Source: Limnobacter sp. 130
GTDB taxonomy: Bacteria; Pseudomonadota; Gammaproteobacteria; Burkholderiales; Burkholderiaceae_B
DNA length: 64,000 bases
NCBI RefSeq assembly: GCF_902506325.1
Contig: NZ_LR732328.1
Span: 1,547,071-1,611,070 of the forward strand
Reading direction: 5' to 3'
The notes below the pieces were generated by a model. It was not told the origin of the DNA and made no database searches. It saw only the letters and a list, made by a program, of their open reading frames with translations. A program made the translations under genes and the position numbers. This document shows, piece by piece, positions 1 through 64,000 of this stretch; the stretch's first letter is position 1; every line of letters starts with the position of its first letter.

Positions 1-2
1 CC

Positions 3-1121
3 AGCCTTGCTGCAACGGTGCCTGACATTGCGGTGTTTGGTGCAAGCACTTTGTTTGAGGCAGCTGCGCATTTGGTTGGGCATGGCAATCCGCTTGAGCA
101 ACAACACGGCAGTGTACAAAGCAGTCAAAGTCAGCCGCATTTTCCTGACATGGCCGAGGTCATTGGGCATCAAACGGCAAAACATGCGCTACTGACCGCC
201 ACCGCAGGTCAGCACCACATTCGCTTGGTGGGGCCTCCCGGAAGTGGAAAATCCATGCTGGCACAGCGTGTTGGTGGGCTGATGCCGCCCTTGCCTTTCG
301 AGGACTCGCTTGAAATTTCGGCCATTCGAAGCTTGAAAGGCGAAAGCGATTTACTCAGCCCGCAGCGCCCTTTCCGCAACCCGCACCCCAGCAGCTCAAT
401 GGCAGCCCTGATTGGCGGGGGAAACCCGCCCTCTCCGGGAGAAATTACCCTGGCGCACCAGGGCATTTTATTCACGGATGAAGTGCTGGAATTTGATCGC
501 CGTTGCCTGGAGTCGTTGCGTGAGCCCCTGGAAACAGGGCGGGTCAATATTTCCAGATCGGGCCACCAAGCCAGTTTCCCGGCCAGGTTTCTGTGGGTGT
601 GTGCACACAACCCCTGCCCATGCGGCTGGTTGGGTCACCCGGCCAGAGAATGCCGCTGCACCCCAGACCAGGTTCGGAAATATCAAAACAAGCTTTCTGG
701 CCCCTTGGCCGATCGGCTTGATATTTCAGTGGAGGTGCAGGCCATTGACCACGGTACACTGCTGCACGCAGAAGTAGAGCACAACGAACAGGCTGGCAGT
801 GCACGGCTACGTGCCCAGGTTGAAAAGGCCCGCGCAATTCAACTTCAACGCCAAGGTTGCTTGAATGGTGAAATGAGTGCCGGGCAAATCAGCAAGCATT
901 GCAAACCGGCCAACAGCGCGGAAAAACTATTGCTGGCCTATGCCCAGAAAAACCACCTTTCCGCACGGGCGTTGCACCGAATTTGCCGAGTGGCCAGAAC
1001 GCTTGCGGACCTGGATGAGGTCAGTCAAATCGATAAAAAACACATTGCCACAGCCATTCAGTACCGCAGGGCGCTGGCTGGCGAGTCAAGCAGCCAGTCG
1101 CCAGTGACCCATACACCGTAA
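3..1121 (+). CDS. comM: YifB/ComM-type AAA+ ATPase (Mg-chelatase-like), 5' end outside window
   Basis: The reading frame is open from the left edge, so the N-terminal part of the protein lies outside the window and 372 codons remain. A Walker A motif (GPPGSGKSM) lies near base 230 and a Walker B-like LFTDEVLEF near base 470. A cysteine-rich stretch (NPCPCGW...CRC) near base 610 is typical of the YifB/ComM family. The family are hexameric helicase-like AAA+ proteins; ComM promotes branch migration during natural transformation, while other members have no proven role. The gene converges with the MFS gene downstream, only 7 bases away. Family assignment is firm; a role in competence is inferred from homologues. 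Confidence 0.88.
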   Translation, partial: SLAATVPDIAVFGASTLFEAAAHLVGHGNPLEQQHGSVQSSQSQPHFPDMAEVIGHQTAKHALLTATAGQHHIRLVGPPGSGKSMLAQRVGGLMPPLPFEDSLEISAIRSLKGESDLLSPQRPFRNPHPSSSMAALIGGGNPPSPGEITLAHQGILFTDEVLEFDRRCLESLREPLETGRVNISRSGHQASFPARFLWVCAHNPCPCGWLGHPARECRCTPDQVRKYQNKLSGPLADRLDISVEVQAIDHGTLLHAEVEHNEQAGSARLRAQVEKARAIQLQRQGCLNGEMSAGQISKHCKPANSAEKLLLAYAQKNHLSARALHRICRVARTLADLDEVSQIDKKHIATAIQYRRALAGESSSQSPVTHTP

Positions 1122-1128
1122 GCCATGC

Positions 1129-2439
1129 TCAACCCCCGCGTTGTTGCTCTGCTCCGAATGGGATCAGATGACTGACCTTGCGGCCGGGTCGCGCATACCA
1201 AACCCAGCTGCACAACTGCATGACCCACAAAATGGCCAGGGAAATCCGCATGGCATCGGTGCTGCTGAGCCCCAATGCCGCAAATGTATCAATACCAATA
1301 CCAATGCCCCATTGAATGCTGAAAGCACCAATGAAGATCAACAAATTCAACGCCGTGCTGGAGCGACCGGTGAGTTTTTTTGGAAATGGTTTGTTACAAG
1401 TTGCGTAGGTCATGATGCCTGACGAAATCAGGAATGCATGAATCAGCCAACCCCACAGGCCCGATTGTGCCCCCTGCACAATTTGAACCGCAAAGATCAC
1501 CAGCGACAACCCCATGCCAATCAGCATGATCTGGTCTTCATCACCCCCTGCCTTCGACACCCGACGCGTTAAAAAACCAAGCGCCAAATACCCAAGCATG
1601 AGCACCGCGGAAATCCAGAACATGTTTTGTGCAGCCTGCGCATTGCTCACCCCGATCACGTTGGTAAACCAGGGGCCAACCCACAAACCATGAAACGCCA
1701 TGAATCCGCCTTGCGTAATCATGGCCAGGGGTGCCACACGCCAAAAGTGCGGGTGCGCATAAATGGCTTTGTAGCCTTGGGCCATGTCAGCAACGGACTG
1801 GGTTTTTTGCGGCTTGAACAGCGAAGGCAATGCAAACCACAAGGCCAAACCTGCCAATACACACAGCACTGCTGCCACACCAAACACACCGCGCCAACCC
1901 AAAGCGGGCAAAGCCGCCTCGACGGGGGTTGTGACGGTAAGCGCACCCAATGAACCAGCCACCAGCATCCATGAAGACAGACTGGCCTGCATGTGCGGTC
2001 GAAAGTACAGCGAGTAGGCTTTCACCGCCGCCATCAAGCAGGCTGACACACCCACGCCAATCAATGCACGGCCCAACCACAGTACCAAGTAGGAGTCTGC
2101 CACTGCAAAAAGCAAGGCACCCAAGGCAGCAAAACCAATGAGTACCGCTTCTACGCGCCGGGGACCATAGCGGTCGAGCATCACGCCTACGGGCAACTGC
2201 ATGATGGCAAACGAGAGGAAATAGGCCGAGGCCAAAAAACCCAACTGCCCCGCAGTCAATCCCAGTTCCTGAACCAAAGGCTGGGCGATCACCGCATTGA
2301 TGGCCCGAAACGCATAGGACATGACGTAGGCCACAGCGAATATGATGAACACGCGCATGGCCAGGCCACCGCTGACATACATATGCTCAACGCCATCGGG
2401 GCCTATTTCATGTGACACGTCTTGAGGGTTGTACCGCAT
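1129..2439 (-). CDS. Major facilitator superfamily transporter
   Basis: A 436-residue, very hydrophobic protein with about twelve predicted membrane segments. The MFS signature between helices 2 and 3 is visible as GVMLDRYGPRR. It sits in the inner membrane and should move a small solute by proton or substrate antiport; the substrate cannot be read from sequence. I chose the ATG at 2439 because it overlaps the stop codon of the upstream lipoprotein gene by one base (TAATG), a sign of translational coupling. A longer in-frame start at 2472 exists but would run into that lipoprotein gene. Confidence 0.85.
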   Translation of the reverse strand: MRYNPQDVSHEIGPDGVEHMYVSGGLAMRVFIIFAVAYVMSYAFRAINAVIAQPLVQELGLTAGQLGFLASAYFLSFAIMQLPVGVMLDRYGPRRVEAVLIGFAALGALLFAVADSYLVLWLGRALIGVGVSACLMAAVKAYSLYFRPHMQASLSSWMLVAGSLGALTVTTPVEAALPALGWRGVFGVAAVLCVLAGLALWFALPSLFKPQKTQSVADMAQGYKAIYAHPHFWRVAPLAMITQGGFMAFHGLWVGPWFTNVIGVSNAQAAQNMFWISAVLMLGYLALGFLTRRVSKAGGDEDQIMLIGMGLSLVIFAVQIVQGAQSGLWGWLIHAFLISSGIMTYATCNKPFPKKLTGRSSTALNLLIFIGAFSIQWGIGIGIDTFAALGLSSTDAMRISLAILWVMQLCSWVWYARPGRKVSHLIPFGAEQQRGG

Positions 2440-2981
2440 TACTGCCCCAACAGCGAAAATCCGCCAAACCATGAAGTGACCGAATCAGGATTGGCCGCCT
2501 CGCCGGGACCCATCATCATTACCTGGTACAGAATTCCCTGGTGCTCAAAAAAACGGGCTTGCGCAAAAGCAGTTTCACCGTTTGGCAAAGTGCCTTTGAT
2601 TGACATTTCATGCACAGTTTTACCCAGCCATTGAATCGGTTTCAGATCCGGTTGGCCTGCGGAAATATTGTTGGCCACCGCTTGTGCCAACGCATCGCGC
2701 AACACACCGCCTTGCGCTACCAACTCACCCTGCAAAGGCACGGTGCCAACCGCAAAGTACAAACCTTCAACCTGCGCAGCATGCAAAGTCAACGGCACCT
2801 TCAGGCCAATCAGGTCCATGGTCCGTGTGACTTGTGCAGGCTTGTCAGGAAAGGTGGCCATGTAGCCTATGTCGGTATTGGGCACCACGCGCCAGTTGAA
2901 CTGGGGCGAGCAAGCGACCAGGGCGCATAATGCAAACAAGGTGACAAAAATTGCGCGGCTTTGAGCAAAGGCTTTATTCAT
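2439..2981 (-). CDS. Small predicted lipoprotein, function unknown
   Basis: A 180-residue protein. The N-terminus MNKAFAQSRAIFVTLFALCA is a lipoprotein signal peptide ending in a lipobox (ALVAC), so the mature protein should be anchored to a membrane by its cysteine. The rest is a compact soluble domain of about 150 residues that I do not recognise. The start at 2981 is chosen because it places the signal peptide at the N-terminus; the frame is open further upstream but without signal-peptide character. It is translationally coupled to the MFS transporter, so a periplasmic role linked to that transport step is possible but inferred. Confidence 0.7.
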   Translation of the reverse strand: MNKAFAQSRAIFVTLFALCALVACSPQFNWRVVPNTDIGYMATFPDKPAQVTRTMDLIGLKVPLTLHAAQVEGLYFAVGTVPLQGELVAQGGVLRDALAQAVANNISAGQPDLKPIQWLGKTVHEMSIKGTLPNGETAFAQARFFEHQGILYQVMMMGPGEAANPDSVTSWFGGFSLLGQ

Positions 2982-3071
2982 GAGACGCTTTAAGGCGAAA
3001 ATTAGGCAGGTGCTCCATTGTAGGGGCACTTCATGCAGATCAATAGCAGTGATAACCAGAGTGTGAACAGA

Positions 3072-3404
3072 ATGGGTATTGTGAAATTTAAATCCAAAGC
3101 AGCCGGCGACATTGTGATGTTCAAGTCCAACGCAGAGCAACTATTTCGAATTATGGGAATTGAGGCCAGCGAACGCGGCGTGATCGAGCCCCAGGACCTT
3201 GCACATGCGCATGCACAACTGGTTGCTGCTGTGAACATGGAGCGCATGGCCAAAGCCGAGAACCCGGTCAATGAAGACGAACTGACGGTGGAAGAGAAGA
3301 TTGCCCTTAAAAACCATGTGGCTCTTGAGCAGCGCGCCTTCCCATTGCTGAAAATGCTGGAAGAGGCGCAAAAGAAGAATGTGGATGTGCACTGGGGATT
3401 CTAA
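3072..3404 (+). CDS. DUF1840-family protein
   Basis: A 110-residue cytoplasmic protein whose N-terminus (MGIVKFKSKAAGDIVMF) matches the beginning of DUF1840 proteins, small uncharacterised proteins common in betaproteobacteria. The middle is charged and helical and no catalytic motif is visible. I prefer the ATG at 3072 over the upstream ATG at 3033 because family members begin at this point. The stop codon sits inside the loop of a perfect 8-bp hairpin (3394-3413). Function is unknown. Confidence 0.75.
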   Translation: MGIVKFKSKAAGDIVMFKSNAEQLFRIMGIEASERGVIEPQDLAHAHAQLVAAVNMERMAKAENPVNEDELTVEEKIALKNHVALEQRAFPLLKMLEEAQKKNVDVHWGF

Positions 3405-3413
3405 AGAATCCCC
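3394..3413. terminator. Hairpin overlapping the DUF1840 stop codon, possible terminator
   Basis: A perfect inverted repeat, GGGGATTC-TAAA-GAATCCCC, lies between two convergent genes and contains the DUF1840 stop codon in its loop. No clean T-tract follows on either strand, so intrinsic termination is uncertain. Confidence 0.35.
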
Positions 3414-3423
3414 CCTGATTTCT

Positions 3424-3945
3424 TCAGGCGTTCGCCGTGTCGCGGCGACGAACAGGCCCTGCGATTGCTTCAACCTGCAACTGGGTTTTCTTGCCCAGGC
3501 CGATTAAAAAGCCCAGTTCGGCGACTACAAACAAAGGGCCAATTGCCAAACCAATCACATCGTCCACAAACGCGGGTTTGCGCCCTTCGTAGTAGTGACC
3601 AACAAACTGGATAATCCAGCCCACCACAAAAATTCCCACGCCGGCACCCAACCAAGCCACTGTGCTTAACGTTGCGAAATGCCCTGCGGTCAACAACAAA
3701 GCGCCGTGAATAAAAAACATGGCCAGGCCGTAACTCAAGCTGAGCTTGAAATAAAACAGGCTGGACAGCAGAAACACCACCAAAGCTGGCGTTACCGCAA
3801 TACCGGCCACATCGATCGACACACGCGACAAGAGAATAAGCACCGACAACACAATAATGGGCACGCCAATAAAGTGCGTGGCAATGTTGCGAGGGTCACG
3901 GTGGTAGGTGGCATACGTGGCCAGTTGGTCAACCAGGGTTCTCAT
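3424..3945 (-). CDS. Mpo1/YGL010w-like membrane protein (DUF962)
   Basis: A 173-residue membrane protein with about four hydrophobic segments. The conserved histidine regions of the DUF962 (Mpo1-like) family are present: YHRDPRNIATHFIGVP near the N-terminus and QFVGHYYEGRKPA in the second half. Yeast Mpo1 is an Fe(II)-dependent dioxygenase acting on 2-hydroxy fatty acids; bacterial members are mostly unstudied. The ATG at 3945 follows a good ribosome binding site (GAGGAG), which decides against a start 10 codons upstream. Oxygenase activity here is inferred from the family only. Confidence 0.75.
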   Translation of the reverse strand: MRTLVDQLATYATYHRDPRNIATHFIGVPIIVLSVLILLSRVSIDVAGIAVTPALVVFLLSSLFYFKLSLSYGLAMFFIHGALLLTAGHFATLSTVAWLGAGVGIFVVGWIIQFVGHYYEGRKPAFVDDVIGLAIGPLFVVAELGFLIGLGKKTQLQVEAIAGPVRRRDTANA

Positions 3946-4088
3946 GGCTTGTTCTCCTCGAAGCGGCAATTGCACTAAATATTTGATTTTGAGGGTATAT
4001 GGTTACAAATCACACTCCAAAGGTCTGTCAATTGCCTGACATTTGATGCTAATTTAGTGGCAAAGGTGGAGACATTTACAAAACAACA

Positions 4089-4799
4089 ATGCAAACACTC
4101 AATATTCAACACATTTTGAACCGCGGAAAGTGGTTTGCCAACCTGCCAAGTAACCTTCAACAGGCTTTGCTAAAACACGGTGCGCTGCGCCAGTTTCAAA
4201 ACGGGCAACGCTTGTTCTCGAGGGGTGACTGTGCCGACGGGCTGTACGCAGTGCTCAGTGGTTCGGTTCAAATTGTAGGGGCCAGCAAACACGGCGCGGA
4301 AGACAAACACGTGATCTTGACTTTGATCGACCCGCCCGACTGGTTTGGGGAAATTTGCCTGTTTGACCGGCAACCCAGAACCCACGACGCCATGGCCGAT
4401 GGACCGGCCACCGTGTTCCACGTTCGGCAAACATTGCTCGACCAACTCATTGCAGAGAACCCCAATTACTGGCGTGATTTTGGCCTGTTGCTGACTCAGA
4501 AAGTGCGTCTTATTTTTGGCGCGATTGAGGATGCGGCCCTGCTGCCCACCCACACACGACTGGCCCGCAGATTACTGCAAATGGCAGAGGGTTACGGTAT
4601 ACGCGCTGACAGCAACACAGTTAGCGCCCGAACTTTGCATGTGTCGCAGGAAAAACTGTCGGCCATGCTGTCAGTTTCCCGGCAGACCGTGAACCAAATG
4701 CTGAAAGAACTCGAAAATGACGGCTTGCTGCAACTGGGACGGGGCAATATTGAAATTTTGAACCTTGACGGTTTGAAACTAAAAGGCCAGGTGATATAG
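4089..4799 (+). CDS. Crp/Fnr-family transcriptional regulator
   Basis: A 236-residue regulator. Residues about 20-130 form a cyclic-nucleotide-binding-type beta barrel (NGQRLFSRGDCADGLYAVLSG), followed by a dimerisation helix. A C-terminal winged helix contains the recognition helix region SAMLSVSRQTVNQMLKELE. The cluster of N-terminal cysteines that binds the Fe-S centre in FNR is absent, so this is more CRP-like than FNR-like. It is divergent from the DUF962 gene and upstream of the DUF4394 lipoprotein, with no clear regulatory link to either. The effector molecule is unknown. Confidence 0.85.
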   Translation: MQTLNIQHILNRGKWFANLPSNLQQALLKHGALRQFQNGQRLFSRGDCADGLYAVLSGSVQIVGASKHGAEDKHVILTLIDPPDWFGEICLFDRQPRTHDAMADGPATVFHVRQTLLDQLIAENPNYWRDFGLLLTQKVRLIFGAIEDAALLPTHTRLARRLLQMAEGYGIRADSNTVSARTLHVSQEKLSAMLSVSRQTVNQMLKELENDGLLQLGRGNIEILNLDGLKLKGQVI

Positions 4800-4888
4800 C
4801 TGCATCCAAAACCCGCCACCGGGTGTTCCCTCTCTGTCGACTTGTAATTTGACACCTGTTTTAAGCATCAACGACAGAGGGATTAAAA

Positions 4889-6676
4889 ATGATATTCAAG
4901 AAAAAATTTGTGGCACTGGCTTTGTCCAGTTTGGTGTTGGGTGGTTGTTTTTCAGATGATGACAACCTGAACTTAAGTGCCGGTGATGTGTTCTTGCTGA
5001 CAGACGCAAACCAGTTGGCGTCGCTCAACCGTGACAACCCCTCTCAGCTTAGAACCAGCACCCAGCTAAGTGGCTTCATGAGCAGCGGCGAAGTCGCCAT
5101 TGGCATGGACTTCCGCCCTTTCAACGGTAAGCTGTACGTGGTCACCAAAGACGCCAGCGATGTGGGTCGGGCTTACACAGTCAACACAAGCACTGGCGCA
5201 CTGACTTTTATTGCCACCTTGGTGGCTGACCCTGCAGACGACTCGCCAGGAAATGCCGCGTACGCCACTTTGTTGGGCGATAATTTTGGCGTCGACTTCA
5301 ACCCGGCGGCTGACGCCTTGCGCGTTGTCAGCGATGCAGGTCAGAACCTGCGCATTTTTCTGGACAACGATCGCCGCGCTACAAAAACAGCGGGGCAAAC
5401 CATTACCGATCTGGAAATCAATGGCGGCCCGGCCAATGCTGAAACCACTGGCGCGGCGTACACCAACTCGTTCGACGGCACCAGCGGCACTCGCTTGTTT
5501 GACATCGACACGGTGAACAGCCGCCTGGTACAACAAAATGCCAACCCTGGAACACTGACCGACATTGCGCCCCTGGGAGTGAGCGCAACAGCTGTTAACG
5601 GCTTTGACATCGATCCGGAAACCAACGTGGGTTATGCCCTGTTGACAGTTGGCGCTAGCAAAGGGTTGTACACGGTACGGATTCCTGACGCCGCAGAGAC
5701 ATTGCCCATTGCGACCAACGCAGCTGCGCTGCTTGGCAATGTGAACATCAGCGGCAATGTGATCGGACTCGCTCTTGAACTGAACAAAAATCCAACCGTA
5801 GTTGGTCTGAACGGTACATTGACCGCCCCCACGCTGTTCTCCTTCACGCTGCGCACACCAAACACCATTAGCACACCAGTTGCGGTGACTGGCCTGGCAG
5901 CGGGTGACCAATTGCTGGGCATTGATGTACGCCCAGCCACCGGCGAGTTGTACGGCTTTGTGCGCAACGGAACGAATGGCAAGTTGTACACCATCAATCC
6001 TGACACAGGTGCATCGACTTTGAAGTCGAGCCTGAGCAATGCCAACACCGCAGGTGCTGCGCTGGTATTTGATGCCGCAAAGGTTTACAGCATTGACTTC
6101 AACCCGGCTGCAGATCGTTTGCGACTGGTCAGCTCGGGCAATGGTGACGGCGAAAACTATCGCATCAATGTGGACACGGGTGCAACCATCGTTGAAAGAG
6201 ATCAAACGGCTGCGCCGGGTGGAGACCCGGCAGGCGGAGATCTTAGATCAGACGCTGGTGCACCAACGCCAGCCGCAGTTGATTTCAGCGTGACGCAAAT
6301 TGCGTATACCCGCAATTTCTCGTCGACCATTCGCCCAGCCCCATCCACAAGAATGTTTGATATTGATTCCGTTAACTCAACATTGTTGCAACAGCTACCA
6401 CCCAACACCGGTTTGCTCAGGCAAATCGGCGCCGTTGGTGGTGGCGGTTTGAATAACTTTGCCGGCTTCGATGTGGTGGGTGGTGACGATGGTGCCCGTG
6501 TGATTGCAGGACGTATCGGTACGACTGGACCATACAGCCTGTTTGACATCAACTTGAGTACAGGTGCTGCGATGCCAGCTGGCGCCTTGATTGGTGCAGG
6601 TGCCACCAATCAAATCGGTGGCGGGACAGGGCCTGCCGATCTTCGTGACCTGGCGATTATTTACAACCAGCAGTAA
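4889..6676 (+). CDS. DUF4394 lipoprotein with two beta-propeller-like repeats
   Basis: A 595-residue exported protein. The N-terminus MIFKKKFVALALSSLVLGGC is a lipoprotein signal peptide with a lipobox. The mature part is two tandem copies of the DUF4394 domain, roughly residues 30-300 and 310-590. Both copies show GIDVRP/GMDFRP, SIDFNPAADRLR/GVDFNPAADALR and RMFDIDSVNSTLLQQ-type motifs. DUF4394 proteins are predicted surface or periplasmic propeller proteins of unknown function. The gene ends just before a strong bidirectional terminator and appears to be monocistronic. Confidence 0.8.
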   Translation: MIFKKKFVALALSSLVLGGCFSDDDNLNLSAGDVFLLTDANQLASLNRDNPSQLRTSTQLSGFMSSGEVAIGMDFRPFNGKLYVVTKDASDVGRAYTVNTSTGALTFIATLVADPADDSPGNAAYATLLGDNFGVDFNPAADALRVVSDAGQNLRIFLDNDRRATKTAGQTITDLEINGGPANAETTGAAYTNSFDGTSGTRLFDIDTVNSRLVQQNANPGTLTDIAPLGVSATAVNGFDIDPETNVGYALLTVGASKGLYTVRIPDAAETLPIATNAAALLGNVNISGNVIGLALELNKNPTVVGLNGTLTAPTLFSFTLRTPNTISTPVAVTGLAAGDQLLGIDVRPATGELYGFVRNGTNGKLYTINPDTGASTLKSSLSNANTAGAALVFDAAKVYSIDFNPAADRLRLVSSGNGDGENYRINVDTGATIVERDQTAAPGGDPAGGDLRSDAGAPTPAAVDFSVTQIAYTRNFSSTIRPAPSTRMFDIDSVNSTLLQQLPPNTGLLRQIGAVGGGGLNNFAGFDVVGGDDGARVIAGRIGTTGPYSLFDINLSTGAAMPAGALIGAGATNQIGGGTGPADLRDLAIIYNQQ

Positions 6677-6686
6677 TTCAAAGCTG

Positions 6687-6722
6687 AAAAAAAACCCCGG
6701 TCCAAAAGACCGGGGTTTTTTT
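6687..6722. terminator. Bidirectional intrinsic terminator
   Basis: An 8-bp GC-rich stem (CCCCGGTC / GACCGGGG, loop CAAAA) is flanked by eight A on the left and seven T on the right. It can therefore terminate both the DUF4394 gene (+) and the anti-sigma gene (-), which converge here. Confidence 0.9.
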
Positions 6723-6744
6723 ACGTTTCCAACTTTGCGACGAA

Positions 6745-7458
6745 TTACCTCAACGCCACCGCCGTACCAATGAACATGATTTCACCGGAAGGTCGATTGC
6801 CCAAAGGTGATCCTCCTGCCGGCTCCAGCGTGACTTCAAACAATTGCTTCTCTACCAATTCAGGTAAATTGTTTGCGGGCACCACCATCGGCTTGCCCCA
6901 TTCCATCAGCCCCAATGAAGTGGGCGCTGGGTCCGAAGGTGCTTTGGTCCACAATTGCAGCGTTTTGCCCATGTTGGCCGGGTTGCCCTCAATCGGAAGG
7001 TTGCCGATTTGATACACACGAATGGTGTCATCTGGCATGGCTTCGACCAACCACTCGGTTGTTTTGTCGGGGCTTTTCATCACAGCAACATAACGTGGGC
7101 CATCATTGGGCGCTTGGCCTGCACCCAGCAACTGCACACCCAGCACCACCGCAGCAGTGCTTGCAGCAACCGCCCAACCTTTCCAAAGCCATGCCAGAGG
7201 AGCAACTGAAGCTGTTGTCTCGCTTGCACGGGTCAATGAATGGTCTACCTTGGCCCACACTTTGGCACTAACTGGCTCTTGCTCGAATTTTCGGGACATG
7301 GCGGCAAAGTGATCCGTCCAGTTGCTCACCTCTTTGGCGAGTTCTGGGTCCTGGTTCAAGCGGCGCTCAAAATCCTGTCGCTCAGCGTCTGTCATTACGC
7401 CGAGCACGTACTCACCAGCCTCGATAATCTTGGCTTCTGTCTGCGTCGTCTCTGTCAT
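6745..7458 (-). CDS. Anti-sigma factor, RskA/anti-sigma-K type
   Basis: A 237-residue protein with a short cytosolic N-terminal helical region (EYVLGVMTDAERQDFERRL) that matches the sigma-binding part of RskA-like factors. One membrane segment follows at about residues 90-112 (WKGWAVAASTAAVVLGVQLL), then a periplasmic RskA domain ending in an EPAGGSP-type motif. It should hold the neighbouring ECF sigma factor at the membrane until a signal releases it. Its ATG at 7458 overlaps the sigma stop codon (ATGA), so the two are translationally coupled in the usual order. Confidence 0.88.
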   Translation of the reverse strand: MTETTQTEAKIIEAGEYVLGVMTDAERQDFERRLNQDPELAKEVSNWTDHFAAMSRKFEQEPVSAKVWAKVDHSLTRASETTASVAPLAWLWKGWAVAASTAAVVLGVQLLGAGQAPNDGPRYVAVMKSPDKTTEWLVEAMPDDTIRVYQIGNLPIEGNPANMGKTLQLWTKAPSDPAPTSLGLMEWGKPMVVPANNLPELVEKQLFEVTLEPAGGSPLGNRPSGEIMFIGTAVALR

Positions 7459-8003
7459 GACAAACACTCCTTCAATTTCAACAATCCCCGGCGTATCCAG
7501 CTTTTCACGCTGCCGAGGGGCGAATTCAGCCTCTGTGCGATTTGCTCATGGGTGTAACCATCAACAAAGGCCAACACAATGGCGTTGCGCTTGGTTTCGT
7601 CGAGCTTTCCCAAACACGCGCTTAGTTTTTCAGCTTCCTGGGCCAATTCCTGATTGTCGTTGGTCGACAGCTCGGGCACATCGTACTCTTCGGAAGACAC
7701 TTCCATCAGACGCTTGCGTACAGAGTTTAACGCCTGGTTGCGAACCACCGTGTACACCCAACCACGCGCTGATCCCAAGGCGGGTGAATATAAGCGAGAT
7801 CGATTCCAGACCTTGACCATGGCATCGTGTAACACCTCTTCGGCCAATTCACGCCGTTTCACGATTCTGTACGCCACCGAAAACAGCCAACGGCTGTCGC
7901 GCGCATAAATGGCCTGCAACGCAAATTTTTCGCCTCGAGCACAGGCCAGAAGCGCAGCCTCATAGTCAAAGTCGCTCGGGTCTGGAGAATTTTTTTCGGT
8001 CAC
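7455..8003 (-). CDS. ECF-family RNA polymerase sigma factor
   Basis: A protein of about 182 residues with sigma region 2 (LFSVAYRIVKRRELAEEVLHDAMVKVW) and sigma region 4 (DGYTHEQIAQRLNSPLGSVKSWIRRGL). It directs RNA polymerase to stress-type promoters. The start is unsure: GTG at 8003 is used here because region 2 begins soon after it, while a GTG at 8066 would add 21 hydrophobic residues unlike the family. It is coupled by an ATGA overlap to the anti-sigma gene. The signal and targets cannot be read from this window; Dps next door is a possible stress target. Confidence 0.85.
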   Translation of the reverse strand: MTEKNSPDPSDFDYEAALLACARGEKFALQAIYARDSRWLFSVAYRIVKRRELAEEVLHDAMVKVWNRSRLYSPALGSARGWVYTVVRNQALNSVRKRLMEVSSEEYDVPELSTNDNQELAQEAEKLSACLGKLDETKRNAIVLAFVDGYTHEQIAQRLNSPLGSVKSWIRRGLLKLKECLS

Positions 8004-8094
8004 GTTAACACTACTCGCAGCAAGATCAAACAGATGCAAAAGAAAGGGCAAAACAGGTTTGCCCACCCGCTTGGGTTACCAGACAACACCGGAA

Positions 8095-8601
8095 TCAATC
8101 TTCAAGCAAAGCACGAAGCATCCAGGCTGTTTTTTCATGTATGTCCATGCGCTGGGTCAGAATATCCGCAGAAGGCTGATCATCCCCGTCTTCAATGATC
8201 GGAAAAATCTCGCGGGCTGTACGCGCAAGCGCCTCGTGGCCCTTGGCCAGAATTTCCACCATTTCCATGGCCTTTGGCGGCTTGGCGGGCGCATCTTTCA
8301 AGGTGCTTAATTTTGCGAACTCGGCGTAAGAACCCGGTGCATGAAAACCCAGTGCTCGAATGCGTTCCGCAATTGGGTCCACTGCATTCCACATTTCGGT
8401 GTATTGACCCATGAACATGGTGTGCAGGGTATTGAACATTTTGCCAGTCACATTCCAGTGGAAATTGTGCGTGGTCAAATACAAAGTATAGGTTTCAGCC
8501 AACAGGCGGCTAAGGGCCTGAGCAATAGCTGCACGCTTGGCATCGGGAATGCCGATGTTGATTGAAGGCATGTCGGGTTTTTTTGCTGCTGCTTTTGCCA
8601 T
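8095..8601 (-). CDS. dps: Dps-family DNA-protection / miniferritin protein
   Basis: A 168-residue ferritin-like protein. The Dps signature is seen as LYLTTHNFHWNVTGKMF, with the ferroxidase-centre ligands continuing in DPIAERIRALG. Length and motif order fit Dps, a dodecamer that oxidises and stores iron with peroxide and binds DNA in the cytoplasm. The lysine-rich N-terminus (MAKAAAKKP) would suit DNA contact. It lies 92 bases from the ECF sigma gene on the same strand, so stress regulation is plausible but not shown. Confidence 0.9.
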   Translation of the reverse strand: MAKAAAKKPDMPSINIGIPDAKRAAIAQALSRLLAETYTLYLTTHNFHWNVTGKMFNTLHTMFMGQYTEMWNAVDPIAERIRALGFHAPGSYAEFAKLSTLKDAPAKPPKAMEMVEILAKGHEALARTAREIFPIIEDGDDQPSADILTQRMDIHEKTAWMLRALLED

Positions 8602-8632
8602 CAGAAAACTCCTTTACGTACCAATGAATTCT

Positions 8633-9754
8633 TTATTGACCCAAGGGGTTGGAAATAGTTGCCACCCCGTTGATGTGCACAGATCCAAAGTACAGTTTGC
8701 CATCAAAGGGCGTGACCTGCGTGATGTAATGGTAATAAGCCCCCGCCTTCTCGGCTTGCAGGTTGGCAATCACTGTACCCTGGGGATTAATCGCCAGGGC
8801 CATGGCCTTGGGCGAGATCGGAAATTGAATGTAATTCAGTAATTTTGCCATTGCTTTTCGAACAGCTGGCTTGCCTGCCAGCGAATCCAGCAAAGGGTCA
8901 CGTAAACTGGGTACTGCCACCCAGTAATTGCCGTCTGTGTCGGTGCGAATGTTGTCGGGAAAACCAGGCAAGGCGTCGATGAAAATATCGCTGGTCCCGG
9001 CTTTCTCGCCTTGCAACCAGTATCGAACCACGCGGTATTCACCCGTTTCATTCACCAATACATAGTCGCCCGCTTTTGACACTGTGACACCGTTTGCGAA
9101 TTGCAAGCCACTGAGCAGCGTCTTGGTTTCGCCCGTTTGAAAATCGTATTGAAGCAAGCGCCCGTTTGGACCATGTTCAAGAATATCCAACACGTAATTA
9201 TTCAGATCAAACTTGCTGGACGCGTCTGAAAAATAGGCGTAGCGACCATCGGCACTCACCGCCACATCGTCTACAAACTTGAAGGGCAAACCTTGCGACT
9301 CGGTGCTCAACACCGACACCTCGCCTTGCTGCGTCACTTTCAACAGGCCTTTGATTGCATCGGCCACCACCAGAAATCCGTCAGGATGAAACACCAAACC
9401 CAAGGGGCGGCCTTTCGTATTGGCAATCAAATCGAAGGGGGTTGTTTGCGGACTTTCGGGCACTTGCAGTTTGACGGGGTCGAACCGAACAATCTCGCCA
9501 GTGTTCATGCCGGTGTATAGCAAACCATCCGCCCCCGGAGCGATCGATTCTGGCTGCAACAGGTTGTAGGTGCCAAATACCTCGGCTTTTTCAAGCAAGT
9601 TATTGCTTGCATAGGGGCCGGAAGTCAGGCTGGGCATGGGCGCCGGATTCCAGGCCACAGGCTCTACAGGAGTAGAACCAAACACTACAACACCACCAAT
9701 CACCGCCACAGGCAGCAAAACTGCTGAAATCAAAACTTTGCCCAAAGCACGCAT
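8633..9754 (-). CDS. SMP-30 / strictosidine-synthase-like beta-propeller protein
   Basis: A 373-residue protein with an N-terminal membrane anchor or signal (GKVLISAVLLPVAVIGGVVV). A six-bladed propeller follows, with motifs of strictosidine-synthase-like/APMAP proteins: GLQFANGVTVSKAGDYVLVN, then GFPDNIRTDTDGNYWVAV. Characterised relatives include lactonases and paraoxonase-like esterases, so hydrolysis of a lactone or ester outside the cytoplasm is likely but not proven. It is divergent from the acyl-CoA dehydrogenase operon with about 80 bases between the starts. Confidence 0.78.
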   Translation of the reverse strand: MRALGKVLISAVLLPVAVIGGVVVFGSTPVEPVAWNPAPMPSLTSGPYASNNLLEKAEVFGTYNLLQPESIAPGADGLLYTGMNTGEIVRFDPVKLQVPESPQTTPFDLIANTKGRPLGLVFHPDGFLVVADAIKGLLKVTQQGEVSVLSTESQGLPFKFVDDVAVSADGRYAYFSDASSKFDLNNYVLDILEHGPNGRLLQYDFQTGETKTLLSGLQFANGVTVSKAGDYVLVNETGEYRVVRYWLQGEKAGTSDIFIDALPGFPDNIRTDTDGNYWVAVPSLRDPLLDSLAGKPAVRKAMAKLLNYIQFPISPKAMALAINPQGTVIANLQAEKAGAYYHYITQVTPFDGKLYFGSVHINGVATISNPLGQ

Positions 9755-9838
9755 ATTGTTGACACCTTGTAATTTCCGTTAGCATGGATGATATCGGAGG
9801 AAACAAGCCGAACCGCCAAAATAATCAGGAGACCGGTT

Positions 9839-11068
9839 GTGAATTTTGAACCCAGCGCCAAAGCGCAAGACTTTGTAAAGCGCGTTCGCGCCTTCATGAA
9901 AAATGAAATTGCCCCGCTTGAAGCAGCCTACTGGGACAAAATCGACGCCCAGTGCAACGGTCGGGAGTGGGTCAACTGGCGCATTCCCCCTGAAATGGAA
10001 GCCCTGAAAAGCAAGGCGCGCGAAGCCGGTTTGTGGAATATGTTTTTGCCCGATGACAAACTGGGCGCAGGCTTGACCACCATGGAATATGCGCTGATCG
10101 CTGAGGAAACAGGCCGTAGCCTGATGGCACCCGAGGTGTTCAACTGCAACGCCCCGGACACCGGCAATATGGAAGTGCTGTGGAAGTACGGCAGCGACGC
10201 ACAGAAGAAAGAATGGTTGGAACCCCTGTTGGCGGGCGAAATCCGATCTGTTTTTTGCATGACCGAACCCGATGTGGCCAGCAGCGATGCCACCAATATG
10301 CAGGCCACCGCCACACTGGAAGGTGATGAGGTGGTGATTAACGGCACCAAGTGGTGGAGCAGCGGGATTGGCGACCCGCGTGCAAAAATTGCCATCGTGA
10401 TGGCTCGCACCGAAAACCCTGACAAGGACCGCCATCACCAGCACACCATGGTGCTGGTGCCATTGAACACACCTGGCGTTTCCATCAAACGCATGCTGCC
10501 CGTGTTCGGCACCTACGATGAACCACATGGCCACGGTGAAGTTGAATTCAGCAATGTTCGCGTGCCAGCCATCAATGTAATTGCCGGGCTAGGCAAGGGT
10601 TTCGAAATTGCACAAGGCCGCCTGGGCCCAGGCCGCATTCACCATTGCATGCGCTGCATTGGCGCAGCCGAAGAATCGCTGGATTTAATGATCAAGCGCG
10701 GCATAAGTCGGGTTGCATTTGGAAAGCCATTGATTAATTTGGGTGGCAACCGCGAGCGTATCGCTGAAGCCCGTTTGGCGATTGATCAAGCGCGTTTGCT
10801 CACCTTGTATGCGGCCTGGAAGCTCGACCAGCTTGGTGCACTGGGTGCAATGACTGAAATTGCAGCCATTAAAGTGGTGGCGCCCAACGTGCTGGAGCAA
10901 GTGGTGGACATGGCCATTCAAATGCACGGTGGTGCGGGTGTAAGCCGCGACACACCGCTGTCGGGCTTCTACATTCAGGCCCGCAGCCTGCGCCTGGCCG
11001 ATGGCCCGGATGAAGTACATAAAGGCGTGATTGCCAGAATTGAGTTGATGAAGCGAGGTTTCAAATAA
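9839..11068 (+). CDS. Acyl-CoA dehydrogenase
   Basis: A 409-residue flavoprotein of the acyl-CoA dehydrogenase family. The FAD-binding FCMTEPDVASSDATNMQ segment, the middle beta domain and the C-terminal helix bundle (QMHGGAGVSRDTPL) are all present. It should oxidise an acyl-CoA to the 2-enoyl-CoA in the cytoplasm. I chose GTG at 9839 because AGGAGA sits six bases upstream; an ATG 17 codons earlier lacks this. It overlaps the next gene by one base (TAATG). ACAD plus APH-like kinase pairs occur in many proteobacteria (ACAD10/11-like), suggesting a 4-hydroxyacyl-CoA route. Confidence 0.88.
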   Translation: MNFEPSAKAQDFVKRVRAFMKNEIAPLEAAYWDKIDAQCNGREWVNWRIPPEMEALKSKAREAGLWNMFLPDDKLGAGLTTMEYALIAEETGRSLMAPEVFNCNAPDTGNMEVLWKYGSDAQKKEWLEPLLAGEIRSVFCMTEPDVASSDATNMQATATLEGDEVVINGTKWWSSGIGDPRAKIAIVMARTENPDKDRHHQHTMVLVPLNTPGVSIKRMLPVFGTYDEPHGHGEVEFSNVRVPAINVIAGLGKGFEIAQGRLGPGRIHHCMRCIGAAEESLDLMIKRGISRVAFGKPLINLGGNRERIAEARLAIDQARLLTLYAAWKLDQLGALGAMTEIAAIKVVAPNVLEQVVDMAIQMHGGAGVSRDTPLSGFYIQARSLRLADGPDEVHKGVIARIELMKRGFK

Positions 11069-12156
11069 TGACTGAGCTTTCAAAATCAGTCAGTGACTCA
11101 GTGCTCGACAAAGGCAGTACGGTTCGAAAGGGTGAAGAACTAAATACCGATGTGGTTACGGGCTGGCTGCGCACGCAGGGTTTGACACTGAGCGACGAGC
11201 CTGAATTGACGCAGTACTCTGGCGGCGCATCGAACTGGACCTACCGGCTAAAATATCCCGAAGCCGATTTGATTTTACGCCGCCCACCCAAAGGCACCAA
11301 GGCAAAAGGCGCGCACGACATGGGCCGCGAGTTTCGCATTCAAAGCCTGTTGAGGCCCGTGTATCCCTATGTGCCCAATATGGTCGGCCACTGCGCCGAT
11401 GAGTCACTGATCGGCAGCGAATTTTATGTGATGCACCGCATTGAGGGCATTATTCCGCGCAAGCACATGCCGCGCGGTGTGCAACTGAATCGTGAGCAGG
11501 CCAGGCAACTGAGCATTAATTTTCTGGACCGTTTGATTGAGCTGCACCAAATCGACATTCACGCCAGCGGGCTGGACAGCTTAAGCAAAGGCGGTGGCTA
11601 CACACGGCGCCAGCTAGATGGCTGGAACCAGCGTTACGACAAGGCACGCACCTGGAATGTGAGTTCATTCAACAAAGTGCGCCGCTGGCTTGATTTGAAT
11701 TGCCCAGAAGATGTGAAGCTGTGCATGATTCACAACGACTGGCGTTTGGACAATGTGGTGTTGAGTCCGACCAACCCCACTGAAATTATTGGCACGCTGG
11801 ATTGGGAGCTGGCTACGGTGGGCGACCCATTGATGGACTTGGGCAGTGGGATTACCTACTGGGTGCAGGGTGACGACAACTTCTTGATGAAGATGTTGCA
11901 ACGCCAACCCTCCAATTTACCAGGCATGATGACCCGGCAAGAAATGGTGGATTACTACATGCAAAAAACCGGTATTCACACCAACAACTGGACCTTCTAC
12001 GAGGTATTTGGTTTGTTCAGAATTGCCGTGATTGCCCAGCAAATTTATTACCGCTATTACCACAAGCAAACACGCAACCCGGCTTTCAAAAACTTCTGGA
12101 TCATGGTGAATTATTTTGACTGGCGCTGCAAATCGCTGATCAAAAAACTGGGCTGA
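11068..12156 (+). CDS. APH-family phosphotransferase, acyl-CoA-dehydrogenase-linked
   Basis: A 362-residue kinase-like protein of the aminoglycoside phosphotransferase (APH) fold. The catalytic loop MIHNDWRLDNVVL and the metal-binding GTLDWELATVGDPLMDL are intact, so it is probably active. It is not a likely resistance gene: its coupling (TAATG) to an acyl-CoA dehydrogenase matches the two-gene counterpart of animal ACAD10/ACAD11. Those fusion proteins phosphorylate 4-hydroxyacyl-CoA before its removal. That function is inferred from gene pairing and family, not seen directly. Confidence 0.85.
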   Translation: MTELSKSVSDSVLDKGSTVRKGEELNTDVVTGWLRTQGLTLSDEPELTQYSGGASNWTYRLKYPEADLILRRPPKGTKAKGAHDMGREFRIQSLLRPVYPYVPNMVGHCADESLIGSEFYVMHRIEGIIPRKHMPRGVQLNREQARQLSINFLDRLIELHQIDIHASGLDSLSKGGGYTRRQLDGWNQRYDKARTWNVSSFNKVRRWLDLNCPEDVKLCMIHNDWRLDNVVLSPTNPTEIIGTLDWELATVGDPLMDLGSGITYWVQGDDNFLMKMLQRQPSNLPGMMTRQEMVDYYMQKTGIHTNNWTFYEVFGLFRIAVIAQQIYYRYYHKQTRNPAFKNFWIMVNYFDWRCKSLIKKLG

Positions 12157-12162
12157 ACACAC

Positions 12163-12927
12163 ATGGGTACTATTTACTTGGTTCGTCACGGGCAAGCCAG
12201 CTTCGACAGCGCAGATTACGATCAACTGTCGGAGCTTGGTCAACTGCAAGCCGCACAATTGGGCGCTTGGTTCAGGGCGCGAAAAATTCACCTGCATGGC
12301 TATTTCAGCGGCAGCATGAACCGGCATTTACAAACGGCGCAGGCCTTTGCCAACACCTATGGCGTGTTCAAGGAACCAATACAACACGCAGGCCTCAATG
12401 AGTATGACCATGAAGCCATTTTGCAGGCACTGATTGGGCAGTACGACGATTCCGATGCGTTTGAAAAACAGGTGATGCAAAACACCGACCCCCGCAAGGC
12501 TTTTCAGCAAATTTTCGAGAAAGCCATTGCGCGCTGGGTAAGCGGGGAACACGATGCCGATTACCCGGAAAGCTGGCGTGCGTTTAAAACCCGCGTCATG
12601 AGTGGTTTGGGCGCAGTGACTGCGCAAGCCACGCAATTGAAACAAGGCACGGCCTCGGCCAATGTGATTGTGTTTACTTCAGGTGGGCCAATTACGGCTG
12701 TGGCGCAAAACCTGTTGCAACTTCCAGATACAAACGCATTCAACCTGAACTGGATGATTACCAATTGCAGTGTCAGCAAGCTACTGTTTGGGCAACGGGG
12801 AATCAGCCTGGCAAGTTTTAACGAGCAAGCCCACTTTGAAGGCGAAATTGCAGGTGTGTTGGCAGACCAGGCCAACGGGCTGGAAGCATTCGCTGCCAAA
12901 CCCAATGGCCTGATCTCTTATCGCTGA
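12163..12927 (+). CDS. Histidine phosphatase (phosphoglycerate-mutase-like) protein
   Basis: A 254-residue protein starting with the RHG catalytic motif (YLVRHGQASF), where the histidine becomes phosphorylated. The second half contains VIVFTSGGPITAVAQNLL, where the usual catalytic histidine of the GH-type motif seems to be replaced by SGG, so activity could be altered. It starts six bases after the kinase gene and is probably in the same operon. The substrate is unknown. Confidence 0.82.
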   Translation: MGTIYLVRHGQASFDSADYDQLSELGQLQAAQLGAWFRARKIHLHGYFSGSMNRHLQTAQAFANTYGVFKEPIQHAGLNEYDHEAILQALIGQYDDSDAFEKQVMQNTDPRKAFQQIFEKAIARWVSGEHDADYPESWRAFKTRVMSGLGAVTAQATQLKQGTASANVIVFTSGGPITAVAQNLLQLPDTNAFNLNWMITNCSVSKLLFGQRGISLASFNEQAHFEGEIAGVLADQANGLEAFAAKPNGLISYR

Positions 12928-12929
12928 GT

Positions 12930-13292
12930 TTAGTTGGCTTTCTTGATCTCGGTCACGGTGTAGTTCGAGCCTTCCTGCTTCACATTGAACTTCACTTTGT
13001 CACCTTCTTTCAGGCCTTCCAGCATGGCTTTGTCGGCCACACCAAACACCATGGTCATGGGTGGCATTTCAACACTTTTGATTTCGCCGTGTTTCACGGT
13101 GATCTTGCCGGTGTTCTTGTTGATCTTGCGAATTTCGCCATCGGCCATTTCAGTGTTGGCGGCCATGGTTTCTTTCACCTCTTTGGCACCACCATGGTCG
13201 TGGCTGTGACCACCTGCATGGTTGCCCGCATAAGCCAGGCTTGAGCCCAACAAGGCCAAAGTGATTGCACTCAGTTTGATTGTGTTGTTCAT
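12930..13292 (-). CDS. CusF-like periplasmic copper-binding protein
   Basis: A 120-residue exported protein with signal peptide MNNTIKLSAITLALLGSSLAYA and a His-rich mature N-terminus. The CusF domain follows, with its hallmark MPPMTMVFGV where methionines coordinate Cu(I)/Ag(I). It acts as a periplasmic copper chaperone. It is the last gene of a minus-strand copper cluster (cupredoxin, multicopper oxidase, TolC-like protein), which supports copper rather than silver as the main substrate. Confidence 0.88.
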   Translation of the reverse strand: MNNTIKLSAITLALLGSSLAYAGNHAGGHSHDHGGAKEVKETMAANTEMADGEIRKINKNTGKITVKHGEIKSVEMPPMTMVFGVADKAMLEGLKEGDKVKFNVKQEGSNYTVTEIKKAN

Positions 13293-13312
13293 GGTATTGC
13301 TCCTTCAAAAAT

Positions 13313-13807
13313 TTAGTTGGCGATCACAGTAATTGTGCCCACCATGCCAGCCTGAAAATGGCCCGCGATCAGGCAGGCAAATTCAAAAGTGCCCGCCCTG
13401 TTAAAAGTCCAAACAATCTCCCCGGTTTGTCCTGGATCCACATGGGCCATGTACGGCTCATCGTGTTCCATACCAGGGAACCTCAACATCAACTCTGCAT
13501 GTTTTGTATTTTCGGCTTGGGTGCCAATCACAAATTCATGCAGCAAAGTCCCCGTGTTGCGCACCACAAAACGAATGGTTTCGCCCTGCCTCACTGTCAG
13601 CTTTTCCGGGCTGAAACGCATGTCATCGCCCATGCTGATATCCACAGTTTTGTTGGCGGATTTTGCATCGCCCGCAATACCCCAGTCTGTCTGTTCTTTC
13701 ACAACCGGGGCGCTGCCATGCTTTTTCTCGCCGTGGGCCTGGGCAATACCCTGCACACCTGCAAATAACGCAACACTCGCAATTAAGACACCCAGCAACT
13801 TCGACAT
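13313..13807 (-). CDS. Periplasmic cupredoxin (blue copper protein)
   Basis: A 164-residue exported protein with a signal peptide (MSKLLGVLIASVALFAGVQG...AQA). The cupredoxin fold carries type 1 copper ligands: an early histidine in LLHEFVIG and a C-terminal C-x5-H-x4-M set in FACLIAGHFQAGM. It should bind copper and pass electrons or store the metal. It lies between the CusF-like gene and the multicopper oxidase with short gaps, consistent with one operon. Confidence 0.87.
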   Translation of the reverse strand: MSKLLGVLIASVALFAGVQGIAQAHGEKKHGSAPVVKEQTDWGIAGDAKSANKTVDISMGDDMRFSPEKLTVRQGETIRFVVRNTGTLLHEFVIGTQAENTKHAELMLRFPGMEHDEPYMAHVDPGQTGEIVWTFNRAGTFEFACLIAGHFQAGMVGTITVIAN

Positions 13808-13834
13808 TTACATTCCTTTACTTGCGTTACACGC

Positions 13835-15247
13835 TCAATGGCCGGAATGACCGGTGGGTTTGCGCACTTGCAGTTCAATGTGCGGCTGATTCTTCTGCGC
13901 AAGCTTCATGCTGGGCGTACCCGCATTGCTGCTGCGCGCAGGCCGGGCCAATTCACCAGTGAACTCGTACGCCACTGTGCCCTCTGGGTGCTTGTACCAA
14001 CCGGGGTCGGAATAGTCACCAGGCTTTTGGTCCTTCCGCACTTTCAGCATGCTGAACATGCCGCCCATTTCCACCGAGCCAAAAGGGCCCTCCCCGGTCA
14101 TCATGGGAATGGTGTTGTCGGGCAGGGGCATTTGCATTTCTGCCATGTCGGCCATGCCACGCTCACCCATGGCCATGTAGTCTGGAATCAGGTTGGTGAT
14201 TTTCCTGGTCATGCCCCGGTGATCCACGCCAATCATGGTGGGCACATCGTGGCCCATGGCATTCATGGTGTGGTGGCTTTTGTGGCAGTGAAATGCCCAG
14301 TCGCCCTCCTCGTTGGCAATGAATTCCATTTGCCGCATTTGGCCCACGGCCACATCCACCGTCACTTCCGGCCAGCGGCTACCCTTGGGTGTTGGGCCAC
14401 CATCGGTGCCCGTCACTTCAAACTCATGGCCATGAATGTGAATGGGGTGATTGGTCATGGTCAAATTACCCACGCGTAGTCGTACACGGTCATTTTTGCG
14501 CGCAACCAGCGGTGAAATGCCGGGAAACAGGCGGCTGTTCCAGGTCCACAAATTGAAGTCGAGCATGGTCATGATCTTCGGCGTGTAAGCGCCAGGATCA
14601 ATGTCGTAGGCATTGAGCAAAAAGCAATAGTCGCGATCCACTTCGCTGATCAACGGGTTTTTGTTTTTGGGGTGAGTCACCCAAAAGCCCATCATGCCCA
14701 TGGCCATTTGCACCATTTCATCGGCATGCGGGTGATACATGAAGGTACCGGGCCTGCGTGCCTCGAATTCATAGACAAAAGTTTTGCCTGCCGGTATGCC
14801 GGGCTGGTTCAAACCTGTTACCCCGTCCATGCCGTTGGGCAGGCGCTGGCCATGCCAGTGAATGCTGGTGTGCTCAGGTAACTTGTTGGTTACAAAAATT
14901 CGCACGCGATCGCCTTCCACCACTTCAATGGTGGGGCCTGGGCTTTGGCCGTTGTAACCCCACAAATGCGCGGTCATGCCCGGTGCCATTTCCCGCAACA
15001 CAGGCTCTGCCACCAGGTGAAATTCCTTCACGCCCTTGTTCATGCGCCAGGGCAAGGTCCAACCATTCAAGGTGACCACCGGGTTATAGGGTCGGCCCGT
15101 GTTCGGCACCAAGGGCGGCATGGTGTCGGGTGAGGTTTGCAAAATGGGTTCAGGCAAAGCGCTCATGGCGACCTTGCTGACACTGGCCGCAGCCACTGCA
15201 CCACCTGTCAGGGCGGCGGCTTTAAAAAATTCTCGTCTGGAAGTCAT
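13835..15247 (-). CDS. Tat-exported multicopper oxidase (CopA/CueO-like)
   Basis: A 470-residue periplasmic oxidase. The N-terminus MTSRREFFKAAALTGGAVAA is a Tat signal (RREFF). All four copper-ligand motifs are present in order: SIHWHGQ, FMYHPHADEM, NHPIHIHGHEF and FHCHKSHHTMNAM. The family oxidises Cu(I) to less toxic Cu(II) using oxygen. A Met-rich patch (MADMAEMQMPLP) in the last third is typical of cuprous oxidases. The ATG at 15247 is chosen because it places the Tat signal at the N-terminus. Confidence 0.92.
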   Translation of the reverse strand: MTSRREFFKAAALTGGAVAAASVSKVAMSALPEPILQTSPDTMPPLVPNTGRPYNPVVTLNGWTLPWRMNKGVKEFHLVAEPVLREMAPGMTAHLWGYNGQSPGPTIEVVEGDRVRIFVTNKLPEHTSIHWHGQRLPNGMDGVTGLNQPGIPAGKTFVYEFEARRPGTFMYHPHADEMVQMAMGMMGFWVTHPKNKNPLISEVDRDYCFLLNAYDIDPGAYTPKIMTMLDFNLWTWNSRLFPGISPLVARKNDRVRLRVGNLTMTNHPIHIHGHEFEVTGTDGGPTPKGSRWPEVTVDVAVGQMRQMEFIANEEGDWAFHCHKSHHTMNAMGHDVPTMIGVDHRGMTRKITNLIPDYMAMGERGMADMAEMQMPLPDNTIPMMTGEGPFGSVEMGGMFSMLKVRKDQKPGDYSDPGWYKHPEGTVAYEFTGELARPARSSNAGTPSMKLAQKNQPHIELQVRKPTGHSGH

Positions 15248-15264
15248 GTTTATAATCCTTTTAC

Positions 15265-16689
15265 TTAGTGACCACCACCAGCGTCGCCGCCAGCACTTGC
15301 TGCTGCGCCACTGACCGATACCATCATGGGCTTGCCCACGACCGTGGCTTGCAATGCGGCATCCGCTCGCCAAAAATCCGCTTGGGCATTGATGGCTTGA
15401 ACCACCGTGTTCACCTGATCACGGCTGTCTGCCAACAGCTCGAACACACCAATGAACATGCCGTTGTAACGCAGCACATTTTCATCGGCGATGGTTTGCC
15501 GCAACGGAATGATTTCATCGCGATAATGGCGGGCAATGTCGTAGGTAGTGCGGTAGGCAGAATAGCTTTCACGCAGGGTAGATTGCGCGCCCCGCAATGT
15601 GGCCTCCAGCCGGTTGGCCGCAGCCAGTGTGTTGGCATTCATGGCATCGCGTTTCATGCCACCCCAGTCAAAAATTGGCAGGCTAAGCTCCAACTCGTAA
15701 CCTTTGACATTGCCGCGCTCACCGCTTTCATTGTCAAACACCGTGTCGTAACGCACACCCGCCTCAAGGTCCAGAAAACTGGCCACATTGCCCAAGCCCT
15801 GTGCCTTGGCACTGGCATCAAAACCCTGTTTCGCCATGCGCACATCCAAACGATCTTCTGCGTGCCTGGCCACTTCAGCAGGGGCTTTGGGCGCTTCAGG
15901 CAAATCGGGTAGTCGATCTGGCAATTTCAGTTGTGTGGTTTGTTCAGTGTTCAGGCCCAGCATGCGCACCAAGGCTTCTCGGGTTGCTGTGGCTTTGTGT
16001 CGGGTCGCAGCCAGGTTCACGGCTGCATCGGCGTAAAAGCTTTGCTGTCGGGCACGCTGAAGGCGCGTGAAATTGCCCACTTCCTGCATGCGGCGAGCCA
16101 GCTCTGCGCTGGTCTGTGCGCTTTCAAAAACCTGTTGGGCGTAGCTGTGTGCCTGTTTGGCCGCCACGGCATCCACCCAGGCTTGGCGTACCTGTGTTAC
16201 CTGGTCCACCACACTGCTGGTCAATTGCAACTGCGCACGATCAACCTGAGTACGGGCAATGCCCTGGCGGGCCGGGAAACTGAGCAAATCCAACAGCCCA
16301 AAACTCAGCAATCTGCCAATTTCCAGTTCGCTGTTAAAACGAAGTCGCTCAAACGCAAAAACCGGGTTGTGAATACGGCCACCTTGCGCAGCCTGTGCAG
16401 CCTGCACCCAGTTTTCAGCCAGTACAGTTTGAAACTGGGGGCTGTGGGTCAACATCAGCTCCACGGCGGCTGGCTGGCTTAGTGGCTCTTTCAGAATGTC
16501 GTTGGCTTTGCTCGCCATGGCCTGGCGTTGTTCATCGGTTTGAACAAGGCTCAATTTGCCATTGGTGAAACCGGTCAATTCCTGATTGGTTTGGCTCACC
16601 GATTCATCGATATTCACGCTTGCACAACCTGCCAGCACCAACACAGCCGCGGCCGCAGCAGTTTTTTTCAACACAAATGGCATGTTCAT
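15265..16689 (-). CDS. TolC-family outer-membrane lipoprotein in copper cluster
   Basis: A 474-residue protein with a lipoprotein signal (AAAAAVLVLAGC) and a long helical body made of two TolC repeats, as in outer-membrane efflux channels. No RND or ABC partner lies beside it, so it may be an orphan channel or work with a pump encoded elsewhere. Its start overlaps the stop of the preceding small gene (ATGA). Placement directly upstream of the multicopper oxidase suggests a role in copper export or tolerance. Confidence 0.83.
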   Translation of the reverse strand: MNMPFVLKKTAAAAAVLVLAGCASVNIDESVSQTNQELTGFTNGKLSLVQTDEQRQAMASKANDILKEPLSQPAAVELMLTHSPQFQTVLAENWVQAAQAAQGGRIHNPVFAFERLRFNSELEIGRLLSFGLLDLLSFPARQGIARTQVDRAQLQLTSSVVDQVTQVRQAWVDAVAAKQAHSYAQQVFESAQTSAELARRMQEVGNFTRLQRARQQSFYADAAVNLAATRHKATATREALVRMLGLNTEQTTQLKLPDRLPDLPEAPKAPAEVARHAEDRLDVRMAKQGFDASAKAQGLGNVASFLDLEAGVRYDTVFDNESGERGNVKGYELELSLPIFDWGGMKRDAMNANTLAAANRLEATLRGAQSTLRESYSAYRTTYDIARHYRDEIIPLRQTIADENVLRYNGMFIGVFELLADSRDQVNTVVQAINAQADFWRADAALQATVVGKPMMVSVSGAAASAGGDAGGGH

Positions 16690-16973
16690 TTTGCGCCCCC
16701 GTGTTGGTGACCGTGTTGGTGCTTCGCAGGTTCTTGTGTTTCTGTGGGTTTGCTGTTTTCGGTTTTTTCGTAAGGCTCCCGGGCGTAAACGCGCCAGCCT
16801 CCAATTTCATCAACCAATTGATTTGCATTCGGCCAATTTTTTATTTCAGGGTCGTTGTAGGGCTGATAAGCCTCGAACGCAGACTGGTATTCAAGCTGTG
16901 GTGCGGCAGTTTCTGCATGCGCAGGCAAAGCCATGGCAAGCAGCGGCAGCACGAATAAGGGTTGGAACTTCAT
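16686..16973 (-). CDS. Small exported His-tailed protein of the copper cluster
   Basis: A 95-residue protein with signal peptide MKFQPLFVLPLLAMALPAHA and a tail rich in histidine (KHQHGHQHGGAK) that could bind copper. The middle (NQLVDEIGGWRVYAREPY) resembles no domain I can name with confidence. It is translationally coupled to the TolC-like gene by an ATGA overlap. The start at 16973 is preferred to one four codons upstream because it gives a clean signal peptide. Confidence 0.7.
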   Translation of the reverse strand: MKFQPLFVLPLLAMALPAHAETAAPQLEYQSAFEAYQPYNDPEIKNWPNANQLVDEIGGWRVYAREPYEKTENSKPTETQEPAKHQHGHQHGGAK

Positions 16974-17036
16974 AGATCCTCGCAATCATTCAATACACAA
17001 GGCATGCAGGGCTTTCATCCCACGCATGCCCACGAA

Positions 17037-17441
17037 TCAAATGGCGAGTGTTTTGGGCGGTCGGTCTATTCGGCGCGTGTCGGCGGAATGGGGAAGTTGT
17101 GGCGCTGAAATTGGGTGTAGGGCAGCCTGTTGTACCGCTGCGAAACTGGTTTGAACCGGTGCAAACAACACCACCGCGCAGGTGGGCGCACAATTGCAGC
17201 AACCGTGCAGCGACTTCATTAGTTTTTTGGAGGAATCCGGGTCGGTGTGATCACCTGAACCCATTGAATGCATGCTGTGGTCCATGCCGTCGTGGTGCAT
17301 CATTTCAGCCCCACTGGTGGTCGAATCGCCTTTCAAATGACAGGCGAACATGCTGGCCTGCGCCATGCCTTGAACAGGCAACGCAAACAGCATCATCCAC
17401 ATCAGAAAGGTTCGTACCACTTTTGTCATAGGTCGCAACAT
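17037..17441 (-). CDS. Small exported Met/His/Cys-rich protein, likely metal-related
   Basis: About 134 residues, with a hydrophobic N-terminal signal (FLMWMMLFALPVQGMAQA). A Met/His-rich stretch follows (MMHHDGMDHSMHSMGSGDH), then a CCNCAPTC cysteine cluster. The composition suggests copper binding and the gene heads the copper cluster. The exact start is unsure (ATG at 17441 or 17429; no clear ribosome binding site). It is somewhat like small DUF2946-type proteins, but I cannot confirm the family. Confidence 0.6.
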   Translation of the reverse strand: MLRPMTKVVRTFLMWMMLFALPVQGMAQASMFACHLKGDSTTSGAEMMHHDGMDHSMHSMGSGDHTDPDSSKKLMKSLHGCCNCAPTCAVVLFAPVQTSFAAVQQAALHPISAPQLPHSADTRRIDRPPKTLAI

Positions 17442-17485
17442 AACATTGTCGGTCAGACTCGGCAAGTTAGGGAAAGTTGCAGTAA

Positions 17486-19678
17486 CTACCCCAAAGCCTC
17501 ATTGATTTCACCTTGCGCTTTCAATTCTTCAAGCAGCAGGGCACGCACCACTTTTGTTTCAATGCTGTCGGGCTGCAGCAGATTCATGCGCTCAAGAAAT
17601 GGCTGGGCTGAAGCAGGGGGGTTGGCCGCAAGCAAAGCTTTCATGGCCAATTTCCATTTTGGTGTGCTCGCAGCACGCGCCTTTACTCGCTTCAAGGCTT
17701 TGGCCAGCGCCCACTCCACGGGCGTGAAGTCGCTTCCCAACGGAAAAGGAGCCAATACCCCTGAACCGACAAACTGACCCAAGCTAGAATTCAGCGCACC
17801 GGGGGTGTTATTCAAAAACTCAGCAGGAATTTCATAGTCAGATTCAATTTTTCCGGCCTTTTTGGCTTGCGCCAGCAAGTCCGCCTGAAAACGCGCATCC
17901 GCGATGTGGATCAAAGCCTTGGCCACCTGAGAATCCGACTTGCCCCGAAGATCGGCAACGCCATATTCGGTGACAACAATGTCGCGCAGGTGGCGCGGTA
18001 TGGTGCAATGTCCATAGCTGAAAACAATGTTGCTGCTTGGCGCATCGCCCTGCCCATTCTCCCGTACGGCACGAATCATCAAAATACTTCGACCCGTGGG
18101 CAACTTGTGGGCCATCGAGACAAAGTTGTACTGCCCCCCCACACCAGAGATCACTCGCCCGTCGTCCAAGCCATCTGACACCACGGCGCCACCCAAAGTC
18201 ACCATAATGCCGGTATTGATAAAACGGGCATGTGTGCGTTGTTCGCTATACAGCACGGGGTTCAAGTCGAGCTGGTTCACATGCTCCACGCCCAGCATGT
18301 GGATGGAATCACGTTCCGTCTCGGGCATGTTGCTTAATGTGGAGTACATCGAGCCTGGTCCCAAGAAGAAGCCTGCATGCAGCACAATGCCCTGCTTCAA
18401 ACTGCGGCCAAGACCACTGGCCTGCAATGCGATCCGGGTGGACTTGTCAGCGAAATTGGCCAGAACACGCTGACCGTTGGGCAGCACCAGCCATACCCCC
18501 TCATGCAACACGCCTTCCTTGAACAGGCCATGTTGTTTCAATACCGAGAAGTCATCGGGAGAAATTTCCCGAACTCCGATCTCGGCCAGATCATCCAGCA
18601 CGGTGGGCTCAAGTTGCTGCGGGTTACAGCGACCCAGGTTGATTAACTTTTGCAATGCCCAGTGCCCGTATACCTTGCGTTTTAAAACCCCGGTTTGCAT
18701 CAAATGCAAAAAGCCGTCCACAAACATTTCAGTGGCACCATAAAGCCCGCCATCAAATGGCGTGTGTCCGCCGATCTGCTCGGCAAATACCTGGCTGGCA
18801 TTGGGCCGGTTCAGCGCATTCAAAACGTTGCAGTAATTTGAATTGTCCGTTTGGCGCAAAGCCAGCGCATGTACTACGGCATCACCCAAAGCGCCAATGC
18901 CCACTTGCAGGGTGCCACCGTCTTTCACCAGTGCACTGGTGTAAAAACCCAAGGCATAATCGGCAAGGTCAACGGGCAACTTGGGTGTAGAAAACAAAGT
19001 GGTGTAGTAGCGCGAATGGTCAACCACCACATCGAAAACATTGGCTGGAACCACTGCGCTGTGCCCCATGAAGGGCAAACGTTGATTCACAACCCCCACT
19101 ACCAGGTGTGTGCGACCACTGGCCTGCAGCATGCGCACCAGCTCAATGGATGTGTCGGGGTTACAACTGAGTGAGTAATGCGTGGCCGGGCCATCGCCGG
19201 GCTTGCAAACAGCCTGCATGGTCAGGTTACAACCCATGTTGAAAATATCCCGGGCTGCAGTGGTGTAATTGGTGCTCACATAGTTTTGTTGAGCCGCCAA
19301 ATTGTTCATGCGGCTACCCGGTTTGAAGAAAAACTCCTGCACCTTCACATTGGCGGGCAATTGGCTGTTGGTCGCATCGACTGCATACAACAAGTCGGGG
19401 CAATCAGCCCACACACGTTCAACAAAAGGTGTCAGGAATGCTGCTTCTACGGCAGACCCAGCAACCGGCTTTTCCAGCGAAAGCGCGGTCAGTATGGTCA
19501 GGTTGATTGAAGGGTCGGCCTTGGCACGCAGATACAGTGCATTGATCAATTCGGGCGGTTTGCCCAAACCCAGCGGCAAACCAACTCGAATTTCCTTGCC
19601 CAGGCGCTGGATGATTTCATCCACACACTGCTCAATATGATCCAGAATCAAGGGCTTCGTTGTGCACTGTGTTGGCAT
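17486..19678 (-). CDS. Acetyl-CoA hydrolase/transferase family protein, long form
   Basis: A 730-residue protein with the CoA-transferase I fold. Family motifs include IGHTPFDGGLYGATEMFVDG and, near the C-terminus, VVTEYGVADLRGKSDSQVA, which marks the acetyl-CoA hydrolase C-terminal domain. Ordinary members are 430-550 residues; this one is longer at both ends. It should move CoA between carboxylic acids (for example acetyl-CoA and another acid) in the cytoplasm. It lies 15 bases after the PF10118 gene, so the two are probably co-transcribed. Confidence 0.82.
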   Translation of the reverse strand: MPTQCTTKPLILDHIEQCVDEIIQRLGKEIRVGLPLGLGKPPELINALYLRAKADPSINLTILTALSLEKPVAGSAVEAAFLTPFVERVWADCPDLLYAVDATNSQLPANVKVQEFFFKPGSRMNNLAAQQNYVSTNYTTAARDIFNMGCNLTMQAVCKPGDGPATHYSLSCNPDTSIELVRMLQASGRTHLVVGVVNQRLPFMGHSAVVPANVFDVVVDHSRYYTTLFSTPKLPVDLADYALGFYTSALVKDGGTLQVGIGALGDAVVHALALRQTDNSNYCNVLNALNRPNASQVFAEQIGGHTPFDGGLYGATEMFVDGFLHLMQTGVLKRKVYGHWALQKLINLGRCNPQQLEPTVLDDLAEIGVREISPDDFSVLKQHGLFKEGVLHEGVWLVLPNGQRVLANFADKSTRIALQASGLGRSLKQGIVLHAGFFLGPGSMYSTLSNMPETERDSIHMLGVEHVNQLDLNPVLYSEQRTHARFINTGIMVTLGGAVVSDGLDDGRVISGVGGQYNFVSMAHKLPTGRSILMIRAVRENGQGDAPSSNIVFSYGHCTIPRHLRDIVVTEYGVADLRGKSDSQVAKALIHIADARFQADLLAQAKKAGKIESDYEIPAEFLNNTPGALNSSLGQFVGSGVLAPFPLGSDFTPVEWALAKALKRVKARAASTPKWKLAMKALLAANPPASAQPFLERMNLLQPDSIETKVVRALLLEELKAQGEINEALG

Positions 19679-19693
19679 GAATTCTCGCTCAGT

Positions 19694-20659
19694 TTATGCG
19701 GCCACCTTCATGTTTGCGGCAATCGCGCTCGCAGCCAAAGCCGCTGGGGATTGGTCCAGATAAGCCTGGGCCATGTCTGTTGAACCTTCTTTTGAAGGAT
19801 CGTACCACGGGCTGAAATACGGCAGCTGTTGCAACACCAGCCACAGGGGGTTGGGCAGCAATTGCCTGCGCGAGGCCTTGAACCACTCCACCCACATCCA
19901 GGGTTTGTACACCGCAGGTTTTTTCTTCGCAAAACGGGGATCTTGCCCGGCAATATTCGCTGCGCCATCCACCCACAAACCAATAATCATGGGGACCACA
20001 ATCGCGGCCAGGTAATAACGCGACAAGTAATCCCCACCCAGGTGTTTGTACAGGTCGAAGGCAACACTTCGATGCTCCACTTCTTCGGCGCCATGCCAAC
20101 GAATCAGGTCCAGCATCACCTGGTCTGCGTTGATCTCGTCCCACTTTTTGTTTTCCAGCGCGTACATGCCCAAAACGCAAGTCATGTGTTCAATGGTTGC
20201 CACCAATCCCAAACGGGCCAGCATCCAACGGCGCTCTAAAAGCGCAGGTACTTTCTTTCCGAATGGCTTGTCATCCAGCACCACGTCAAACAACCATTTC
20301 ATCAATTGCTGGTTGCGTTCGGTGTTGATGCCCCGCGCAGCCAGATATTCCTCGGTGGCAGAACTGTGTCCGCGCGCATGCATGGCCTCTTGCTTGATAA
20401 AACCACGCACATCCTCTTTCAATTTTTCATCCGTCACGAAAGGCAACGCCTTGTTGTAAAGGCGGCAGAACCAAAACTCGCCAGCGGGCAAAATCAGGTT
20501 GATTTCATTGATGAAATAGCTGGAGAACGGCTCATTGGGTAACCAGTCGATCGGCGTTTCCGACCAGTCAAACTTCACATTGCGCTGTTTCAGTACGGTG
20601 TCTGTGTTCGACGCAGGACGCGCGGTTTTTTTTCGTGCAGCAGTGGTTGTGGCGGTCAT
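19694..20659 (-). CDS. PF10118-type metal-dependent hydrolase (ferritin-like)
   Basis: A 321-residue helical protein of the family annotated as predicted metal-dependent hydrolases (PF10118). Two E-x2-H-type motifs that could form a di-iron site are visible: FIKQEAMHARGHSSATEEYL and WHGAEEVEHRSVAFDLY. No reaction has been established for the family to my knowledge. An inverted repeat (20687-20706) lies just upstream and may be an operator. The start at 20659 is the first ATG. Confidence 0.8.
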   Translation of the reverse strand: MTATTTAARKKTARPASNTDTVLKQRNVKFDWSETPIDWLPNEPFSSYFINEINLILPAGEFWFCRLYNKALPFVTDEKLKEDVRGFIKQEAMHARGHSSATEEYLAARGINTERNQQLMKWLFDVVLDDKPFGKKVPALLERRWMLARLGLVATIEHMTCVLGMYALENKKWDEINADQVMLDLIRWHGAEEVEHRSVAFDLYKHLGGDYLSRYYLAAIVVPMIIGLWVDGAANIAGQDPRFAKKKPAVYKPWMWVEWFKASRRQLLPNPLWLVLQQLPYFSPWYDPSKEGSTDMAQAYLDQSPAALAASAIAANMKVAA

Positions 20660-20686
20660 GGTGGGTCTCCAACAGCTATGTTTAGG

Positions 20687-20706
20687 ATGACATTCTTTGA
20701 TGTCAT
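20687..20706. promoter_or_regulatory. Inverted repeat upstream of PF10118 gene
   Basis: ATGACAT-TCTTTG-ATGTCAT is a perfect 7-6-7 palindrome about 28 bases before the PF10118 start. A second, weaker one (GGTT-TGATCAT-AACC) follows at about 20707-20721. These look like transcription-factor sites; the factor is unknown. Confidence 0.4.
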
Positions 20707-20768
20707 GGTTTGATCATAACCGTGAAGTTACAGAACCGATAGGGGATTTGCTCTACCGCAGTGCGGCA

Positions 20769-20796
20769 AATCATGCAGCGTGAATGCTGCATGATT
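20769..20796. repeat. Perfect 11-bp inverted repeat downstream of yegP-like gene
   Basis: Arms AATCATGCAGC and GCTGCATGATT with a 6-base loop (GTGAAT). It is directly adjacent to a smaller CCGCA-G-TGCGG palindrome on its left. It lies 11 bases past the stop of the DUF1508 gene. No T-tract follows on either strand, so it is either a weak terminator, an mRNA-stabilising hairpin or a REP-like element. Confidence 0.5.
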
Positions 20797-20807
20797 CTCA
20801 CTCTATG

Positions 20808-21143
20808 TCAGGCTGTGGAATCCTTCACAGTCGTCGACTTGCCATTGGTTTTCACAGACTCAATGCCGTTGTCGCAGCCTGATTCTGTGGCATACATCTG
20901 GCTGGAACCAATAACCTGATGATTGGCAGCTTTCAAATTGAAATGATGCTTTCCGTTGGCAGCCACTTTTTTCTCGTAACGAGCGGCATCACCACAGTTT
21001 TTCTGAACTGATTCAATGCCGTTCTCAGCCGCTGCTCTGGTTTTGTACAGCTCGCTGGTCAAAATGGTTTCGTGGTTGCCTGCTTTCAACACAAACCTGA
21101 ACTGACCATCGCTGCTTTTGCTCAAATCAAAATAACCTGCCAT
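20808..21143 (-). CDS. YegP-like DUF1508 protein
   Basis: A 111-residue protein made of two DUF1508 repeats: YFDLSKSSDGQFRFVLKAGN...GIESVQKN and YEKKVAANGKHHFNLKAANH...GIESVKTN. It is a small cytoplasmic protein of unknown function, widespread in proteobacteria. The ATG at 21143 is preceded by AGGAG at a 7-base distance and fixes the start. A TGGGTTAACCCA palindrome at 21180-21191 lies in its promoter region. Confidence 0.85.
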   Translation of the reverse strand: MAGYFDLSKSSDGQFRFVLKAGNHETILTSELYKTRAAAENGIESVQKNCGDAARYEKKVAANGKHHFNLKAANHQVIGSSQMYATESGCDNGIESVKTNGKSTTVKDSTA

Positions 21144-21233
21144 CTCCAACTCCTTTGCATGAATTATTGGTAAATGCTGTGGGTTAACCCAATTTGGTTA
21201 TATCACAGGCCGGTGAAAGTTCAATACATAAAG

Positions 21234-21266
21234 CAAAAACGGCGGCCAGTTGCCCGGTCGCCGTTT
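21234..21266 (-). terminator. Intrinsic terminator of the RND efflux operon
   Basis: On the minus strand, a stem with AAACGGCG / CGCCGTTT outer arms and a G+C-rich inner part is followed by TTTTT. It lies 24 bases after the stop of the outer-membrane channel gene and closes the three-gene efflux operon. Confidence 0.8.
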
Positions 21267-21289
21267 GACTATTAACTTCAATTAAAAGC

Positions 21290-22735
21290 TTATTCCTTCA
21301 AGGCCACTTGGTCGGCATTAAAGCCACCGCCCAAGGCGCGAATCATGGCCAGGGTTGCACCCTGCTGGCTTTGCCAGGCCGAGGCCCAGCTTAGCTGTGC
21401 ATTCAGCAAATTACGCTGGGCGTCCAGCAATTCAAGCTGATTGGCCACGCCATTGTCTACGCGCAATTGCGCCAAACGCACCACCTGGGTCAGGGTTTGA
21501 ACCTGCTCCTGACGGGCTTGCAGCCGCTCGCGGGCTTCACGTTGTGCCACGATGGCGTCGTAAATTTCCTGGAATGCCCTTCGAACACTCGCTTCGTATT
21601 GCAACACGGTTTGATTGCGGCGAGCAATGGCCGCATCTCGTTCATTCGTCAAACGACCTGCCTGGAAAATAGGCTGCGTGATCTGTGACTGAAAACTCCA
21701 GATGCGAGCCGGGCCACTGAACAAATCGCTCAGATCAGCACTTTCCCGACCACCGAACGCACTCAAACCAATGGTGGGAAAAAAGGCTTTGCGTGCCGCT
21801 TCAAGATTGGCCTCACCGGCCAGCAATTGTTGTTCAGCAGCAGCCAGGTCGGGGCGGCGCAACAGCAATTCGGAGGGTGTGTTCTCCGGCAAAATGAACA
21901 GGGTAGTCAAGTTCAGGTTGTCGACACCCAACGGTGGCAATTCAGGGGTGTTTCCACCCACAATCACCGCCAGTGCGTTTTCAGCTCGGGACAACTGCTC
22001 ACGGGTATCGGGCAACTGCGCACGCACCGCCAACAACTCCGCTTCCGTTTGGCGCAATTGCAACTCATTGCTCAAACCCACGTCGTAACGTTGCTTGGCC
22101 AGCTTGTAGGCGGAATCGCGGCTTTCCAGTGTTTGTTCCAGCACTTTCACCTGAAGGCGTAGTACACGCACCTGGGTGTGCAAGGAAGCAGCGGTTGCGG
22201 CAACACTTAAACGAGCGCCACGCACGTTGTAGCCTTGCTGCATAAAACTGGCACGTGCTGAGTCTTCGAGCGCACCAATTCGGCCCCACAGGTCCAGTTC
22301 CCAACTGGCACCGACGCCAATCTGATTGCTTTGATACACGTTCTGACCACCAAACACAGGCACGTTACCGGCCTGCGAAGGGCGGTTGCGGCCACTGGTG
22401 AACTGACCAAAAATAGAAGGCCATTGCTGCGATTTGGCGATGCCAAGCACCGCACCCGCTTCATTCAACCGTTCATTGGCAAGGCGCACATCGGTGTTGT
22501 TCTTCAAGGCCTGCTCAACCACGGCAATCAAACTGGAATCACCCAACAGTGACCACCACGCCTCGTTTTGAACATCCTTCATGCCGATGCCCTTGACGTT
22601 GTCCGGCACCACAACCTCAACGGGCTGCTCGGGCTTGGCGGTGAATTTTTCCAGCAAAGGAATGCTGGATGCACAGCCGGTCAAGGCCAGGGTCAAACCC
22701 AAGGCAATTGCTGTTTTTGGAAGGGTTTTAAACAT
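21290..22735 (-). CDS. RND efflux outer-membrane channel lipoprotein (NodT/OprM family)
   Basis: A 481-residue lipoprotein with signal MFKTLPKTAIALGLTLALTGC and a double TolC/OEP repeat. Motifs such as ASWELDLWGRIGALEDSARA and LLLRRPDLAAAEQQLLAGEANLEAA are standard for the NodT/OprM subfamily. It forms the trimeric outer-membrane duct of the pump. Its start overlaps the end of the permease gene by eight bases; a longer frame upstream lies inside the permease and has no signal peptide. It is the last gene of the operon. Confidence 0.93.
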   Translation of the reverse strand: MFKTLPKTAIALGLTLALTGCASSIPLLEKFTAKPEQPVEVVVPDNVKGIGMKDVQNEAWWSLLGDSSLIAVVEQALKNNTDVRLANERLNEAGAVLGIAKSQQWPSIFGQFTSGRNRPSQAGNVPVFGGQNVYQSNQIGVGASWELDLWGRIGALEDSARASFMQQGYNVRGARLSVAATAASLHTQVRVLRLQVKVLEQTLESRDSAYKLAKQRYDVGLSNELQLRQTEAELLAVRAQLPDTREQLSRAENALAVIVGGNTPELPPLGVDNLNLTTLFILPENTPSELLLRRPDLAAAEQQLLAGEANLEAARKAFFPTIGLSAFGGRESADLSDLFSGPARIWSFQSQITQPIFQAGRLTNERDAAIARRNQTVLQYEASVRRAFQEIYDAIVAQREARERLQARQEQVQTLTQVVRLAQLRVDNGVANQLELLDAQRNLLNAQLSWASAWQSQQGATLAMIRALGGGFNADQVALKE

Positions 22736-25700
22736 GCTCGCCCCCTTTGTTCGTTGTAGATTGATTGGATGAATCATTTGCTTCCTCTTCATCACCATGG
22801 TGTCGCCCACCTTTCTCACTTCTGTCAATCAGACGGTAAAACAGGGGCACAAAGAAAATGGCCAGCAGGGTAGCTGCGGTCATGCCACCCATGACACCGG
22901 TACCCACCGCAGTACGTGCGCCAGCACCAGCGCCGCTGGAAAACGCCAGCGGAACCACACCTAGAATAAACGCAAACGAGGTCATCAGGATTGGGCGGAA
23001 CCGCAAACGGGCCGCTTCCAGAGAAGCATCAAGGGCGCTCATGCCTTCTTCACGTTTCAACACAGCAAACTCGACGATCAAAATTGCGTTCTTCGCAGCC
23101 AGACCCAACAAGGTCACCAAGCCGATCTGGAAGTACACATCGTTGGTCATGTCGCGCATCCACACAGCCAGCAGCGCGCCGAATATGCCGAAAGGCATGG
23201 CCAACAGCACCGAAAACGGCAAGGTCCACTTTTCATACTGGGCAGCCAGAATCAGGAACACCATCAGTGCACCCAAAATCAACGCGAAGCTCGATGATCC
23301 TGCTGAACGCTTTTCCTGAAAGGACGCGCCTGAAAAGTCATAACTGAAATCATCGGGCAACACTTCGGCTGCAATGTCTTCAATGGCTTTAATGGCCTCG
23401 CCAGAGCTGATCCCTGGTGCGCCACTGCCCAACAGTTTCACTGCAGGCAGATTGTTGAAACGCTCCAAAGTTTCCGGGCCTTGTGAAAACTCCACCTTGG
23501 CGAATGCCGAAATGGGGATCATCTCGCCTTTGTTGGAACGCACGTACATATTGCCAATGTCAGTCGGGCTTTTGCGGTATTGCGCATCGGCCGACATCAG
23601 CACCTGCCAGGTGCGACCAAACTTGTTGAAGTCGTTCACATAGTAAGTCCCCAAGCTTGCAGACAAAGTATCAAACACCTCATTGATGTTCACACCCATG
23701 GCGCGCGCACGTTCACGATCCACATCCACATAAAGCTGCGGAGTACCCGGGCGCCACAAGGTTTGAACACCCGCAAGGCGTGGATCTGCATTGGCTTTGG
23801 CAATAAAGTCGTTCATGACCTTGGCCAATTCGGCCGAGCCGCCTTCACCCCGGTTTTGAATGTAAAACTCAAAGCCACCGGCATTGCCCAAACCGAAAAT
23901 GGGCGGTGGTGCAAATGCCAGCACCAAACCTTCTTGAATACCGGCTGTGCGGCCGAACAGTTCACCCACCAGGTCTTTGGTCACAGCCTCGCGTTCATCC
24001 CAATGGCGCTGGGTCACGAACATGGTGGCGGCGTTGTTCTTGAAGCTACCGCCCAAAAAGTCGAAGCCGGTAAACGCCACAGAATATTCATTGGCCGGGT
24101 TGGCTGCCACTGCATCCACCACTTCGGCCACTACTTTGTCGGTGCGCTGCAAGGTTGCGCCATCGGGCAAAAACACCGCTGCAATAAAGTAGCCTTGGTC
24201 TTCATCGGGCACCAGTGAACCCGGTGTGGCCCTGAACAAACCGGCAGTCACCACCAGCATCACCAAGAACAGACCGATACCAATGGCTGGGCGCATGCTG
24301 ATGAACTTCACACCACCCACATAGCGGGTGGTTACGCGTGCAAACCAATTGTTGAATGCCGTGAAAAACCTGCCTGGCTTTTTGTGTTCATGCTTCAACA
24401 TCAACACACACAATGCGGGGGTTAATGTCAACGCCACCACGCCGGAAACAATCACCGCGATAGAAATCGTGATTGCAAACTGACGATACAACTCACCGGT
24501 CAAACCACCCAGAAAACCAATTGGAATAAACACGGCCGACAACACCAACACAATGGCAACCACCGGGCCGGTTACTTCCTGCATGGCCTTAATGGCGGCT
24601 TTGCGGGCGCTTAAACCCTCCTCGTGCATAATACGCTCAACGTTCTCCAGCACCACAATGGCATCGTCCACCACAATACCAATGGCCAGCACCATGCCAA
24701 ACAGTGTCAACGTGTTGATCGAATACCCCAGCACATACAAACCAGCAAAGGCACCCAGCAAAGAAACCGGCACTGCCATGATAGGAATCAATGTGGCACG
24801 CCAGTTTTGCAGAAATACATACACCACGATGAACACCAGAATCATCGCTTCAACCAGCGTTTTTACAACCTCACGAATCGACACCTCAACAAAGCGTGTG
24901 GTGTCATAGGGCACCGCATAATCCAGCCCCTCCGGGAAATCTGCTGCAATGTCATCCACCGTGCCTTGTACGGTTTTTGCTACCTCCAGCGCATTGGCGC
25001 CTGGCTGCAAGAACACGCCCACCAGTGTGGCTGGCTTGCCATTGATACGACCGGTGAAGTCGTAGTCTTTCGAGCCCAGTTCAACGCGGGCCACGTCTTT
25101 AAGACGCAATGAAGAACCGTCGGCATTCACCCGAATCAGGACGTTTTCAAATTCTTCAACATCTTGCAGGCGACCTTGCGCCGTAATGGTGTACACCAGC
25201 TCCTGACCATTGTTGTTGGGCGCCTGGCCCACTTTGCCTGCGGCAAACTGGGCGTTCTGCTCATTCAACGCGGCAGCAATGTCGCCCGCTGTCAGCTTCA
25301 ACTGGGCCATGCGATCAGGCTTGATCCAAATACGCATCGCGTAGTCTTTCGCACCAAAAATCTGCACATTGGTGGTACCGGGAATTCGCTTGATGCGGTC
25401 GAGCACGTTCAAGGTCACGTAGTTCGAGGTGTAGAAGTCGTCGAAACGGCCGTCTTCAGAATAAAACGCCAACACCTGCAGGAATGACGAAGAACCCTTG
25501 TTCACAGTCACACCCTGCCTGCGCACTTCCTGCGGCAAAATGTTCTCAACCTGCTTCACCCGGTTGTTCACGTTCAGTGCGGCCTGGTCGGGGTCTGTAC
25601 CAATCTCGAACGTAACCACAATTTCAACCACGCCACTGCTGGCCGAAGTTGAACTCATGTACATCATGTTCTCAACACCATTGATGGCATTTTCAATGGG

Positions 25701-25892
25701 CGCAGCCACAGTACTGGCAATTACCTCGGCCGAGGCACCAGGATACACAGCGCGCACCTGCACCACGGGCGGTGCAATTTCAGGGTACTGCGCAATCGGC
25801 AAACCACGCATGGCGGCCAAACCCGCCAGAATGATAAAAATGGACAACACGGCCGCAAACACAGGCCGGTCGATAAAGAATTTTGAAAACAT
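22728..25892 (-). CDS. RND multidrug efflux permease (AcrB/MexB-like, HAE1)
   Basis: A 1054-residue inner-membrane pump. Twelve membrane segments and two large periplasmic loops fit HAE1 permeases. The proton-relay motif GIVVDDAIVVLENVERI in helix 4 carries both aspartates. The N-terminus MFSKFFIDRPVFAAVLSI is typical. It works as a trimer that takes hydrophobic drugs, solvents or lipids from the periplasm and inner leaflet. It starts ten bases after the adaptor gene. The substrate range cannot be read from sequence. Confidence 0.95.
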   Translation of the reverse strand: MFSKFFIDRPVFAAVLSIFIILAGLAAMRGLPIAQYPEIAPPVVQVRAVYPGASAEVIASTVAAPIENAINGVENMMYMSSTSASSGVVEIVVTFEIGTDPDQAALNVNNRVKQVENILPQEVRRQGVTVNKGSSSFLQVLAFYSEDGRFDDFYTSNYVTLNVLDRIKRIPGTTNVQIFGAKDYAMRIWIKPDRMAQLKLTAGDIAAALNEQNAQFAAGKVGQAPNNNGQELVYTITAQGRLQDVEEFENVLIRVNADGSSLRLKDVARVELGSKDYDFTGRINGKPATLVGVFLQPGANALEVAKTVQGTVDDIAADFPEGLDYAVPYDTTRFVEVSIREVVKTLVEAMILVFIVVYVFLQNWRATLIPIMAVPVSLLGAFAGLYVLGYSINTLTLFGMVLAIGIVVDDAIVVLENVERIMHEEGLSARKAAIKAMQEVTGPVVAIVLVLSAVFIPIGFLGGLTGELYRQFAITISIAVIVSGVVALTLTPALCVLMLKHEHKKPGRFFTAFNNWFARVTTRYVGGVKFISMRPAIGIGLFLVMLVVTAGLFRATPGSLVPDEDQGYFIAAVFLPDGATLQRTDKVVAEVVDAVAANPANEYSVAFTGFDFLGGSFKNNAATMFVTQRHWDEREAVTKDLVGELFGRTAGIQEGLVLAFAPPPIFGLGNAGGFEFYIQNRGEGGSAELAKVMNDFIAKANADPRLAGVQTLWRPGTPQLYVDVDRERARAMGVNINEVFDTLSASLGTYYVNDFNKFGRTWQVLMSADAQYRKSPTDIGNMYVRSNKGEMIPISAFAKVEFSQGPETLERFNNLPAVKLLGSGAPGISSGEAIKAIEDIAAEVLPDDFSYDFSGASFQEKRSAGSSSFALILGALMVFLILAAQYEKWTLPFSVLLAMPFGIFGALLAVWMRDMTNDVYFQIGLVTLLGLAAKNAILIVEFAVLKREEGMSALDASLEAARLRFRPILMTSFAFILGVVPLAFSSGAGAGARTAVGTGVMGGMTAATLLAIFFVPLFYRLIDRSEKGGRHHGDEEEANDSSNQSTTNKGGEHV

Positions 25893-25902
25893 GTGTTACC
25901 CC

Positions 25903-27171
25903 TTATTGCTTCTGCTCAGTGGCTGCTGGCGCTGCAGCAGCGGCCTCGGCAGGCGCAGGCTGCGTATCGGCGCCTGCAATCACGGGTTTTACGGGTGTAC
26001 CAGGGGGCGCTTTCATGAATCCGTCGGTGATCACTTTGTCGCCTGCAACCAAACCATCCGTGATTACCCATTGATCACCCTTCCACTGGGCAACTTGCAC
26101 GGGACGCGGAGCCACTGTGTTTTCAGGACTAACAGTCATCACAACCTTGCCGCCGGCCGGGTTTTCAAGCACGGCGCGCTGGGGCAACAACACGGCATTT
26201 TTTTGCACAGCGCCGCTGACGCGCACGCGCACAAACTGCCCCGGACTCAGCACTTCTTTCTGATTGGCCAGCACCGCACGCGCATCTACGGTGCCAGTGG
26301 CCGGGTTCACACGCACATCCTGAAAGCCCAGCTTCGCCTTAAAGCCCATGGGCTTGCCATCGGCACCCAGCACTTCCACCACCAGATCGCCGTTGCTCAG
26401 GCTGATCTCACCGCTGGCAATGCCTTTGCGCAATTGCTCATGATCCTTTTCAGGAATACCAAAATTCACATACACCTGATCAATCTGGGTTACCGTGGTC
26501 AACAACTCGGAGGGACCCGATACAAAACTGCCCTCGGAATACTGCGAGCGACTGGCAAATCCATTCACGGGCGATTCAACCCGCGCATATTCCAGATTCA
26601 AACGCGCAGTGCGCACGGCAGCACTGGCCACCAGCAAATCGGCCTTGGCCACTTCAAATGCGGATTGCGCATTGTCCAGTTCCGATTGGGAAACAGCCTT
26701 GCTGTCTGCCAAAGGCAAAACACGTTTGTAATCGCGCTCGGCCTGAGCTGCGCGAACCTTGGCTGCATTTTCATCGGCCAAAGCACGGGCCAGTGCAGTT
26801 TGGTAAGGGGCGTTGTCCAGGCTGTACAAAGATTGCCCTTTCTTCACGCGACCACCTTCCTCGAACAGACGGCGTTCGATAATACCCGCCACGCGGGCGC
26901 GAATTTCAACCTCGCGCAGGCCTGCAATTTGCGCAGGGTATTCATAGGTCAGTTCGAGTGCTTCGGTTTTCACCTCGACAACGGGTACAGGTGCGGCCTG
27001 GCCGGCACCGGGACCACCAGGCGCTTGTGCATCGGCACCCTGGCCGCAGCCCAGCAGCAAAGCGCTGGACAGAACAGTCACCAGCAGCGCAGGCAGAAGG
27101 GTGGCTCCTGCAAATGCGCGGCTGTAAGGGGAAGCTTGAGTTTGCTTTGAATTCAATGAGTTGCTGTGCAT
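25903..27171 (-). CDS. RND efflux periplasmic adaptor (AcrA/MexA-like)
   Basis: A 422-residue membrane-fusion protein with a lipoprotein signal (VLSSALLLGCG), a lipoyl-like half (EIRARVAGIIERRLFEEGGRVKKGQSLYSLD), a helical hairpin and a beta-barrel/membrane-proximal domain. It bridges the permease and the outer-membrane channel. It is the first gene of the operon, divergent from the TetR regulator across a 123-base region that holds an AcrR-like palindrome. The C-terminus is Ala/Pro-rich. Confidence 0.93.
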   Translation of the reverse strand: MHSNSLNSKQTQASPYSRAFAGATLLPALLVTVLSSALLLGCGQGADAQAPGGPGAGQAAPVPVVEVKTEALELTYEYPAQIAGLREVEIRARVAGIIERRLFEEGGRVKKGQSLYSLDNAPYQTALARALADENAAKVRAAQAERDYKRVLPLADSKAVSQSELDNAQSAFEVAKADLLVASAAVRTARLNLEYARVESPVNGFASRSQYSEGSFVSGPSELLTTVTQIDQVYVNFGIPEKDHEQLRKGIASGEISLSNGDLVVEVLGADGKPMGFKAKLGFQDVRVNPATGTVDARAVLANQKEVLSPGQFVRVRVSGAVQKNAVLLPQRAVLENPAGGKVVMTVSPENTVAPRPVQVAQWKGDQWVITDGLVAGDKVITDGFMKAPPGTPVKPVIAGADTQPAPAEAAAAAPAATEQKQ

Positions 27172-27243
27172 GATGTGTGCCCTGTACTATCCTTGTGGGA
27201 ATTTTTCGGGGTTGATTTAATGACCGAGAAGTCAGATAATACA

Positions 27244-27263
27244 TACATACACGAGTGTATGTA
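27244..27263. promoter_or_regulatory. AcrR-like operator between efflux operon and tetR gene
   Basis: TACATACAC-GA-GTGTATGTA is a perfect 9-2-9 palindrome in the divergent region. The outer arms TACATAC / GTATGTA match the outer arms of the known E. coli AcrR site, with a 20-base instead of 24-base total. It is well placed to repress both the pump and the regulator gene. Confidence 0.8.
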
Positions 27264-27294
27264 AATAATTTTTTTCAATTTGGCGTAGACGATT

Positions 27295-27915
27295 GTGGTG
27301 AGAAAAACGAAGGAAGAAGCGCAGGAAACCCGCAACCTGATTCTGGACACAGCAGAGGCCGTGTTCTCGGAAAAAGGGGTGTCGAGGACCACGCTCAACG
27401 ACATTGCCAAGGCTGCGGACCTGACGCGGGGGGCCATCTATTGGCACTTCAAGAACAAGGCCGACCTGTTTGATGCCATGTTACAGCGCGTCATATTACC
27501 AATGGATGAATTCATCGCCACGCCTGACCTGCACCCAGAGCAGCAGCCGCTGGCTTACCTGCGCACGCGATCCATGCATGTTGTGCGCACCCTGGCCGAA
27601 GACCCACGTACACAACGGGTGTTCGACATCGTGATGCACAAAGCGGAAATGGTCGACGACATGTTGCCGATTCGAGACAGGCATTTGGAAGCCATTCAAG
27701 GTTGTATTCAAACCATTGAAACAGACTTTCAAGCCGCCATCGACAAAGGTGAATTGCCCACAAAAACCAACGCCCGTCAGGCTGCCATCGGTTTACATGC
27801 CTTGATTGACGGGCTATTTGCCAATTTTGTACTCAGCCCGAATTTGTTTGATTTGATGGAACAAGCTGAATTCACCATCGACAACTACCTCAATGGCCTG
27901 GCCAGCCGAAAGTAA
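27295..27915 (+). CDS. TetR-family repressor of the RND pump (AcrR/TtgR-like)
   Basis: A 206-residue TetR regulator. The N-terminal helix-turn-helix is TTLNDIAKAADLTRGAIYWHFKNKADLF, with the AcrR-type GAIYWHF core. The C-terminal ligand domain is helical. It probably represses the divergent efflux operon and itself through the palindrome 32 bases upstream, releasing when a drug-like ligand binds. The start is a GTG (27295 or the adjacent GTG at 27298). It converges with the SDR gene, leaving only seven bases. Confidence 0.92.
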   Translation: MVRKTKEEAQETRNLILDTAEAVFSEKGVSRTTLNDIAKAADLTRGAIYWHFKNKADLFDAMLQRVILPMDEFIATPDLHPEQQPLAYLRTRSMHVVRTLAEDPRTQRVFDIVMHKAEMVDDMLPIRDRHLEAIQGCIQTIETDFQAAIDKGELPTKTNARQAAIGLHALIDGLFANFVLSPNLFDLMEQAEFTIDNYLNGLASRK

Positions 27916-27922
27916 AGCCCAA

Positions 27923-28612
27923 CTACACCCGGCCAGTCACCGGAAGACCTGCGCCGTTTATATCGCGGGCTGCGTCTGACAGCAAAAATGCAATTACGCC
28001 CGCCAGGGATTCAGGGCGAACCCAATCAGAAGGGTCGGAATCTGGCATGGCCTCGCGATTGGCGGGCGTGTCCAGAACACTGGGCAACACCGCATTGGCC
28101 CGAATACCCAAATGTTTGTTCTCTGCGGCCAGCGCCTCGGTCAACCGAAGCACACTTGACTTCGCCGCTGCATACGCGCCCATGCCCTCGGCTGCCTTGC
28201 CTGCGGCAGCTGCGCCAATGTTAATAATCGCACCACTTTGCTGACCCTGAAACTGCGGCAATATGGCTTGGCACATATTGACCGTGGTTTGAACGTTCAT
28301 GGCGTACTGGGTATTCCAGGACTCCAGACTGCTGTCCGCCTGTTTTTCCCACACAAAACCACCTGCAATATTCACCACTGCGTCGATCTGGCCAAAGTAC
28401 TCCCAAGCCTGATTCACCACTTCCTGTGCATGCTCGGGCTGAGTCAAATCCACATTGCCAATCGACACCGCATCGCTTTCGCCTTCCCACTCGGGTTGGT
28501 GCAAATCGATCAACAGCAGTCGGTAACCCAAACTGCCCAAATGGGTGGCAACGGCCTGTCCCAAATTGCCCGCTGCGCCTGTAATGATCGCCACTGGATT
28601 GCTGTTGCTCAT
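27923..28612 (-). CDS. Short-chain dehydrogenase/reductase
   Basis: A 229-residue classical-type SDR. The cofactor motif TGAAGNLG is at the N-terminus, NIAGG marks the central strand, and the catalytic YAAAKSSVLRL is intact. It is a soluble NAD(P)-dependent oxidoreductase with unknown substrate. The ATG at 28612 is chosen because it directly precedes the Rossmann strand; upstream codons read into promoter sequence. Confidence 0.85.
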   Translation of the reverse strand: MSNSNPVAIITGAAGNLGQAVATHLGSLGYRLLLIDLHQPEWEGESDAVSIGNVDLTQPEHAQEVVNQAWEYFGQIDAVVNIAGGFVWEKQADSSLESWNTQYAMNVQTTVNMCQAILPQFQGQQSGAIINIGAAAAGKAAEGMGAYAAAKSSVLRLTEALAAENKHLGIRANAVLPSVLDTPANREAMPDSDPSDWVRPESLAGVIAFLLSDAARDINGAGLPVTGRV

Positions 28613-28784
28613 GAAAATCGACCCCTGCGTTAAATAGTTGACTGCCTGCATTTTGACACGAGCACAGCCGTTTCACGCCCCCACCCCCTTTGAATACCCC
28701 CTTTAAGGGCAACGCATTGGTGCAATGTTGAAGCAATCAATACCTGCCGTTCACAAGACATCACCGGAATTTTTGGAGCATGTT

Positions 28785-29414
28785 ATGTGGAACGGTTTAT
28801 TTTTTGGCTTGGTGAGCTTGTTCACGCCCCAGGCAACCCTGCCCGACACGGCGGCCATGAAGGTGGAAATCGAGCAGTTTGCACAGGTCTACGCCATTGA
28901 CACCGATCGCATTCATGTTCGCGAAAGCACCATGAACAACCCCTCCCCGTTTCTCACCAACAGCGGTATCAAGGCCTGCGTGCTTCATGTGAACCAACAT
29001 GCCGACGCCAAGCGGGTGTGGTCACACTTCCTTGACTCAGGCCATGAAGGCGCAGAACCCGCGTTTCTCGCATTCACCTCTGCGCATGAATTGACCCATT
29101 GCTTGATGTCCGAGAAAGGCAAACGGGCCACCACCAAGAAAGCACTTCAAGACCATTTGGGCATTCAATTCAAGAACAATGTGCATTTTGAAGAAACGCT
29201 GGCCGACCTGGTCGGCCTGGCTTATGTTCAAAAAGTCATGCCAGAGTACTTTGACGTGGTGTACAAGCGTGTGAAATCGATTCGCACAGACTTTTCCAAC
29301 CGCGACCCCGAACACGACAGCTCACGCGCACTGAATGCCCCCACCATTGCGTTTGCAGACCAAATGTTTAGTAAAACTGAGAACATTCGTTTGGCGGATG
29401 CGGGTAGCCGATAA
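28785..29414 (+). CDS. Exported HExxH metalloprotease candidate, otherwise unknown
   Basis: A 209-residue protein with a short hydrophobic N-terminus (MWNGLFFGLVSLFTPQATLP) that may be a signal peptide. A zinc-protease motif HELTH lies at residues 101-105. About 30 residues later EETLADLVGL supplies an E-x3-D pattern that could give the third zinc ligand, as in gluzincins. I do not recognise the family. The ATG at 28785 follows GGAG and avoids an unlikely 20-residue N-terminal extension. It is divergent from the SDR gene and upstream of the catabolic operon, with no evident link to either. Confidence 0.65.
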   Translation: MWNGLFFGLVSLFTPQATLPDTAAMKVEIEQFAQVYAIDTDRIHVRESTMNNPSPFLTNSGIKACVLHVNQHADAKRVWSHFLDSGHEGAEPAFLAFTSAHELTHCLMSEKGKRATTKKALQDHLGIQFKNNVHFEETLADLVGLAYVQKVMPEYFDVVYKRVKSIRTDFSNRDPEHDSSRALNAPTIAFADQMFSKTENIRLADAGSR

Positions 29415-29483
29415 ACATCGCAATACAAAAAAACTTCTGTGAATTGGCTTGTAATCAAGCACACATTCAAAAAGCATGTTTAA

Positions 29484-29503
29484 ATTCAAACGATCGTTTG
29501 AAT
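29484..29503. promoter_or_regulatory. PsrA/FadR-like operator upstream of the SDR gene
   Basis: ATTCAAAC-GATC-GTTTGAAT is a perfect palindrome 22 bases before the SDR start. The core CAAAC-N4-GTTTG is the pattern bound by PsrA-type TetR regulators of fatty-acid oxidation. A second copy with the same spacing lies before the carboxylase beta gene. Confidence 0.7.
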
Positions 29504-29525
29504 AATTAACAAGCACAATTCACAG

Positions 29526-30443
29526 GTGACCCTCTTGAACAGCTTCCAATCCGTTTTTCGCCCCAACCTTTTTGCAGGACAAACGGTGCTGGTCACAGGT
29601 GGCGGCTCGGGCATTGGTCGCTGCACCGCACACGAGCTGGCCAGCTTGGGTGCCGACCTCGCCTTGGTTGGTCGAAAAATGGAAAAGCTGGAAACCGTGA
29701 AAGCGGAAATCGAGCAAACCTGTTCTGTGAAAATTTCCCTGCACAGTTGCGACATTCGCGAAGAAGAACGCGTGAAAGAAACCGTGACGGAGGTGTTGGC
29801 AATTCACGGCAAAATCAACCACCTGATCAACAACGCTGGCGGGCAATTTCCATCGCCCTTGAACATGATCAGCGGCAAAGGCTTCGAAACCGTGGTGCGC
29901 AACAACCTCACAGGCGGTTTTCTCATGGCCCGCGAAGTGTTCAACCAGTACATGATGTTGCACCTCGGTGAAACCGACCTGTCGATCACCAACATCATTG
30001 CCGACATGTGGAACGGCATGCCAGGCATGGGCCACTCCGGCGCCGCACGCGCGGGAATGTTGAACTTCTCCGAGACCGCATCCAATGAATGGGCCCCCGT
30101 GCGGGTCAATGCTGTTGCCCCGGGCTTCATTGCCTCCAGCGGCATGGACACTTACCCCGAACCCATGAAGCAAACCATCATGCAACTGGACAAAACCATT
30201 CCGCTACACCGCTTGGGTCTTGAAGCGGAAGTGTCTGGCGCACTGGTCTTCTTGTGCAGCCCGGCAGCCTCTTTCATTTCCGGTTCCTGCATTCGAATTG
30301 ACGGCGCAGCCCCCAACGCCCGCCGTATCTGGCAAGTTGGCACAGGCAAACCCAACCCGGCATTCAACAGCTTCCATCTGGGTGGCGTACCCGAGGTGAT
30401 CCAACGTCGCGATGCGGCACGCGCAGCCCAACAAAAGAAATAA
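29526..30443 (+). CDS. SDR-family protein, DECR/terpene-operon type, without YxxxK
   Basis: A 305-residue SDR with the cofactor motif TGGGSGIGRCT and NNAGG. At the active site the usual Y-x3-K is not found; the region reads MGHSGAARAGMLNF, with Arg where Lys is expected. SDRs of the dienoyl-CoA-reductase type and some in isoprenoid/leucine catabolic operons also depart from the classic motif. It is the first gene downstream of a CAAAC-N4-GTTTG operator and precedes the acyl-CoA carboxylase operon. A GTG start is used; no strong ribosome binding site is visible. Substrate inferred as an acyl-CoA. Confidence 0.78.
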   Translation: MTLLNSFQSVFRPNLFAGQTVLVTGGGSGIGRCTAHELASLGADLALVGRKMEKLETVKAEIEQTCSVKISLHSCDIREEERVKETVTEVLAIHGKINHLINNAGGQFPSPLNMISGKGFETVVRNNLTGGFLMAREVFNQYMMLHLGETDLSITNIIADMWNGMPGMGHSGAARAGMLNFSETASNEWAPVRVNAVAPGFIASSGMDTYPEPMKQTIMQLDKTIPLHRLGLEAEVSGALVFLCSPAASFISGSCIRIDGAAPNARRIWQVGTGKPNPAFNSFHLGGVPEVIQRRDAARAAQQKK

Positions 30444-30488
30444 GCCGCAGTTCATGCATAAGGCTTGACACACCCAAGCCTCACCCTC

Positions 30489-30512
30489 AAAATCAAACAA
30501 ACGTTTGATTTT
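30489..30512. promoter_or_regulatory. PsrA/FadR-like operator upstream of the carboxylase beta gene
   Basis: A perfect inverted repeat with 10-base arms (AAAATCAAAC / GTTTGATTTT) around AAAC lies 27 bases before the carboxylase start. It has the same CAAAC-N4-GTTTG core as the site at 29484-29503, implying one regulator for both promoters. Confidence 0.72.
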
Positions 30513-30539
30513 TTAATTACACCAAGAGCACAGAATTCA

Positions 30540-32168
30540 ATGCCAATTTTAGAGACCGCCGTTGCCACAAACTCGGCCGAGTTTGAACTCAACAAAGCCA
30601 ACATGGAAACGGCCCTGAATGAACTTCGGGCATTGGAACAACGCACCCGCGACGCATCGGCCAAAGCGGCTCCCTCGTTTGCCAAGCGGGGGCAACTGCT
30701 GCCGCGTGACCGGGTGGCATTGCTGCTCGATTCAGGCTCCCCTTTTCTGGAACTCAGCACACTGGCTGGGTATATGCAAGACGGCCAAAAAGCCGAGAAA
30801 AGCATTCCAGGCGGCGGCATCATTGCCGGCTTGGGCTATGTGGCCAATACCCTGTGCATGGTCGTGGCCAGCGATTCCGGCATTGAGGCAGGCGCGCTCC
30901 AAGCCATGGGCATTGAGAAAATGCAAAGGGCCCAAGACATTGCGCTGGAAAACAAACTGCCTTTTATTAATTTGGGCGAATCCGCCGGGGCCAACCTGCT
31001 GAAGTACAAGGTCGAGCATTTTATTCTGGGCGGCGGCAACTTCTACCGTTTGGCCAAATTGAGTGCTGCGGGTTTGCCTGTGGTCAACGTGCTGCACGGC
31101 TCATCCACAGCAGGTGGTGCTTACATTCCCGGTTTAAGCGACGTGGTGATTATGGTGCGAGAACGCGCCCGCGCCTTTCTCGCTGGCCCCCCTTTGTTGA
31201 AGGCCGCCACTGGTGAAATTGCCACCGATGAAGAATTGGGCGGTGCAGACATGCACTGTTCCATCTCAGGCCTTGGTGACTACATCGCCGATGACGACCG
31301 CCACGCCATTGCTCTCGCCCGCGAAGTGATGGCCAAAATCGACTGGAACAACAGCAACCGGCAGGTATTACCCGCATTGAATTCCAATGCACCTGCCCCA
31401 CGCTATCCCGCGGAAGAATTGCTGGGCGTCATGCCTGCCGACATCAAAACCCCGGTTGACATGCGTGAGGTCATTGCACGCATCGTGGACGACTCCGATT
31501 TTCTGGAATTCAAAGCCAATTACGGTTCAGCCACCCTGTGCGGATACGCCAAACTCTTGGGTGTTTCAATCGGCATCATCAGCAACCTGGGCCCAATCGA
31601 CACCGCAGGTGCCACCAAAGCCACACACTTCATTCAAAGCTGCTGCCAAACCAAAACGCCAATCATCTACCTTCAAAACACCACGGGTTACATGGTGGGC
31701 AAGGAAGCCGAGCAGGGCGGCATCATCAAGCACGGCTCAAAAATGATTCAGGCAGTGAGCAACGCCACCGTTCCGCAAATCACCTTGCTGTGTGGCGCCA
31801 GTTTTGGTGCCGGCAACTATGGCATGTGTGGTCGCGCATTTGGCCCACGCTTTGTGTTTGCCTGGCCCAACAGCAAAACAGCAGTTATGGGTGCCGAGCA
31901 GGCAGCGGGCACCATGGCCACTGTGATGCAGGCCAGCGCAGCCCGCAAAGGCATTGAAGTACCCGAATTCATGCTTGAAAACATGAAGAAACAGATCATC
32001 GACACGTTTGAGTCGCAAACCAGCGCATTTCACACCAGCGGCCTGCTGCTGGATGACGGCGTGATCGATCCCAGAGACACCCGGCAGGTATTGGCGCTCG
32101 CGCTAATCACCTGCCTGCAACAAGAGCGCAGTGTGCAGCCCATGCAATTTGGCGTGGCCCGCCCCTAA
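30540..32168 (+). CDS. Acyl-CoA carboxylase beta (carboxyltransferase) subunit
   Basis: A 542-residue carboxyltransferase of the propionyl/methylcrotonyl/geranyl-CoA carboxylase family. Both crotonase-fold halves are present, with GSSTAGGAYIPGLSD in the first and CGASFGAGNYGMCGRAFGPRF in the second. It transfers CO2 from biotin to an acyl-CoA. The second half resembles methylcrotonyl/geranyl-CoA carboxylases more than propionyl-CoA enzymes, but the substrate is not certain. The operon continues with acyl-CoA dehydrogenase, the biotin subunit and a second dehydrogenase. ATG at 30540 is the first Met after the operator. Confidence 0.87.
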   Translation: MPILETAVATNSAEFELNKANMETALNELRALEQRTRDASAKAAPSFAKRGQLLPRDRVALLLDSGSPFLELSTLAGYMQDGQKAEKSIPGGGIIAGLGYVANTLCMVVASDSGIEAGALQAMGIEKMQRAQDIALENKLPFINLGESAGANLLKYKVEHFILGGGNFYRLAKLSAAGLPVVNVLHGSSTAGGAYIPGLSDVVIMVRERARAFLAGPPLLKAATGEIATDEELGGADMHCSISGLGDYIADDDRHAIALAREVMAKIDWNNSNRQVLPALNSNAPAPRYPAEELLGVMPADIKTPVDMREVIARIVDDSDFLEFKANYGSATLCGYAKLLGVSIGIISNLGPIDTAGATKATHFIQSCCQTKTPIIYLQNTTGYMVGKEAEQGGIIKHGSKMIQAVSNATVPQITLLCGASFGAGNYGMCGRAFGPRFVFAWPNSKTAVMGAEQAAGTMATVMQASAARKGIEVPEFMLENMKKQIIDTFESQTSAFHTSGLLLDDGVIDPRDTRQVLALALITCLQQERSVQPMQFGVARP

Positions 32169-32203
32169 TGCGTATCAGTACCCAATAACGAGGAGGAAGT
32201 GCA

Positions 32204-33367
32204 GTGAGACTAAGCCAGGAACACAAAGAACTACAACGCACCATCGAACGATTTGTGGAAAAAGAGATCAATCCACACGTGGCCACCTGGGAACAGGAAC
32301 AAATGTTTCCCGCCCACGAACTGTTCAAAAAGATGGGTAATCTTGGCTTGCTTGGCCTGACCAAACCAGAAGAGTTTGGCGGCATGGGTTTGGACTACAG
32401 CTATTCCGTGGTGGCGGCGCAAGCTTTGGGAAAAATTCATTGTGGCGGCATACCCATGGCAATCGGCGTTCAAACCGACATGGCCACGCCCGCTTTGGCA
32501 CGGTTCGGCAGCGACGAACTGCGCCGTGAATTTCTGGCTCCTGCCGTTGCGGGCGACATGGTGGCGTGTATTGGCGTGTCCGAACCCGGCGCTGGGTCCG
32601 ATGTTGCCGGTGTAAAAACCATCGCCAAAAAAGACGGCAGCGACTACGTCATCAATGGCAGCAAAATGTGGATCACCAACAGCTTGCAAGCCGACTGGAT
32701 TTGCTTGCTGGCCAACACCAGCGACGGCAAACCGCACCAGAATAAATCCTTGATCATCGTGCCGATGAAAACACCCGGCATTACGATCGAAAAGAAGATT
32801 CACAAAATTGGTATGTGGGCTTCCGACACCGGCCTGATCCACTTCGACAACGTGCGCGTACCCCAACGCAACCTGATCGGCATGGAAGGTGCGGGCTTCA
32901 TGTACCAAATGATCCAGTTTCAGGAAGAGCGCCTTTGGGGCGCGGCCAACAGCATTGAAGGCATGATGCATGTGGTGAATGAAACCATTAATTACACCCG
33001 CCAACGCAACCTGTTTGGCAGCACTGTGTTGGACCAACAAGTGGTGCACTTCACACTGGCTGAATTGAAAACCGAAATTGAAGCCCTGCGCGCTTTGGTG
33101 TGGCAAGCCACTGAAGAATATGTAGCAGGTGGCGAAGTCACTGAACTGGCCAGCATGTGCAAACTCAAAAGCGGCCGCTTGGTGCGCGAAGTGGCCGACA
33201 AATGCCTGCAATTCTGGGGCGGTATGGGCTTCACTTGGGAAAACCCGGCATCGCAGTTGTATCGCGACGGTCGCCTGATTTCCATTGGCGGCGGTGCAGA
33301 CGAAGTGATGTTGAGCATTATCTGCAAGTTCATGGGTATTTTGCCGGGCAAGAAAAAGAATGCCTAG
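32204..33367 (+). CDS. Acyl-CoA dehydrogenase (carboxylase operon, first)
   Basis: A 387-residue acyl-CoA dehydrogenase. The flavin-contact segment GVSEPGAGSDVAGVKT, the substrate-side MIQFQEERLWGAANS and the C-terminal QFWGGMGFTWENPASQLYRDGR are all present. It should introduce the 2,3-double bond that makes the substrate of the carboxylase. The GTG start follows GAGGAGGAAG. Its end overlaps the biotin-subunit gene by eight bases, so the genes are tightly coupled. Confidence 0.87.
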   Translation: MRLSQEHKELQRTIERFVEKEINPHVATWEQEQMFPAHELFKKMGNLGLLGLTKPEEFGGMGLDYSYSVVAAQALGKIHCGGIPMAIGVQTDMATPALARFGSDELRREFLAPAVAGDMVACIGVSEPGAGSDVAGVKTIAKKDGSDYVINGSKMWITNSLQADWICLLANTSDGKPHQNKSLIIVPMKTPGITIEKKIHKIGMWASDTGLIHFDNVRVPQRNLIGMEGAGFMYQMIQFQEERLWGAANSIEGMMHVVNETINYTRQRNLFGSTVLDQQVVHFTLAELKTEIEALRALVWQATEEYVAGGEVTELASMCKLKSGRLVREVADKCLQFWGGMGFTWENPASQLYRDGRLISIGGGADEVMLSIICKFMGILPGKKKNA

Positions 33368-35348
33368 AATCAAAAAACTGCTGATTGCAAACCGCAATGA
33401 AATTGCGCGCAGAATTTTGCGCGCCGCTCAACCCTTGGGCATTGCAACGGTGGCGGTGTATTCCGAGGCCGATGCCCAAGCGCTGCACGTGCAAGAAGCG
33501 GACGAGGCCTACTGCATAGGCCCCGCACCGTCGCTTGAATCGTATTTGCGAATCGACAAGCTGATTGAAACTGCCCTGAAAGCCGGGGCAGATGCCATAC
33601 ACCCTGGTTACGGTTTTGTGTCTGAAAGCCCGGCTTTCGCACAGGCCTGCGCCGAGGCTGGCATTACCCTGGTTGGCCCCACCCCCCAAGCCATTGCCGA
33701 CATGGCTGACAAAGCCTGTGCCAAAGAAATCGCACAACAGGCGGGCCTGCCCTGCATACCCGGTTTCAGCGAACCCAACGCAAGCGTTGCCGATTTAATG
33801 GCTGCAGCCCAGCGCATTGGCTACCCGGTCATGATCAAAGCACTCGCTGGCGGTGGTGGGCGTGGCATGCGCCTGGTACTGAATGAATCCGAGTTTGCAT
33901 CGCAACTGCACTCCGCACAGCTTGAAGCGAAAAACGCTTTCAACGACGACCGGGTCATGCTTGAAAAAGCCATCATCAACCCGCGCCACATTGAAATTCA
34001 GGTGCTGGCCGATACACACGGCCACGCCGTGCACCTCGGCGAACGCGATTGTTCCGTACAACGCCGCCACCAAAAAATTGTAGAAGAAGCGCCCAGCCCC
34101 GCAGTGAACAGCGAACTTCGCGCACGCATGGGCGAAGCCGCACTGAAGCTGGTGCATGCCACAAATTACGTCGGTGCGGGCACCGTGGAGTTTTTGCTCG
34201 ACACCCAAGGTGACTTCTACTTCATCGAAATGAACACCCGCCTGCAGGTTGAGCACGGCGTCACCGAAGCAATCACGGGGATTGATTTGGTGCAGTGGCA
34301 GTTGCGCATTGCCTCCGGCGAACAGCTCACCCTGCAACAGGAACACATTCGATTCAACGGTCATGCCATTCAAGGTCGCTTGTGTGCAGAAGATCCGGCA
34401 CGCGACTTCATGCCACAAACCGGGCCAGTACTGGCCTGGCAAGCAGACCCACACAGCCGCTGCGACCATGCACTGCAAATGGGTGGCGAGGTCAGCCCCT
34501 GGTACGACAGTTTGCTGGCCAAAGTCATTGTGCATGCCGACAATCGCTTGGCCGCCTGTGAAAAACTGGCTGATGCACTGAACCGGACCGTGCTCGTTGG
34601 CTTCGAGCACAACGCGCTTTACCTGCAGCGCATTGCCAGCCACCCCGTGTTTCAGGGCGGTGAGTTTGGTACAGGCTTTTTGGCTGAACACGCCGAGGCA
34701 CTGCTTCAAGCCCAAACCAAAATACTGGAATGCGCAGTGGCCGCTGTTTTTCTGGCACATCAACAAAACACGACTCAGGCTGCCTGGCCCAGTGCACTCA
34801 GTGGGTTTTCAAGCACACGCGCATTGCCACGACCACTAAAATTAAAGGTGAATGGCAACACACACCAGATCAAAGTCAACAAAATCAGTAATGACTACAC
34901 AGTGGACGGGCTCGGTGATACACCCTTGCTTCTCGCCAACTGGCAGCCCGCGGTCACAGGCCAGAATGTTCACAAAATTCAATCCACAATCAATGGCACT
35001 TCAGCCCAATATCTTGTTGCCTTGAACGGCAATGGTATTTGGGTTCAGCGGTGGCTCAACCCACAGGCCGCATTCATTGAAGATGAAAGCTTGCTCAGCG
35101 CCTCTGCCCTGGGTGAGGGGGTATTTCAGCCCAACATCACCAGCCCCATGAACGGCAAAATTACACAAGTACTGGTTCAGCCCGGCCAACAGGTTGAAGC
35201 TGGCACAGTGTTGGTGTGTCTGGAAGCCATGAAAATGGAACACCGCATTACAGCGAAATCAGCAGCGGTGGTCGAGGCGGTACATGTAAATGTGGGCGAT
35301 CAAATGAAATTGAAACAGATCATGGTTCAACTCAAGCCTACCCAATAA
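33360..35348 (+). CDS. Acyl-CoA carboxylase alpha subunit (biotin carboxylase + BCCP)
   Basis: A 662-residue protein. Residues 1-450 are a biotin carboxylase: KKLLIANRNEIARRI at the start and an ATP-grasp glycine loop (IKALAGGGGRGMRLV). The C-terminus is a biotin-carrier domain with CLEAMKMEHRI, where Lys625 should carry biotin. Between them lies a less conserved linker that docks the beta subunit. With the beta gene two positions upstream it forms an alpha6-beta6-type acyl-CoA carboxylase (methylcrotonyl- or geranyl-CoA type). Start overlaps the dehydrogenase gene. Confidence 0.9.
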   Translation: MPRIKKLLIANRNEIARRILRAAQPLGIATVAVYSEADAQALHVQEADEAYCIGPAPSLESYLRIDKLIETALKAGADAIHPGYGFVSESPAFAQACAEAGITLVGPTPQAIADMADKACAKEIAQQAGLPCIPGFSEPNASVADLMAAAQRIGYPVMIKALAGGGGRGMRLVLNESEFASQLHSAQLEAKNAFNDDRVMLEKAIINPRHIEIQVLADTHGHAVHLGERDCSVQRRHQKIVEEAPSPAVNSELRARMGEAALKLVHATNYVGAGTVEFLLDTQGDFYFIEMNTRLQVEHGVTEAITGIDLVQWQLRIASGEQLTLQQEHIRFNGHAIQGRLCAEDPARDFMPQTGPVLAWQADPHSRCDHALQMGGEVSPWYDSLLAKVIVHADNRLAACEKLADALNRTVLVGFEHNALYLQRIASHPVFQGGEFGTGFLAEHAEALLQAQTKILECAVAAVFLAHQQNTTQAAWPSALSGFSSTRALPRPLKLKVNGNTHQIKVNKISNDYTVDGLGDTPLLLANWQPAVTGQNVHKIQSTINGTSAQYLVALNGNGIWVQRWLNPQAAFIEDESLLSASALGEGVFQPNITSPMNGKITQVLVQPGQQVEAGTVLVCLEAMKMEHRITAKSAAVVEAVHVNVGDQMKLKQIMVQLKPTQ

Positions 35349-35359
35349 GGACACCCTCC

Positions 35360-36490
35360 ATGGACGATTTTTTCCGCTCCGTCGAGCGATTTGTGAATGA
35401 ACAAATCAAACCCAATATCAACGATTGGGATGAAGCGGGTGAGTTTCCGCGCGAACTTTACCGACAAGCCGGTGAACTTGGCTTGCTTGGTTTGGGCTAC
35501 CCGGAAGAAGTGGGAGGGTTTGAGTGCACACTGGCGGATCGCCTGAAGCTGTCCAACCTGGTGTGTTCCGCCGGCAGTGGCGGCTTGCTGGCAGGTCTGT
35601 TCAGTCACAACATCGGTTTGCCTCCATTGTTGAACCATGGCAGTGAAGAACTGGTACAAATGATCGCGCCTGCTGTATTGAAAGGCGAAGCCATCAGTGC
35701 CTTGGCCATTACCGAACCCTCGGGTGGGTCCGATGTGGCCAATCTGAAAACCAAAGCCGAGCTGTTTCAAAAAGACGGCTTACCCCACTACCGCATCAAC
35801 GGTGAAAAAGTATTCATCACCAGTGGCGTGCGTGCAGACTGGCTCACCGTGGCAGTGCGCACCGGTGAACCTGGTGCACGCGGTATTTCAGTGCTGATGG
35901 TGCCCGGCAATGCCAAAGGCCTCACCCGCAGTCTGTTGAAGAAAACCGGCTGGTGGATGAGCGACACCGCCAGTATCTATTTCGACAATGTGGAAGTACC
36001 CGCAAGCTATTTGGTGGGCAAAGAGGGCAAAGGTTTTCGCATCATCATGGAAAACTTCAACACCGAACGCCTCATGTTGGCAGGTGCTTGCATCGGGTTC
36101 TCCAAGGTGTGCCTGAACGAAGCGCTGGATTGGGCCCAAAATCGCCAAACATTCGGCAAACGCCTGATGGACCACCAGGTGATTGCTCACAAACTGGCCG
36201 ACATGCGCATGAAGATTCGCGCCACCGAAGCCTGGTTTGACGAAACCATTTCGCGCATCGACCGGGGCGACATCAACGAAGAACTGGTCGCAGACATTTG
36301 TTTGCTGAAAAACCAGGCCACACAAACCCTGCAGCATTGTGCCAACGAGGCCGTACAAATTTTGGGGGGCATGGGTTTCATGCGGGGCAGCTCTACCGAG
36401 CGAATTTACCGGGAAGTCAAGGTAATGTGCATTGGCGGTGGTGCCGAGGAAATCATGAAAGAGTTGGCCATTCGGCAATTGGCCTGGTGA
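35360..36490 (+). CDS. Acyl-CoA dehydrogenase (carboxylase operon, second)
   Basis: A 376-residue acyl-CoA dehydrogenase. Visible family segments are LAITEPSGGSDVANLKT, MENFNTERLMLAGACIGFSK and QILGGMGFMRGSSTERIYRE. It differs from the first dehydrogenase of the operon, so each probably acts on a different chain length or step. ATG at 35360 lies eleven bases after the carboxylase stop; an in-frame upstream extension overlaps that gene and is not family-like. It is the last gene of the operon; no enoyl-CoA hydratase or lyase follows. Confidence 0.86.
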   Translation: MDDFFRSVERFVNEQIKPNINDWDEAGEFPRELYRQAGELGLLGLGYPEEVGGFECTLADRLKLSNLVCSAGSGGLLAGLFSHNIGLPPLLNHGSEELVQMIAPAVLKGEAISALAITEPSGGSDVANLKTKAELFQKDGLPHYRINGEKVFITSGVRADWLTVAVRTGEPGARGISVLMVPGNAKGLTRSLLKKTGWWMSDTASIYFDNVEVPASYLVGKEGKGFRIIMENFNTERLMLAGACIGFSKVCLNEALDWAQNRQTFGKRLMDHQVIAHKLADMRMKIRATEAWFDETISRIDRGDINEELVADICLLKNQATQTLQHCANEAVQILGGMGFMRGSSTERIYREVKVMCIGGGAEEIMKELAIRQLAW

Positions 36491-36611
36491 GAACCAATTT
36501 TGGGTGTCCTCAGGCACCCCCCAAAAGAGTTACACTACCCGACTGAACTAAAAAAAATTAGGTTCGATCGGCTTCCCCCGAGGCGTTCTTTACATGCGGC
36601 AAATCAGAACT

Positions 36612-36648
36612 TGTAAGTATAAAACTTACACACAATGTAAAACATTGT
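36612..36648. promoter_or_regulatory. Two consecutive inverted repeats before the retention-module gene
   Basis: TGTAAG-TATAAAA-CTTACA (36612-36630) is followed after one base by ACAATG-TAAAA-CATTGT (36632-36648). They lie in an AT-rich 270-base gene-free stretch, about 110-150 bases before the coding start. Either could be an operator; the first also contains a TATAAA-type -10 sequence. Confidence 0.4.
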
Positions 36649-36760
36649 TAATTATTAAGCAATATTCGCATCCATTTCCTGATTGACGCCAGTAAAACTC
36701 TCACAAGGCGAAACTTTTGCCGAACTTTTAAATGAACACACCATTGTCGGAGAATGCACT

Positions 36761-38395
36761 GTGGCTAATATCACTGGAGTTATCAAAAGCGTGTTGGGAG
36801 AGGTTTCTGTAACCCGTCCCGACGGAGAACAAGTCCTTCTCAAAGAAGGCGACATTATTTCTGCTGGCGACACCGTTACCACCAGTGCAGAAGGCTCGGC
36901 TTACATCGAGTTTCCCGGTGCAGATGGTCAAACAGCCACCGAAGGTATTTTGCAATCCAATGCAGTAGCCACATTGAAAGAAGGTGAGGCTGGTGCAGAA
37001 TTTGAAGTCGCAGAAGGCGAATTCGAATTGTTGACTGAAGGCGAAACAGTTGCAGTCACCGGCGCAGGCGGCATGTTTGGCTTGTTTGGTGCAGGTTTGG
37101 CAGCTGGCGGTTTGGCTGGCCCATTGGCCGCAGCAGCAGGTGCCGCATTCGTGCTGGGCAGTGATGACAGCGACGGCGGCGCAGGTGGCGGCTCCACAGG
37201 TGGCGGATCTGGCGAAGCAACCGCAGGCACACTCGAGCCTGTTACCGATGCTGCAGGCCCCGCTTCCCCTGCTCTGGAACAAACGCTAGATGCACTTTCA
37301 CCAGTGACAACCGTTGTTGATGCGCCTGTAGGTGCCCTTGAACCGGTTACCGAAGCACTCGACCCCGTGCTGGATGAAACAGCGCCAATCACTGACGCAC
37401 TCGAACCCGCGCTGACCCCAGTCAACAACACCTTGAGCGGCGCACTCACCGGTCTTGAGCCCGTAACTGATTCACTGGACCAAAACCTTACCCCTGTGAC
37501 CGAAGCGGTTGAAACAGCGCTGTCACCGTTGGTAGACGTGATTGCCGGCAACGAAGATGGATTGGTGACTGCTGCCGCAGACACACTGCCAGTGAACCTG
37601 CGCGTGGTTGCAGAGCAACTGGGTGGTGGCTTGAGCATGGTGACTCCCCAACTGGCCGACGGTTTGGCGCAAGTGGTTGGTCAACTCGACCCAATTCTGT
37701 CCCCCTTGAACGACGGTTTGACCCAAGGTTTTGACGCGGCGGCCCCCCTGTTTGATGGCTTGTCCACAGCAACTGATGCCCTGCCCATGGTTTCCCAACC
37801 CTTGGCCGATGGTCTGAACCAGGCTTTCGACGCACTGACCCCAGTAACAGACCCGTTGATCGGCGCATTGTCAGGCGGCTTGCCCCTGCCAGGCGGCGAC
37901 GGTGGTGGTGGCTCAGACGGCCCCACTGGAACACCTTTGGACGCAGTACTCGGCCCAGTAACTGACGCCTTGGCTGGCGGTGGTGGTGGTGGCGGTTCTG
38001 ACGGCCCCACTGGAACACCTTTGGACGCGGTACTCGGCCCAGTAAGTGACGCCCTGGCTGGCGGTGGTGGTGGTGGCGGTTCTGACGGCCCCACTGGAAC
38101 ACCTTTGGACGCAGTACTCGGCCCAGTAACTGACGCCTTGGCTGGCGGTGGTGGTGGCATTCCCGAAACCGGCACTCCGTTGGACATGGTTACTTCGCTG
38201 CTCGATCCAAGCGTATTGACCGACCTGGCAGCAGGTGGTGGTGCAGGTGGCAGCTTGCCAAGCTTCCCATCGACAGGCACACCGCTGGACGATGTAACTT
38301 CGTTGCTCGACCCGTCCAGCCTGCCAATCTCCTCTGGCGCAAGCCCGCTGGATGCACTAACCAGCGCGCTGCCCACAGACAGCCTGCCCATTTAA
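36761..38395 (+). CDS. Short protein with LapA/BapA-type retention module and repeats
   Basis: About 544 residues. The N-terminus (ANITGVIKSVLGEVSVTRPD, then LKEGDIISAGDTVTT) matches the retention module that starts large type I-secreted adhesins. A Gly/Ala-rich segment (LFGAGLAAGGLAG...AAAAGAAFV) follows, with an AAAG that resembles a LapG cleavage site. The remainder is low complexity: many LEPVTDAL-like units, then three 28-residue repeats beginning SDGPTGTPLDAVLGPV. No RTX repeats or type I secretion signal are seen, and it is far shorter than known adhesins. GTG at 36761 has GGAGA seven bases upstream; a TTG at 36683 would add 26 residues. Confidence 0.65.
   Translation: MANITGVIKSVLGEVSVTRPDGEQVLLKEGDIISAGDTVTTSAEGSAYIEFPGADGQTATEGILQSNAVATLKEGEAGAEFEVAEGEFELLTEGETVAVTGAGGMFGLFGAGLAAGGLAGPLAAAAGAAFVLGSDDSDGGAGGGSTGGGSGEATAGTLEPVTDAAGPASPALEQTLDALSPVTTVVDAPVGALEPVTEALDPVLDETAPITDALEPALTPVNNTLSGALTGLEPVTDSLDQNLTPVTEAVETALSPLVDVIAGNEDGLVTAAADTLPVNLRVVAEQLGGGLSMVTPQLADGLAQVVGQLDPILSPLNDGLTQGFDAAAPLFDGLSTATDALPMVSQPLADGLNQAFDALTPVTDPLIGALSGGLPLPGGDGGGGSDGPTGTPLDAVLGPVTDALAGGGGGGGSDGPTGTPLDAVLGPVSDALAGGGGGGGSDGPTGTPLDAVLGPVTDALAGGGGGIPETGTPLDMVTSLLDPSVLTDLAAGGGAGGSLPSFPSTGTPLDDVTSLLDPSSLPISSGASPLDALTSALPTDSLPI
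37913..38164 (+). repeat. Three 84-bp tandem repeats inside the retention-module gene
   Basis: Units start at 37913, 37997 and 38081, exactly 84 bases apart, and encode SDGPTGTPLDAVLGPV(T/S)DALA plus a glycine run. The units are nearly identical at the DNA level, so copy number could vary by slippage without changing frame. Confidence 0.9.
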
Positions 38396-38438
38396 GCTTT
38401 TGTAGTATTGCGTGGGGCTCCGACCCCCGCGCAAAGTG

Positions 38439-38465
38439 AAAAGGCACCCTTCGGGGTGCCTTTTT
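38439..38465 (+). terminator. Intrinsic terminator after the retention-module gene
   Basis: AAAAGGCACCC-TTCG-GGGTGCCTTTT followed by further T: a strong stem with a stable TTCG tetraloop, 44 bases after the stop codon. Confidence 0.92.
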
Positions 38466-38541
38466 GCGTTTTTACACCACTTAAATAAGTTGAACTTTCC
38501 TTGGGGATTAACCACGCAAAAAGACAATCAGGACATTCATC

Positions 38542-38919
38542 ATGCCAGCTTCAATAGGCTCAAATCAGGTTCAATCAAACAGTCAACGGCCAAGTACCCA
38601 GCCAATAGAAAACACGACGGACCCCAAAGCACAGGCACTCGGTCGAAAAACCGCCATGGTCATGGCCACCACGGGGCTTGCCATAGCCGCCTTGGGAGCA
38701 GGTATATGTTTTACACCTGCTGCACCCACAGGCCCATTAATAATCGCGCTTGGCCTCGCATTAATGATCGCCGGAGGCGTAGTGTACAAATCGCCTGCCT
38801 CTGCCGTTGCCAACACCAGCCCATTCGATGGGTTAAACAACGATACATTCGTTCCGCCTTCCCACTACTACGACAACTGCGAACACTCGTCCCCTGACAA
38901 CAACCACAATAACTGCTAG
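38542..38919 (+). CDS. Small two-helix membrane protein upstream of the T3SS
   Basis: A 125-residue protein with a polar Ser/Gln-rich N-terminus, two adjacent hydrophobic helices (AMVMATTGLAIAALGAGICF and PLIIALGLALMIAGGVVY), and a His/Asn/Asp-rich C-terminal tail ending in NNC. I do not recognise it. AGGA lies ten bases before the ATG. It stands between a terminator and the T3SS plus-strand block, so it may be the first gene of that block or a separate gene. The shape resembles small T3SS-associated hydrophobic proteins, but this is only an impression. Confidence 0.55.
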   Translation: MPASIGSNQVQSNSQRPSTQPIENTTDPKAQALGRKTAMVMATTGLAIAALGAGICFTPAAPTGPLIIALGLALMIAGGVVYKSPASAVANTSPFDGLNNDTFVPPSHYYDNCEHSSPDNNHNNC

Positions 38920-39032
38920 CTCCGCAACAAATGGAACTTTGCCCCTTGGGCGGAAACCTAGATGGGCAGGTATCTTTTTTCTGTTTTGACGTGTACCACC
39001 CGGCTACACCTTCCGCTGCAGGAGCATAAGAA

Positions 39033-40052
39033 TTGGAAAACTCAAACTTTAATTTATTACAACTTGTGCCTCCTGCCGCCGTCATGGTCTTACTGGTATC
39101 TGCCTGTTTCTTTTTCTACACGCGCTACGTCAAAGTATCCAAAGCACTTTGCCTGACACTGCAAAAAATCAGCACCACGATTCGCTCGATGAGCGACGGT
39201 GACGAAATGATCAGAAAAACCGGCGTAGGTCGAGTTTTCCAAAACACACAACTCGAACCCATTTGGCGAGACTTCTCTAAAACACTGCACACACAAACAG
39301 GTCTCATCAACGGAATTACAAAAAACAAAAAATCACGCTTGACAGTCCCCGTTTCTTACTACTTCTCCGTCTCATCTGTTGTCGATCGTCCGCTTGCAGT
39401 TGATTACTTCAAGCACCTGCCAGGCATTCTGACAGGCATCGGAATTATCGGAACATTTTCAGGTTTGCTATTTGGACTATCCAATTTTGACGCGTCCAAT
39501 CCCGAACTGATGGCACAAAGCGTCTCTCTTTTACTGGGCGGCGTACGCGACGCTTTCTATGCATCAGCAGCGGCCATCACAATCGCAATGATCATCACCC
39601 ACTGGGAAAAGATGCTTTACCGCCGATGCCTGAGCTCGCTCGATGATCTCGTCGATGCAATCAGCAGCCTCTTTGAAGCCGGCGTTGGAGAAGAATATTT
39701 GGCCACACTTGTCCATCACTCAGCAAACTCAAGTGATCAAGCAAAAAGCCTGAAAGACGAATTGATTCAAGCCATGGTTCCTGTGATCAAGCAATTGGAA
39801 TCTATTCAGTCACAACAAGTCGCCAGCATGGGCGGTGCGCTTGAACAAGCGCTTACTGAGTCCAATCGACGACTGGCCAGTCAAATAGAAACCGCACTGA
39901 TCCGTCAAGTCAAAAGTCCAATTGAAGACATGGGCAAAAAAATGGACAACCGACTAAGCCACATCAAAAGCAATCCCCAAGATCTTGCAAGAAAGGTCAT
40001 TCGGGCAAGACAGCAAGACGGTCAAATAGAAAACAGCCCGGAGGCCGTATGA
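39033..40052 (+). CDS. MotA/TolQ/ExbB-superfamily protein, ZorA-like
   Basis: A 339-residue inner-membrane protein. Membrane segments lie at about residues 13-31, 130-151 and 168-190. The second holds LTGIGIIGTFSGLLFGL, the G-x2-GTF-x-GL signature of MotA/ExbB/ZorA proteins, and a long helical cytosolic tail follows (residues 200-339). It should form the pentameric ring of a proton-driven channel with the next gene, whose start overlaps its stop (ATGA). TTG start with AGGAG eight bases upstream. Its place directly before T3SS genes on the same strand is unusual. Confidence 0.8.
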   Translation: MENSNFNLLQLVPPAAVMVLLVSACFFFYTRYVKVSKALCLTLQKISTTIRSMSDGDEMIRKTGVGRVFQNTQLEPIWRDFSKTLHTQTGLINGITKNKKSRLTVPVSYYFSVSSVVDRPLAVDYFKHLPGILTGIGIIGTFSGLLFGLSNFDASNPELMAQSVSLLLGGVRDAFYASAAAITIAMIITHWEKMLYRRCLSSLDDLVDAISSLFEAGVGEEYLATLVHHSANSSDQAKSLKDELIQAMVPVIKQLESIQSQQVASMGGALEQALTESNRRLASQIETALIRQVKSPIEDMGKKMDNRLSHIKSNPQDLARKVIRARQQDGQIENSPEAV

Positions 40053-40810
40053 GCTTCGGGCAATATCAACAGCCATCAAGAAACGCTGAAGAAGCTGAAA
40101 AACCTTTCTGGATTTCTTACGCCGATTTAATGACCGCCCTAATGATTCTCTTTCTGGTGATCATGGTGACTGCGCTGGCATCGATCACAAAAAAAGCGGA
40201 GCAAACAGTCAAGGAAACTCCAGAGATCAAAGAGCAAGTGGACATGACTAAAGTTCGACTTCAAGAAATTTCAAATATCTGTCAACACTTATCCGAGGAA
40301 GTCGCAAAAACAAACACATCCGTTGAAGTCGATTGCAAACTGAATCGAATCAATTTCGGAGAAGTCGGTCGATTTCAGTCGGACCAATTCAGATTGAGCG
40401 CAGAAGGTGAACAGGCACTCAATCAAGTTGTACCTGCAATTCTGAGCACAGCGAACACGCCAACAGGACAGAAATGGTTAAAACAGGTGCTGATCGAAGG
40501 CTTTACCGACACCGATGGCTCCTACCTTTACAACCTGAACCTAAGCCTGAAACGCTCAGAATGGGTGATGTGCACATTGCTGCGAAACGACCAAAGCACC
40601 GCAGTGCGTTTAAACAATGATCAAAGGCAGCAAGTCAAAAAACTCTTTCTCGCCGGCGGTGTTGCATTCAACCACGTGCGCGACTCCAAAGATGCAAGTC
40701 GACGCGTAGAACTTCGACTCCAGTTCTACGGGGTAGACAAAGCCGAAAAAAATCGATCCCAATACGATGCGAAGTTTGAAGACGACGCAAAAGAACGTTG
40801 TTGGTTGTGA
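40049..40810 (+). CDS. MotB/OmpA-like protein, ZorB-like
   Basis: A 253-residue partner of the preceding channel protein. One membrane segment at residues 22-45 starts WISYADLMTALMILFLV; Asp26 is in the position of the proton-carrying aspartate of MotB and ZorB. Residues 95-235 form an OmpA-like peptidoglycan-binding domain (VLIEGFTDTDGSYLYNLNLSLKRSEWV). Together with the upstream gene it forms a predicted stator-type ion-driven motor unit anchored to the cell wall. No ZorC, ZorD or ZorE gene follows; instead T3SS genes begin 67 bases later. Confidence 0.8.
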   Translation: MSFGQYQQPSRNAEEAEKPFWISYADLMTALMILFLVIMVTALASITKKAEQTVKETPEIKEQVDMTKVRLQEISNICQHLSEEVAKTNTSVEVDCKLNRINFGEVGRFQSDQFRLSAEGEQALNQVVPAILSTANTPTGQKWLKQVLIEGFTDTDGSYLYNLNLSLKRSEWVMCTLLRNDQSTAVRLNNDQRQQVKKLFLAGGVAFNHVRDSKDASRRVELRLQFYGVDKAEKNRSQYDAKFEDDAKERCWL

Positions 40811-40877
40811 TCATGCACGCGAACTTTTAGCCCAATCCGTCAACTCAGACAACACGAGTTCATCAGGAGCACCTTCA

Positions 40878-41300
40878 ATGATTAATTCCGCCGCAGCAAC
40901 ATCAGCCATCGCACTTGGCCAAGCAGGTCAGATTCAGGCACCCCAAGACAACATCAATCAGTTTCAAACACTCCTGAAAAGCATCAATGGTGCATTAAGC
41001 AGTGGAACTCAAAGTCTCTCTAAACGATCCGTAGAAGATACCAAGCGCAGCCAGGGCACGCTAATCGAAGAGACTGCCGCAAGTGTCAACGAAGCGGAAC
41101 TCGCCATCAAGGAACTTGAAAAAGAGCTCAATCAAAGCACTTTTGAGCTGAAGGGTTCGCTCGCATTGAACTCCGAATTTACACAATCCGTGGTTTACCA
41201 GAAATTTACCGCCACAGCCTATTTTGTAAGCATGAGCAGAATCAGCAACCGGGGCGAGAACATTTCCGAAGAAATGAATTCCATTACCAAAAGGCGCTAA
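40878..41300 (+). CDS. sctI: T3SS inner-rod candidate (SctI, EscI/YscI-like)
   Basis: A 140-residue polar, helical protein, located immediately before sctJ as yscI and escI are. Length suits EscI. The C-terminal region (VVYQKFTATAYFVSMSRISN) is helical and could assemble into the inner rod. The ATG at 40878 has GGAG at a good distance. Sequence similarity to known SctI is weak by eye, so the call rests mainly on size and position; another candidate lies at 47258-47599. Confidence 0.5.
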   Translation: MINSAAATSAIALGQAGQIQAPQDNINQFQTLLKSINGALSSGTQSLSKRSVEDTKRSQGTLIEETAASVNEAELAIKELEKELNQSTFELKGSLALNSEFTQSVVYQKFTATAYFVSMSRISNRGENISEEMNSITKRR

Positions 41301-41303
41301 ATT

Positions 41304-42101
41304 TTGAAAACCGCGCTCAAACTCATCATTCGCTCAATCGGCTACCTCTTTCTTATCGGTGCCTTGCAAGCCTGTTCCGGCAACAGTCAGCTTTTCAGTG
41401 GATTGTCGCAAGAAGAAGGCAATGAAATTTACTCCAGTCTTCTAGAGGCCGGCATTCCCGTGGAAAAGTCATTGGGCAAAGAGGGAGTCATCATCTCGGT
41501 ACCCAAGCAAATGTCCTCTGACGCACTCCGAATTCTTCAGTCGCAAGGACTACCCCGAGCGAAAAAAACATCGATGGGTGAGGTCTTCAAGAAAGAAAGC
41601 ATGATTAGCTCACCACTGGAGGAGCGTGCCAGATACCTGTATGCACTGTCCCAGGAGCTCGAAGAAACCTTGATGAGCATGGATGGCGTTTTATCTGCCC
41701 GAGTACATATTGTTCTGCCGGAACGTGCCAACCCAGGTGAAGTACTCTCCCCCTCGTCGGCTGCTGTGTTCGTTAAATACGAGAACGGATCGTCCTTTCC
41801 AGCTTACGTTCCACGCGTCAGGGAACTGATATTCAAAAGCATTCCCGGAATAACAGGCGAAGTCAATACAAGTATCTCCGTGGCCGCCATTCCTTCAGAA
41901 CCGCGTGGCGATGCCTGCTTACCGCTTCTTTGGTATGGCCCACTGGCGCTAAGCGAAGAAGACCGCATTTACTTTCTCAGCATCGTTTATCTGATCGTGG
42001 CGCTCTGGGTACTCTCACTGGGGATAGTGTGGCTCCAGGCCAAAGACGAAAATGAGTGGCCCGAAGTATTGCGCAAACTAAAACTCAGGATCTTCAAATG
42101 A
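41304..42101 (+). CDS. sctJ: T3SS inner-membrane ring lipoprotein SctJ
   Basis: A 265-residue protein of the YscJ/PrgK/FliF family. Lipoprotein signal ends in LIGALQAC. The ring-building motif 1 starts LFSGLSQEEGNEIYSSLLEAGIPVEK and motif 2 contains LYALSQELEETLMSMDGVLSARVHIVLPE. A C-terminal membrane helix is present (IYFLSIVYLIVALWVLSLGIVW). It forms the inner of the two inner-membrane rings with SctD. TTG start two bases after the upstream stop; its stop overlaps the next ATG. Confidence 0.93.
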   Translation: MKTALKLIIRSIGYLFLIGALQACSGNSQLFSGLSQEEGNEIYSSLLEAGIPVEKSLGKEGVIISVPKQMSSDALRILQSQGLPRAKKTSMGEVFKKESMISSPLEERARYLYALSQELEETLMSMDGVLSARVHIVLPERANPGEVLSPSSAAVFVKYENGSSFPAYVPRVRELIFKSIPGITGEVNTSISVAAIPSEPRGDACLPLLWYGPLALSEEDRIYFLSIVYLIVALWVLSLGIVWLQAKDENEWPEVLRKLKLRIFK

Positions 42102-42841
42102 CTGGTGAACTCACATTTTCGAGTCGCTGGTGGGCATGGTGGTCGAACCCGCTCATCGCAATTCACGAAGAACATCGCGTCTCACTGCCCCTGACAAAAG
42201 AGCAGCTCGACAACATCGATTATTTCAACTTGCTTCAATTGCGAAGTACATTGAATATGCCAGAACTACCCGATGATCGCCTGATCCTGCGTCCAGAGTT
42301 ACGCAGCATTGCCATCGCGACAAACAACGTACTTGAAGAACATCTTCAACGATTCGCCTTGTTCAGCCTGGACGCAAGTATTCTTCACGCACGTCCACAA
42401 GACTGGGAAAGTAGTTTTGGCGTGAACTCGCCCGAAGTAATCCGCGAAATCATTGTATTGAAAAACGATCTGCCTGATGCCTTGATCCAATGGCAGGAAT
42501 CGGCGGCGCGCCATATGGCCAACACCTTGAAGAAACAACTGTTTCTTCACGACAGAATACGACTGGGGTTTGCGGTTTACCTCCGAAGCTACTTTCCGAA
42601 AATCTATCAGCGCTGGCAACTTACACAAGCCAAAGAGATCATCGACTGGAGCAATGATCTTGAGCCCATTCCACAAGAGCTGTGGGACGTGATTGACCAC
42701 TGGAGTGAAGCCGCCTTCTGCGCCTTGCACAGCGAAGTCTATTCGCACCACGAAGTCATGGAACTTCACTTCGACCCAGACGACACATCCGACAATTCAT
42801 TCGAGGAAATCGATTTTCTACACAAGGAAGATCATGCTTAA
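42098..42841 (+). CDS. sctK: T3SS sorting-platform protein candidate SctK
   Basis: A 247-residue soluble acidic protein between sctJ and sctL, the usual place of sctK (YscK). It is coupled to sctJ by an ATGA overlap and to sctL by an eight-base overlap. Length fits YscK/MxiK-type proteins, which link the ring to SctQ pods in the cytosol. The family is poorly conserved, so identity is by position and size more than by motif. Confidence 0.6.
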   Translation: MTGELTFSSRWWAWWSNPLIAIHEEHRVSLPLTKEQLDNIDYFNLLQLRSTLNMPELPDDRLILRPELRSIAIATNNVLEEHLQRFALFSLDASILHARPQDWESSFGVNSPEVIREIIVLKNDLPDALIQWQESAARHMANTLKKQLFLHDRIRLGFAVYLRSYFPKIYQRWQLTQAKEIIDWSNDLEPIPQELWDVIDHWSEAAFCALHSEVYSHHEVMELHFDPDDTSDNSFEEIDFLHKEDHA

Positions 42842-43502
42842 CCTCATCAAGCGGGTTCATTTTCCTGAAGGCCTTCAAATATCAGGCGGTGTCGTTAAAG
42901 CGGCCCTGTTAAATCACGTTAGCACCTATCACGATTTACTGAATCAGGCGCACAGGCAAGCCCAAATCATTTTGCGTGATGCAAATGACGAAGCTGAACG
43001 AATCAAGGAAAAATCCCGACAGCTTGCTGCAAACTCAGTGCGCGAAGACCTGGTGTCCCTCAAAGAGATCACTGCCCGGAAAGAAAATAATCTGCTCGAT
43101 AATTCCTCGTCAATTTGCACAGAAGTTTGCGTGGTTGTTCTTGAGCAGTTCATTTCAACTGCATCCGATTTTCTCAAAATCAAAACACTTGCCGAAGCGC
43201 TGGTCATCCGTTCTCACAGCGCACGGGAACTGAATCTTCAAGCCAATCCAGACCAGGTAGATTTGGTTAAAAAGGTACTTGCCGAAGTCCTCGCTGAACA
43301 AATGAACCTTAGAAAGTGGAATGTAAAAGCCGATGAAGAACTACAACCATTTGAACTGAAAATAAGCACGGCAAACGGAGCCGAAATCAATGTGTCTTTG
43401 AATAATCTGATCGCGATGTACAAAGAAGAGATTGAACGTCTCGAACCTGCATTGGTACCTGTGATAAAAAATCTTGAGGTCAACAGTGAAAGTATTTCTT
43501 AA
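42834..43502 (+). CDS. sctL: T3SS ATPase stator SctL
   Basis: A 222-residue protein of the HrpE/YscL/FliH family. Residues 35-75 are a charged coiled coil (HRQAQIILRDANDEAERIKE), as in the peripheral stalk proteins that dimerise and hold the ATPase SctN; the C-terminal half is a globular domain with the ending typical of FliH-like proteins. It overlaps the sctC start by 17 bases. Confidence 0.85.
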   Translation: MLNLIKRVHFPEGLQISGGVVKAALLNHVSTYHDLLNQAHRQAQIILRDANDEAERIKEKSRQLAANSVREDLVSLKEITARKENNLLDNSSSICTEVCVVVLEQFISTASDFLKIKTLAEALVIRSHSARELNLQANPDQVDLVKKVLAEVLAEQMNLRKWNVKADEELQPFELKISTANGAEINVSLNNLIAMYKEEIERLEPALVPVIKNLEVNSESIS

Positions 43503-45213
43503 ATTACTCATTCTTGCTTTAGTCCTCGCCCCGCTTGCATCACGCGCAGCCACAACAGACAAAGTCGAAACAAAAGTCTATCTTGCGCAAGACGAGAGTG
43601 CCAAACGGGTTATTGAAAAAATGTTGTCGATGTTTGGGAAGCGTTTGGTTGCAGACAGTATTCCAAGCTCGCCAGTCAGTGGTCGATTTGAAGTTAAAAC
43701 AGTTGATGACGTGATGGCCTATTTTGAAAGTGCCTATCAAATCAATTGGTTTCAGAACGGCCTGAATGTGTATACCTACAGATCAGGAAACTGGCGAACA
43801 AAGCGAATTTATGTGGGTGGCGATCGCTCCAACGACGACTGGAAAGAACTGCTTACTTCAGCAGGCCTTTACTACAAAGAGTTCCCGTTTGTATTTCATA
43901 TGGACAGCAAAGAACTCATTGTTTCCGGCCCCGCCAGCTACCTGTCATTAATAGAAGACTCCTTTGAGCAGGACCGGCCCGATCCATCCGAGATCGCAAA
44001 GCACGGAACGCAACTGATGGTCTTTCCGCTCAAGCACGCCTCAGTCGAAGACAGGCAAACCAACTTGCGCGGAACCATGGTTACCACGCCGGGTGCACTC
44101 TCGGTGCTGTTGAACTTGCTGGGGCTTCCAAATCAGCAAATGGCAAATTCTCCGGAAGCAAAAAAACCGGGCATGAACGTTGAACGCTCCCCCTACAGCC
44201 TTAGTCCTGGCGAAGGTTTGATGATGGGGGAAAGAATTGGTGCTTTGCCTGTCTCACCCAGTAGCGGGGTGAAAAAGAAAGCCGATGACGACCCTGAGAA
44301 AGCAGAGTTTGTCAGCGTCACAGCAGACCCACGTACCAACTCAATCTTGATTCGTGACGCAAAGAGTAAGCACGACTACTACAAGAATCTGATTGATCAA
44401 CTGGACCGTCAGGTGGCGATGATCGAGGTTGAAGCAATGATGGTCGAGGTCGATCAAAAAGGACTCAATGAATTGGGTCTGGAATTTGGTTTGCTGTCGG
44501 ATCGGTTTGCCTACGACTTTCCCGGCAGCGGCGTTGGCCGGCCAAGTTTGATCGCAGCCGGCGCCACTTCCATCGTTGACCCAATGCGTTTTATGGCCAG
44601 GTTAAAAGCACTCTCTGCCGATGAAAACGCAAAAGTACTTGCGCGCCCAACAATTGTGACCCAAGACAATGTGTCCGCTTACATCGACCTTAGCCAAACA
44701 CTTTATATCCAGGTTTCTGGCGAACGCGTTGCCGACGTTATTCCAATTACAGCAGGTAGCCTGTTACAGGTCACTCCCCGAGTAGTCATCGATGAACAGG
44801 AAGAGCGGATTTTCCTGCGCATTGAAATTCAAGACGGCAGCCTTACCGAAAATACGCAAGGAATCAACATGCCCAGGGTGCAGAACACATCACTAAGCAC
44901 CCAAGCTGTAATTCAACGGGAAAAGGCCATCCTAATTGGCGGATATAACAGAGAATCCACTGAAGTTAATGACTACAAAGTCCCCCTGCTCGGAGACATA
45001 CCGTATATCGGAAAGGCGTTCACTTCCACGGAAAAGCGTACACAAACTGTTGCAAGGCTTTTCCTGATTACGCCACGACTGATTGACCGGCCAATTCACG
45101 ATTCGGAATCCACACGCAAAGCGGTGAAAGAACTCCAGATGTCATTCAAATTGAAAGGAGACAACCTTGAAGGAACTCCCTCTTTGAAACTCGACAGCAC
45201 TATTCCGAGGTAA
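43486..45213 (+). CDS. sctC: T3SS outer-membrane secretin SctC
   Basis: A 575-residue secretin with signal peptide MKVFLKLLILALVLAPLASRA. The N0/N1 domains include GRFEVKTVDDVMAYFESAYQ, and the C-terminal secretin core has RQVAMIEVEAMMVEVD and VPLLGDIPYIGKAF. It forms the outer-membrane ring of the injectisome. GTG at 43486 follows GAGG and gives a clean signal peptide; a TTG four codons earlier is less likely. The lack of a recognisable pilotin in the window means it may assemble with one encoded elsewhere. Confidence 0.93.
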   Translation: MKVFLKLLILALVLAPLASRAATTDKVETKVYLAQDESAKRVIEKMLSMFGKRLVADSIPSSPVSGRFEVKTVDDVMAYFESAYQINWFQNGLNVYTYRSGNWRTKRIYVGGDRSNDDWKELLTSAGLYYKEFPFVFHMDSKELIVSGPASYLSLIEDSFEQDRPDPSEIAKHGTQLMVFPLKHASVEDRQTNLRGTMVTTPGALSVLLNLLGLPNQQMANSPEAKKPGMNVERSPYSLSPGEGLMMGERIGALPVSPSSGVKKKADDDPEKAEFVSVTADPRTNSILIRDAKSKHDYYKNLIDQLDRQVAMIEVEAMMVEVDQKGLNELGLEFGLLSDRFAYDFPGSGVGRPSLIAAGATSIVDPMRFMARLKALSADENAKVLARPTIVTQDNVSAYIDLSQTLYIQVSGERVADVIPITAGSLLQVTPRVVIDEQEERIFLRIEIQDGSLTENTQGINMPRVQNTSLSTQAVIQREKAILIGGYNRESTEVNDYKVPLLGDIPYIGKAFTSTEKRTQTVARLFLITPRLIDRPIHDSESTRKAVKELQMSFKLKGDNLEGTPSLKLDSTIPR

Positions 45214-45215
45214 GC

Positions 45216-46406
45216 ATGGCAATTACGATTCCACCAATTGTCCAAGAGGTCACAACAGCTGAAGCGCTTCAAAGTGGCGCCTTGGCAAAAAAGCAACTAA
45301 GTGCAGTTGAGCAGAAAAAACTCAATAACTTTATTCGCGCACATGCACAACGCAACAGTTCAGGCGAGCCGCCTGTTGAGGTAACTCAAAAAAACCGGCT
45401 GGAAGGCAAGCCACAAGTTACGGCTGAAGAACAGGCCATTGCAGTAGCCGCCCGCAGCCGGGAAGACGCGCACGCAAAGCGCGCGTCTGAAAAATACAAA
45501 GAGGCGTATCGGGTTATGTTCACTTCGGACATGACATTTCTGAGTAAAGACCTGATTTCGCTAAACACAGCAGTCAAGACAAAAAGTAAAAGTTTGGTCG
45601 ACCTGGCGGGAAACTTGCGGCCGGAAGAAAAGGCATTGCGCAAGTTCTTGCTTGTCAGCCTGTTGCTTGAAGAGCCAGGCTTGAGCAAAACAGAAATCAA
45701 AGATTTAAACACTTATAAAAAATCACTTAACTCAGAACACGGTGACTTCATCTCGGGCTCCATTTCTGCGTTTGAAGTGGGCAAACAAAGTCGACTTTCA
45801 CAAGCGACCCTTCGTGAATTCATCAAGGCGTACCAAACAATTGAAATACAACCTCACGTTGATGCACCAGACATATTGTCGCTGTTCAAGGCAATCAGGA
45901 ACAATGTAACAAAAGAAGATTTCAGCGCTGACATGAATAAAATGCGCGATGGATTCATCAATATCCTGTCGAGAGAGAAAACACAAAACCCCAAGAAAAT
46001 TACCGCACCTCGGCACTACATGATCCTTAGCCGAATCAATCAAATCAATCTGTTAATCAAGGCTCAGGGAATCCATAAAAAATTTCTCAACTGCTGCACC
46101 GCGGCGAAATTGAGTGGTCTGCCATCGCTGAGTAACTTGCTGGAAAGTTGCTTGCAAACTGTTGCATCGGCGGAAGTTGTCACAGGGCTGAATTCGCTGG
46201 TAAGAATTGCCTCGGCCGTAAGTGCGAACAACCGACCCGGTAAAAACATATTCATCACGAACTACAACCGCTTGGTACTTAAAAGTGACTTGCTTGAAGA
46301 TCTTTACAAAAATGGATCTCACAGAAAACAAGTAACCGACGGAATTGACAAAAATCTGAAGGCTGCAGGAGTTCTATCCGTAGGAGCTTCGCATGCACAG
46401 TCATGA
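45216..46406 (+). CDS. sctW: T3SS gatekeeper candidate SctW (YopN/HrpJ-like)
   Basis: A 396-residue, mostly helical hydrophilic protein starting two bases after sctC. The central part (YKEAYRVMFTSDMTFLSKDL and later LRKFLLVSLLLEEPG) has the look of HrpJ/LcrE-type gatekeepers that control the switch from translocator to effector export. Length suits the family (290-400 residues). Similarity is modest by eye. Its end overlaps the following small gene by 14 bases. Confidence 0.6.
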   Translation: MAITIPPIVQEVTTAEALQSGALAKKQLSAVEQKKLNNFIRAHAQRNSSGEPPVEVTQKNRLEGKPQVTAEEQAIAVAARSREDAHAKRASEKYKEAYRVMFTSDMTFLSKDLISLNTAVKTKSKSLVDLAGNLRPEEKALRKFLLVSLLLEEPGLSKTEIKDLNTYKKSLNSEHGDFISGSISAFEVGKQSRLSQATLREFIKAYQTIEIQPHVDAPDILSLFKAIRNNVTKEDFSADMNKMRDGFINILSREKTQNPKKITAPRHYMILSRINQINLLIKAQGIHKKFLNCCTAAKLSGLPSLSNLLESCLQTVASAEVVTGLNSLVRIASAVSANNRPGKNIFITNYNRLVLKSDLLEDLYKNGSHRKQVTDGIDKNLKAAGVLSVGASHAQS

Positions 46407-46734
46407 GATCGAACCAGTCGAACTGTCAGTTTCCAATAGCGACTGGGTCATGGTGAAAAGCGAGAACAGGACAACTCATTTCTCAGCTCAACATCAAGAA
46501 TACTTTATGGTCTGGGTTTCCGAAACTCCACCATCGACTCGCATCACAGAGGCGTCCAAGGCCCTGGCAGAAATGAAAAACCCCCTCCCCGGAATTCATA
46601 TTAATTGCCAACTCGAACCCGAACTGGGATTCATTCTTCGCACCACAAAAAACTGGCATCTGGAAACCCTTCGGGAAATGCAACTCACTTTCGACAAGAT
46701 CACTTGGGAAATTGACCGTTTGAGCCAAAGGTAA
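46393..46734 (+). CDS. Small T3SS-block protein, chaperone candidate
   Basis: A 113-residue acidic soluble protein between the gatekeeper and an SctP-like gene. Size and a possible alpha-beta layout (SDWVMVKSENRTTHFSA, HINCQLEPELGFILRTT, then a C-terminal helix) could suit a class I-type secretion chaperone, and chaperones of SctW are often encoded beside it. I do not recognise it by sequence. It starts within the end of the gatekeeper gene and ends three bases before the next gene. Confidence 0.5.
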   Translation: MHSHEIEPVELSVSNSDWVMVKSENRTTHFSAQHQEYFMVWVSETPPSTRITEASKALAEMKNPLPGIHINCQLEPELGFILRTTKNWHLETLREMQLTFDKITWEIDRLSQR

Positions 46735-46737
46735 ACA

Positions 46738-47274
46738 ATGAAGTCTGACAACAAATATGATCCGCTGTGTTTATCAGCCAGCGTGCAAGAACGCATCGAC
46801 AAAAAAGCAAGCGGTTGCACTGTCAATATCAGCAAGGCCTCAAAGCCGCTCGCATTGTCAAACCCTTCTATGCCAAGGCCACAACAAGATTCACTCAAAG
46901 ATGATTTTCTGGAAATGCTGTTTCCGGTATCGCCTGAAAGTCACACACACTCGAACTCAGAGAAAACACCTAAAAACACGGGAAATTTTCAAACAAACGG
47001 AACAAAAGAACTTTTTTCTCCACTTAAAAAAGGAGAAGTAAAAGAAAAGGGTTTGTCAGAAACACAAAACTCATTTTCCTTCCAAATTGATAACTCTGCA
47101 CTTGGTGCACTGGAAGTGAAAGGAAGCTACAACCAGGGAAACCTGCTTCTCAATATCGAACTGCCACCAGCAATGGGGCTTAACGAACAGAAAGTACTGA
47201 TTAAAATTTTAGAGGCCAAATTGTCTAAGCAGCTTGGCGTCGCTCTGGAGGTCAAAATTGGTCGCAGCAATTAA
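46738..47274 (+). CDS. SctP-like needle-length regulator candidate
   Basis: A 178-residue protein. The first 115 residues are polar and disordered-looking (Ser/Lys/Thr/Asn-rich). The last 65 form a compact alpha-beta unit (ALGALEVKGSYNQGNLLLNIEL...ILEAKLSKQLGVALEVKIG) that resembles the C-terminal domain of FliK/SctP ruler proteins. It precedes the rod and needle genes, which fits. The ruler part would be shorter than in YscP. The call is from layout and pattern, not a firm family match. Confidence 0.5.
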   Translation: MKSDNKYDPLCLSASVQERIDKKASGCTVNISKASKPLALSNPSMPRPQQDSLKDDFLEMLFPVSPESHTHSNSEKTPKNTGNFQTNGTKELFSPLKKGEVKEKGLSETQNSFSFQIDNSALGALEVKGSYNQGNLLLNIELPPAMGLNEQKVLIKILEAKLSKQLGVALEVKIGRSN

Positions 47275-47599
47275 CAACATGGCAATGCTTGCTTCGCCAC
47301 CGGGCGCACAAACACCTCAACCACCGCTACACGATATTGCTGACTTCAAAGCAATGATCAACGATGCCGGGCCCATCAACAACACAGTGAAAAGTTTTGT
47401 TGAAAATGCCCAAACAAAGCTGAATCAGAGTGACATGAACATGGGTCAAAAACTCAAAGATTTTGACGCCAATGACAACGTACTCAGTCTGATTGAATCA
47501 ATTCACGAAAGCTCCATGAAGTCTGTGTCAATTCAGCTGACAGGGAAAATTGGCAGCAAAGTTTCGGAAAGTTTTGAGCAATTGGTTAAACAACAGTAG
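47258..47599 (+). CDS. Needle-complex small protein, second SctI-type candidate
   Basis: A 113-residue protein. Its C-terminal helix (MKSVSIQLTGKIGSKVSESF followed by EQLVKQQ) is like the end of inner-rod proteins such as YscI (ending in ...L.k.Q). It is directly followed by the needle-like gene, as prgJ/prgI neighbours are. TTG at 47258 has GGAGG six bases upstream; an ATG at 47279 would lose seven residues. Since the gene before sctJ is also a rod candidate, one of the two may be something else. Confidence 0.5.
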   Translation: MVAAINNMAMLASPPGAQTPQPPLHDIADFKAMINDAGPINNTVKSFVENAQTKLNQSDMNMGQKLKDFDANDNVLSLIESIHESSMKSVSIQLTGKIGSKVSESFEQLVKQQ

Positions 47600-47607
47600 G
47601 AGGTATT

Positions 47608-47823
47608 GTGGAAGTTATTCAAGCAGGCGATCGCGTATTCAACTTTGCAGATCGACACGGCAAGAACGTCAACAACATGCTTGCCCGTTCAGATTTTGGT
47701 GATTCTCCAGTCGACTCTGTGATGTTGAACTACGAGATTCAAATGATGGGTTCATTGTGGCAATTGGCTGCTGGTTTGGTCAAAGACCTTACCGAGCCAT
47801 TAAAAAGTATCGTCAACAAATAA
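47608..47823 (+). CDS. sctF: T3SS needle subunit candidate SctF
   Basis: A 71-residue protein. The second half (DSVMLNYEIQMMGSLWQLAA then GLVKDLTEPLKSIVNK) follows the needle pattern: a helix with an aromatic/hydrophobic face, then a K-D and a terminal I-x-N-K, as in EscF and MxiH. Length is close to EscF (73). AGGAGG precedes the GTG start closely. It should polymerise into the hollow needle. An unrelated 77-residue gene downstream could compete for this role. Confidence 0.6.
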   Translation: MEVIQAGDRVFNFADRHGKNVNNMLARSDFGDSPVDSVMLNYEIQMMGSLWQLAAGLVKDLTEPLKSIVNK

Positions 47824-47833
47824 GGAGTCAATT

Positions 47834-47980
47834 ATGGCGGTTGAAGGAACAGCGTCGGTGCCCGCAGGGGCCTACTCACCAGAGCTTTTAGATGCTCTGG
47901 AGGAAATCACAGTGGGCTTCATTCTGGACGACTTTCTCAGCGAGGCCACCGACCCTGTCGGTGGTAACGATGACGACTGA
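47834..47980 (+). CDS. 48-residue acidic small protein in T3SS block
   Basis: A complete small frame: ATG at 47834 with AAGGAG eight bases upstream and TGA at 47978. The product starts MAVEGTASVPAGAYSPELLD and ends VGGNDDD. It contains an amphipathic helix (LLDALEEITVGFILDDFL) and is strongly acidic. It fills the gap between the needle-like gene and the next small gene in the same direction and shares a similar start (MA-(A)-(V/I)EG) with the next product. Function unknown; a secreted or chaperone-bound peptide is possible. Confidence 0.55.
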   Translation: MAVEGTASVPAGAYSPELLDALEEITVGFILDDFLSEATDPVGGNDDD

Positions 47981-48040
47981 TCAAACAGATCAGTCGTATT
48001 TGGTGTGCATGGTGTTTACATATTAATCAGGAGAATCAAA

Positions 48041-48274
48041 ATGGCAGCAATCGAAGGTCCAATCGGCGTAATGACAACCACAGGTCAGGATTTCCAGGAC
48101 AACGCGCTTCAGCAATTTCAAGATGTACTGGATGACCCCGATGTAGAGCCTGGTGACATTGTGGAAGCCGCGGCAAAATTGAAAATTGACCTCGCTTCGG
48201 CCCAGGCAATTTTCGATGCTGCGGGCAAGTCTGGCGACTTCTACCGCGACGTTGTTTCCCGGGCACTTAACTAA
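48041..48274 (+). CDS. 77-residue small T3SS-block protein
   Basis: A 77-residue protein starting MAAIEGPIGVMTTTG with AGGAG before the ATG. Residues 20-77 are helical (DNALQQFQDVLDDPDVEPGD, then KLKIDLASAQAIFDAAGKSG). Size and helical hairpin layout with a proline-containing turn could fit a needle-type subunit, so it is an alternative SctF. It could also be a small secreted or tip-associated protein. I do not recognise it by sequence. Confidence 0.55.
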   Translation: MAAIEGPIGVMTTTGQDFQDNALQQFQDVLDDPDVEPGDIVEAAAKLKIDLASAQAIFDAAGKSGDFYRDVVSRALN

Positions 48275-48293
48275 TAAATCCAAAGGGAAAATC

Positions 48294-48851
48294 ATGACTG
48301 CTACCACCCCAATTACGAACCCCGAACCATTGACCGAACCCTACGAGATCGATGAAAGCAAAGTCGATCAAATGTTTGAAGCGGCAGCAAGGGGAGACAC
48401 TCAAACAGTGCTACTACTGGCTACAGGTCTGCAATTGGGGGGGTACACCTATGACATAGAACGCCTCACCGAGCTAGCAGCATGGTACGGCCCACTCGAG
48501 ACGAACGGCGATGCCTTGATATCTCTCCTTCAGACACATGAAGAAGGCGCGGTAGAAGCCAACGAAGACATGAAACGCTATTTGAATGAAGCCCGCGCGC
48601 AGATGAGTGCTTCCGGAAAACCGATTCCGAACGATGTTCTTGAAGTGTTCAACAAAGTCATGAATGGCGAGAAGGTCAATGAAGAACAAGCAAAGAAACT
48701 TTACTCATGGTGCCTTGAGGCGAAAGAACTGGTCATTCCTTCAGACTACCGTTCCGCAATTATTGGAGAGCAGTTGCAACGCCTGCGCGATCAATATGAC
48801 CAAAAAGTAGACTCGGGCACAAAACGACTGTCCAGTTTCTCGGTTCGATAA
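48294..48851 (+). CDS. Unknown helical protein in T3SS block (185 aa)
   Basis: A 185-residue soluble helical protein preceded by AAAGGGA. Segments such as DQMFEAAARGDTQTVLLLATG and EVFNKVMNGEKVNEEQAKKL suggest a helical bundle. No family recognised. Placed between small needle-like genes and the 397-residue putative secreted protein, it is probably either a secreted component or a chaperone. Confidence 0.55.
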   Translation: MTATTPITNPEPLTEPYEIDESKVDQMFEAAARGDTQTVLLLATGLQLGGYTYDIERLTELAAWYGPLETNGDALISLLQTHEEGAVEANEDMKRYLNEARAQMSASGKPIPNDVLEVFNKVMNGEKVNEEQAKKLYSWCLEAKELVIPSDYRSAIIGEQLQRLRDQYDQKVDSGTKRLSSFSVR

Positions 48852-48882
48852 ACACACAACAACACACATTGAGGTATTTATC

Positions 48883-50076
48883 ATGGCAGGCGTAGATCCA
48901 AACCAATCAGTACAGTGGCAACCAACAACGATTGCTGGTGAAGTCGATACAGCCGAGGAGGCTGTTCAAGCATGGCTTAATCAGAACCCGGGCGTAAACC
49001 TGGCCGACATGTCCAAATCAGAGTTGACGCAACTAATCAACTTTTTACAAAGCCAATCAAGTCAACCATGGGCTCGGGGAAGTGATCTCAATGCCCTGAT
49101 TACCGATCTGAAACAAATTCGCAACAGCTGGGACTCATCCACCGGCACAGGCCCATTGAATCAATTGGACAGCGAACTGAAAAGTGAGCTGGCACTGTTA
49201 AAAGTGCTTGCGGAGCACACGCAAGGCACTGATGCCTTGGACACAGCAATTGCTGAACTGCAACCGCAGGCCGATGCAGTGGCTGAAGTAATGTCGGCAA
49301 TTTCAACCTCGACGAGTTCGTGGAGTGCCGAGAACAACATCAAAACTGTAGACCAGGTCAATGAACTGCTGGCAAAACTGGACACACTGGAAGCCAGTGG
49401 CGTAGACCTTAATTCGGTGGGCCTGGGCACCTTGAAAACAGAACTGATTACCGCGAAAGCTGCATACGAATCATCAATTGCAGCAGACCCCAGCGCAGAA
49501 AACCAACAATTGGCCTTGTCCCAGTTCCGCGAATCGGTCGCAAAAGCCAAGATGAATTATTTGTTGTCCACGGGACTCAGCGCGTCAGACCCGAAAGTTC
49601 AAGCTGAGCAAAAGGTGATGCGCAGCGAAGATCTTTGGCAATACAACCTTGAAACAAATTGGGATGTGAGTGAGATTCCTGGTCCGGAAGGATACAGCGA
49701 GCAAGAATTACAAAGCTATCTTGATGAACTGAAGCTTCAATACAGCTTTGCTGTCGACCGGGGCGACACAAATGCGCAACGTTACATTTCTACCAAAATG
49801 AGTCAGATTGAAGGCGCATTGAATGGTCTCGCAGAAGGGAAGGACGGATTCGGTGTCAGCATTAATTTGTTTTTGGACCTGAAAGGAACTGACATCGCTG
49901 AAAAAACCCGCCTGCGAGACGAAGCTTTCAAAAATGGCGATCAAGCACTTGTAGACCAGCTGGACCAAGAAATTGAATCCATCAGCAAACTGGTTGAGGC
50001 GGTCATGAGTGAGTTTTCTGCAATTATGAGCAAACTCGCCGAGGTTGCATCACAAGCCTATCAATCCGCATTCTGA
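48883..50076 (+). CDS. Hydrophilic secreted-protein candidate (tip or translocator, 397 aa)
   Basis: A 397-residue protein without membrane segments or signal peptide, rich in Ala, Ser, Gln and Glu and predicted to be largely helical. The C-terminus (LVEAVMSEFSAIMSKLAEVA) is a coiled-coil-like helix. It lies directly upstream of the two hydrophobic translocators, where tip proteins (LcrV/IpaD/EspA type) are usually encoded. That role is inferred from position and composition; I see no clear family match. Confidence 0.5.
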   Translation: MAGVDPNQSVQWQPTTIAGEVDTAEEAVQAWLNQNPGVNLADMSKSELTQLINFLQSQSSQPWARGSDLNALITDLKQIRNSWDSSTGTGPLNQLDSELKSELALLKVLAEHTQGTDALDTAIAELQPQADAVAEVMSAISTSTSSWSAENNIKTVDQVNELLAKLDTLEASGVDLNSVGLGTLKTELITAKAAYESSIAADPSAENQQLALSQFRESVAKAKMNYLLSTGLSASDPKVQAEQKVMRSEDLWQYNLETNWDVSEIPGPEGYSEQELQSYLDELKLQYSFAVDRGDTNAQRYISTKMSQIEGALNGLAEGKDGFGVSINLFLDLKGTDIAEKTRLRDEAFKNGDQALVDQLDQEIESISKLVEAVMSEFSAIMSKLAEVASQAYQSAF

Positions 50077-50086
50077 GGTACGCCAG

Positions 50087-50968
50087 ATGCTTGATCAAGT
50101 AAGAGACACAGGCTATGCAAGCCTGATTGACAACGGCGCAAGTAGGCCACTGACAGAAACCTTGGCCGAATACATGATCGCGGCGCTTGAGCAAACCCGA
50201 GATGTCATCGGCAGTTACTTGGTTGGCCTGGAAGGTGCGGAACGCGCCAAGGTTGAAAAGGTCAAGCAACAAATTGAAGACTATCTCGAGCAGTTGCGCA
50301 AAGCCAAGGCGATGAGTGGATTGGCCAAGTTTTTCAAAGCACTCGGTGCATTGGGTGTGGCATTGGCAATGATCACAGCCATCTTGATTCCAACGCCAAT
50401 GACCATCGCGATTCTTGTTGTGACCTTGGTCATGTTTCTCGAGCCCTTGATCAGCGAAGCAGCTGGCTCTGAGTCTTTCATTGAAAAAGGGATGGGTGCA
50501 ATGTTCGAAGCGTTAAGCGACGCTTTGGGACCGATCGGCGCCATTGTGGTCGGCACTTTGTTGATGATCGCGATTGTTGTAGTTTGCACAGCCTTGATGG
50601 CAGGTGGCCTGTCGGCCATGTCGTCAAGCGTTTCAGCGGGCGTACAAGCAGCCAGGGAGTTTGCATCGTCCCTTCCAGCCTACATCGCCAAAATGTTGAC
50701 TGGTTCACTCACCGAGACGCAAACAATAGCGCTAACCCGCTTTCTTGAGTATGCGCAGTCCGCAATCCTGATGGCACAAGCTGGCCTTCAGGCAGAAATG
50801 GGTCAGTTGCAGTACGAGGGTGCAAAACTACTGAAAGAAGCAGAAGTAGCCCAGGCAATTATTGATGGCTGGAGCCAGATTATTGAAATGTTGAGCCAGG
50901 AAAATTCCAATTACCAAGATTTGCTGCAACGTTTTCAAATGTTGATTGCGCAACTATTTGGTGTTTGA
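50087..50968 (+). CDS. sctE: T3SS major hydrophobic translocator candidate SctE
   Basis: A 293-residue protein with an N-terminal coiled coil (residues 45-75), two long hydrophobic stretches (about 84-118 and 147-174) and a C-terminal helical region. This is the layout of YopB/IpaB/EspD translocators, which insert in the host membrane as the pore. No signal peptide. The ATG at 50087 follows GAGG. It is shorter than YopB (about 400) but near EspD. The next gene fits the minor translocator. Confidence 0.68.
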   Translation: MLDQVRDTGYASLIDNGASRPLTETLAEYMIAALEQTRDVIGSYLVGLEGAERAKVEKVKQQIEDYLEQLRKAKAMSGLAKFFKALGALGVALAMITAILIPTPMTIAILVVTLVMFLEPLISEAAGSESFIEKGMGAMFEALSDALGPIGAIVVGTLLMIAIVVVCTALMAGGLSAMSSSVSAGVQAAREFASSLPAYIAKMLTGSLTETQTIALTRFLEYAQSAILMAQAGLQAEMGQLQYEGAKLLKEAEVAQAIIDGWSQIIEMLSQENSNYQDLLQRFQMLIAQLFGV

Positions 50969-50994
50969 AACACACCTATTCAGGAGAACAAACA

Positions 50995-51735
50995 ATGGTA
51001 GACGTCGCAACAAGAACCGACTCCCTAAGCACAGGCAATGTCGATAAGCCCAACGAACTAACCCAGACTGAAAAAGAAAAATTTCTGGCGTACATGATGG
51101 ACAAATTCGGCTTGACTGAAGAGCAAGCCAACCGAATGCTCGCCAACCTGTCGCCGGAAGAAGTGCAAACGTATCTTGGTTTGGCCAGTGGCAAAGACAG
51201 CATTACGCGCGATGAGGCCAAAAAACTTTGGGGTCTTACCGACGACGAGGCGGACATTCTTTTCGGCGGTTCCGAAAGAATCGGGATTCACACAAATCCC
51301 TTTGGCGACGCATTTCTTGAATTTTTGATGCTTAGTTACGCCATGCAAGTGGATATCAAACAACTGATGTCTCAAGTACTTGAAACGCAGGTGGAGCTGG
51401 GAATAAGCGCCGCAGAAGAGCGCTTGAAAGGTGCCGCCGTACAGTTCGCATGCGCCATGTTGTCTGCAGTGATTACAGCTAGCTTGGGCGCGGCCAACGC
51501 CATCATTGCCAAAAACAGCAAAACTGGCCATGGCAATCAATGGGTAGGCCCAATCGGCGCCAGCCTGATCACGGCACCAATCAATGCAAGTGGCGAATAT
51601 GGCAACGCCAACTATCAATATGAAGGTGCAAAAGACGACATCAAGGCACAAGAAGCAAATGCGTTGTATCAGCAACTTGTCAGTTTGTACCAAACCACCA
51701 CGGAAACAGAAAAAGAACAAACGCGTGGCACGTAA
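50995..51735 (+). CDS. sctB: T3SS minor translocator candidate SctB
   Basis: A 246-residue protein with one hydrophobic region (about residues 148-172, AAVQFACAMLSAVITASLGA) and helical flanks, like YopD/EspB/IpaC. The N-terminal half holds repeating short acidic helices (GLTEEQANRMLANLSPEE; GLTDDEADILFGG) with a GKDSITRDEA loop that recalls EF-hand-like turns in the downstream paralogue. AGGAG precedes the ATG. It would form the translocon with the preceding protein. Confidence 0.62.
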   Translation: MVDVATRTDSLSTGNVDKPNELTQTEKEKFLAYMMDKFGLTEEQANRMLANLSPEEVQTYLGLASGKDSITRDEAKKLWGLTDDEADILFGGSERIGIHTNPFGDAFLEFLMLSYAMQVDIKQLMSQVLETQVELGISAAEERLKGAAVQFACAMLSAVITASLGAANAIIAKNSKTGHGNQWVGPIGASLITAPINASGEYGNANYQYEGAKDDIKAQEANALYQQLVSLYQTTTETEKEQTRGT

Positions 51736-51780
51736 AAATTATTTTTAAAATTGAGAATCTTACTTCGGGAATGAAAACAT

Positions 51781-52853
51781 ATGACAACCATTAGCCCAGG
51801 TTACCATGGTGAAGACGTCGCAGCAGCGGATGCTCCAGGCATCAATGAGCAGCCCGATGGTCAGTTCACTTACCGCATCAAAGACATCATCATTTCCGCT
51901 TCCTCCGAAGAAGAACTGCAAGAAATCCTGAACTTTCTGGCTTTAAAAAATAACAAGCCCGTCGAAGAACTGAAGGTTCGCGACATCACCCTAACCTTGG
52001 ACTACGATTACTTCAACTACAAAAGAAATCTTGGCGAAGATGGGATCACCCACACCTTCACGCTAACAACAGAAGGGCAAGGTCTCGTTCAGAACTACAA
52101 CGACACTGCCTTCTTCGGCGATGAAATTCCTTTCTTTCCAAGCGGCAGTGCAACTTACCTAAACTCCGGATTTAATACCGAGGCCACCGGCTCAGCCATG
52201 AGCGCACAACTGGGCGGCCTGATGGGTGCGGCGCAATACATTTACAACGCCAATTACTCTGCAGAGTCTGATCAGCTTGGTCCGATACAAGACAGCGATC
52301 TTGATCCGAACACCCTGACTCTGCTCGAGAACATGTTTGGACCCAACACGGAATTCAATCAGGGGCACTTGAACACACTGAAAATGATGGGGCTGCTTCA
52401 GGGAGACGCCAGCCAGGCGCCTGGCACCTGGACGCCCAACGAGAATGGCACCACGGTGGTGGAGGCGTTTGCCAACAATACTTTGGCGTTGATACCCAGC
52501 ATGGGGCTGTTAACCATGACACAAACACTGATGAACACCGCCAGTGAAGTGCCTGGCTATTTCACTGCCACCGGGTACGCACCGAATTACGGTTCGGGGC
52601 AAGTAGAAAAAGATGCCAAGGCGATTCTTGAAGGCATGGCGGAAGTGCCGGATGAAACATTGCCACCGGGACTGGCGCCAGACGAAGAAACGCGCAAAAT
52701 GCTGAATTTTTTATTTGGCCTGCCGGCAGACAATACCAACTTCACCACCAACCAGCTCAACACTGCAATTTCAATGGGACTTGTTTCTTACAACCCCGCC
52801 GAGAACACAATTGCCATGACAACAAATGGCGGTATTTATCTTGCAGACAAAAA
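51781..52853 (+). repeat. Direct repeat copy A, about 1.07 kb, within paralogue 1
   Basis: Pairs with 53262-54334 at a constant offset of 1481 bases and no indels. By eye there are nine differences, five in the first 70 bases and four in the last 150; the middle appears identical. Homology stops abruptly at 52854, in the region encoding the Ala-rich linker. Confidence 0.95.
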
Positions 52854-53235
52854 TGCTGCGGTGGCAGCAGCAGAAGCGGCAGCCGCAGAGGCCGAAGAAG
52901 TTGCCAAGCGCGATGCATTCAAGGCAATTATCACCACATTGTCCGATCCGAAAGCGGTTGACATGATGGATTACCTTGAATGGCGTTACAAGAACAGCGC
53001 CGCAGTCAAAGACAACGATCGATTCGGCACACAAGGCATGCGGCTTCTGTCAGAACTGAGCGAAACAGACCCTCTTTGGGACCAGATGGGTATACCACCT
53101 GAAAATCGGGCGGCCTTTATTGAAGCTGCAAAAGCTGCACTATCCAGTGAGAATCATTCAATGCTCCTCGAAATTTGCGGCGACGATCAAATCTTTGAAA
53201 AGAACGACATGTCGACTTGGCTAAACAGCAATTAA
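51781..53235 (+). CDS. Putative T3SS-secreted protein, paralogue 1 (484 aa)
   Basis: A 484-residue protein with no signal peptide or membrane helix. Residues 1-358 are shared almost exactly with the next gene. Within them a unit recurs: LENMFGPNTEFNQGHLNTLKMMGLL (near residue 180) and LNFLFGLPADNTNFTTNQLN followed by TAISMGLV (near residue 305). The unique C-terminal 125 residues start with an Ala/Glu helix and end in DDQIFEKNDMSTWLNSN. It lies right after the translocators, so secretion by this T3SS is likely but inferred. Family not recognised. Confidence 0.6.
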   Translation: MTTISPGYHGEDVAAADAPGINEQPDGQFTYRIKDIIISASSEEELQEILNFLALKNNKPVEELKVRDITLTLDYDYFNYKRNLGEDGITHTFTLTTEGQGLVQNYNDTAFFGDEIPFFPSGSATYLNSGFNTEATGSAMSAQLGGLMGAAQYIYNANYSAESDQLGPIQDSDLDPNTLTLLENMFGPNTEFNQGHLNTLKMMGLLQGDASQAPGTWTPNENGTTVVEAFANNTLALIPSMGLLTMTQTLMNTASEVPGYFTATGYAPNYGSGQVEKDAKAILEGMAEVPDETLPPGLAPDEETRKMLNFLFGLPADNTNFTTNQLNTAISMGLVSYNPAENTIAMTTNGGIYLADKNAAVAAAEAAAAEAEEVAKRDAFKAIITTLSDPKAVDMMDYLEWRYKNSAAVKDNDRFGTQGMRLLSELSETDPLWDQMGIPPENRAAFIEAAKAALSSENHSMLLEICGDDQIFEKNDMSTWLNSN

Positions 53236-53261
53236 TTTCTAAATTGGAGGAATGAAAAAAC

Positions 53262-54334
53262 ATGACGACCATCAGCCCAGGTTACCGTGGTGAAGACGTC
53301 GCAGTAGCGGATGCTCCAGGCATCAATGCGCAGCCCGATGGTCAGTTCACTTACCGCATCAAAGACATCATCATTTCCGCTTCCTCCGAAGAAGAACTGC
53401 AAGAAATCCTGAACTTTCTGGCTTTAAAAAATAACAAGCCCGTCGAAGAACTGAAGGTTCGCGACATCACCCTAACCTTGGACTACGATTACTTCAACTA
53501 CAAAAGAAATCTTGGCGAAGATGGGATCACCCACACCTTCACGCTAACAACAGAAGGGCAAGGTCTCGTTCAGAACTACAACGACACTGCCTTCTTCGGC
53601 GATGAAATTCCTTTCTTTCCAAGCGGCAGTGCAACTTACCTAAACTCCGGATTTAATACCGAGGCCACCGGCTCAGCCATGAGCGCACAACTGGGCGGCC
53701 TGATGGGTGCGGCGCAATACATTTACAACGCCAATTACTCTGCAGAGTCTGATCAGCTTGGTCCGATACAAGACAGCGATCTTGATCCGAACACCCTGAC
53801 TCTGCTCGAGAACATGTTTGGACCCAACACGGAATTCAATCAGGGGCACTTGAACACACTGAAAATGATGGGGCTGCTTCAGGGAGACGCCAGCCAGGCG
53901 CCTGGCACCTGGACGCCCAACGAGAATGGCACCACGGTGGTGGAGGCGTTTGCCAACAATACTTTGGCGTTGATACCCAGCATGGGGCTGTTAACCATGA
54001 CACAAACACTGATGAACACCGCCAGTGAAGTGCCTGGCTATTTCACTGCCACCGGGTACGCACCGAATTACGGTTCGGGGCAAGTAGAAAAAGATGCCAA
54101 GGCGATTCTTGAAGGCATGGCGGAAGTGCCGGATGAAACATTGCCACCGGGACTGGCGCCAGACGAAGAAACGCGCAAAATGCTGAATTTTTTATTTGGC
54201 CTGCCAGCAGACAACACCAACTTCACCACCAACCAGCTCAACACTGCAATTTCAATGGGACTTGTTTCTTACAACCCCGTCGAGAACACAATTGCCATGA
54301 CAACAAATGGCGGCATTTATCTTGCAGACAAAAA
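53262..54334 (+). repeat. Direct repeat copy B, about 1.07 kb, within paralogue 2
   Basis: Second copy of the repeat at 51781-52853, constant offset 1481 bases, about 99% identical. Flanking DNA on the 3' side is unrelated; about a dozen bases upstream (GGAATGAAAA) are also similar. Confidence 0.95.
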
Positions 54335-55046
54335 CGCAGCCGCAGAAGCCACTAACAACAAAGACCCAAATACCAACCCAAGAATAAAAGAACTGAATGA
54401 CCTGATCTGGGCATTGAATATCATGGATGCAAACTGGGCAACATTTGATCAAGGGGCTGGCAAAGGTGGCTTGGACAACGTTGTATCGGTCGAAGACCTC
54501 GAAGGAATAATCCGACGATATGGGGCGGACAGTGACCAGGGCAAGGCAGCTCAAATTATTCTGAACGCAAGGAATTCAGGGAATATTGACTCTCTATTTC
54601 GTGGAAATGTAAACAAAACAGACAGCAAATTCAGTCGAGGTGATTTCGATCAGTTTCGGGCAGGTTTGAATGACATTAAAACAAATCTGTTGACCACAAA
54701 CGAAGCTGCCGGCCAAGACGGGTACCCGCCCCTGAACACAACCCGTACAGAACAAGTTTTGAATGCTTTGAAGTTCTTGAAAAGCAACTGGGGAGAGTTT
54801 GAGTCTGCCAAGAATGGAGATCAAGACAATAAACTCTCCAGGGATGATCTGGAGGCAATCAGGAATTCCTCGAGCAGCACGCCCGCGATGAAAGAGACAG
54901 CTGAAGTCTTGCTCCGAGAATTGGATTCCGGCGGTAATGAATGGCTAAACGAATTGCTTTTTATTGGTGATGGTAAAAACAGCGGGGGTGACCTGGATGC
55001 CCTAATCAAGCTGATGGAGCATTACATTCCAAAATCCACCAACTAA
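53262..55046 (+). CDS. Putative T3SS-secreted protein, paralogue 2 with EF-hand-like repeats
   Basis: A 594-residue protein. Residues 1-358 are nearly identical to paralogue 1; residues 365-594 are different. The unique part has repeated units: WALNIMDANWATFDQGAGKG...VVSVEDLEGI, SKFSRGDFDQF and FLKSNWGEFESAKNGDQDNKLSRDDLEAI. The last contains a 12-residue loop N-x-D-x-D-N-x-L-S-R-D-D that fits EF-hand calcium coordination except the final Asp. Similar W..F...(D/N)G..LSRDDLE modules occur in HrpF/NolX/HrpK-type secreted proteins. GGAGG precedes the ATG. Likely a secreted translocator accessory or effector. Confidence 0.6.
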   Translation: MTTISPGYRGEDVAVADAPGINAQPDGQFTYRIKDIIISASSEEELQEILNFLALKNNKPVEELKVRDITLTLDYDYFNYKRNLGEDGITHTFTLTTEGQGLVQNYNDTAFFGDEIPFFPSGSATYLNSGFNTEATGSAMSAQLGGLMGAAQYIYNANYSAESDQLGPIQDSDLDPNTLTLLENMFGPNTEFNQGHLNTLKMMGLLQGDASQAPGTWTPNENGTTVVEAFANNTLALIPSMGLLTMTQTLMNTASEVPGYFTATGYAPNYGSGQVEKDAKAILEGMAEVPDETLPPGLAPDEETRKMLNFLFGLPADNTNFTTNQLNTAISMGLVSYNPVENTIAMTTNGGIYLADKNAAAEATNNKDPNTNPRIKELNDLIWALNIMDANWATFDQGAGKGGLDNVVSVEDLEGIIRRYGADSDQGKAAQIILNARNSGNIDSLFRGNVNKTDSKFSRGDFDQFRAGLNDIKTNLLTTNEAAGQDGYPPLNTTRTEQVLNALKFLKSNWGEFESAKNGDQDNKLSRDDLEAIRNSSSSTPAMKETAEVLLRELDSGGNEWLNELLFIGDGKNSGGDLDALIKLMEHYIPKSTN

Positions 55047-55074
55047 GTCTAAGCGCAAGGGGTCGGTAAAAAAA

Positions 55075-56136
55075 TCAACGACTGACTCCCTTATCCTGAT
55101 CAGACGCCATTTCCATGACAGCCCGGAATACCTGGGCTGCAAGCTCCAGGTGTTCTTTCTGAATGTATTCATCTTCTTCGCAGTCCTGATATAGCATTCT
55201 GGCCAACTTCACATTCACGATAATTGGAATTCCGTTTTTCTTGGCAAACTCACGAATTCTTAATGCTTCGTCGTCTGTTCCCATGGCGAGAATGTAAGGC
55301 AAGTCGTGTTTGCCCGGTTCATAATCCAAAGCCACAGAAATATGCGTGGGATTGGCCACGACCGCCTTTGCGCCAGCAACCCGGGTAAGTGATGAATTGA
55401 GAATGCTACGGTGCTCTCTTTTCATTCGCTGCTTTAGTTGTGGATTTCCCATGGACTGCTTTCGTTCATCGGCAATATCTTGGTGGCTCATCCGTAGATT
55501 TTTGATGTGATGCATGTACTCCACAGACCAGTCGATCGCAGCGATGACCATAAAAATGATCAGCGACACAAAAATGATTGCCTTCAACACATGAACCAGC
55601 ACGTCAAAAAACTGAGTCAACCCAGCGCGATAGCTGTAGATCATGTCTCCCATATTGTCTTTGAATACAAGATACCCAACCACAGACAAAATCAGTACTT
55701 TGACGATGGACAACAGCAACTGCACCAAAGATTTTTTCGAGAACATGTTCTTGATATTGGATACGGCATCGAACTTCTTGAATGAAGGCGTTAACGCTTC
55801 TGGCGAAACGAGAAATCCGATTTGAGCCCAGGTAATCAGGGTGGCGGCTATCGCACAAACAGCGATCAAGGGCACAGTGATTGCCACGAAAACATCAAAG
55901 AACATTGAAAAGATGCTTTCTGAGAAAGTCCACGGCTGCTTGAACCCGGCAGTCACGATCAAGTCAAGTAATTCAGAGAAACGTGCCGCATAGTCTTGCG
56001 AAAGCCAAAAGAAAAACATGTAAAACATCAGGAGTTTAAACAGTATCTGGGCGTCTTTGCTGACACTGACCTGCCCCTTCTTCCTGGCATCGTCTAACTT
56101 TTTCTGGGTGGGTTTTTCAGTTTTTTCGCCGCTCAC
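55075..56136 (-). CDS. sctU: T3SS export-apparatus switch protein SctU
   Basis: A 353-residue FlhB/YscU-family protein. It starts MSGEKTEKPTQKKLDDARKK, has four membrane segments and a cytosolic domain with the autocleavage site NPTH at residues 262-265. Cleavage there changes substrate specificity during needle assembly. It is the last gene of the minus-strand export operon and overlaps sctT by four bases. It converges with the secreted-protein block. Confidence 0.97.
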   Translation of the reverse strand: MSGEKTEKPTQKKLDDARKKGQVSVSKDAQILFKLLMFYMFFFWLSQDYAARFSELLDLIVTAGFKQPWTFSESIFSMFFDVFVAITVPLIAVCAIAATLITWAQIGFLVSPEALTPSFKKFDAVSNIKNMFSKKSLVQLLLSIVKVLILSVVGYLVFKDNMGDMIYSYRAGLTQFFDVLVHVLKAIIFVSLIIFMVIAAIDWSVEYMHHIKNLRMSHQDIADERKQSMGNPQLKQRMKREHRSILNSSLTRVAGAKAVVANPTHISVALDYEPGKHDLPYILAMGTDDEALRIREFAKKNGIPIIVNVKLARMLYQDCEEDEYIQKEHLELAAQVFRAVMEMASDQDKGVSR

Positions 56137-56933
56137 TGAACATCTCCGAGAAGCAAATTCAAGCTTTCACTGTATTGCCAGAACATTGTCAGTATTTCCT
56201 GCTCTGCAAAGAACATGAGTGTGATGAGTGCGGCAATGCCAAACACGCTTCGGAGCCCGAACTCAAGGCTGTAAACTTGAAGTTGCTGGGTAAACGCCGA
56301 TATGATTTCGACCACGAGTTCTACAGCCAAGATTGCGATTAATACCGGCCCACTCAACAAGACTGCAAAGGTGATGTGGTCGGCGGCCATGCGCAGCATG
56401 GTGGTCAGCCAACTGTCCAGACTAAGTAGGGTCAAGGTACCTGGTGGCATAATCAAATAACTGTTGAGTAAATGCACCGAGACTGCATGCAAACCCGGCC
56501 CGGCAAAAATCAGTGCTGCAAAAAGCAGACCAAACAATTGCTCGATGGGTAGCTCTTCTCCGCTATCACTACCTGTCGCCTGTGCGGCGAACGTTGCGCC
56601 TCTGTAAACATCGACTAAAGCGCCGAATGCTTTGAACGCGTAGTAGGGAAATGCAATGGTCAGCCCCAGTAGTGCACCCAAAACCACCTCACTGAGAAAG
56701 GTAATCAAGGTGAAAGTCGGTGGGTTCATTGACGAAAAATACAGGGTGGTTGACGCAAATGCCGGGTAGAGAACCAAAACAGAGCCGACCGACATCTTGA
56801 TCAGACTGCTGGAAAGACCTTTCGAGAGCAAAGGGAAAAACACCATAAAACTGACAGTTCTGGGTAAATAATACGAGAGCACCGCAAGAAACTGCCGCAG
56901 TTGTTCGCCGGTGTCGGTCAGTGGCTCTACCAT
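56133..56933 (-). CDS. sctT: T3SS export-apparatus protein SctT
   Basis: A 266-residue SpaR/FliR-family membrane protein with several hydrophobic segments (FMVFFPLLSKGLSSSLIKMS; GALLGLTIAFPYYAFKAFGALVD). The family motif with FAAQATGSDSGEELPIEQLFG is present. It forms the export gate with SctR and SctS. It overlaps the genes on both sides. Confidence 0.95.
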   Translation of the reverse strand: MVEPLTDTGEQLRQFLAVLSYYLPRTVSFMVFFPLLSKGLSSSLIKMSVGSVLVLYPAFASTTLYFSSMNPPTFTLITFLSEVVLGALLGLTIAFPYYAFKAFGALVDVYRGATFAAQATGSDSGEELPIEQLFGLLFAALIFAGPGLHAVSVHLLNSYLIMPPGTLTLLSLDSWLTTMLRMAADHITFAVLLSGPVLIAILAVELVVEIISAFTQQLQVYSLEFGLRSVFGIAALITLMFFAEQEILTMFWQYSESLNLLLGDVQ

Positions 56934-57193
56934 TTAGAACGATGCGGAACCGAGATTAAATCAAACATGGTTTGCGTAAACTGAACCAGCATTTGAGATT
57001 GCCAGGAGCCCAAGGCAAACAGGATAAGTACAACCCCCATTAACTTGATGCCAAAAGGCAAGGCTTGATCCTGCAACTGAAAAATAGCCTGCAGGAAACC
57101 AAGCAATAACCCCAAAACCATTGTGACAACCACCACAGGGGCGGCAACAAGCAATGAAATCCACAATGCCTGATTGACGTAATAAATCAGCAT
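56927..57193 (-). CDS. sctS: T3SS export-apparatus protein SctS
   Basis: An 88-residue protein with two membrane helices, matching the SpaQ/FliQ family in length and motif (ALWISLLVAAPVVVVTMVLG then LLGFLQAIFQLQDQALPFGIK). It packs around the SctR/SctT gate in the inner membrane. It starts three bases after sctR. Confidence 0.95.
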   Translation of the reverse strand: MLIYYVNQALWISLLVAAPVVVVTMVLGLLLGFLQAIFQLQDQALPFGIKLMGVVLILFALGSWQSQMLVQFTQTMFDLISVPHRSKW

Positions 57194-57196
57194 GAT

Positions 57197-57850
57197 TTAC
57201 ACCAAGTAAGAATTGACCAGCCCCTGGAGTACCTTTGCCCATCCCTCGACTGCGACGAACAAAACAATTTTTGCGGGAACGGTGAGTGACATGGGTGACA
57301 CCATCATCATGCCCAAGGCCATCAGGGCGCTTGACACGGCCAGATCAATGATCACGAAAGGCAGGTAAAGATACAATCCGATTCTGAAAGCCTCAGCAAG
57401 TTCGGAGGCAACAAAAGCCGGAAGCACAACAAACAGATCTGTTTTCTCGACTTCAGGTGCATCGTATTTTTTCTGGAATTTTTGTGCCGTTTCATGAAAG
57501 CTGTTGAGGTAACCCGGATTGACATTGGCCAACATGAACTTTTTAAAGGGCGGCACACTGGCATTGATCGACTCGAGCACTTCGGTTCCGCTGACCGGCA
57601 TTTTGCCGTCTGGTGCGAAACGTTGGCCAGCCTCAGTCAATATAGAGCCCATCACCAACAGGGTCATCACCATGGAAATTCCGTACAGCACCATGTTTGA
57701 CGGCACTTGCTGCACACCAATTGCATTGCGCAATATGAGCAACACCGCCGATATTTTCAGGAATGAAGTGGCCGTTACCGCCACCAATGGCAATACGGAT
57801 AGCGAGGCTATCGTGACAATCAGACCAATTGGATTGATGCTTTGATCCAT
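57197..57850 (-). CDS. sctR: T3SS export-apparatus protein SctR
   Basis: A 217-residue SpaP/FliP-family membrane protein. Family motifs include TSFLKISAVLLILRNAIGVQQVPSN and LYLPFVIIDLAVSSALMALGMMMVSP. Five copies form the core of the export gate. It follows sctQ by a 12-base gap, the largest inside this operon. Confidence 0.97.
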   Translation of the reverse strand: MDQSINPIGLIVTIASLSVLPLVAVTATSFLKISAVLLILRNAIGVQQVPSNMVLYGISMVMTLLVMGSILTEAGQRFAPDGKMPVSGTEVLESINASVPPFKKFMLANVNPGYLNSFHETAQKFQKKYDAPEVEKTDLFVVLPAFVASELAEAFRIGLYLYLPFVIIDLAVSSALMALGMMMVSPMSLTVPAKIVLFVAVEGWAKVLQGLVNSYLV

Positions 57851-57862
57851 GTTGAGATTCTC

Positions 57863-58156
57863 TTAGTCGAGTCTTTTTGTGACTTGAACCATCAATTGGT
57901 CCTGAAAGTGCACCAGCTCGCCCTCAAGTATTGGCGAACCCATTACACACAAGGTCACCATTGGCAAGGCATGCTCTCTTAATTCAATCAAGGTGCCTTC
58001 TTGGACGCTGCACAACTCATTAAAAAGAATCTTGGTTTTACCCGCGTGAATCTCTAGTTCGATTTGCTCGTGTGGTGGAAGATTCTCTTCATCAAGACTG
58101 GATGTGTCAGAAAGATCGTCGCTACCAAAGTGGAGTCGTGTGTCGTCTTCGTTCAT
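57863..58156 (-). CDS. Possible internal-start product SctQ-C
   Basis: In YscQ, SpaO and Spa33 a second protein is made from an internal start and contains only the C-terminal SpoA domain. Here an in-frame ATG (MNEDDTRLHFGSDDL) at 58156 would give a 97-residue protein of the expected size. GAGG lies about eleven bases upstream, which is rather far. The product is a prediction by analogy. Confidence 0.35.
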   Translation of the reverse strand: MNEDDTRLHFGSDDLSDTSSLDEENLPPHEQIELEIHAGKTKILFNELCSVQEGTLIELREHALPMVTLCVMGSPILEGELVHFQDQLMVQVTKRLD

Positions 58157-58942
58157 TTCGATGAATACCTCATAGTTTCTTTTTGAAAATTTATCGCCTT
58201 TAAATCGCAGTGAACCGCGTATTGATCGAGACGATGCATTGACCCTAAAATTTTGCAGTGCAACCAAATCACCCTGTTCAAGTTCTGCGAGTTCGGTACT
58301 CAACCACTTTCTTTTTGTTGGATACAAATAAACACTCAACTCGAAAAATACTTTCTTCCCCATGGACTCGTAGTCATTCCAGTAGCGCAGGCAATAGTTC
58401 CGTGCCTTTGCTTCAAGCAGCTTCAGTGTTTGCTTGTCTGACAAAAGAATGAGTTTGTTTTGGCGCTTGTAATCCACGGCCAGGTAGTCGCTGGGGTTTG
58501 AGGTGGGCATTTGATGTGCAGGCAAAAAGTCCTCGACATGAAGCCCGAGAATTGACTCGAGTTCGTTCAGGACAGCACTGACGATATCAATTAGCGGAAC
58601 GATGCCCTCACCACCCCAATCCACGGTTTGGGGTGTAATCAAACTGCCGGTTTGCTCAAAAATATAAGCTGAATCCAGACCAATCTGAATCTCGTTTCCC
58701 TCAGGGAAATTGGCACTGACCCAAATCAGGTCGCTGATCGTACTTTTGTGGGGTAATCCAGTTGTGCGCCGAATCACCAGATCAGAATGCCTGTCGGTAT
58801 CAAAGTAATAAATGCGCTGAGACATTGATCTTGATCGGGCAAAAATTGTGGAACTGGTCGCGTCGTAACGCACTGTTCGAAGTCGATCCAGTGCCCAAAC
58901 CTGCGCCACTTCTTGCTCATTGATGTGTTCAGCTATTTCCAT
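57863..58942 (-). CDS. sctQ: T3SS cytosolic C-ring/pod protein SctQ
   Basis: A 359-residue protein. The C-terminal 80 residues are a SpoA (surface presentation of antigens) domain: HEQIELEIHAGKTKILFNEL, EGTLIELREHALPMVTLCVMG and LVHFQDQLMVQVT. A second, weaker SpoA-like region lies in the middle (LAELEQGDLVALQNFRVN). It builds the cytosolic sorting platform with SctK and SctL. ATG at 58942 overlaps the sctO end. An internal ATG at 58156 could yield a separate C-terminal product. Confidence 0.88.
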   Translation of the reverse strand: MEIAEHINEQEVAQVWALDRLRTVRYDATSSTIFARSRSMSQRIYYFDTDRHSDLVIRRTTGLPHKSTISDLIWVSANFPEGNEIQIGLDSAYIFEQTGSLITPQTVDWGGEGIVPLIDIVSAVLNELESILGLHVEDFLPAHQMPTSNPSDYLAVDYKRQNKLILLSDKQTLKLLEAKARNYCLRYWNDYESMGKKVFFELSVYLYPTKRKWLSTELAELEQGDLVALQNFRVNASSRSIRGSLRFKGDKFSKRNYEVFIEMNEDDTRLHFGSDDLSDTSSLDEENLPPHEQIELEIHAGKTKILFNELCSVQEGTLIELREHALPMVTLCVMGSPILEGELVHFQDQLMVQVTKRLD

Positions 58943-59349
58943 AATTTCTGTAGAAGTACTTCTTCTATTCCCAATAATTTTTTCTCGGCCTGATTCACTT
59001 TCAAGCAACTTTCCTGGTACGCAAGCTGTGCTGACTCGTACTGTTGATGAGATTGATCGATGGACTGCTGGATGTTTTTTATTTTTTTGATGCCCTGTTG
59101 CTGAAGCTTTGTGAAGCTGAGCAGCTGATCCACTTTGACAAAGTTGCCATTGGTCAAACGTTGCAGGGTTTCTACTTCTATTTGAATGAGCCTTTGCTCC
59201 ATTTGCTCAAAATGCGCCTGGGTACTTTCAATGGTTCGCGCGGCCTGATCTTGCTCAAGCGCTTTGAGTTTCTGTTTACGGCGCGATGAATCCACCCGTA
59301 GCTTCCGGATCGCCATGATTTGCTGGAGGTCTTTGGTGAAGGTGTTCAC
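58933..59349 (-). CDS. sctO: T3SS central-stalk protein SctO
   Basis: A 138-residue, almost entirely charged coiled-coil protein (KALEQDQAARTIESTQAHFE; QLAYQESCLKVNQAEKKLLG), placed just after sctN and before sctQ as in other systems. SctO is the gamma/FliJ-like stalk within the ATPase ring and links to SctV. Coupled to sctN by an ATGA overlap. Sequence is poorly conserved in the family, so the call rests on structure and position. Confidence 0.85.
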   Translation of the reverse strand: MNTFTKDLQQIMAIRKLRVDSSRRKQKLKALEQDQAARTIESTQAHFEQMEQRLIQIEVETLQRLTNGNFVKVDQLLSFTKLQQQGIKKIKNIQQSIDQSHQQYESAQLAYQESCLKVNQAEKKLLGIEEVLLQKLWK

Positions 59350-60731
59350 GCTTTCGCCTCTTGAACCAGTCGCTCAAATCCGACAATCAGCGTACCGAGA
59401 CGCGACAATGCCACGGTAGGTGACTCGGGTTCAGACCGGGACTGTTTGCACCATTCATCGAGGCTGGCCTTGATGTTCACGACTTCATCAACCAATGGAT
59501 CGGTACCTGGCTGGTATTCATTAAGCCGAATCAACAGCTCAACTTCCTGATAAAGCGAATAGGCGCGCCTGACCAGTGACGCCAGTTCCTGGGTTTTGGC
59601 GCTGCTGACTGAACCCATGACACGAGACAGACTTTTTAAGGGATCAATTGCGGGGAAATGACTTCGTTCGACCAGTTTGGTGCTGAGTACAATGTGCCCA
59701 TCGAGAAGGCTTTTGGCCTCGCTGGCAATTGGATCATCTTCAATCCGCTCGCCTTCCATGAGTACTGTGAAAACGGCCGTAATATCCCCTTGTTCCGTTC
59801 GACCTGAACGTTCGATCAATTCAGGCAAAATTGAATACACAGAAGGCGTGAATCCCGCCTGTGTGGCAGGCTCCCCGGCCATCAACCCCAGTTCACGCTG
59901 CGCGCGGGCAAGACGCGTTAACGAATCCACAACCAACAAAACAGACTTTCCCTGGTCCCTTAGATATTCGGCAATGGATGTGGCGGTAAACGCAGCACGA
60001 ACACGCTCGATTGCCGATCGGTCAGAAGTAGCGCACACAAAAAAACTTTTTTTGCGAATTTCATCCGTGATTTCTTTTTCGATGAACTCCCTCAACTCAC
60101 GACCGCGTTCGCCCACAAGACCAAACACCACAGCATCCACATTCGCACCGCGAACAATTTGGGCCATCAAGGTGCTTTTGCCACAACCAGGGGGTGCAAA
60201 AATACCCACCCTTTGGCCAATACCAAGGGTAAGCAGTCCATCAATGACCCGCACTTTCGTGACGAGCGGCTCGCTAACGGGTGGTCTTTTACTGGCTGGA
60301 GGTGCCACCTGAATGACGGGTCGTGCATCGGAATCGACCGACAAGACGCCGGATCGACGGTCATACGGGTGATCCAGATTGCGGCCCATGCCATCGAGGA
60401 GCGATGAAAGCAAGTGATCTGACGCCTTAATGCTGTGCGCTCGGCCCAAGGGCAACACTCGGGAACCCAAAGCGACTCCGGCGACAGATTCAAGACACGA
60501 GATGGTGACAATATTTTCAGAGAACGCGATAACCTCGCTAAGGATTTTATGCCCGCCAGACGTTTCAATTTCACACAACTCACCTTGCACCACATCGGGC
60601 AAAATCGCCTTGACTGTAGAAACAATAATTTCACTGACATACCCAACACGTTTCACGGGGTTGATCTGCCCAATCCGGGCTTGAAGCTGATTGACGATTG
60701 CAGGTGCCAGCAGGGCCGTGGCGCTGCGCAT
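59346..60731 (-). CDS. sctN: T3SS ATPase SctN
   Basis: A 461-residue F1-type ATPase. Walker A APPGCGKST is at residues 179-187 and Walker B LLVVD at 265-269, followed by the family signature with GFTPSVYSILPELIERSG. It unfolds and feeds substrates into the export gate. It overlaps sctD by one base (TGATG) and sctO by four. Confidence 0.97.
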   Translation of the reverse strand: MRSATALLAPAIVNQLQARIGQINPVKRVGYVSEIIVSTVKAILPDVVQGELCEIETSGGHKILSEVIAFSENIVTISCLESVAGVALGSRVLPLGRAHSIKASDHLLSSLLDGMGRNLDHPYDRRSGVLSVDSDARPVIQVAPPASKRPPVSEPLVTKVRVIDGLLTLGIGQRVGIFAPPGCGKSTLMAQIVRGANVDAVVFGLVGERGRELREFIEKEITDEIRKKSFFVCATSDRSAIERVRAAFTATSIAEYLRDQGKSVLLVVDSLTRLARAQRELGLMAGEPATQAGFTPSVYSILPELIERSGRTEQGDITAVFTVLMEGERIEDDPIASEAKSLLDGHIVLSTKLVERSHFPAIDPLKSLSRVMGSVSSAKTQELASLVRRAYSLYQEVELLIRLNEYQPGTDPLVDEVVNIKASLDEWCKQSRSEPESPTVALSRLGTLIVGFERLVQEAKA

Positions 60732-61669
60732 CAGAGGACAACCTCATAAACGGCTTCGCCCTGAAAAACTACTTTTCGGGAATCGACGCTGAGCAAATTA
60801 ACACCTTGATACTGCCCGCCGACGTACAGCCTTGCCCCGTCTCGCAGGATAACAACAGGGCGACTACCAAGAACAACCTGCTCAATGGCAATTTCATCGA
60901 TACGGCGCTGCTCTTCAGTCAACGCCAGGCGGGCACGGATATCCACTTTCTCACCGTAATCGATGACCAGACGATCCAGGAGTTTTTCAAACTTGATGGA
61001 CTGTGCCCTCGACAACTCCGCGTCGATATCCACACGGTCATCATCCACATTTACCGAGAGTTGGTTTGTGGAGGCTCTGATTGCAAAATCATTGATCTCG
61101 TTTGCCACGTTCTCTGCCATGCGACTCTCAAGGGTAGAAAGCGGTTTCAATTTGTAGGTGTTGTTCAAGTTTGGTTTCTTGATGACGCTTGCCTCTGACT
61201 TGACAACACCCGCCGTGCCGAAGAACAAAACGACTGTGGTCAACAACAAGCCGATAATGAATAGTAAGGCGACGATTGCCCTGGCTCCTATGCCCCGTAA
61301 GAGTTGCACCAATTGATGGAGTGTTCTGGCGAACCCGTCATTCAATGACGACATCAGCCCACTGGTGCCGTTGACGATCTGCAACTCGATTTGTATGTGC
61401 TTGAAATCAAGCGTGAGCAGTTGCGAGGGGAAAAGCGTGTTGTCTACCTTTTTTTGATCAGGTGCGGTTAACCTGGCCTCTGAATGCAGGGTCTCGATGT
61501 TGAACCGACGCCCGCTTTTTCTGAGTGTGATCAAGGTATCCGGAATTTCAGGATCGCACAGGAATACATCTGACTGAGAGTTTGCACCCAGGCTGACCAG
61601 CGAGTTGTCCAGTCGCCAGACCGCACCGGCATGCAATCCTGACTTGGCCTTAACCTGAATGTGGATCAT
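60731..61669 (-). CDS. sctD: T3SS outer inner-membrane ring protein SctD
   Basis: A 312-residue protein with an N-terminal FHA-like cytosolic domain (HAGAVWRLDNSLVSLGANSQ...), one membrane helix at about residues 132-155 (AIVALLFIIGLLLTTVVLFF) and a short periplasmic region with ring-building repeats ending VFQGEAVYEVVL. It is shorter than YscD (about 420) and closer to the size of HrpQ/BscD-like forms. ATGA overlap with sctV. Confidence 0.88.
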   Translation of the reverse strand: MIHIQVKAKSGLHAGAVWRLDNSLVSLGANSQSDVFLCDPEIPDTLITLRKSGRRFNIETLHSEARLTAPDQKKVDNTLFPSQLLTLDFKHIQIELQIVNGTSGLMSSLNDGFARTLHQLVQLLRGIGARAIVALLFIIGLLLTTVVLFFGTAGVVKSEASVIKKPNLNNTYKLKPLSTLESRMAENVANEINDFAIRASTNQLSVNVDDDRVDIDAELSRAQSIKFEKLLDRLVIDYGEKVDIRARLALTEEQRRIDEIAIEQVVLGSRPVVILRDGARLYVGGQYQGVNLLSVDSRKVVFQGEAVYEVVL

Positions 61670-63783
61670 GATGTGACTCCGTCAGCAAATGGATTGTTTC
61701 TCGCTTGAAGATTTAGATTGATGTTGCCTAACACTTGAATTTCCATGTTTGAAGAAATTTCTTGATGAGAAAGAACCGGAATGATGAACAATGAGTCTTG
61801 AATGATTTGGCGGAAAAACACCCGGCAATCCATTGAACACACAATGGCGGGCACATAGTTTCCAACCAGATGCGGCCTGCACTGCTCCTCGACAATTTCG
61901 ATTAGTTCATTGAGGGAGCTGGAATCAATGTCAACAAATGATCCATTGCCGTCACTTCGACTCGACTCTCGTATCAACTGTTCAAATTCCACGCCCAACA
62001 TAAAGACTTTGAGTTTTCGCTCGTGGGTATGTTGATGGCATATTTGCTCGAACAAGCCACGGCGTACCTGCTCGGCGATAACCATGGGGTCTCGCTCGCG
62101 TTGCCCCCATTCAATTAATGAATTCAAAATTGAACGCATGTTTTTGATTGAAACTGATTCGCCAAGCAAGCGTTGCAACACCTCCACCACTTTGGTAACG
62201 GGTAACACGCGCTCAAGTTCCTTGAGTTGTTCTGTGTACTTGTCACCCAAAGTGGTCATATGTCTTTGATATTCATTCAAGGTGAATAGCTGGTCGACCT
62301 TCTGGACCAACAACGCTTCAATTTGCGATACCAATCTTGTTTCGAATGTCAGGTATTCCAGCTTGTGCTGATCGAGAAGTGTTTTCTGAAGGGGGTCGCA
62401 CAGCATGTCGTATTTACCGGTAACAACATCTTTCTCAATCACGAATTCAATACCGGGCACGGCCTGTACCAATGACTGATCGCTGCGAATGCTGAGCCGC
62501 TTTTCGGAGATATGAATGGACATGGCCGGTACGCCGTACACATAGAACTCGACAAAACTCTCGGTGTGATTGGTGAACTCGAACAACGGAAACAGAATGC
62601 CCAAATGTTCTACTCGCCGGTTTCTCGCAATTCTGCAAATATTCTGAATTTGATTGGCAGCAGTGGGCTCGATGTCTACAGGCAACCGCACCTCAAGGGG
62701 TGCGAAAGTATTGGTGTGCAAGATGTCGTCCATCTTGACGCTTTTACCGCTGGCAGACAGCATGTCGCTGAACTGCGTGGACACATCGACGTCTGCGGCT
62801 TTGTCAGTTTTTCTCGAGATGAAGTACCAACCACACAGCAGCGTTGCCGAAGTGGCGAGGAATACATAACTGGGCATGCCAGGAACGAATGCGAACAGAA
62901 AACAGAAAATGCCGCTGATTTGAAGTGCGTTTGAATTTCGGCTGAGGTCTTTCAACATGTCTTGCGCAGTGTTGGATCCGTCAGCCTCGCCTTTGGTAAC
63001 ACGCGTCACAATCAAACCGGCCGCGATGGAAACCATCAACGATGGAATGATAGCGACCAGTCCGTCGCCTACTGACAAAATGGTGTACACCGACCCCGCT
63101 TCAGAAAAGGTCATTCCCTTCTGAATCATGCCGACCGTTAAACCACCCAGCAGGTTAACCACCGTGATAACGAGCCCGGCAATTGCATCATTTTTTACAA
63201 ACTTGATCGCACCGTCCATTGCACCAAATAACTGCGACTCTTTTTCAAGGTCGGAACGGCGTTGTTTCGCAACTGTTTGAGTAATTAACCCGGCACGCAG
63301 ATCGCTGTCGATGGACATTTGCTTTCCGGGCATGCCGTCGAGTGAGAAACGCGCAGCCACTTCAGCAACACGCTCGGAACCCTTGGTAATCACCAGAAAA
63401 TTAACAACAGAAATAATGAGGAAAATCGTTAAACCAACGGCCACATTGCCGCCCACGACGAACTCGCCGAAGGTTTGGACAATATGTCCGGCATCACCCT
63501 CTAGTAGAATTTGTCGTGTAGTGGAAATGGTGAGAGACAACCGAAACAAGGTTGTCATCAAAAGAAGCGCAGGAAATGAAGAAAATGCCAGCGGGGTTTC
63601 AATGAGTACGGCACTGATTACAAGCACGACCGACACAGAAATATTGATGGCCAGGAGTACATCGAGAATGCCCGGGCCCATGGGTATCACCATCATGACG
63701 ATCATGAGGATGATGAGAGATGCACCAACCACCTCGGACCGTGCAGAAGCCAGCCTTGCAAACCTGTTTAACACTTCGATCAT
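61666..63783 (-). CDS. sctV: T3SS major export gate protein SctV
   Basis: A 705-residue FlhA/YscV-family protein. Seven to eight membrane segments fill the first 330 residues, with family motifs FVVGGNVAVGLTIFLIISVV, ERVAEVAARFSLDGMPGKQM and NLLGGLTVGMIQKGM. The C-terminal cytosolic domain forms the nonameric ring that selects substrates and uses the proton gradient. GAGGA precedes the ATG at 63783. It is the first gene of the minus-strand operon in this window. Confidence 0.97.
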   Translation of the reverse strand: MIEVLNRFARLASARSEVVGASLIILMIVMMVIPMGPGILDVLLAINISVSVVLVISAVLIETPLAFSSFPALLLMTTLFRLSLTISTTRQILLEGDAGHIVQTFGEFVVGGNVAVGLTIFLIISVVNFLVITKGSERVAEVAARFSLDGMPGKQMSIDSDLRAGLITQTVAKQRRSDLEKESQLFGAMDGAIKFVKNDAIAGLVITVVNLLGGLTVGMIQKGMTFSEAGSVYTILSVGDGLVAIIPSLMVSIAAGLIVTRVTKGEADGSNTAQDMLKDLSRNSNALQISGIFCFLFAFVPGMPSYVFLATSATLLCGWYFISRKTDKAADVDVSTQFSDMLSASGKSVKMDDILHTNTFAPLEVRLPVDIEPTAANQIQNICRIARNRRVEHLGILFPLFEFTNHTESFVEFYVYGVPAMSIHISEKRLSIRSDQSLVQAVPGIEFVIEKDVVTGKYDMLCDPLQKTLLDQHKLEYLTFETRLVSQIEALLVQKVDQLFTLNEYQRHMTTLGDKYTEQLKELERVLPVTKVVEVLQRLLGESVSIKNMRSILNSLIEWGQRERDPMVIAEQVRRGLFEQICHQHTHERKLKVFMLGVEFEQLIRESSRSDGNGSFVDIDSSSLNELIEIVEEQCRPHLVGNYVPAIVCSMDCRVFFRQIIQDSLFIIPVLSHQEISSNMEIQVLGNINLNLQARNNPFADGVTS

Positions 63784-64000
63784 CGCGAGTCCTCAGCCAA
63801 CAAACCTTGAATTCGGTTTTCTAGTGCTTACTAGGTGGCGTTCAAACTCAACAAAGTTCGTCTTTTCTGGACAAAAATTGCGATGAATCGATTTCGACTA
63901 CACAGCGCCGGGTGGGGCGACGCTGTGGATGCTCGACATGTCAGGTCAGGTTGGTGCTCAATGCCCTTTTCAAATCTTCTTCACTTCGACCCGAGTACTC
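63784..64000. other. Gene-poor stretch upstream of sctV
   Basis: The region between sctV and the right edge holds an inverted repeat CACAGCG / CGCTGTG at 63901-63927 with a 13-base loop. No clear promoter is visible. A minus-strand frame enters from the right edge and ends at 63941; the hairpin follows it and could act as its terminator although no T-tract is present. Confidence 0.4.
63941..64000 (-). CDS. Possible 3' end of a gene entering from the right edge
   Basis: On the minus strand 19 codons are open from the edge to TGA at 63941-63943 and read EYSGRSEEDLKRALSTNLT, which looks protein-like. The other two minus frames stop sooner. Too short to assign; it may be an upstream T3SS gene. 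Confidence 0.3.
   Translation of the reverse strand, partial: EYSGRSEEDLKRALSTNLT

What the first reader, a model, noticed from the sequence alone, without database searches (positions are those of the whole stretch)
39033..40810. Stator-like proton-channel pair (ZorA/ZorB or MotA/MotB type) heading a T3SS operon
Two overlapping genes encode a MotA/ExbB-fold protein with the GTF-x-GL signature and a MotB-like protein with a membrane Asp26 and an OmpA-type wall-binding domain. They stand 67 bases before sctI-sctJ on the same strand. Known injectisomes have no dedicated stator; flagella do. The pair lacks the ZorC/D/E effectors of Zorya phage defence. It may energise or anchor this injectisome, or be a reduced defence or motor unit that inserted at the operon head.
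Basis: partly seen in the sequence, partly recalled or inferred. Interest (0 to 1): 0.88.

Follow-up and report, generated by a model that had tools for sequence, protein, structure and literature searches.

The report
Phage-defence motor adopted by injectisome
In the bacterium Limnobacter, a two-gene ion-driven motor related to the sensor of a phage-defence system has lost its defence partners and most of its long tail and is inherited together with a protein-injection machine, which raises the possibility that this machine has its own dedicated motor.

Summary
The pair is real: 39033-40052 and 40049-40810 encode ZorA- and ZorB-type proteins (PADLOC ZorA1 2.7e-81, ZorB1 1.6e-89) just before sctJ. 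The window is Limnobacter. Of 16 genus genomes, 11 have the short zorA: in 9 it shares contig and strand with zorB and sctJ, in G001 it is truncated and split over contigs, in G009 it lies apart from the injectisome. G004 keeps only pieces of zorA, zorB and sctV; G005 and G015 have neither injectisome nor pair; G012 and G014 have more distant injectisomes without it. The short ZorAs are one clade (100/100) within long type I ZorAs; ZorB alone does not show this. Pair-bearing injectisomes are one SctV clade (100/99). No ZorC/ZorD was found in the window or 16 loci; the tail has about 120 instead of 500 residues. Selection is strongly purifying. Best reading: a Zorya I motor pair domesticated, with tail loss, as an ion-driven, wall-anchored accessory of this T3SS lineage. 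Its effect on secretion is inferred; nothing functional was measured and the structure job never returned.

The parts
39033..40052 (+). short-tailed ZorA-like protein (339 aa; three hydrophobic stretches, GTFSGL, Thr141 and Ser178, ~120 aa tail ending in a PQDLARKVIRA-type motif)
40049..40810 (+). ZorB-like protein (253 aa; Asp26 in membrane helix, OmpA-type wall-binding domain)
40878..41300 (+). small gene in the sctI position before sctJ; no SctI family match
   Evidence: tblastn match in the same place in G006, G007, G008, G010, G013
41304..42101 (+). sctJ, inner-ring lipoprotein
   Evidence: TIGR02544
42098..42841 (+). gene in the sctK position, no profile match
42834..43502 (+). sctL (HrpE Pfam above cut-off; NCBIfam SctL below its cut-off)
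43474..45213 (+). sctC secretin
47276..47599 (+). possible SctI (weak)
   Evidence: below cut-off
55075..56136 (-). sctU (just below cut-off)
56133..56933 (-). sctT (below cut-off)
56927..57193 (-). sctS
57197..57850 (-). sctR
57863..59008 (-). sctQ (below cut-off)
59346..60731 (-). sctN-type ATPase
60731..61669 (-). sctD-like, 312 aa (below cut-offs)
61666..63783 (-). sctV (just below cut-off)
38436..38467 (+). terminator-like hairpin after the retention-module gene, between it and zorA

Best explanation
A type I Zorya ZorA-ZorB pair was taken up by an ancestor of this Limnobacter injectisome lineage, lost the ZorC and ZorD effectors and about three quarters of the ZorA tail, and has since been inherited as an accessory unit of the injectisome. 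By homology it should form a ZorA5-ZorB2 ion-driven rotary complex: ZorB Asp26 and a ZorA Ser/Thr ring carry ions, the ZorB OmpA-type domain holds the cell wall, and the five ZorA tails form a short cytoplasmic bundle. I propose that this bundle, perhaps by its conserved end motif, contacts the cytoplasmic side of the injectisome, so that ion flow and wall engagement energise, gate or position secretion, much as SiiAB does for a type I secretion system. Shown: homology, kept key residues, common origin of the short ZorAs, tail loss, linkage, purifying selection. Inferred: assembly, ion flow, contact with the injectisome and the effect on secretion.
For: Profiles and PDB: ZorA1/ZorB1 best; E. 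coli ZorA 1.7e-51, ZorB 5.4e-76. ZorA chains of 280, 434 and 495 aa were also solved, five copies each, in entries that hold two ZorB chains each, so a shorter tail need not stop assembly. Linkage: same contig and strand as sctJ in 9 genomes; order sctU-zorA-zorB-sctJ in G007, G003, G002; zorAB stays with sctJ in G000, G006, G008 and G010, where sctV lies apart on the other strand. Presence: zorA in 11 of 11 genomes with an intact-looking injectisome of this clade (truncated in G001; G011 placed by SctJ only), none in G005, G012, G014, G015, remnants beside an sctV remnant in G004. Common origin of short ZorA and of pair-bearing injectisomes. Pairwise identities of ZorA or ZorB against SctJ, SctC, SctV over 8 of the 11 genomes: r 0.93-0.97. 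dN/dS G000/G006: zorA 0.053, zorB 0.017, sctJ 0.016, sctC 0.014; tail 0 nonsynonymous against 10 synonymous changes. Asp26 and wall-binding positions kept. Tail hydrophobicity has a 96-degree period in 7 of 7 short ZorAs tested, 6 of them reached by at most 3 of 1000 shuffles, as in the one long ZorA tested. A separate MotA-type and TolQ/ExbB-type proteins exist in the genome (matched fragments only). Zorya I without its ZorA extension loses defence (PMC11890865, section 6 part 1).
Against: No functional data. All pair-bearing loci are one genus; in 9 of the 14 genomes with injectisome genes the island lies within about 20 kb of the same dehydrogenase gene, so linkage is largely one inherited arrangement, not many independent events. 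G009 keeps the pair away from its injectisome (sctU and sctJ nearly adjacent there), G001's copy is truncated and split, and G012 and G014 have injectisomes without it, so it is not needed for type III secretion as such. The ZorB tree does not show the short-form ZorBs as one group (0 of 200 bootstrap trees; G010's Zorya ZorB falls among them), so ZorA and ZorB may not share one simple history. The deletion that kills Zorya I removes the whole extension, while about 100 residues remain here. No short relative was found outside the genus in 399 order, 369 class and 268 family genomes, apart from one distant 333 aa frame not examined.
Confidence: 0.62

Rival explanations
1. Sensor rather than motor for secretion (a narrower reading that overlaps with the best explanation, so the two odds are not exclusive): the pair reports ion-motive force or wall state to the cytoplasmic injectisome parts and switches secretion on or off, a SiiAB-like control role without power transfer.
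For: ZorAB is proposed to sense wall disturbance in Zorya (PMC11890865, passages); SiiAB controls retention of SiiE in dependence on proton motive force (PMC6272769, passages); wall-binding residues kept.
Against: Nothing here separates sensing from driving.
Confidence: 0.45
2. A reduced phage-defence unit that merely lives in the island, perhaps guarding it or using other effectors.
For: Clear Zorya I ancestry; G010 holds a full ZorABCD elsewhere, and its ZorB is as close to the window's as those of other injectisome-linked pairs (59%).
Against: No ZorC/D match in the window or in 16 other loci (the G009 and G011 contigs are too short to judge, and the rest of the genome was not searched for them); most of the tail needed for Zorya I defence is missing; decay together with the injectisome in G004.
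Confidence: 0.12
3. Passenger: an old insertion that stays because it heads the sctJ operon and carries its promoter or translational coupling.
For: Mostly one site, one genus; pair stands at the operon head in the window.
Against: dN/dS of 0.02-0.05, kept ion and wall residues, pair kept in G009 where it is apart from sctJ, kept through rearrangement of the island.
Confidence: 0.08

Closest known systems
Zorya type I ZorA1-ZorB1 (E. coli 8qyd/8qyh/8qyk/8qyy; Shewanella 8vvn)
   Same: ZorA core and nearly the whole of ZorB homologous, key residues kept, gene order zorA-zorB
   Different: tail ~120 aa instead of ~500; no ZorC/ZorD in the locus; embedded in a T3SS locus; below NCBIfam cut-offs (ZorA1 235 of 750 bits, ZorA_3 216 of 250, ZorB1 337 of 400)
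SiiA-SiiB of Salmonella SPI-4 (type I secretion)
   Same: a MotAB-like ion channel pair that serves a secretion system (PMC6272769, passages)
   Different: another secretion system; sequence relation to SiiAB was not tested here
Flagellar MotA-MotB
   Same: channel fold, membrane Asp, OmpA-type domain
   Different: weak sequence similarity (MotA_ExbB below cut-off); the genome has its own MotA-type protein
Motors of type 9 secretion, gliding, Ton and Tol systems
   Same: ion-driven pentamer:dimer motors coupled to envelope machines (named in passages of PMC11890865 and PMC12204202)
   Different: not compared by sequence here, except with TolQ/ExbB-like proteins of the same genome

Membership tests
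Zorya type I defence system | ZorB1-type subunit | tested here: met
   PADLOC 1.6e-89; NCBIfam ZorB1 full length but 337 bits, under its cut-off of 400
Zorya type I defence system | ZorA1 with long cytoplasmic tail | tested here: not met
   339 aa, matching profile positions 12-298 of 663; 20 of 21 matching order genomes outside the genus have frames of 523-741 aa, the exception being G287 with 333 aa
Zorya type I defence system | ZorC and ZorD in the locus | tested here: not met
   tblastn of G010 ZorC and ZorD: nothing in the window or 16 other loci but one 22-residue chance match (E 0.52); control L037 found; the same queries found ZorC at 27% identity in other Zorya loci
Zorya type I defence system | phage protection | not testable with these tools
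   needs plaque assays
5:2 ion-driven motor family | membrane Asp in B subunit and Ser/Thr ring in A subunit | tested here: met
   Asp26 in 13 of 13 ZorBs aligned; Thr141 and Ser178 invariant in 8 of 8 short ZorAs; that these two are the ring residues is recalled, by offset to E. coli numbering
5:2 ion-driven motor family | 5:2 assembly | tested here: inconclusive
   homologues solved with 5 ZorA and 2 ZorB chains; the structure job never returned and would have given a monomer only
Component of the injectisome | genetic linkage and shared gain and loss with sct genes | tested here: met
   exception in linkage: G009
Component of the injectisome | physical contact or secretion phenotype | not testable with these tools
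   needs bench work
Flagellar MotAB stator | MotA equivalog match | tested here: not met
   no MotA match for ZorA; a MotA-type protein is at G000:C1:819749

The most novel reading that the evidence does not exclude
The first injectisome with a dedicated ion-driven rotary stator: a former phage-defence motor whose trimmed tail bundle turns or pushes on the injectisome's cytoplasmic platform, giving type III secretion a flagellum-like, ion-powered drive or clutch.
Probability: 0.3. Interest if true: 0.93.

Novelty: new variant of a known kind. Interest (0 to 1): 0.76.

Why it matters
A motor pair inherited with one injectisome lineage, and derived from a defence system, would make the question whether type III secretion can be driven or gated by a separate ion motor directly testable in a genus with natural pair-bearing and pair-free members. 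It also shows a defence module recruited to another machine, and warns that defence annotation by ZorA/ZorB profiles can mislabel such pairs.

Tried and rejected
Rejected: flagellar MotAB, TolQR or ExbBD. Rejected: recent insertion or chance neighbour. Considered: another MotA-like pair in the pair-free injectisomes of G012 and G014 and in the stretches held of five injectisome-bearing genomes of other genera (G272, G098, G142, G157, G044): none by hmmsearch at E 1 or less; several of those stretches hold only part of the island.

Against a simple history: in the ZorB tree (10 short-form and 3 long-form rows) the short-form ZorBs were one group in 0 of 200 bootstrap trees; most of its forks are open. 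The SctJ tree is also mostly open, but sets G012 and G014 apart (97/96). In the rooted ZorA tree one of five outgroup rows (the MotA-type L087) did not join the others. In the SctV tree G012 and G014 are long branches and G012's place is weak (83/56).

Rows dropped before counts: G011 from the SctV tree (in pieces); G001 and L071 from the rooted ZorA tree; 10 genomes of other genera with an SctV match were used, not all that one search listed; 8 of the 11 genomes with the pair; 7 of the 10 full-length short ZorAs; 8 in alignment A1.

Paper searches that could have shown the link in print: (open-licence PMC library; capped listings; one search matched 4,161 papers and is uninformative). By title and abstract none of the listed papers links ZorAB with a type III system. 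Two listed papers hold the words Zorya, ZorA and type III secretion: PMC12204202 (passages seen: not linked) and PMC9148166 (not opened). Absence from print is therefore not shown. The main Zorya structure paper (PMC11946911) was not held.

Full report
What is there. The window lies in a Limnobacter genome (G000, contig C3; the named relatives found are Limnobacter sp. MED105, L. parvus and L. litoralis). Two overlapping genes at 39033-40052 and 40049-40810 encode a ZorA-type and a ZorB-type protein. ZorB matches the E. coli Zorya I ZorB over residues 9-234 (E 5.4e-76). ZorA matches E. coli ZorA over residues 16-305 only (E 1.7e-51): the E. coli chain has 729 residues, this one 339. The tail after the membrane core is thus about 120 residues instead of about 500.

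Surroundings. Upstream, a LapA-type retention-module gene (36683-38395, NCBIfam match below cut-off) is followed by a terminator-like hairpin at 38436-38467. Downstream, after 67 bases without a promoter-like or terminator-like site, come a small gene in the sctI place, sctJ, a gene in the sctK place, sctL and sctC. The export block sctV to sctU lies at 55075-63783 on the other strand. The scan of 38400-41400 found no promoter-like site at all and about as many terminator-like sites as in shuffles (5 against 4.2), so it says little about transcription.

Distribution in the genus. Of 16 genus genomes, 12 match ZorA: 11 with a short frame (263 aa and truncated in G001) and G004 with two pieces of a deleted copy. 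ZorB matches 13 of 16, in G012 only at E 2e-4, in G001 and G004 over part of its length. An injectisome SctJ is found in 13 of 16 (G004, G005 and G015 show only FliF-level matches), an injectisome SctV in 14 of 16, G004's being partial and G011's in pieces. In G000, G006, G007, G008, G010, G013, G011, G003 and G002 zorA, zorB and sctJ share contig and strand, with 453-861 bases from zorB to the sctJ match. In G007, G003 and G002 sctU stands directly upstream; in G001 too, 86 bases before the zorA match, which stops at about residue 230; its zorB piece is on another contig with sctJ. G009 has sctU and sctJ next to each other with a small gene between and has zorAB on a separate 4.4 kb contig near the retention-module gene. 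The more distant injectisomes of G012 and G014 have no such pair between sctU and sctJ or in the 19 kb held.

Beyond the genus. The ZorA profile A1 found 21 genomes outside the genus among 399 of the order at E 1e-20: 20 with long frames (523-741 aa) and one distant 333 aa frame (G287, not followed up); 7 among 268 of the family at E 1e-30, all long (673-702 aa); and only the own genome among 369 of the class at E 1e-30 (the three samples overlap in part). The two nearest long relatives outside the genus (G194, G131) and G010's second copy stand in complete ZorABCD loci. So the short form is, as far as sampled, a Limnobacter feature.

History. On the ZorA tree the 11 short forms are one side of a branch with 100/100 support, on a long stem (0.94), next to the long ZorA of G010 (97/88) and then G194 and G131; with TolQ/MotA-type proteins of the genome as outgroup the short group remains nested among long forms (the outgroup rows are very long branches and the MotA-type row did not join the rest). 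The SctV tree puts the pair-bearing injectisomes, G004's remnant and G009 in one clade (100/99), G014 next, then G012 (weak, 83/56), then ten systems of other genera. The simplest history is one gain with tail loss on the stem of this injectisome clade, one loss of linkage in G009 and joint decay in G004. Two results qualify it. The ZorB tree never shows the short-form ZorBs as one group (0 of 200 bootstrap trees), with G010's Zorya ZorB among them and 59% identical to the window's; exchange of zorB between the two loci, or too little signal, would explain this. And the island lies within about 20 kb of the same acyl-CoA dehydrogenase-like gene (my reading of its sequence; no profile was run on it) in G000, G001, G004, G006, G007, G008, G010, G012 and G014 (9 of the 14 genomes with injectisome genes; in the rest it is on another contig or has no match at the cut-off), so vertical descent at one site explains much of the linkage.

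Selection and anatomy. dN/dS is 0.053 (zorA) and 0.017 (zorB) for G000/G006, 0.000 and 0.023 for G013/G008, like sctJ (0.016, 0.051) and sctC (0.014 for G000/G006); the other pairs are at or near saturation at synonymous sites. Asp26 and the stretches that bind wall in Zorya I (round LSLKRS and SRRVEL) are kept (which residues matter in Zorya I is from PMC11890865, section 6 part 1 and passages, matched here by alignment of motifs, not by number). The tail has the 96-degree hydrophobic period in 7 of 7 short ZorAs tested, as in the one long ZorA tested; in G002 63 of 1000 shuffles reach it. The tail ends in a short conserved stretch at 316-326 (majority identity 0.72 between flanks of 0.56 and 0.42) for which no good match was found in the long tails; the best was 7 bits in G010's long ZorA.

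Mechanism. Zorya I loses defence when the ZorA extension is removed or when a component is missing (PMC11890865, section 6 part 1), so defence by the Zorya I route is unlikely here, though about 100 tail residues remain. The pair most likely still forms an ion-conducting, wall-anchored rotary unit and serves the injectisome. The closest working precedent is SiiAB, a MotAB-like proton channel that controls surface retention of a type I-secreted adhesin in dependence on proton motive force (PMC6272769, passages). Tol-Pal, which uses another such motor, is reported to matter for type III secretion in enterohaemorrhagic E. coli and Citrobacter rodentium (cited in PMC12204202, passage seen). Whether the Limnobacter unit powers, gates, positions or senses cannot be told from sequence.

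Known context. The Limnobacter injectisome itself was seen before: MED105 is listed in a table of secretion systems with one in the first column, which I take as T3SS (PMC2702493, passage; it says that six marine bacteria had one), and Limnobacter T3SS from Ostreococcus cultures fell beside the Hrp1 family (PMC4224133, section 13 read). I saw no mention of the motor pair in these passages.

Verdict.

Noticed in passing
L037:3093-11339 (G010, contig C1): A complete type I Zorya locus (ZorA 833 aa, ZorB, ZorC, ZorD) with a DNA methyltransferase-like gene nearby, in a Limnobacter that also has the short injectisome-linked pair; its ZorB is as similar to the window's ZorB (59%) as several injectisome-linked ZorBs are.
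   Followed up: partly
window 47276-47599: Weak SctI (YscI/HrpB) match far from sctJ, while the gene in the usual sctI place (40878-41300) has none.
   Followed up: partly
L088:1123-2387 (own genome, contig C6): Another short MotA/ExbB-like protein (216 aa, weak ZorA_2-type match) followed by a membrane-protein-like frame.
   Followed up: no
L033 and L047, between zorB and sctJ: A small membrane-protein-like frame (about 65 aa) sits between zorB and the sctI-position gene in G003 and G001.
   Followed up: no
window 36683-38395: Retention-module (LapA-like) repeat-rich protein at the edge of the injectisome island, with tblastn matches of 64-88% in G006, G008, G009 (end only), G010 (a second piece at 49%), G012 and G013.
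   Followed up: no
G009 contigs C74 and C10 (L046, L032): Injectisome with sctU next to sctJ and zorAB on a separate short contig: a natural case of an unlinked pair, in an assembly with 6% contamination.
   Followed up: partly
L071 (G287): A distant ZorA-like frame of only 333 aa outside the genus.
   Followed up: no
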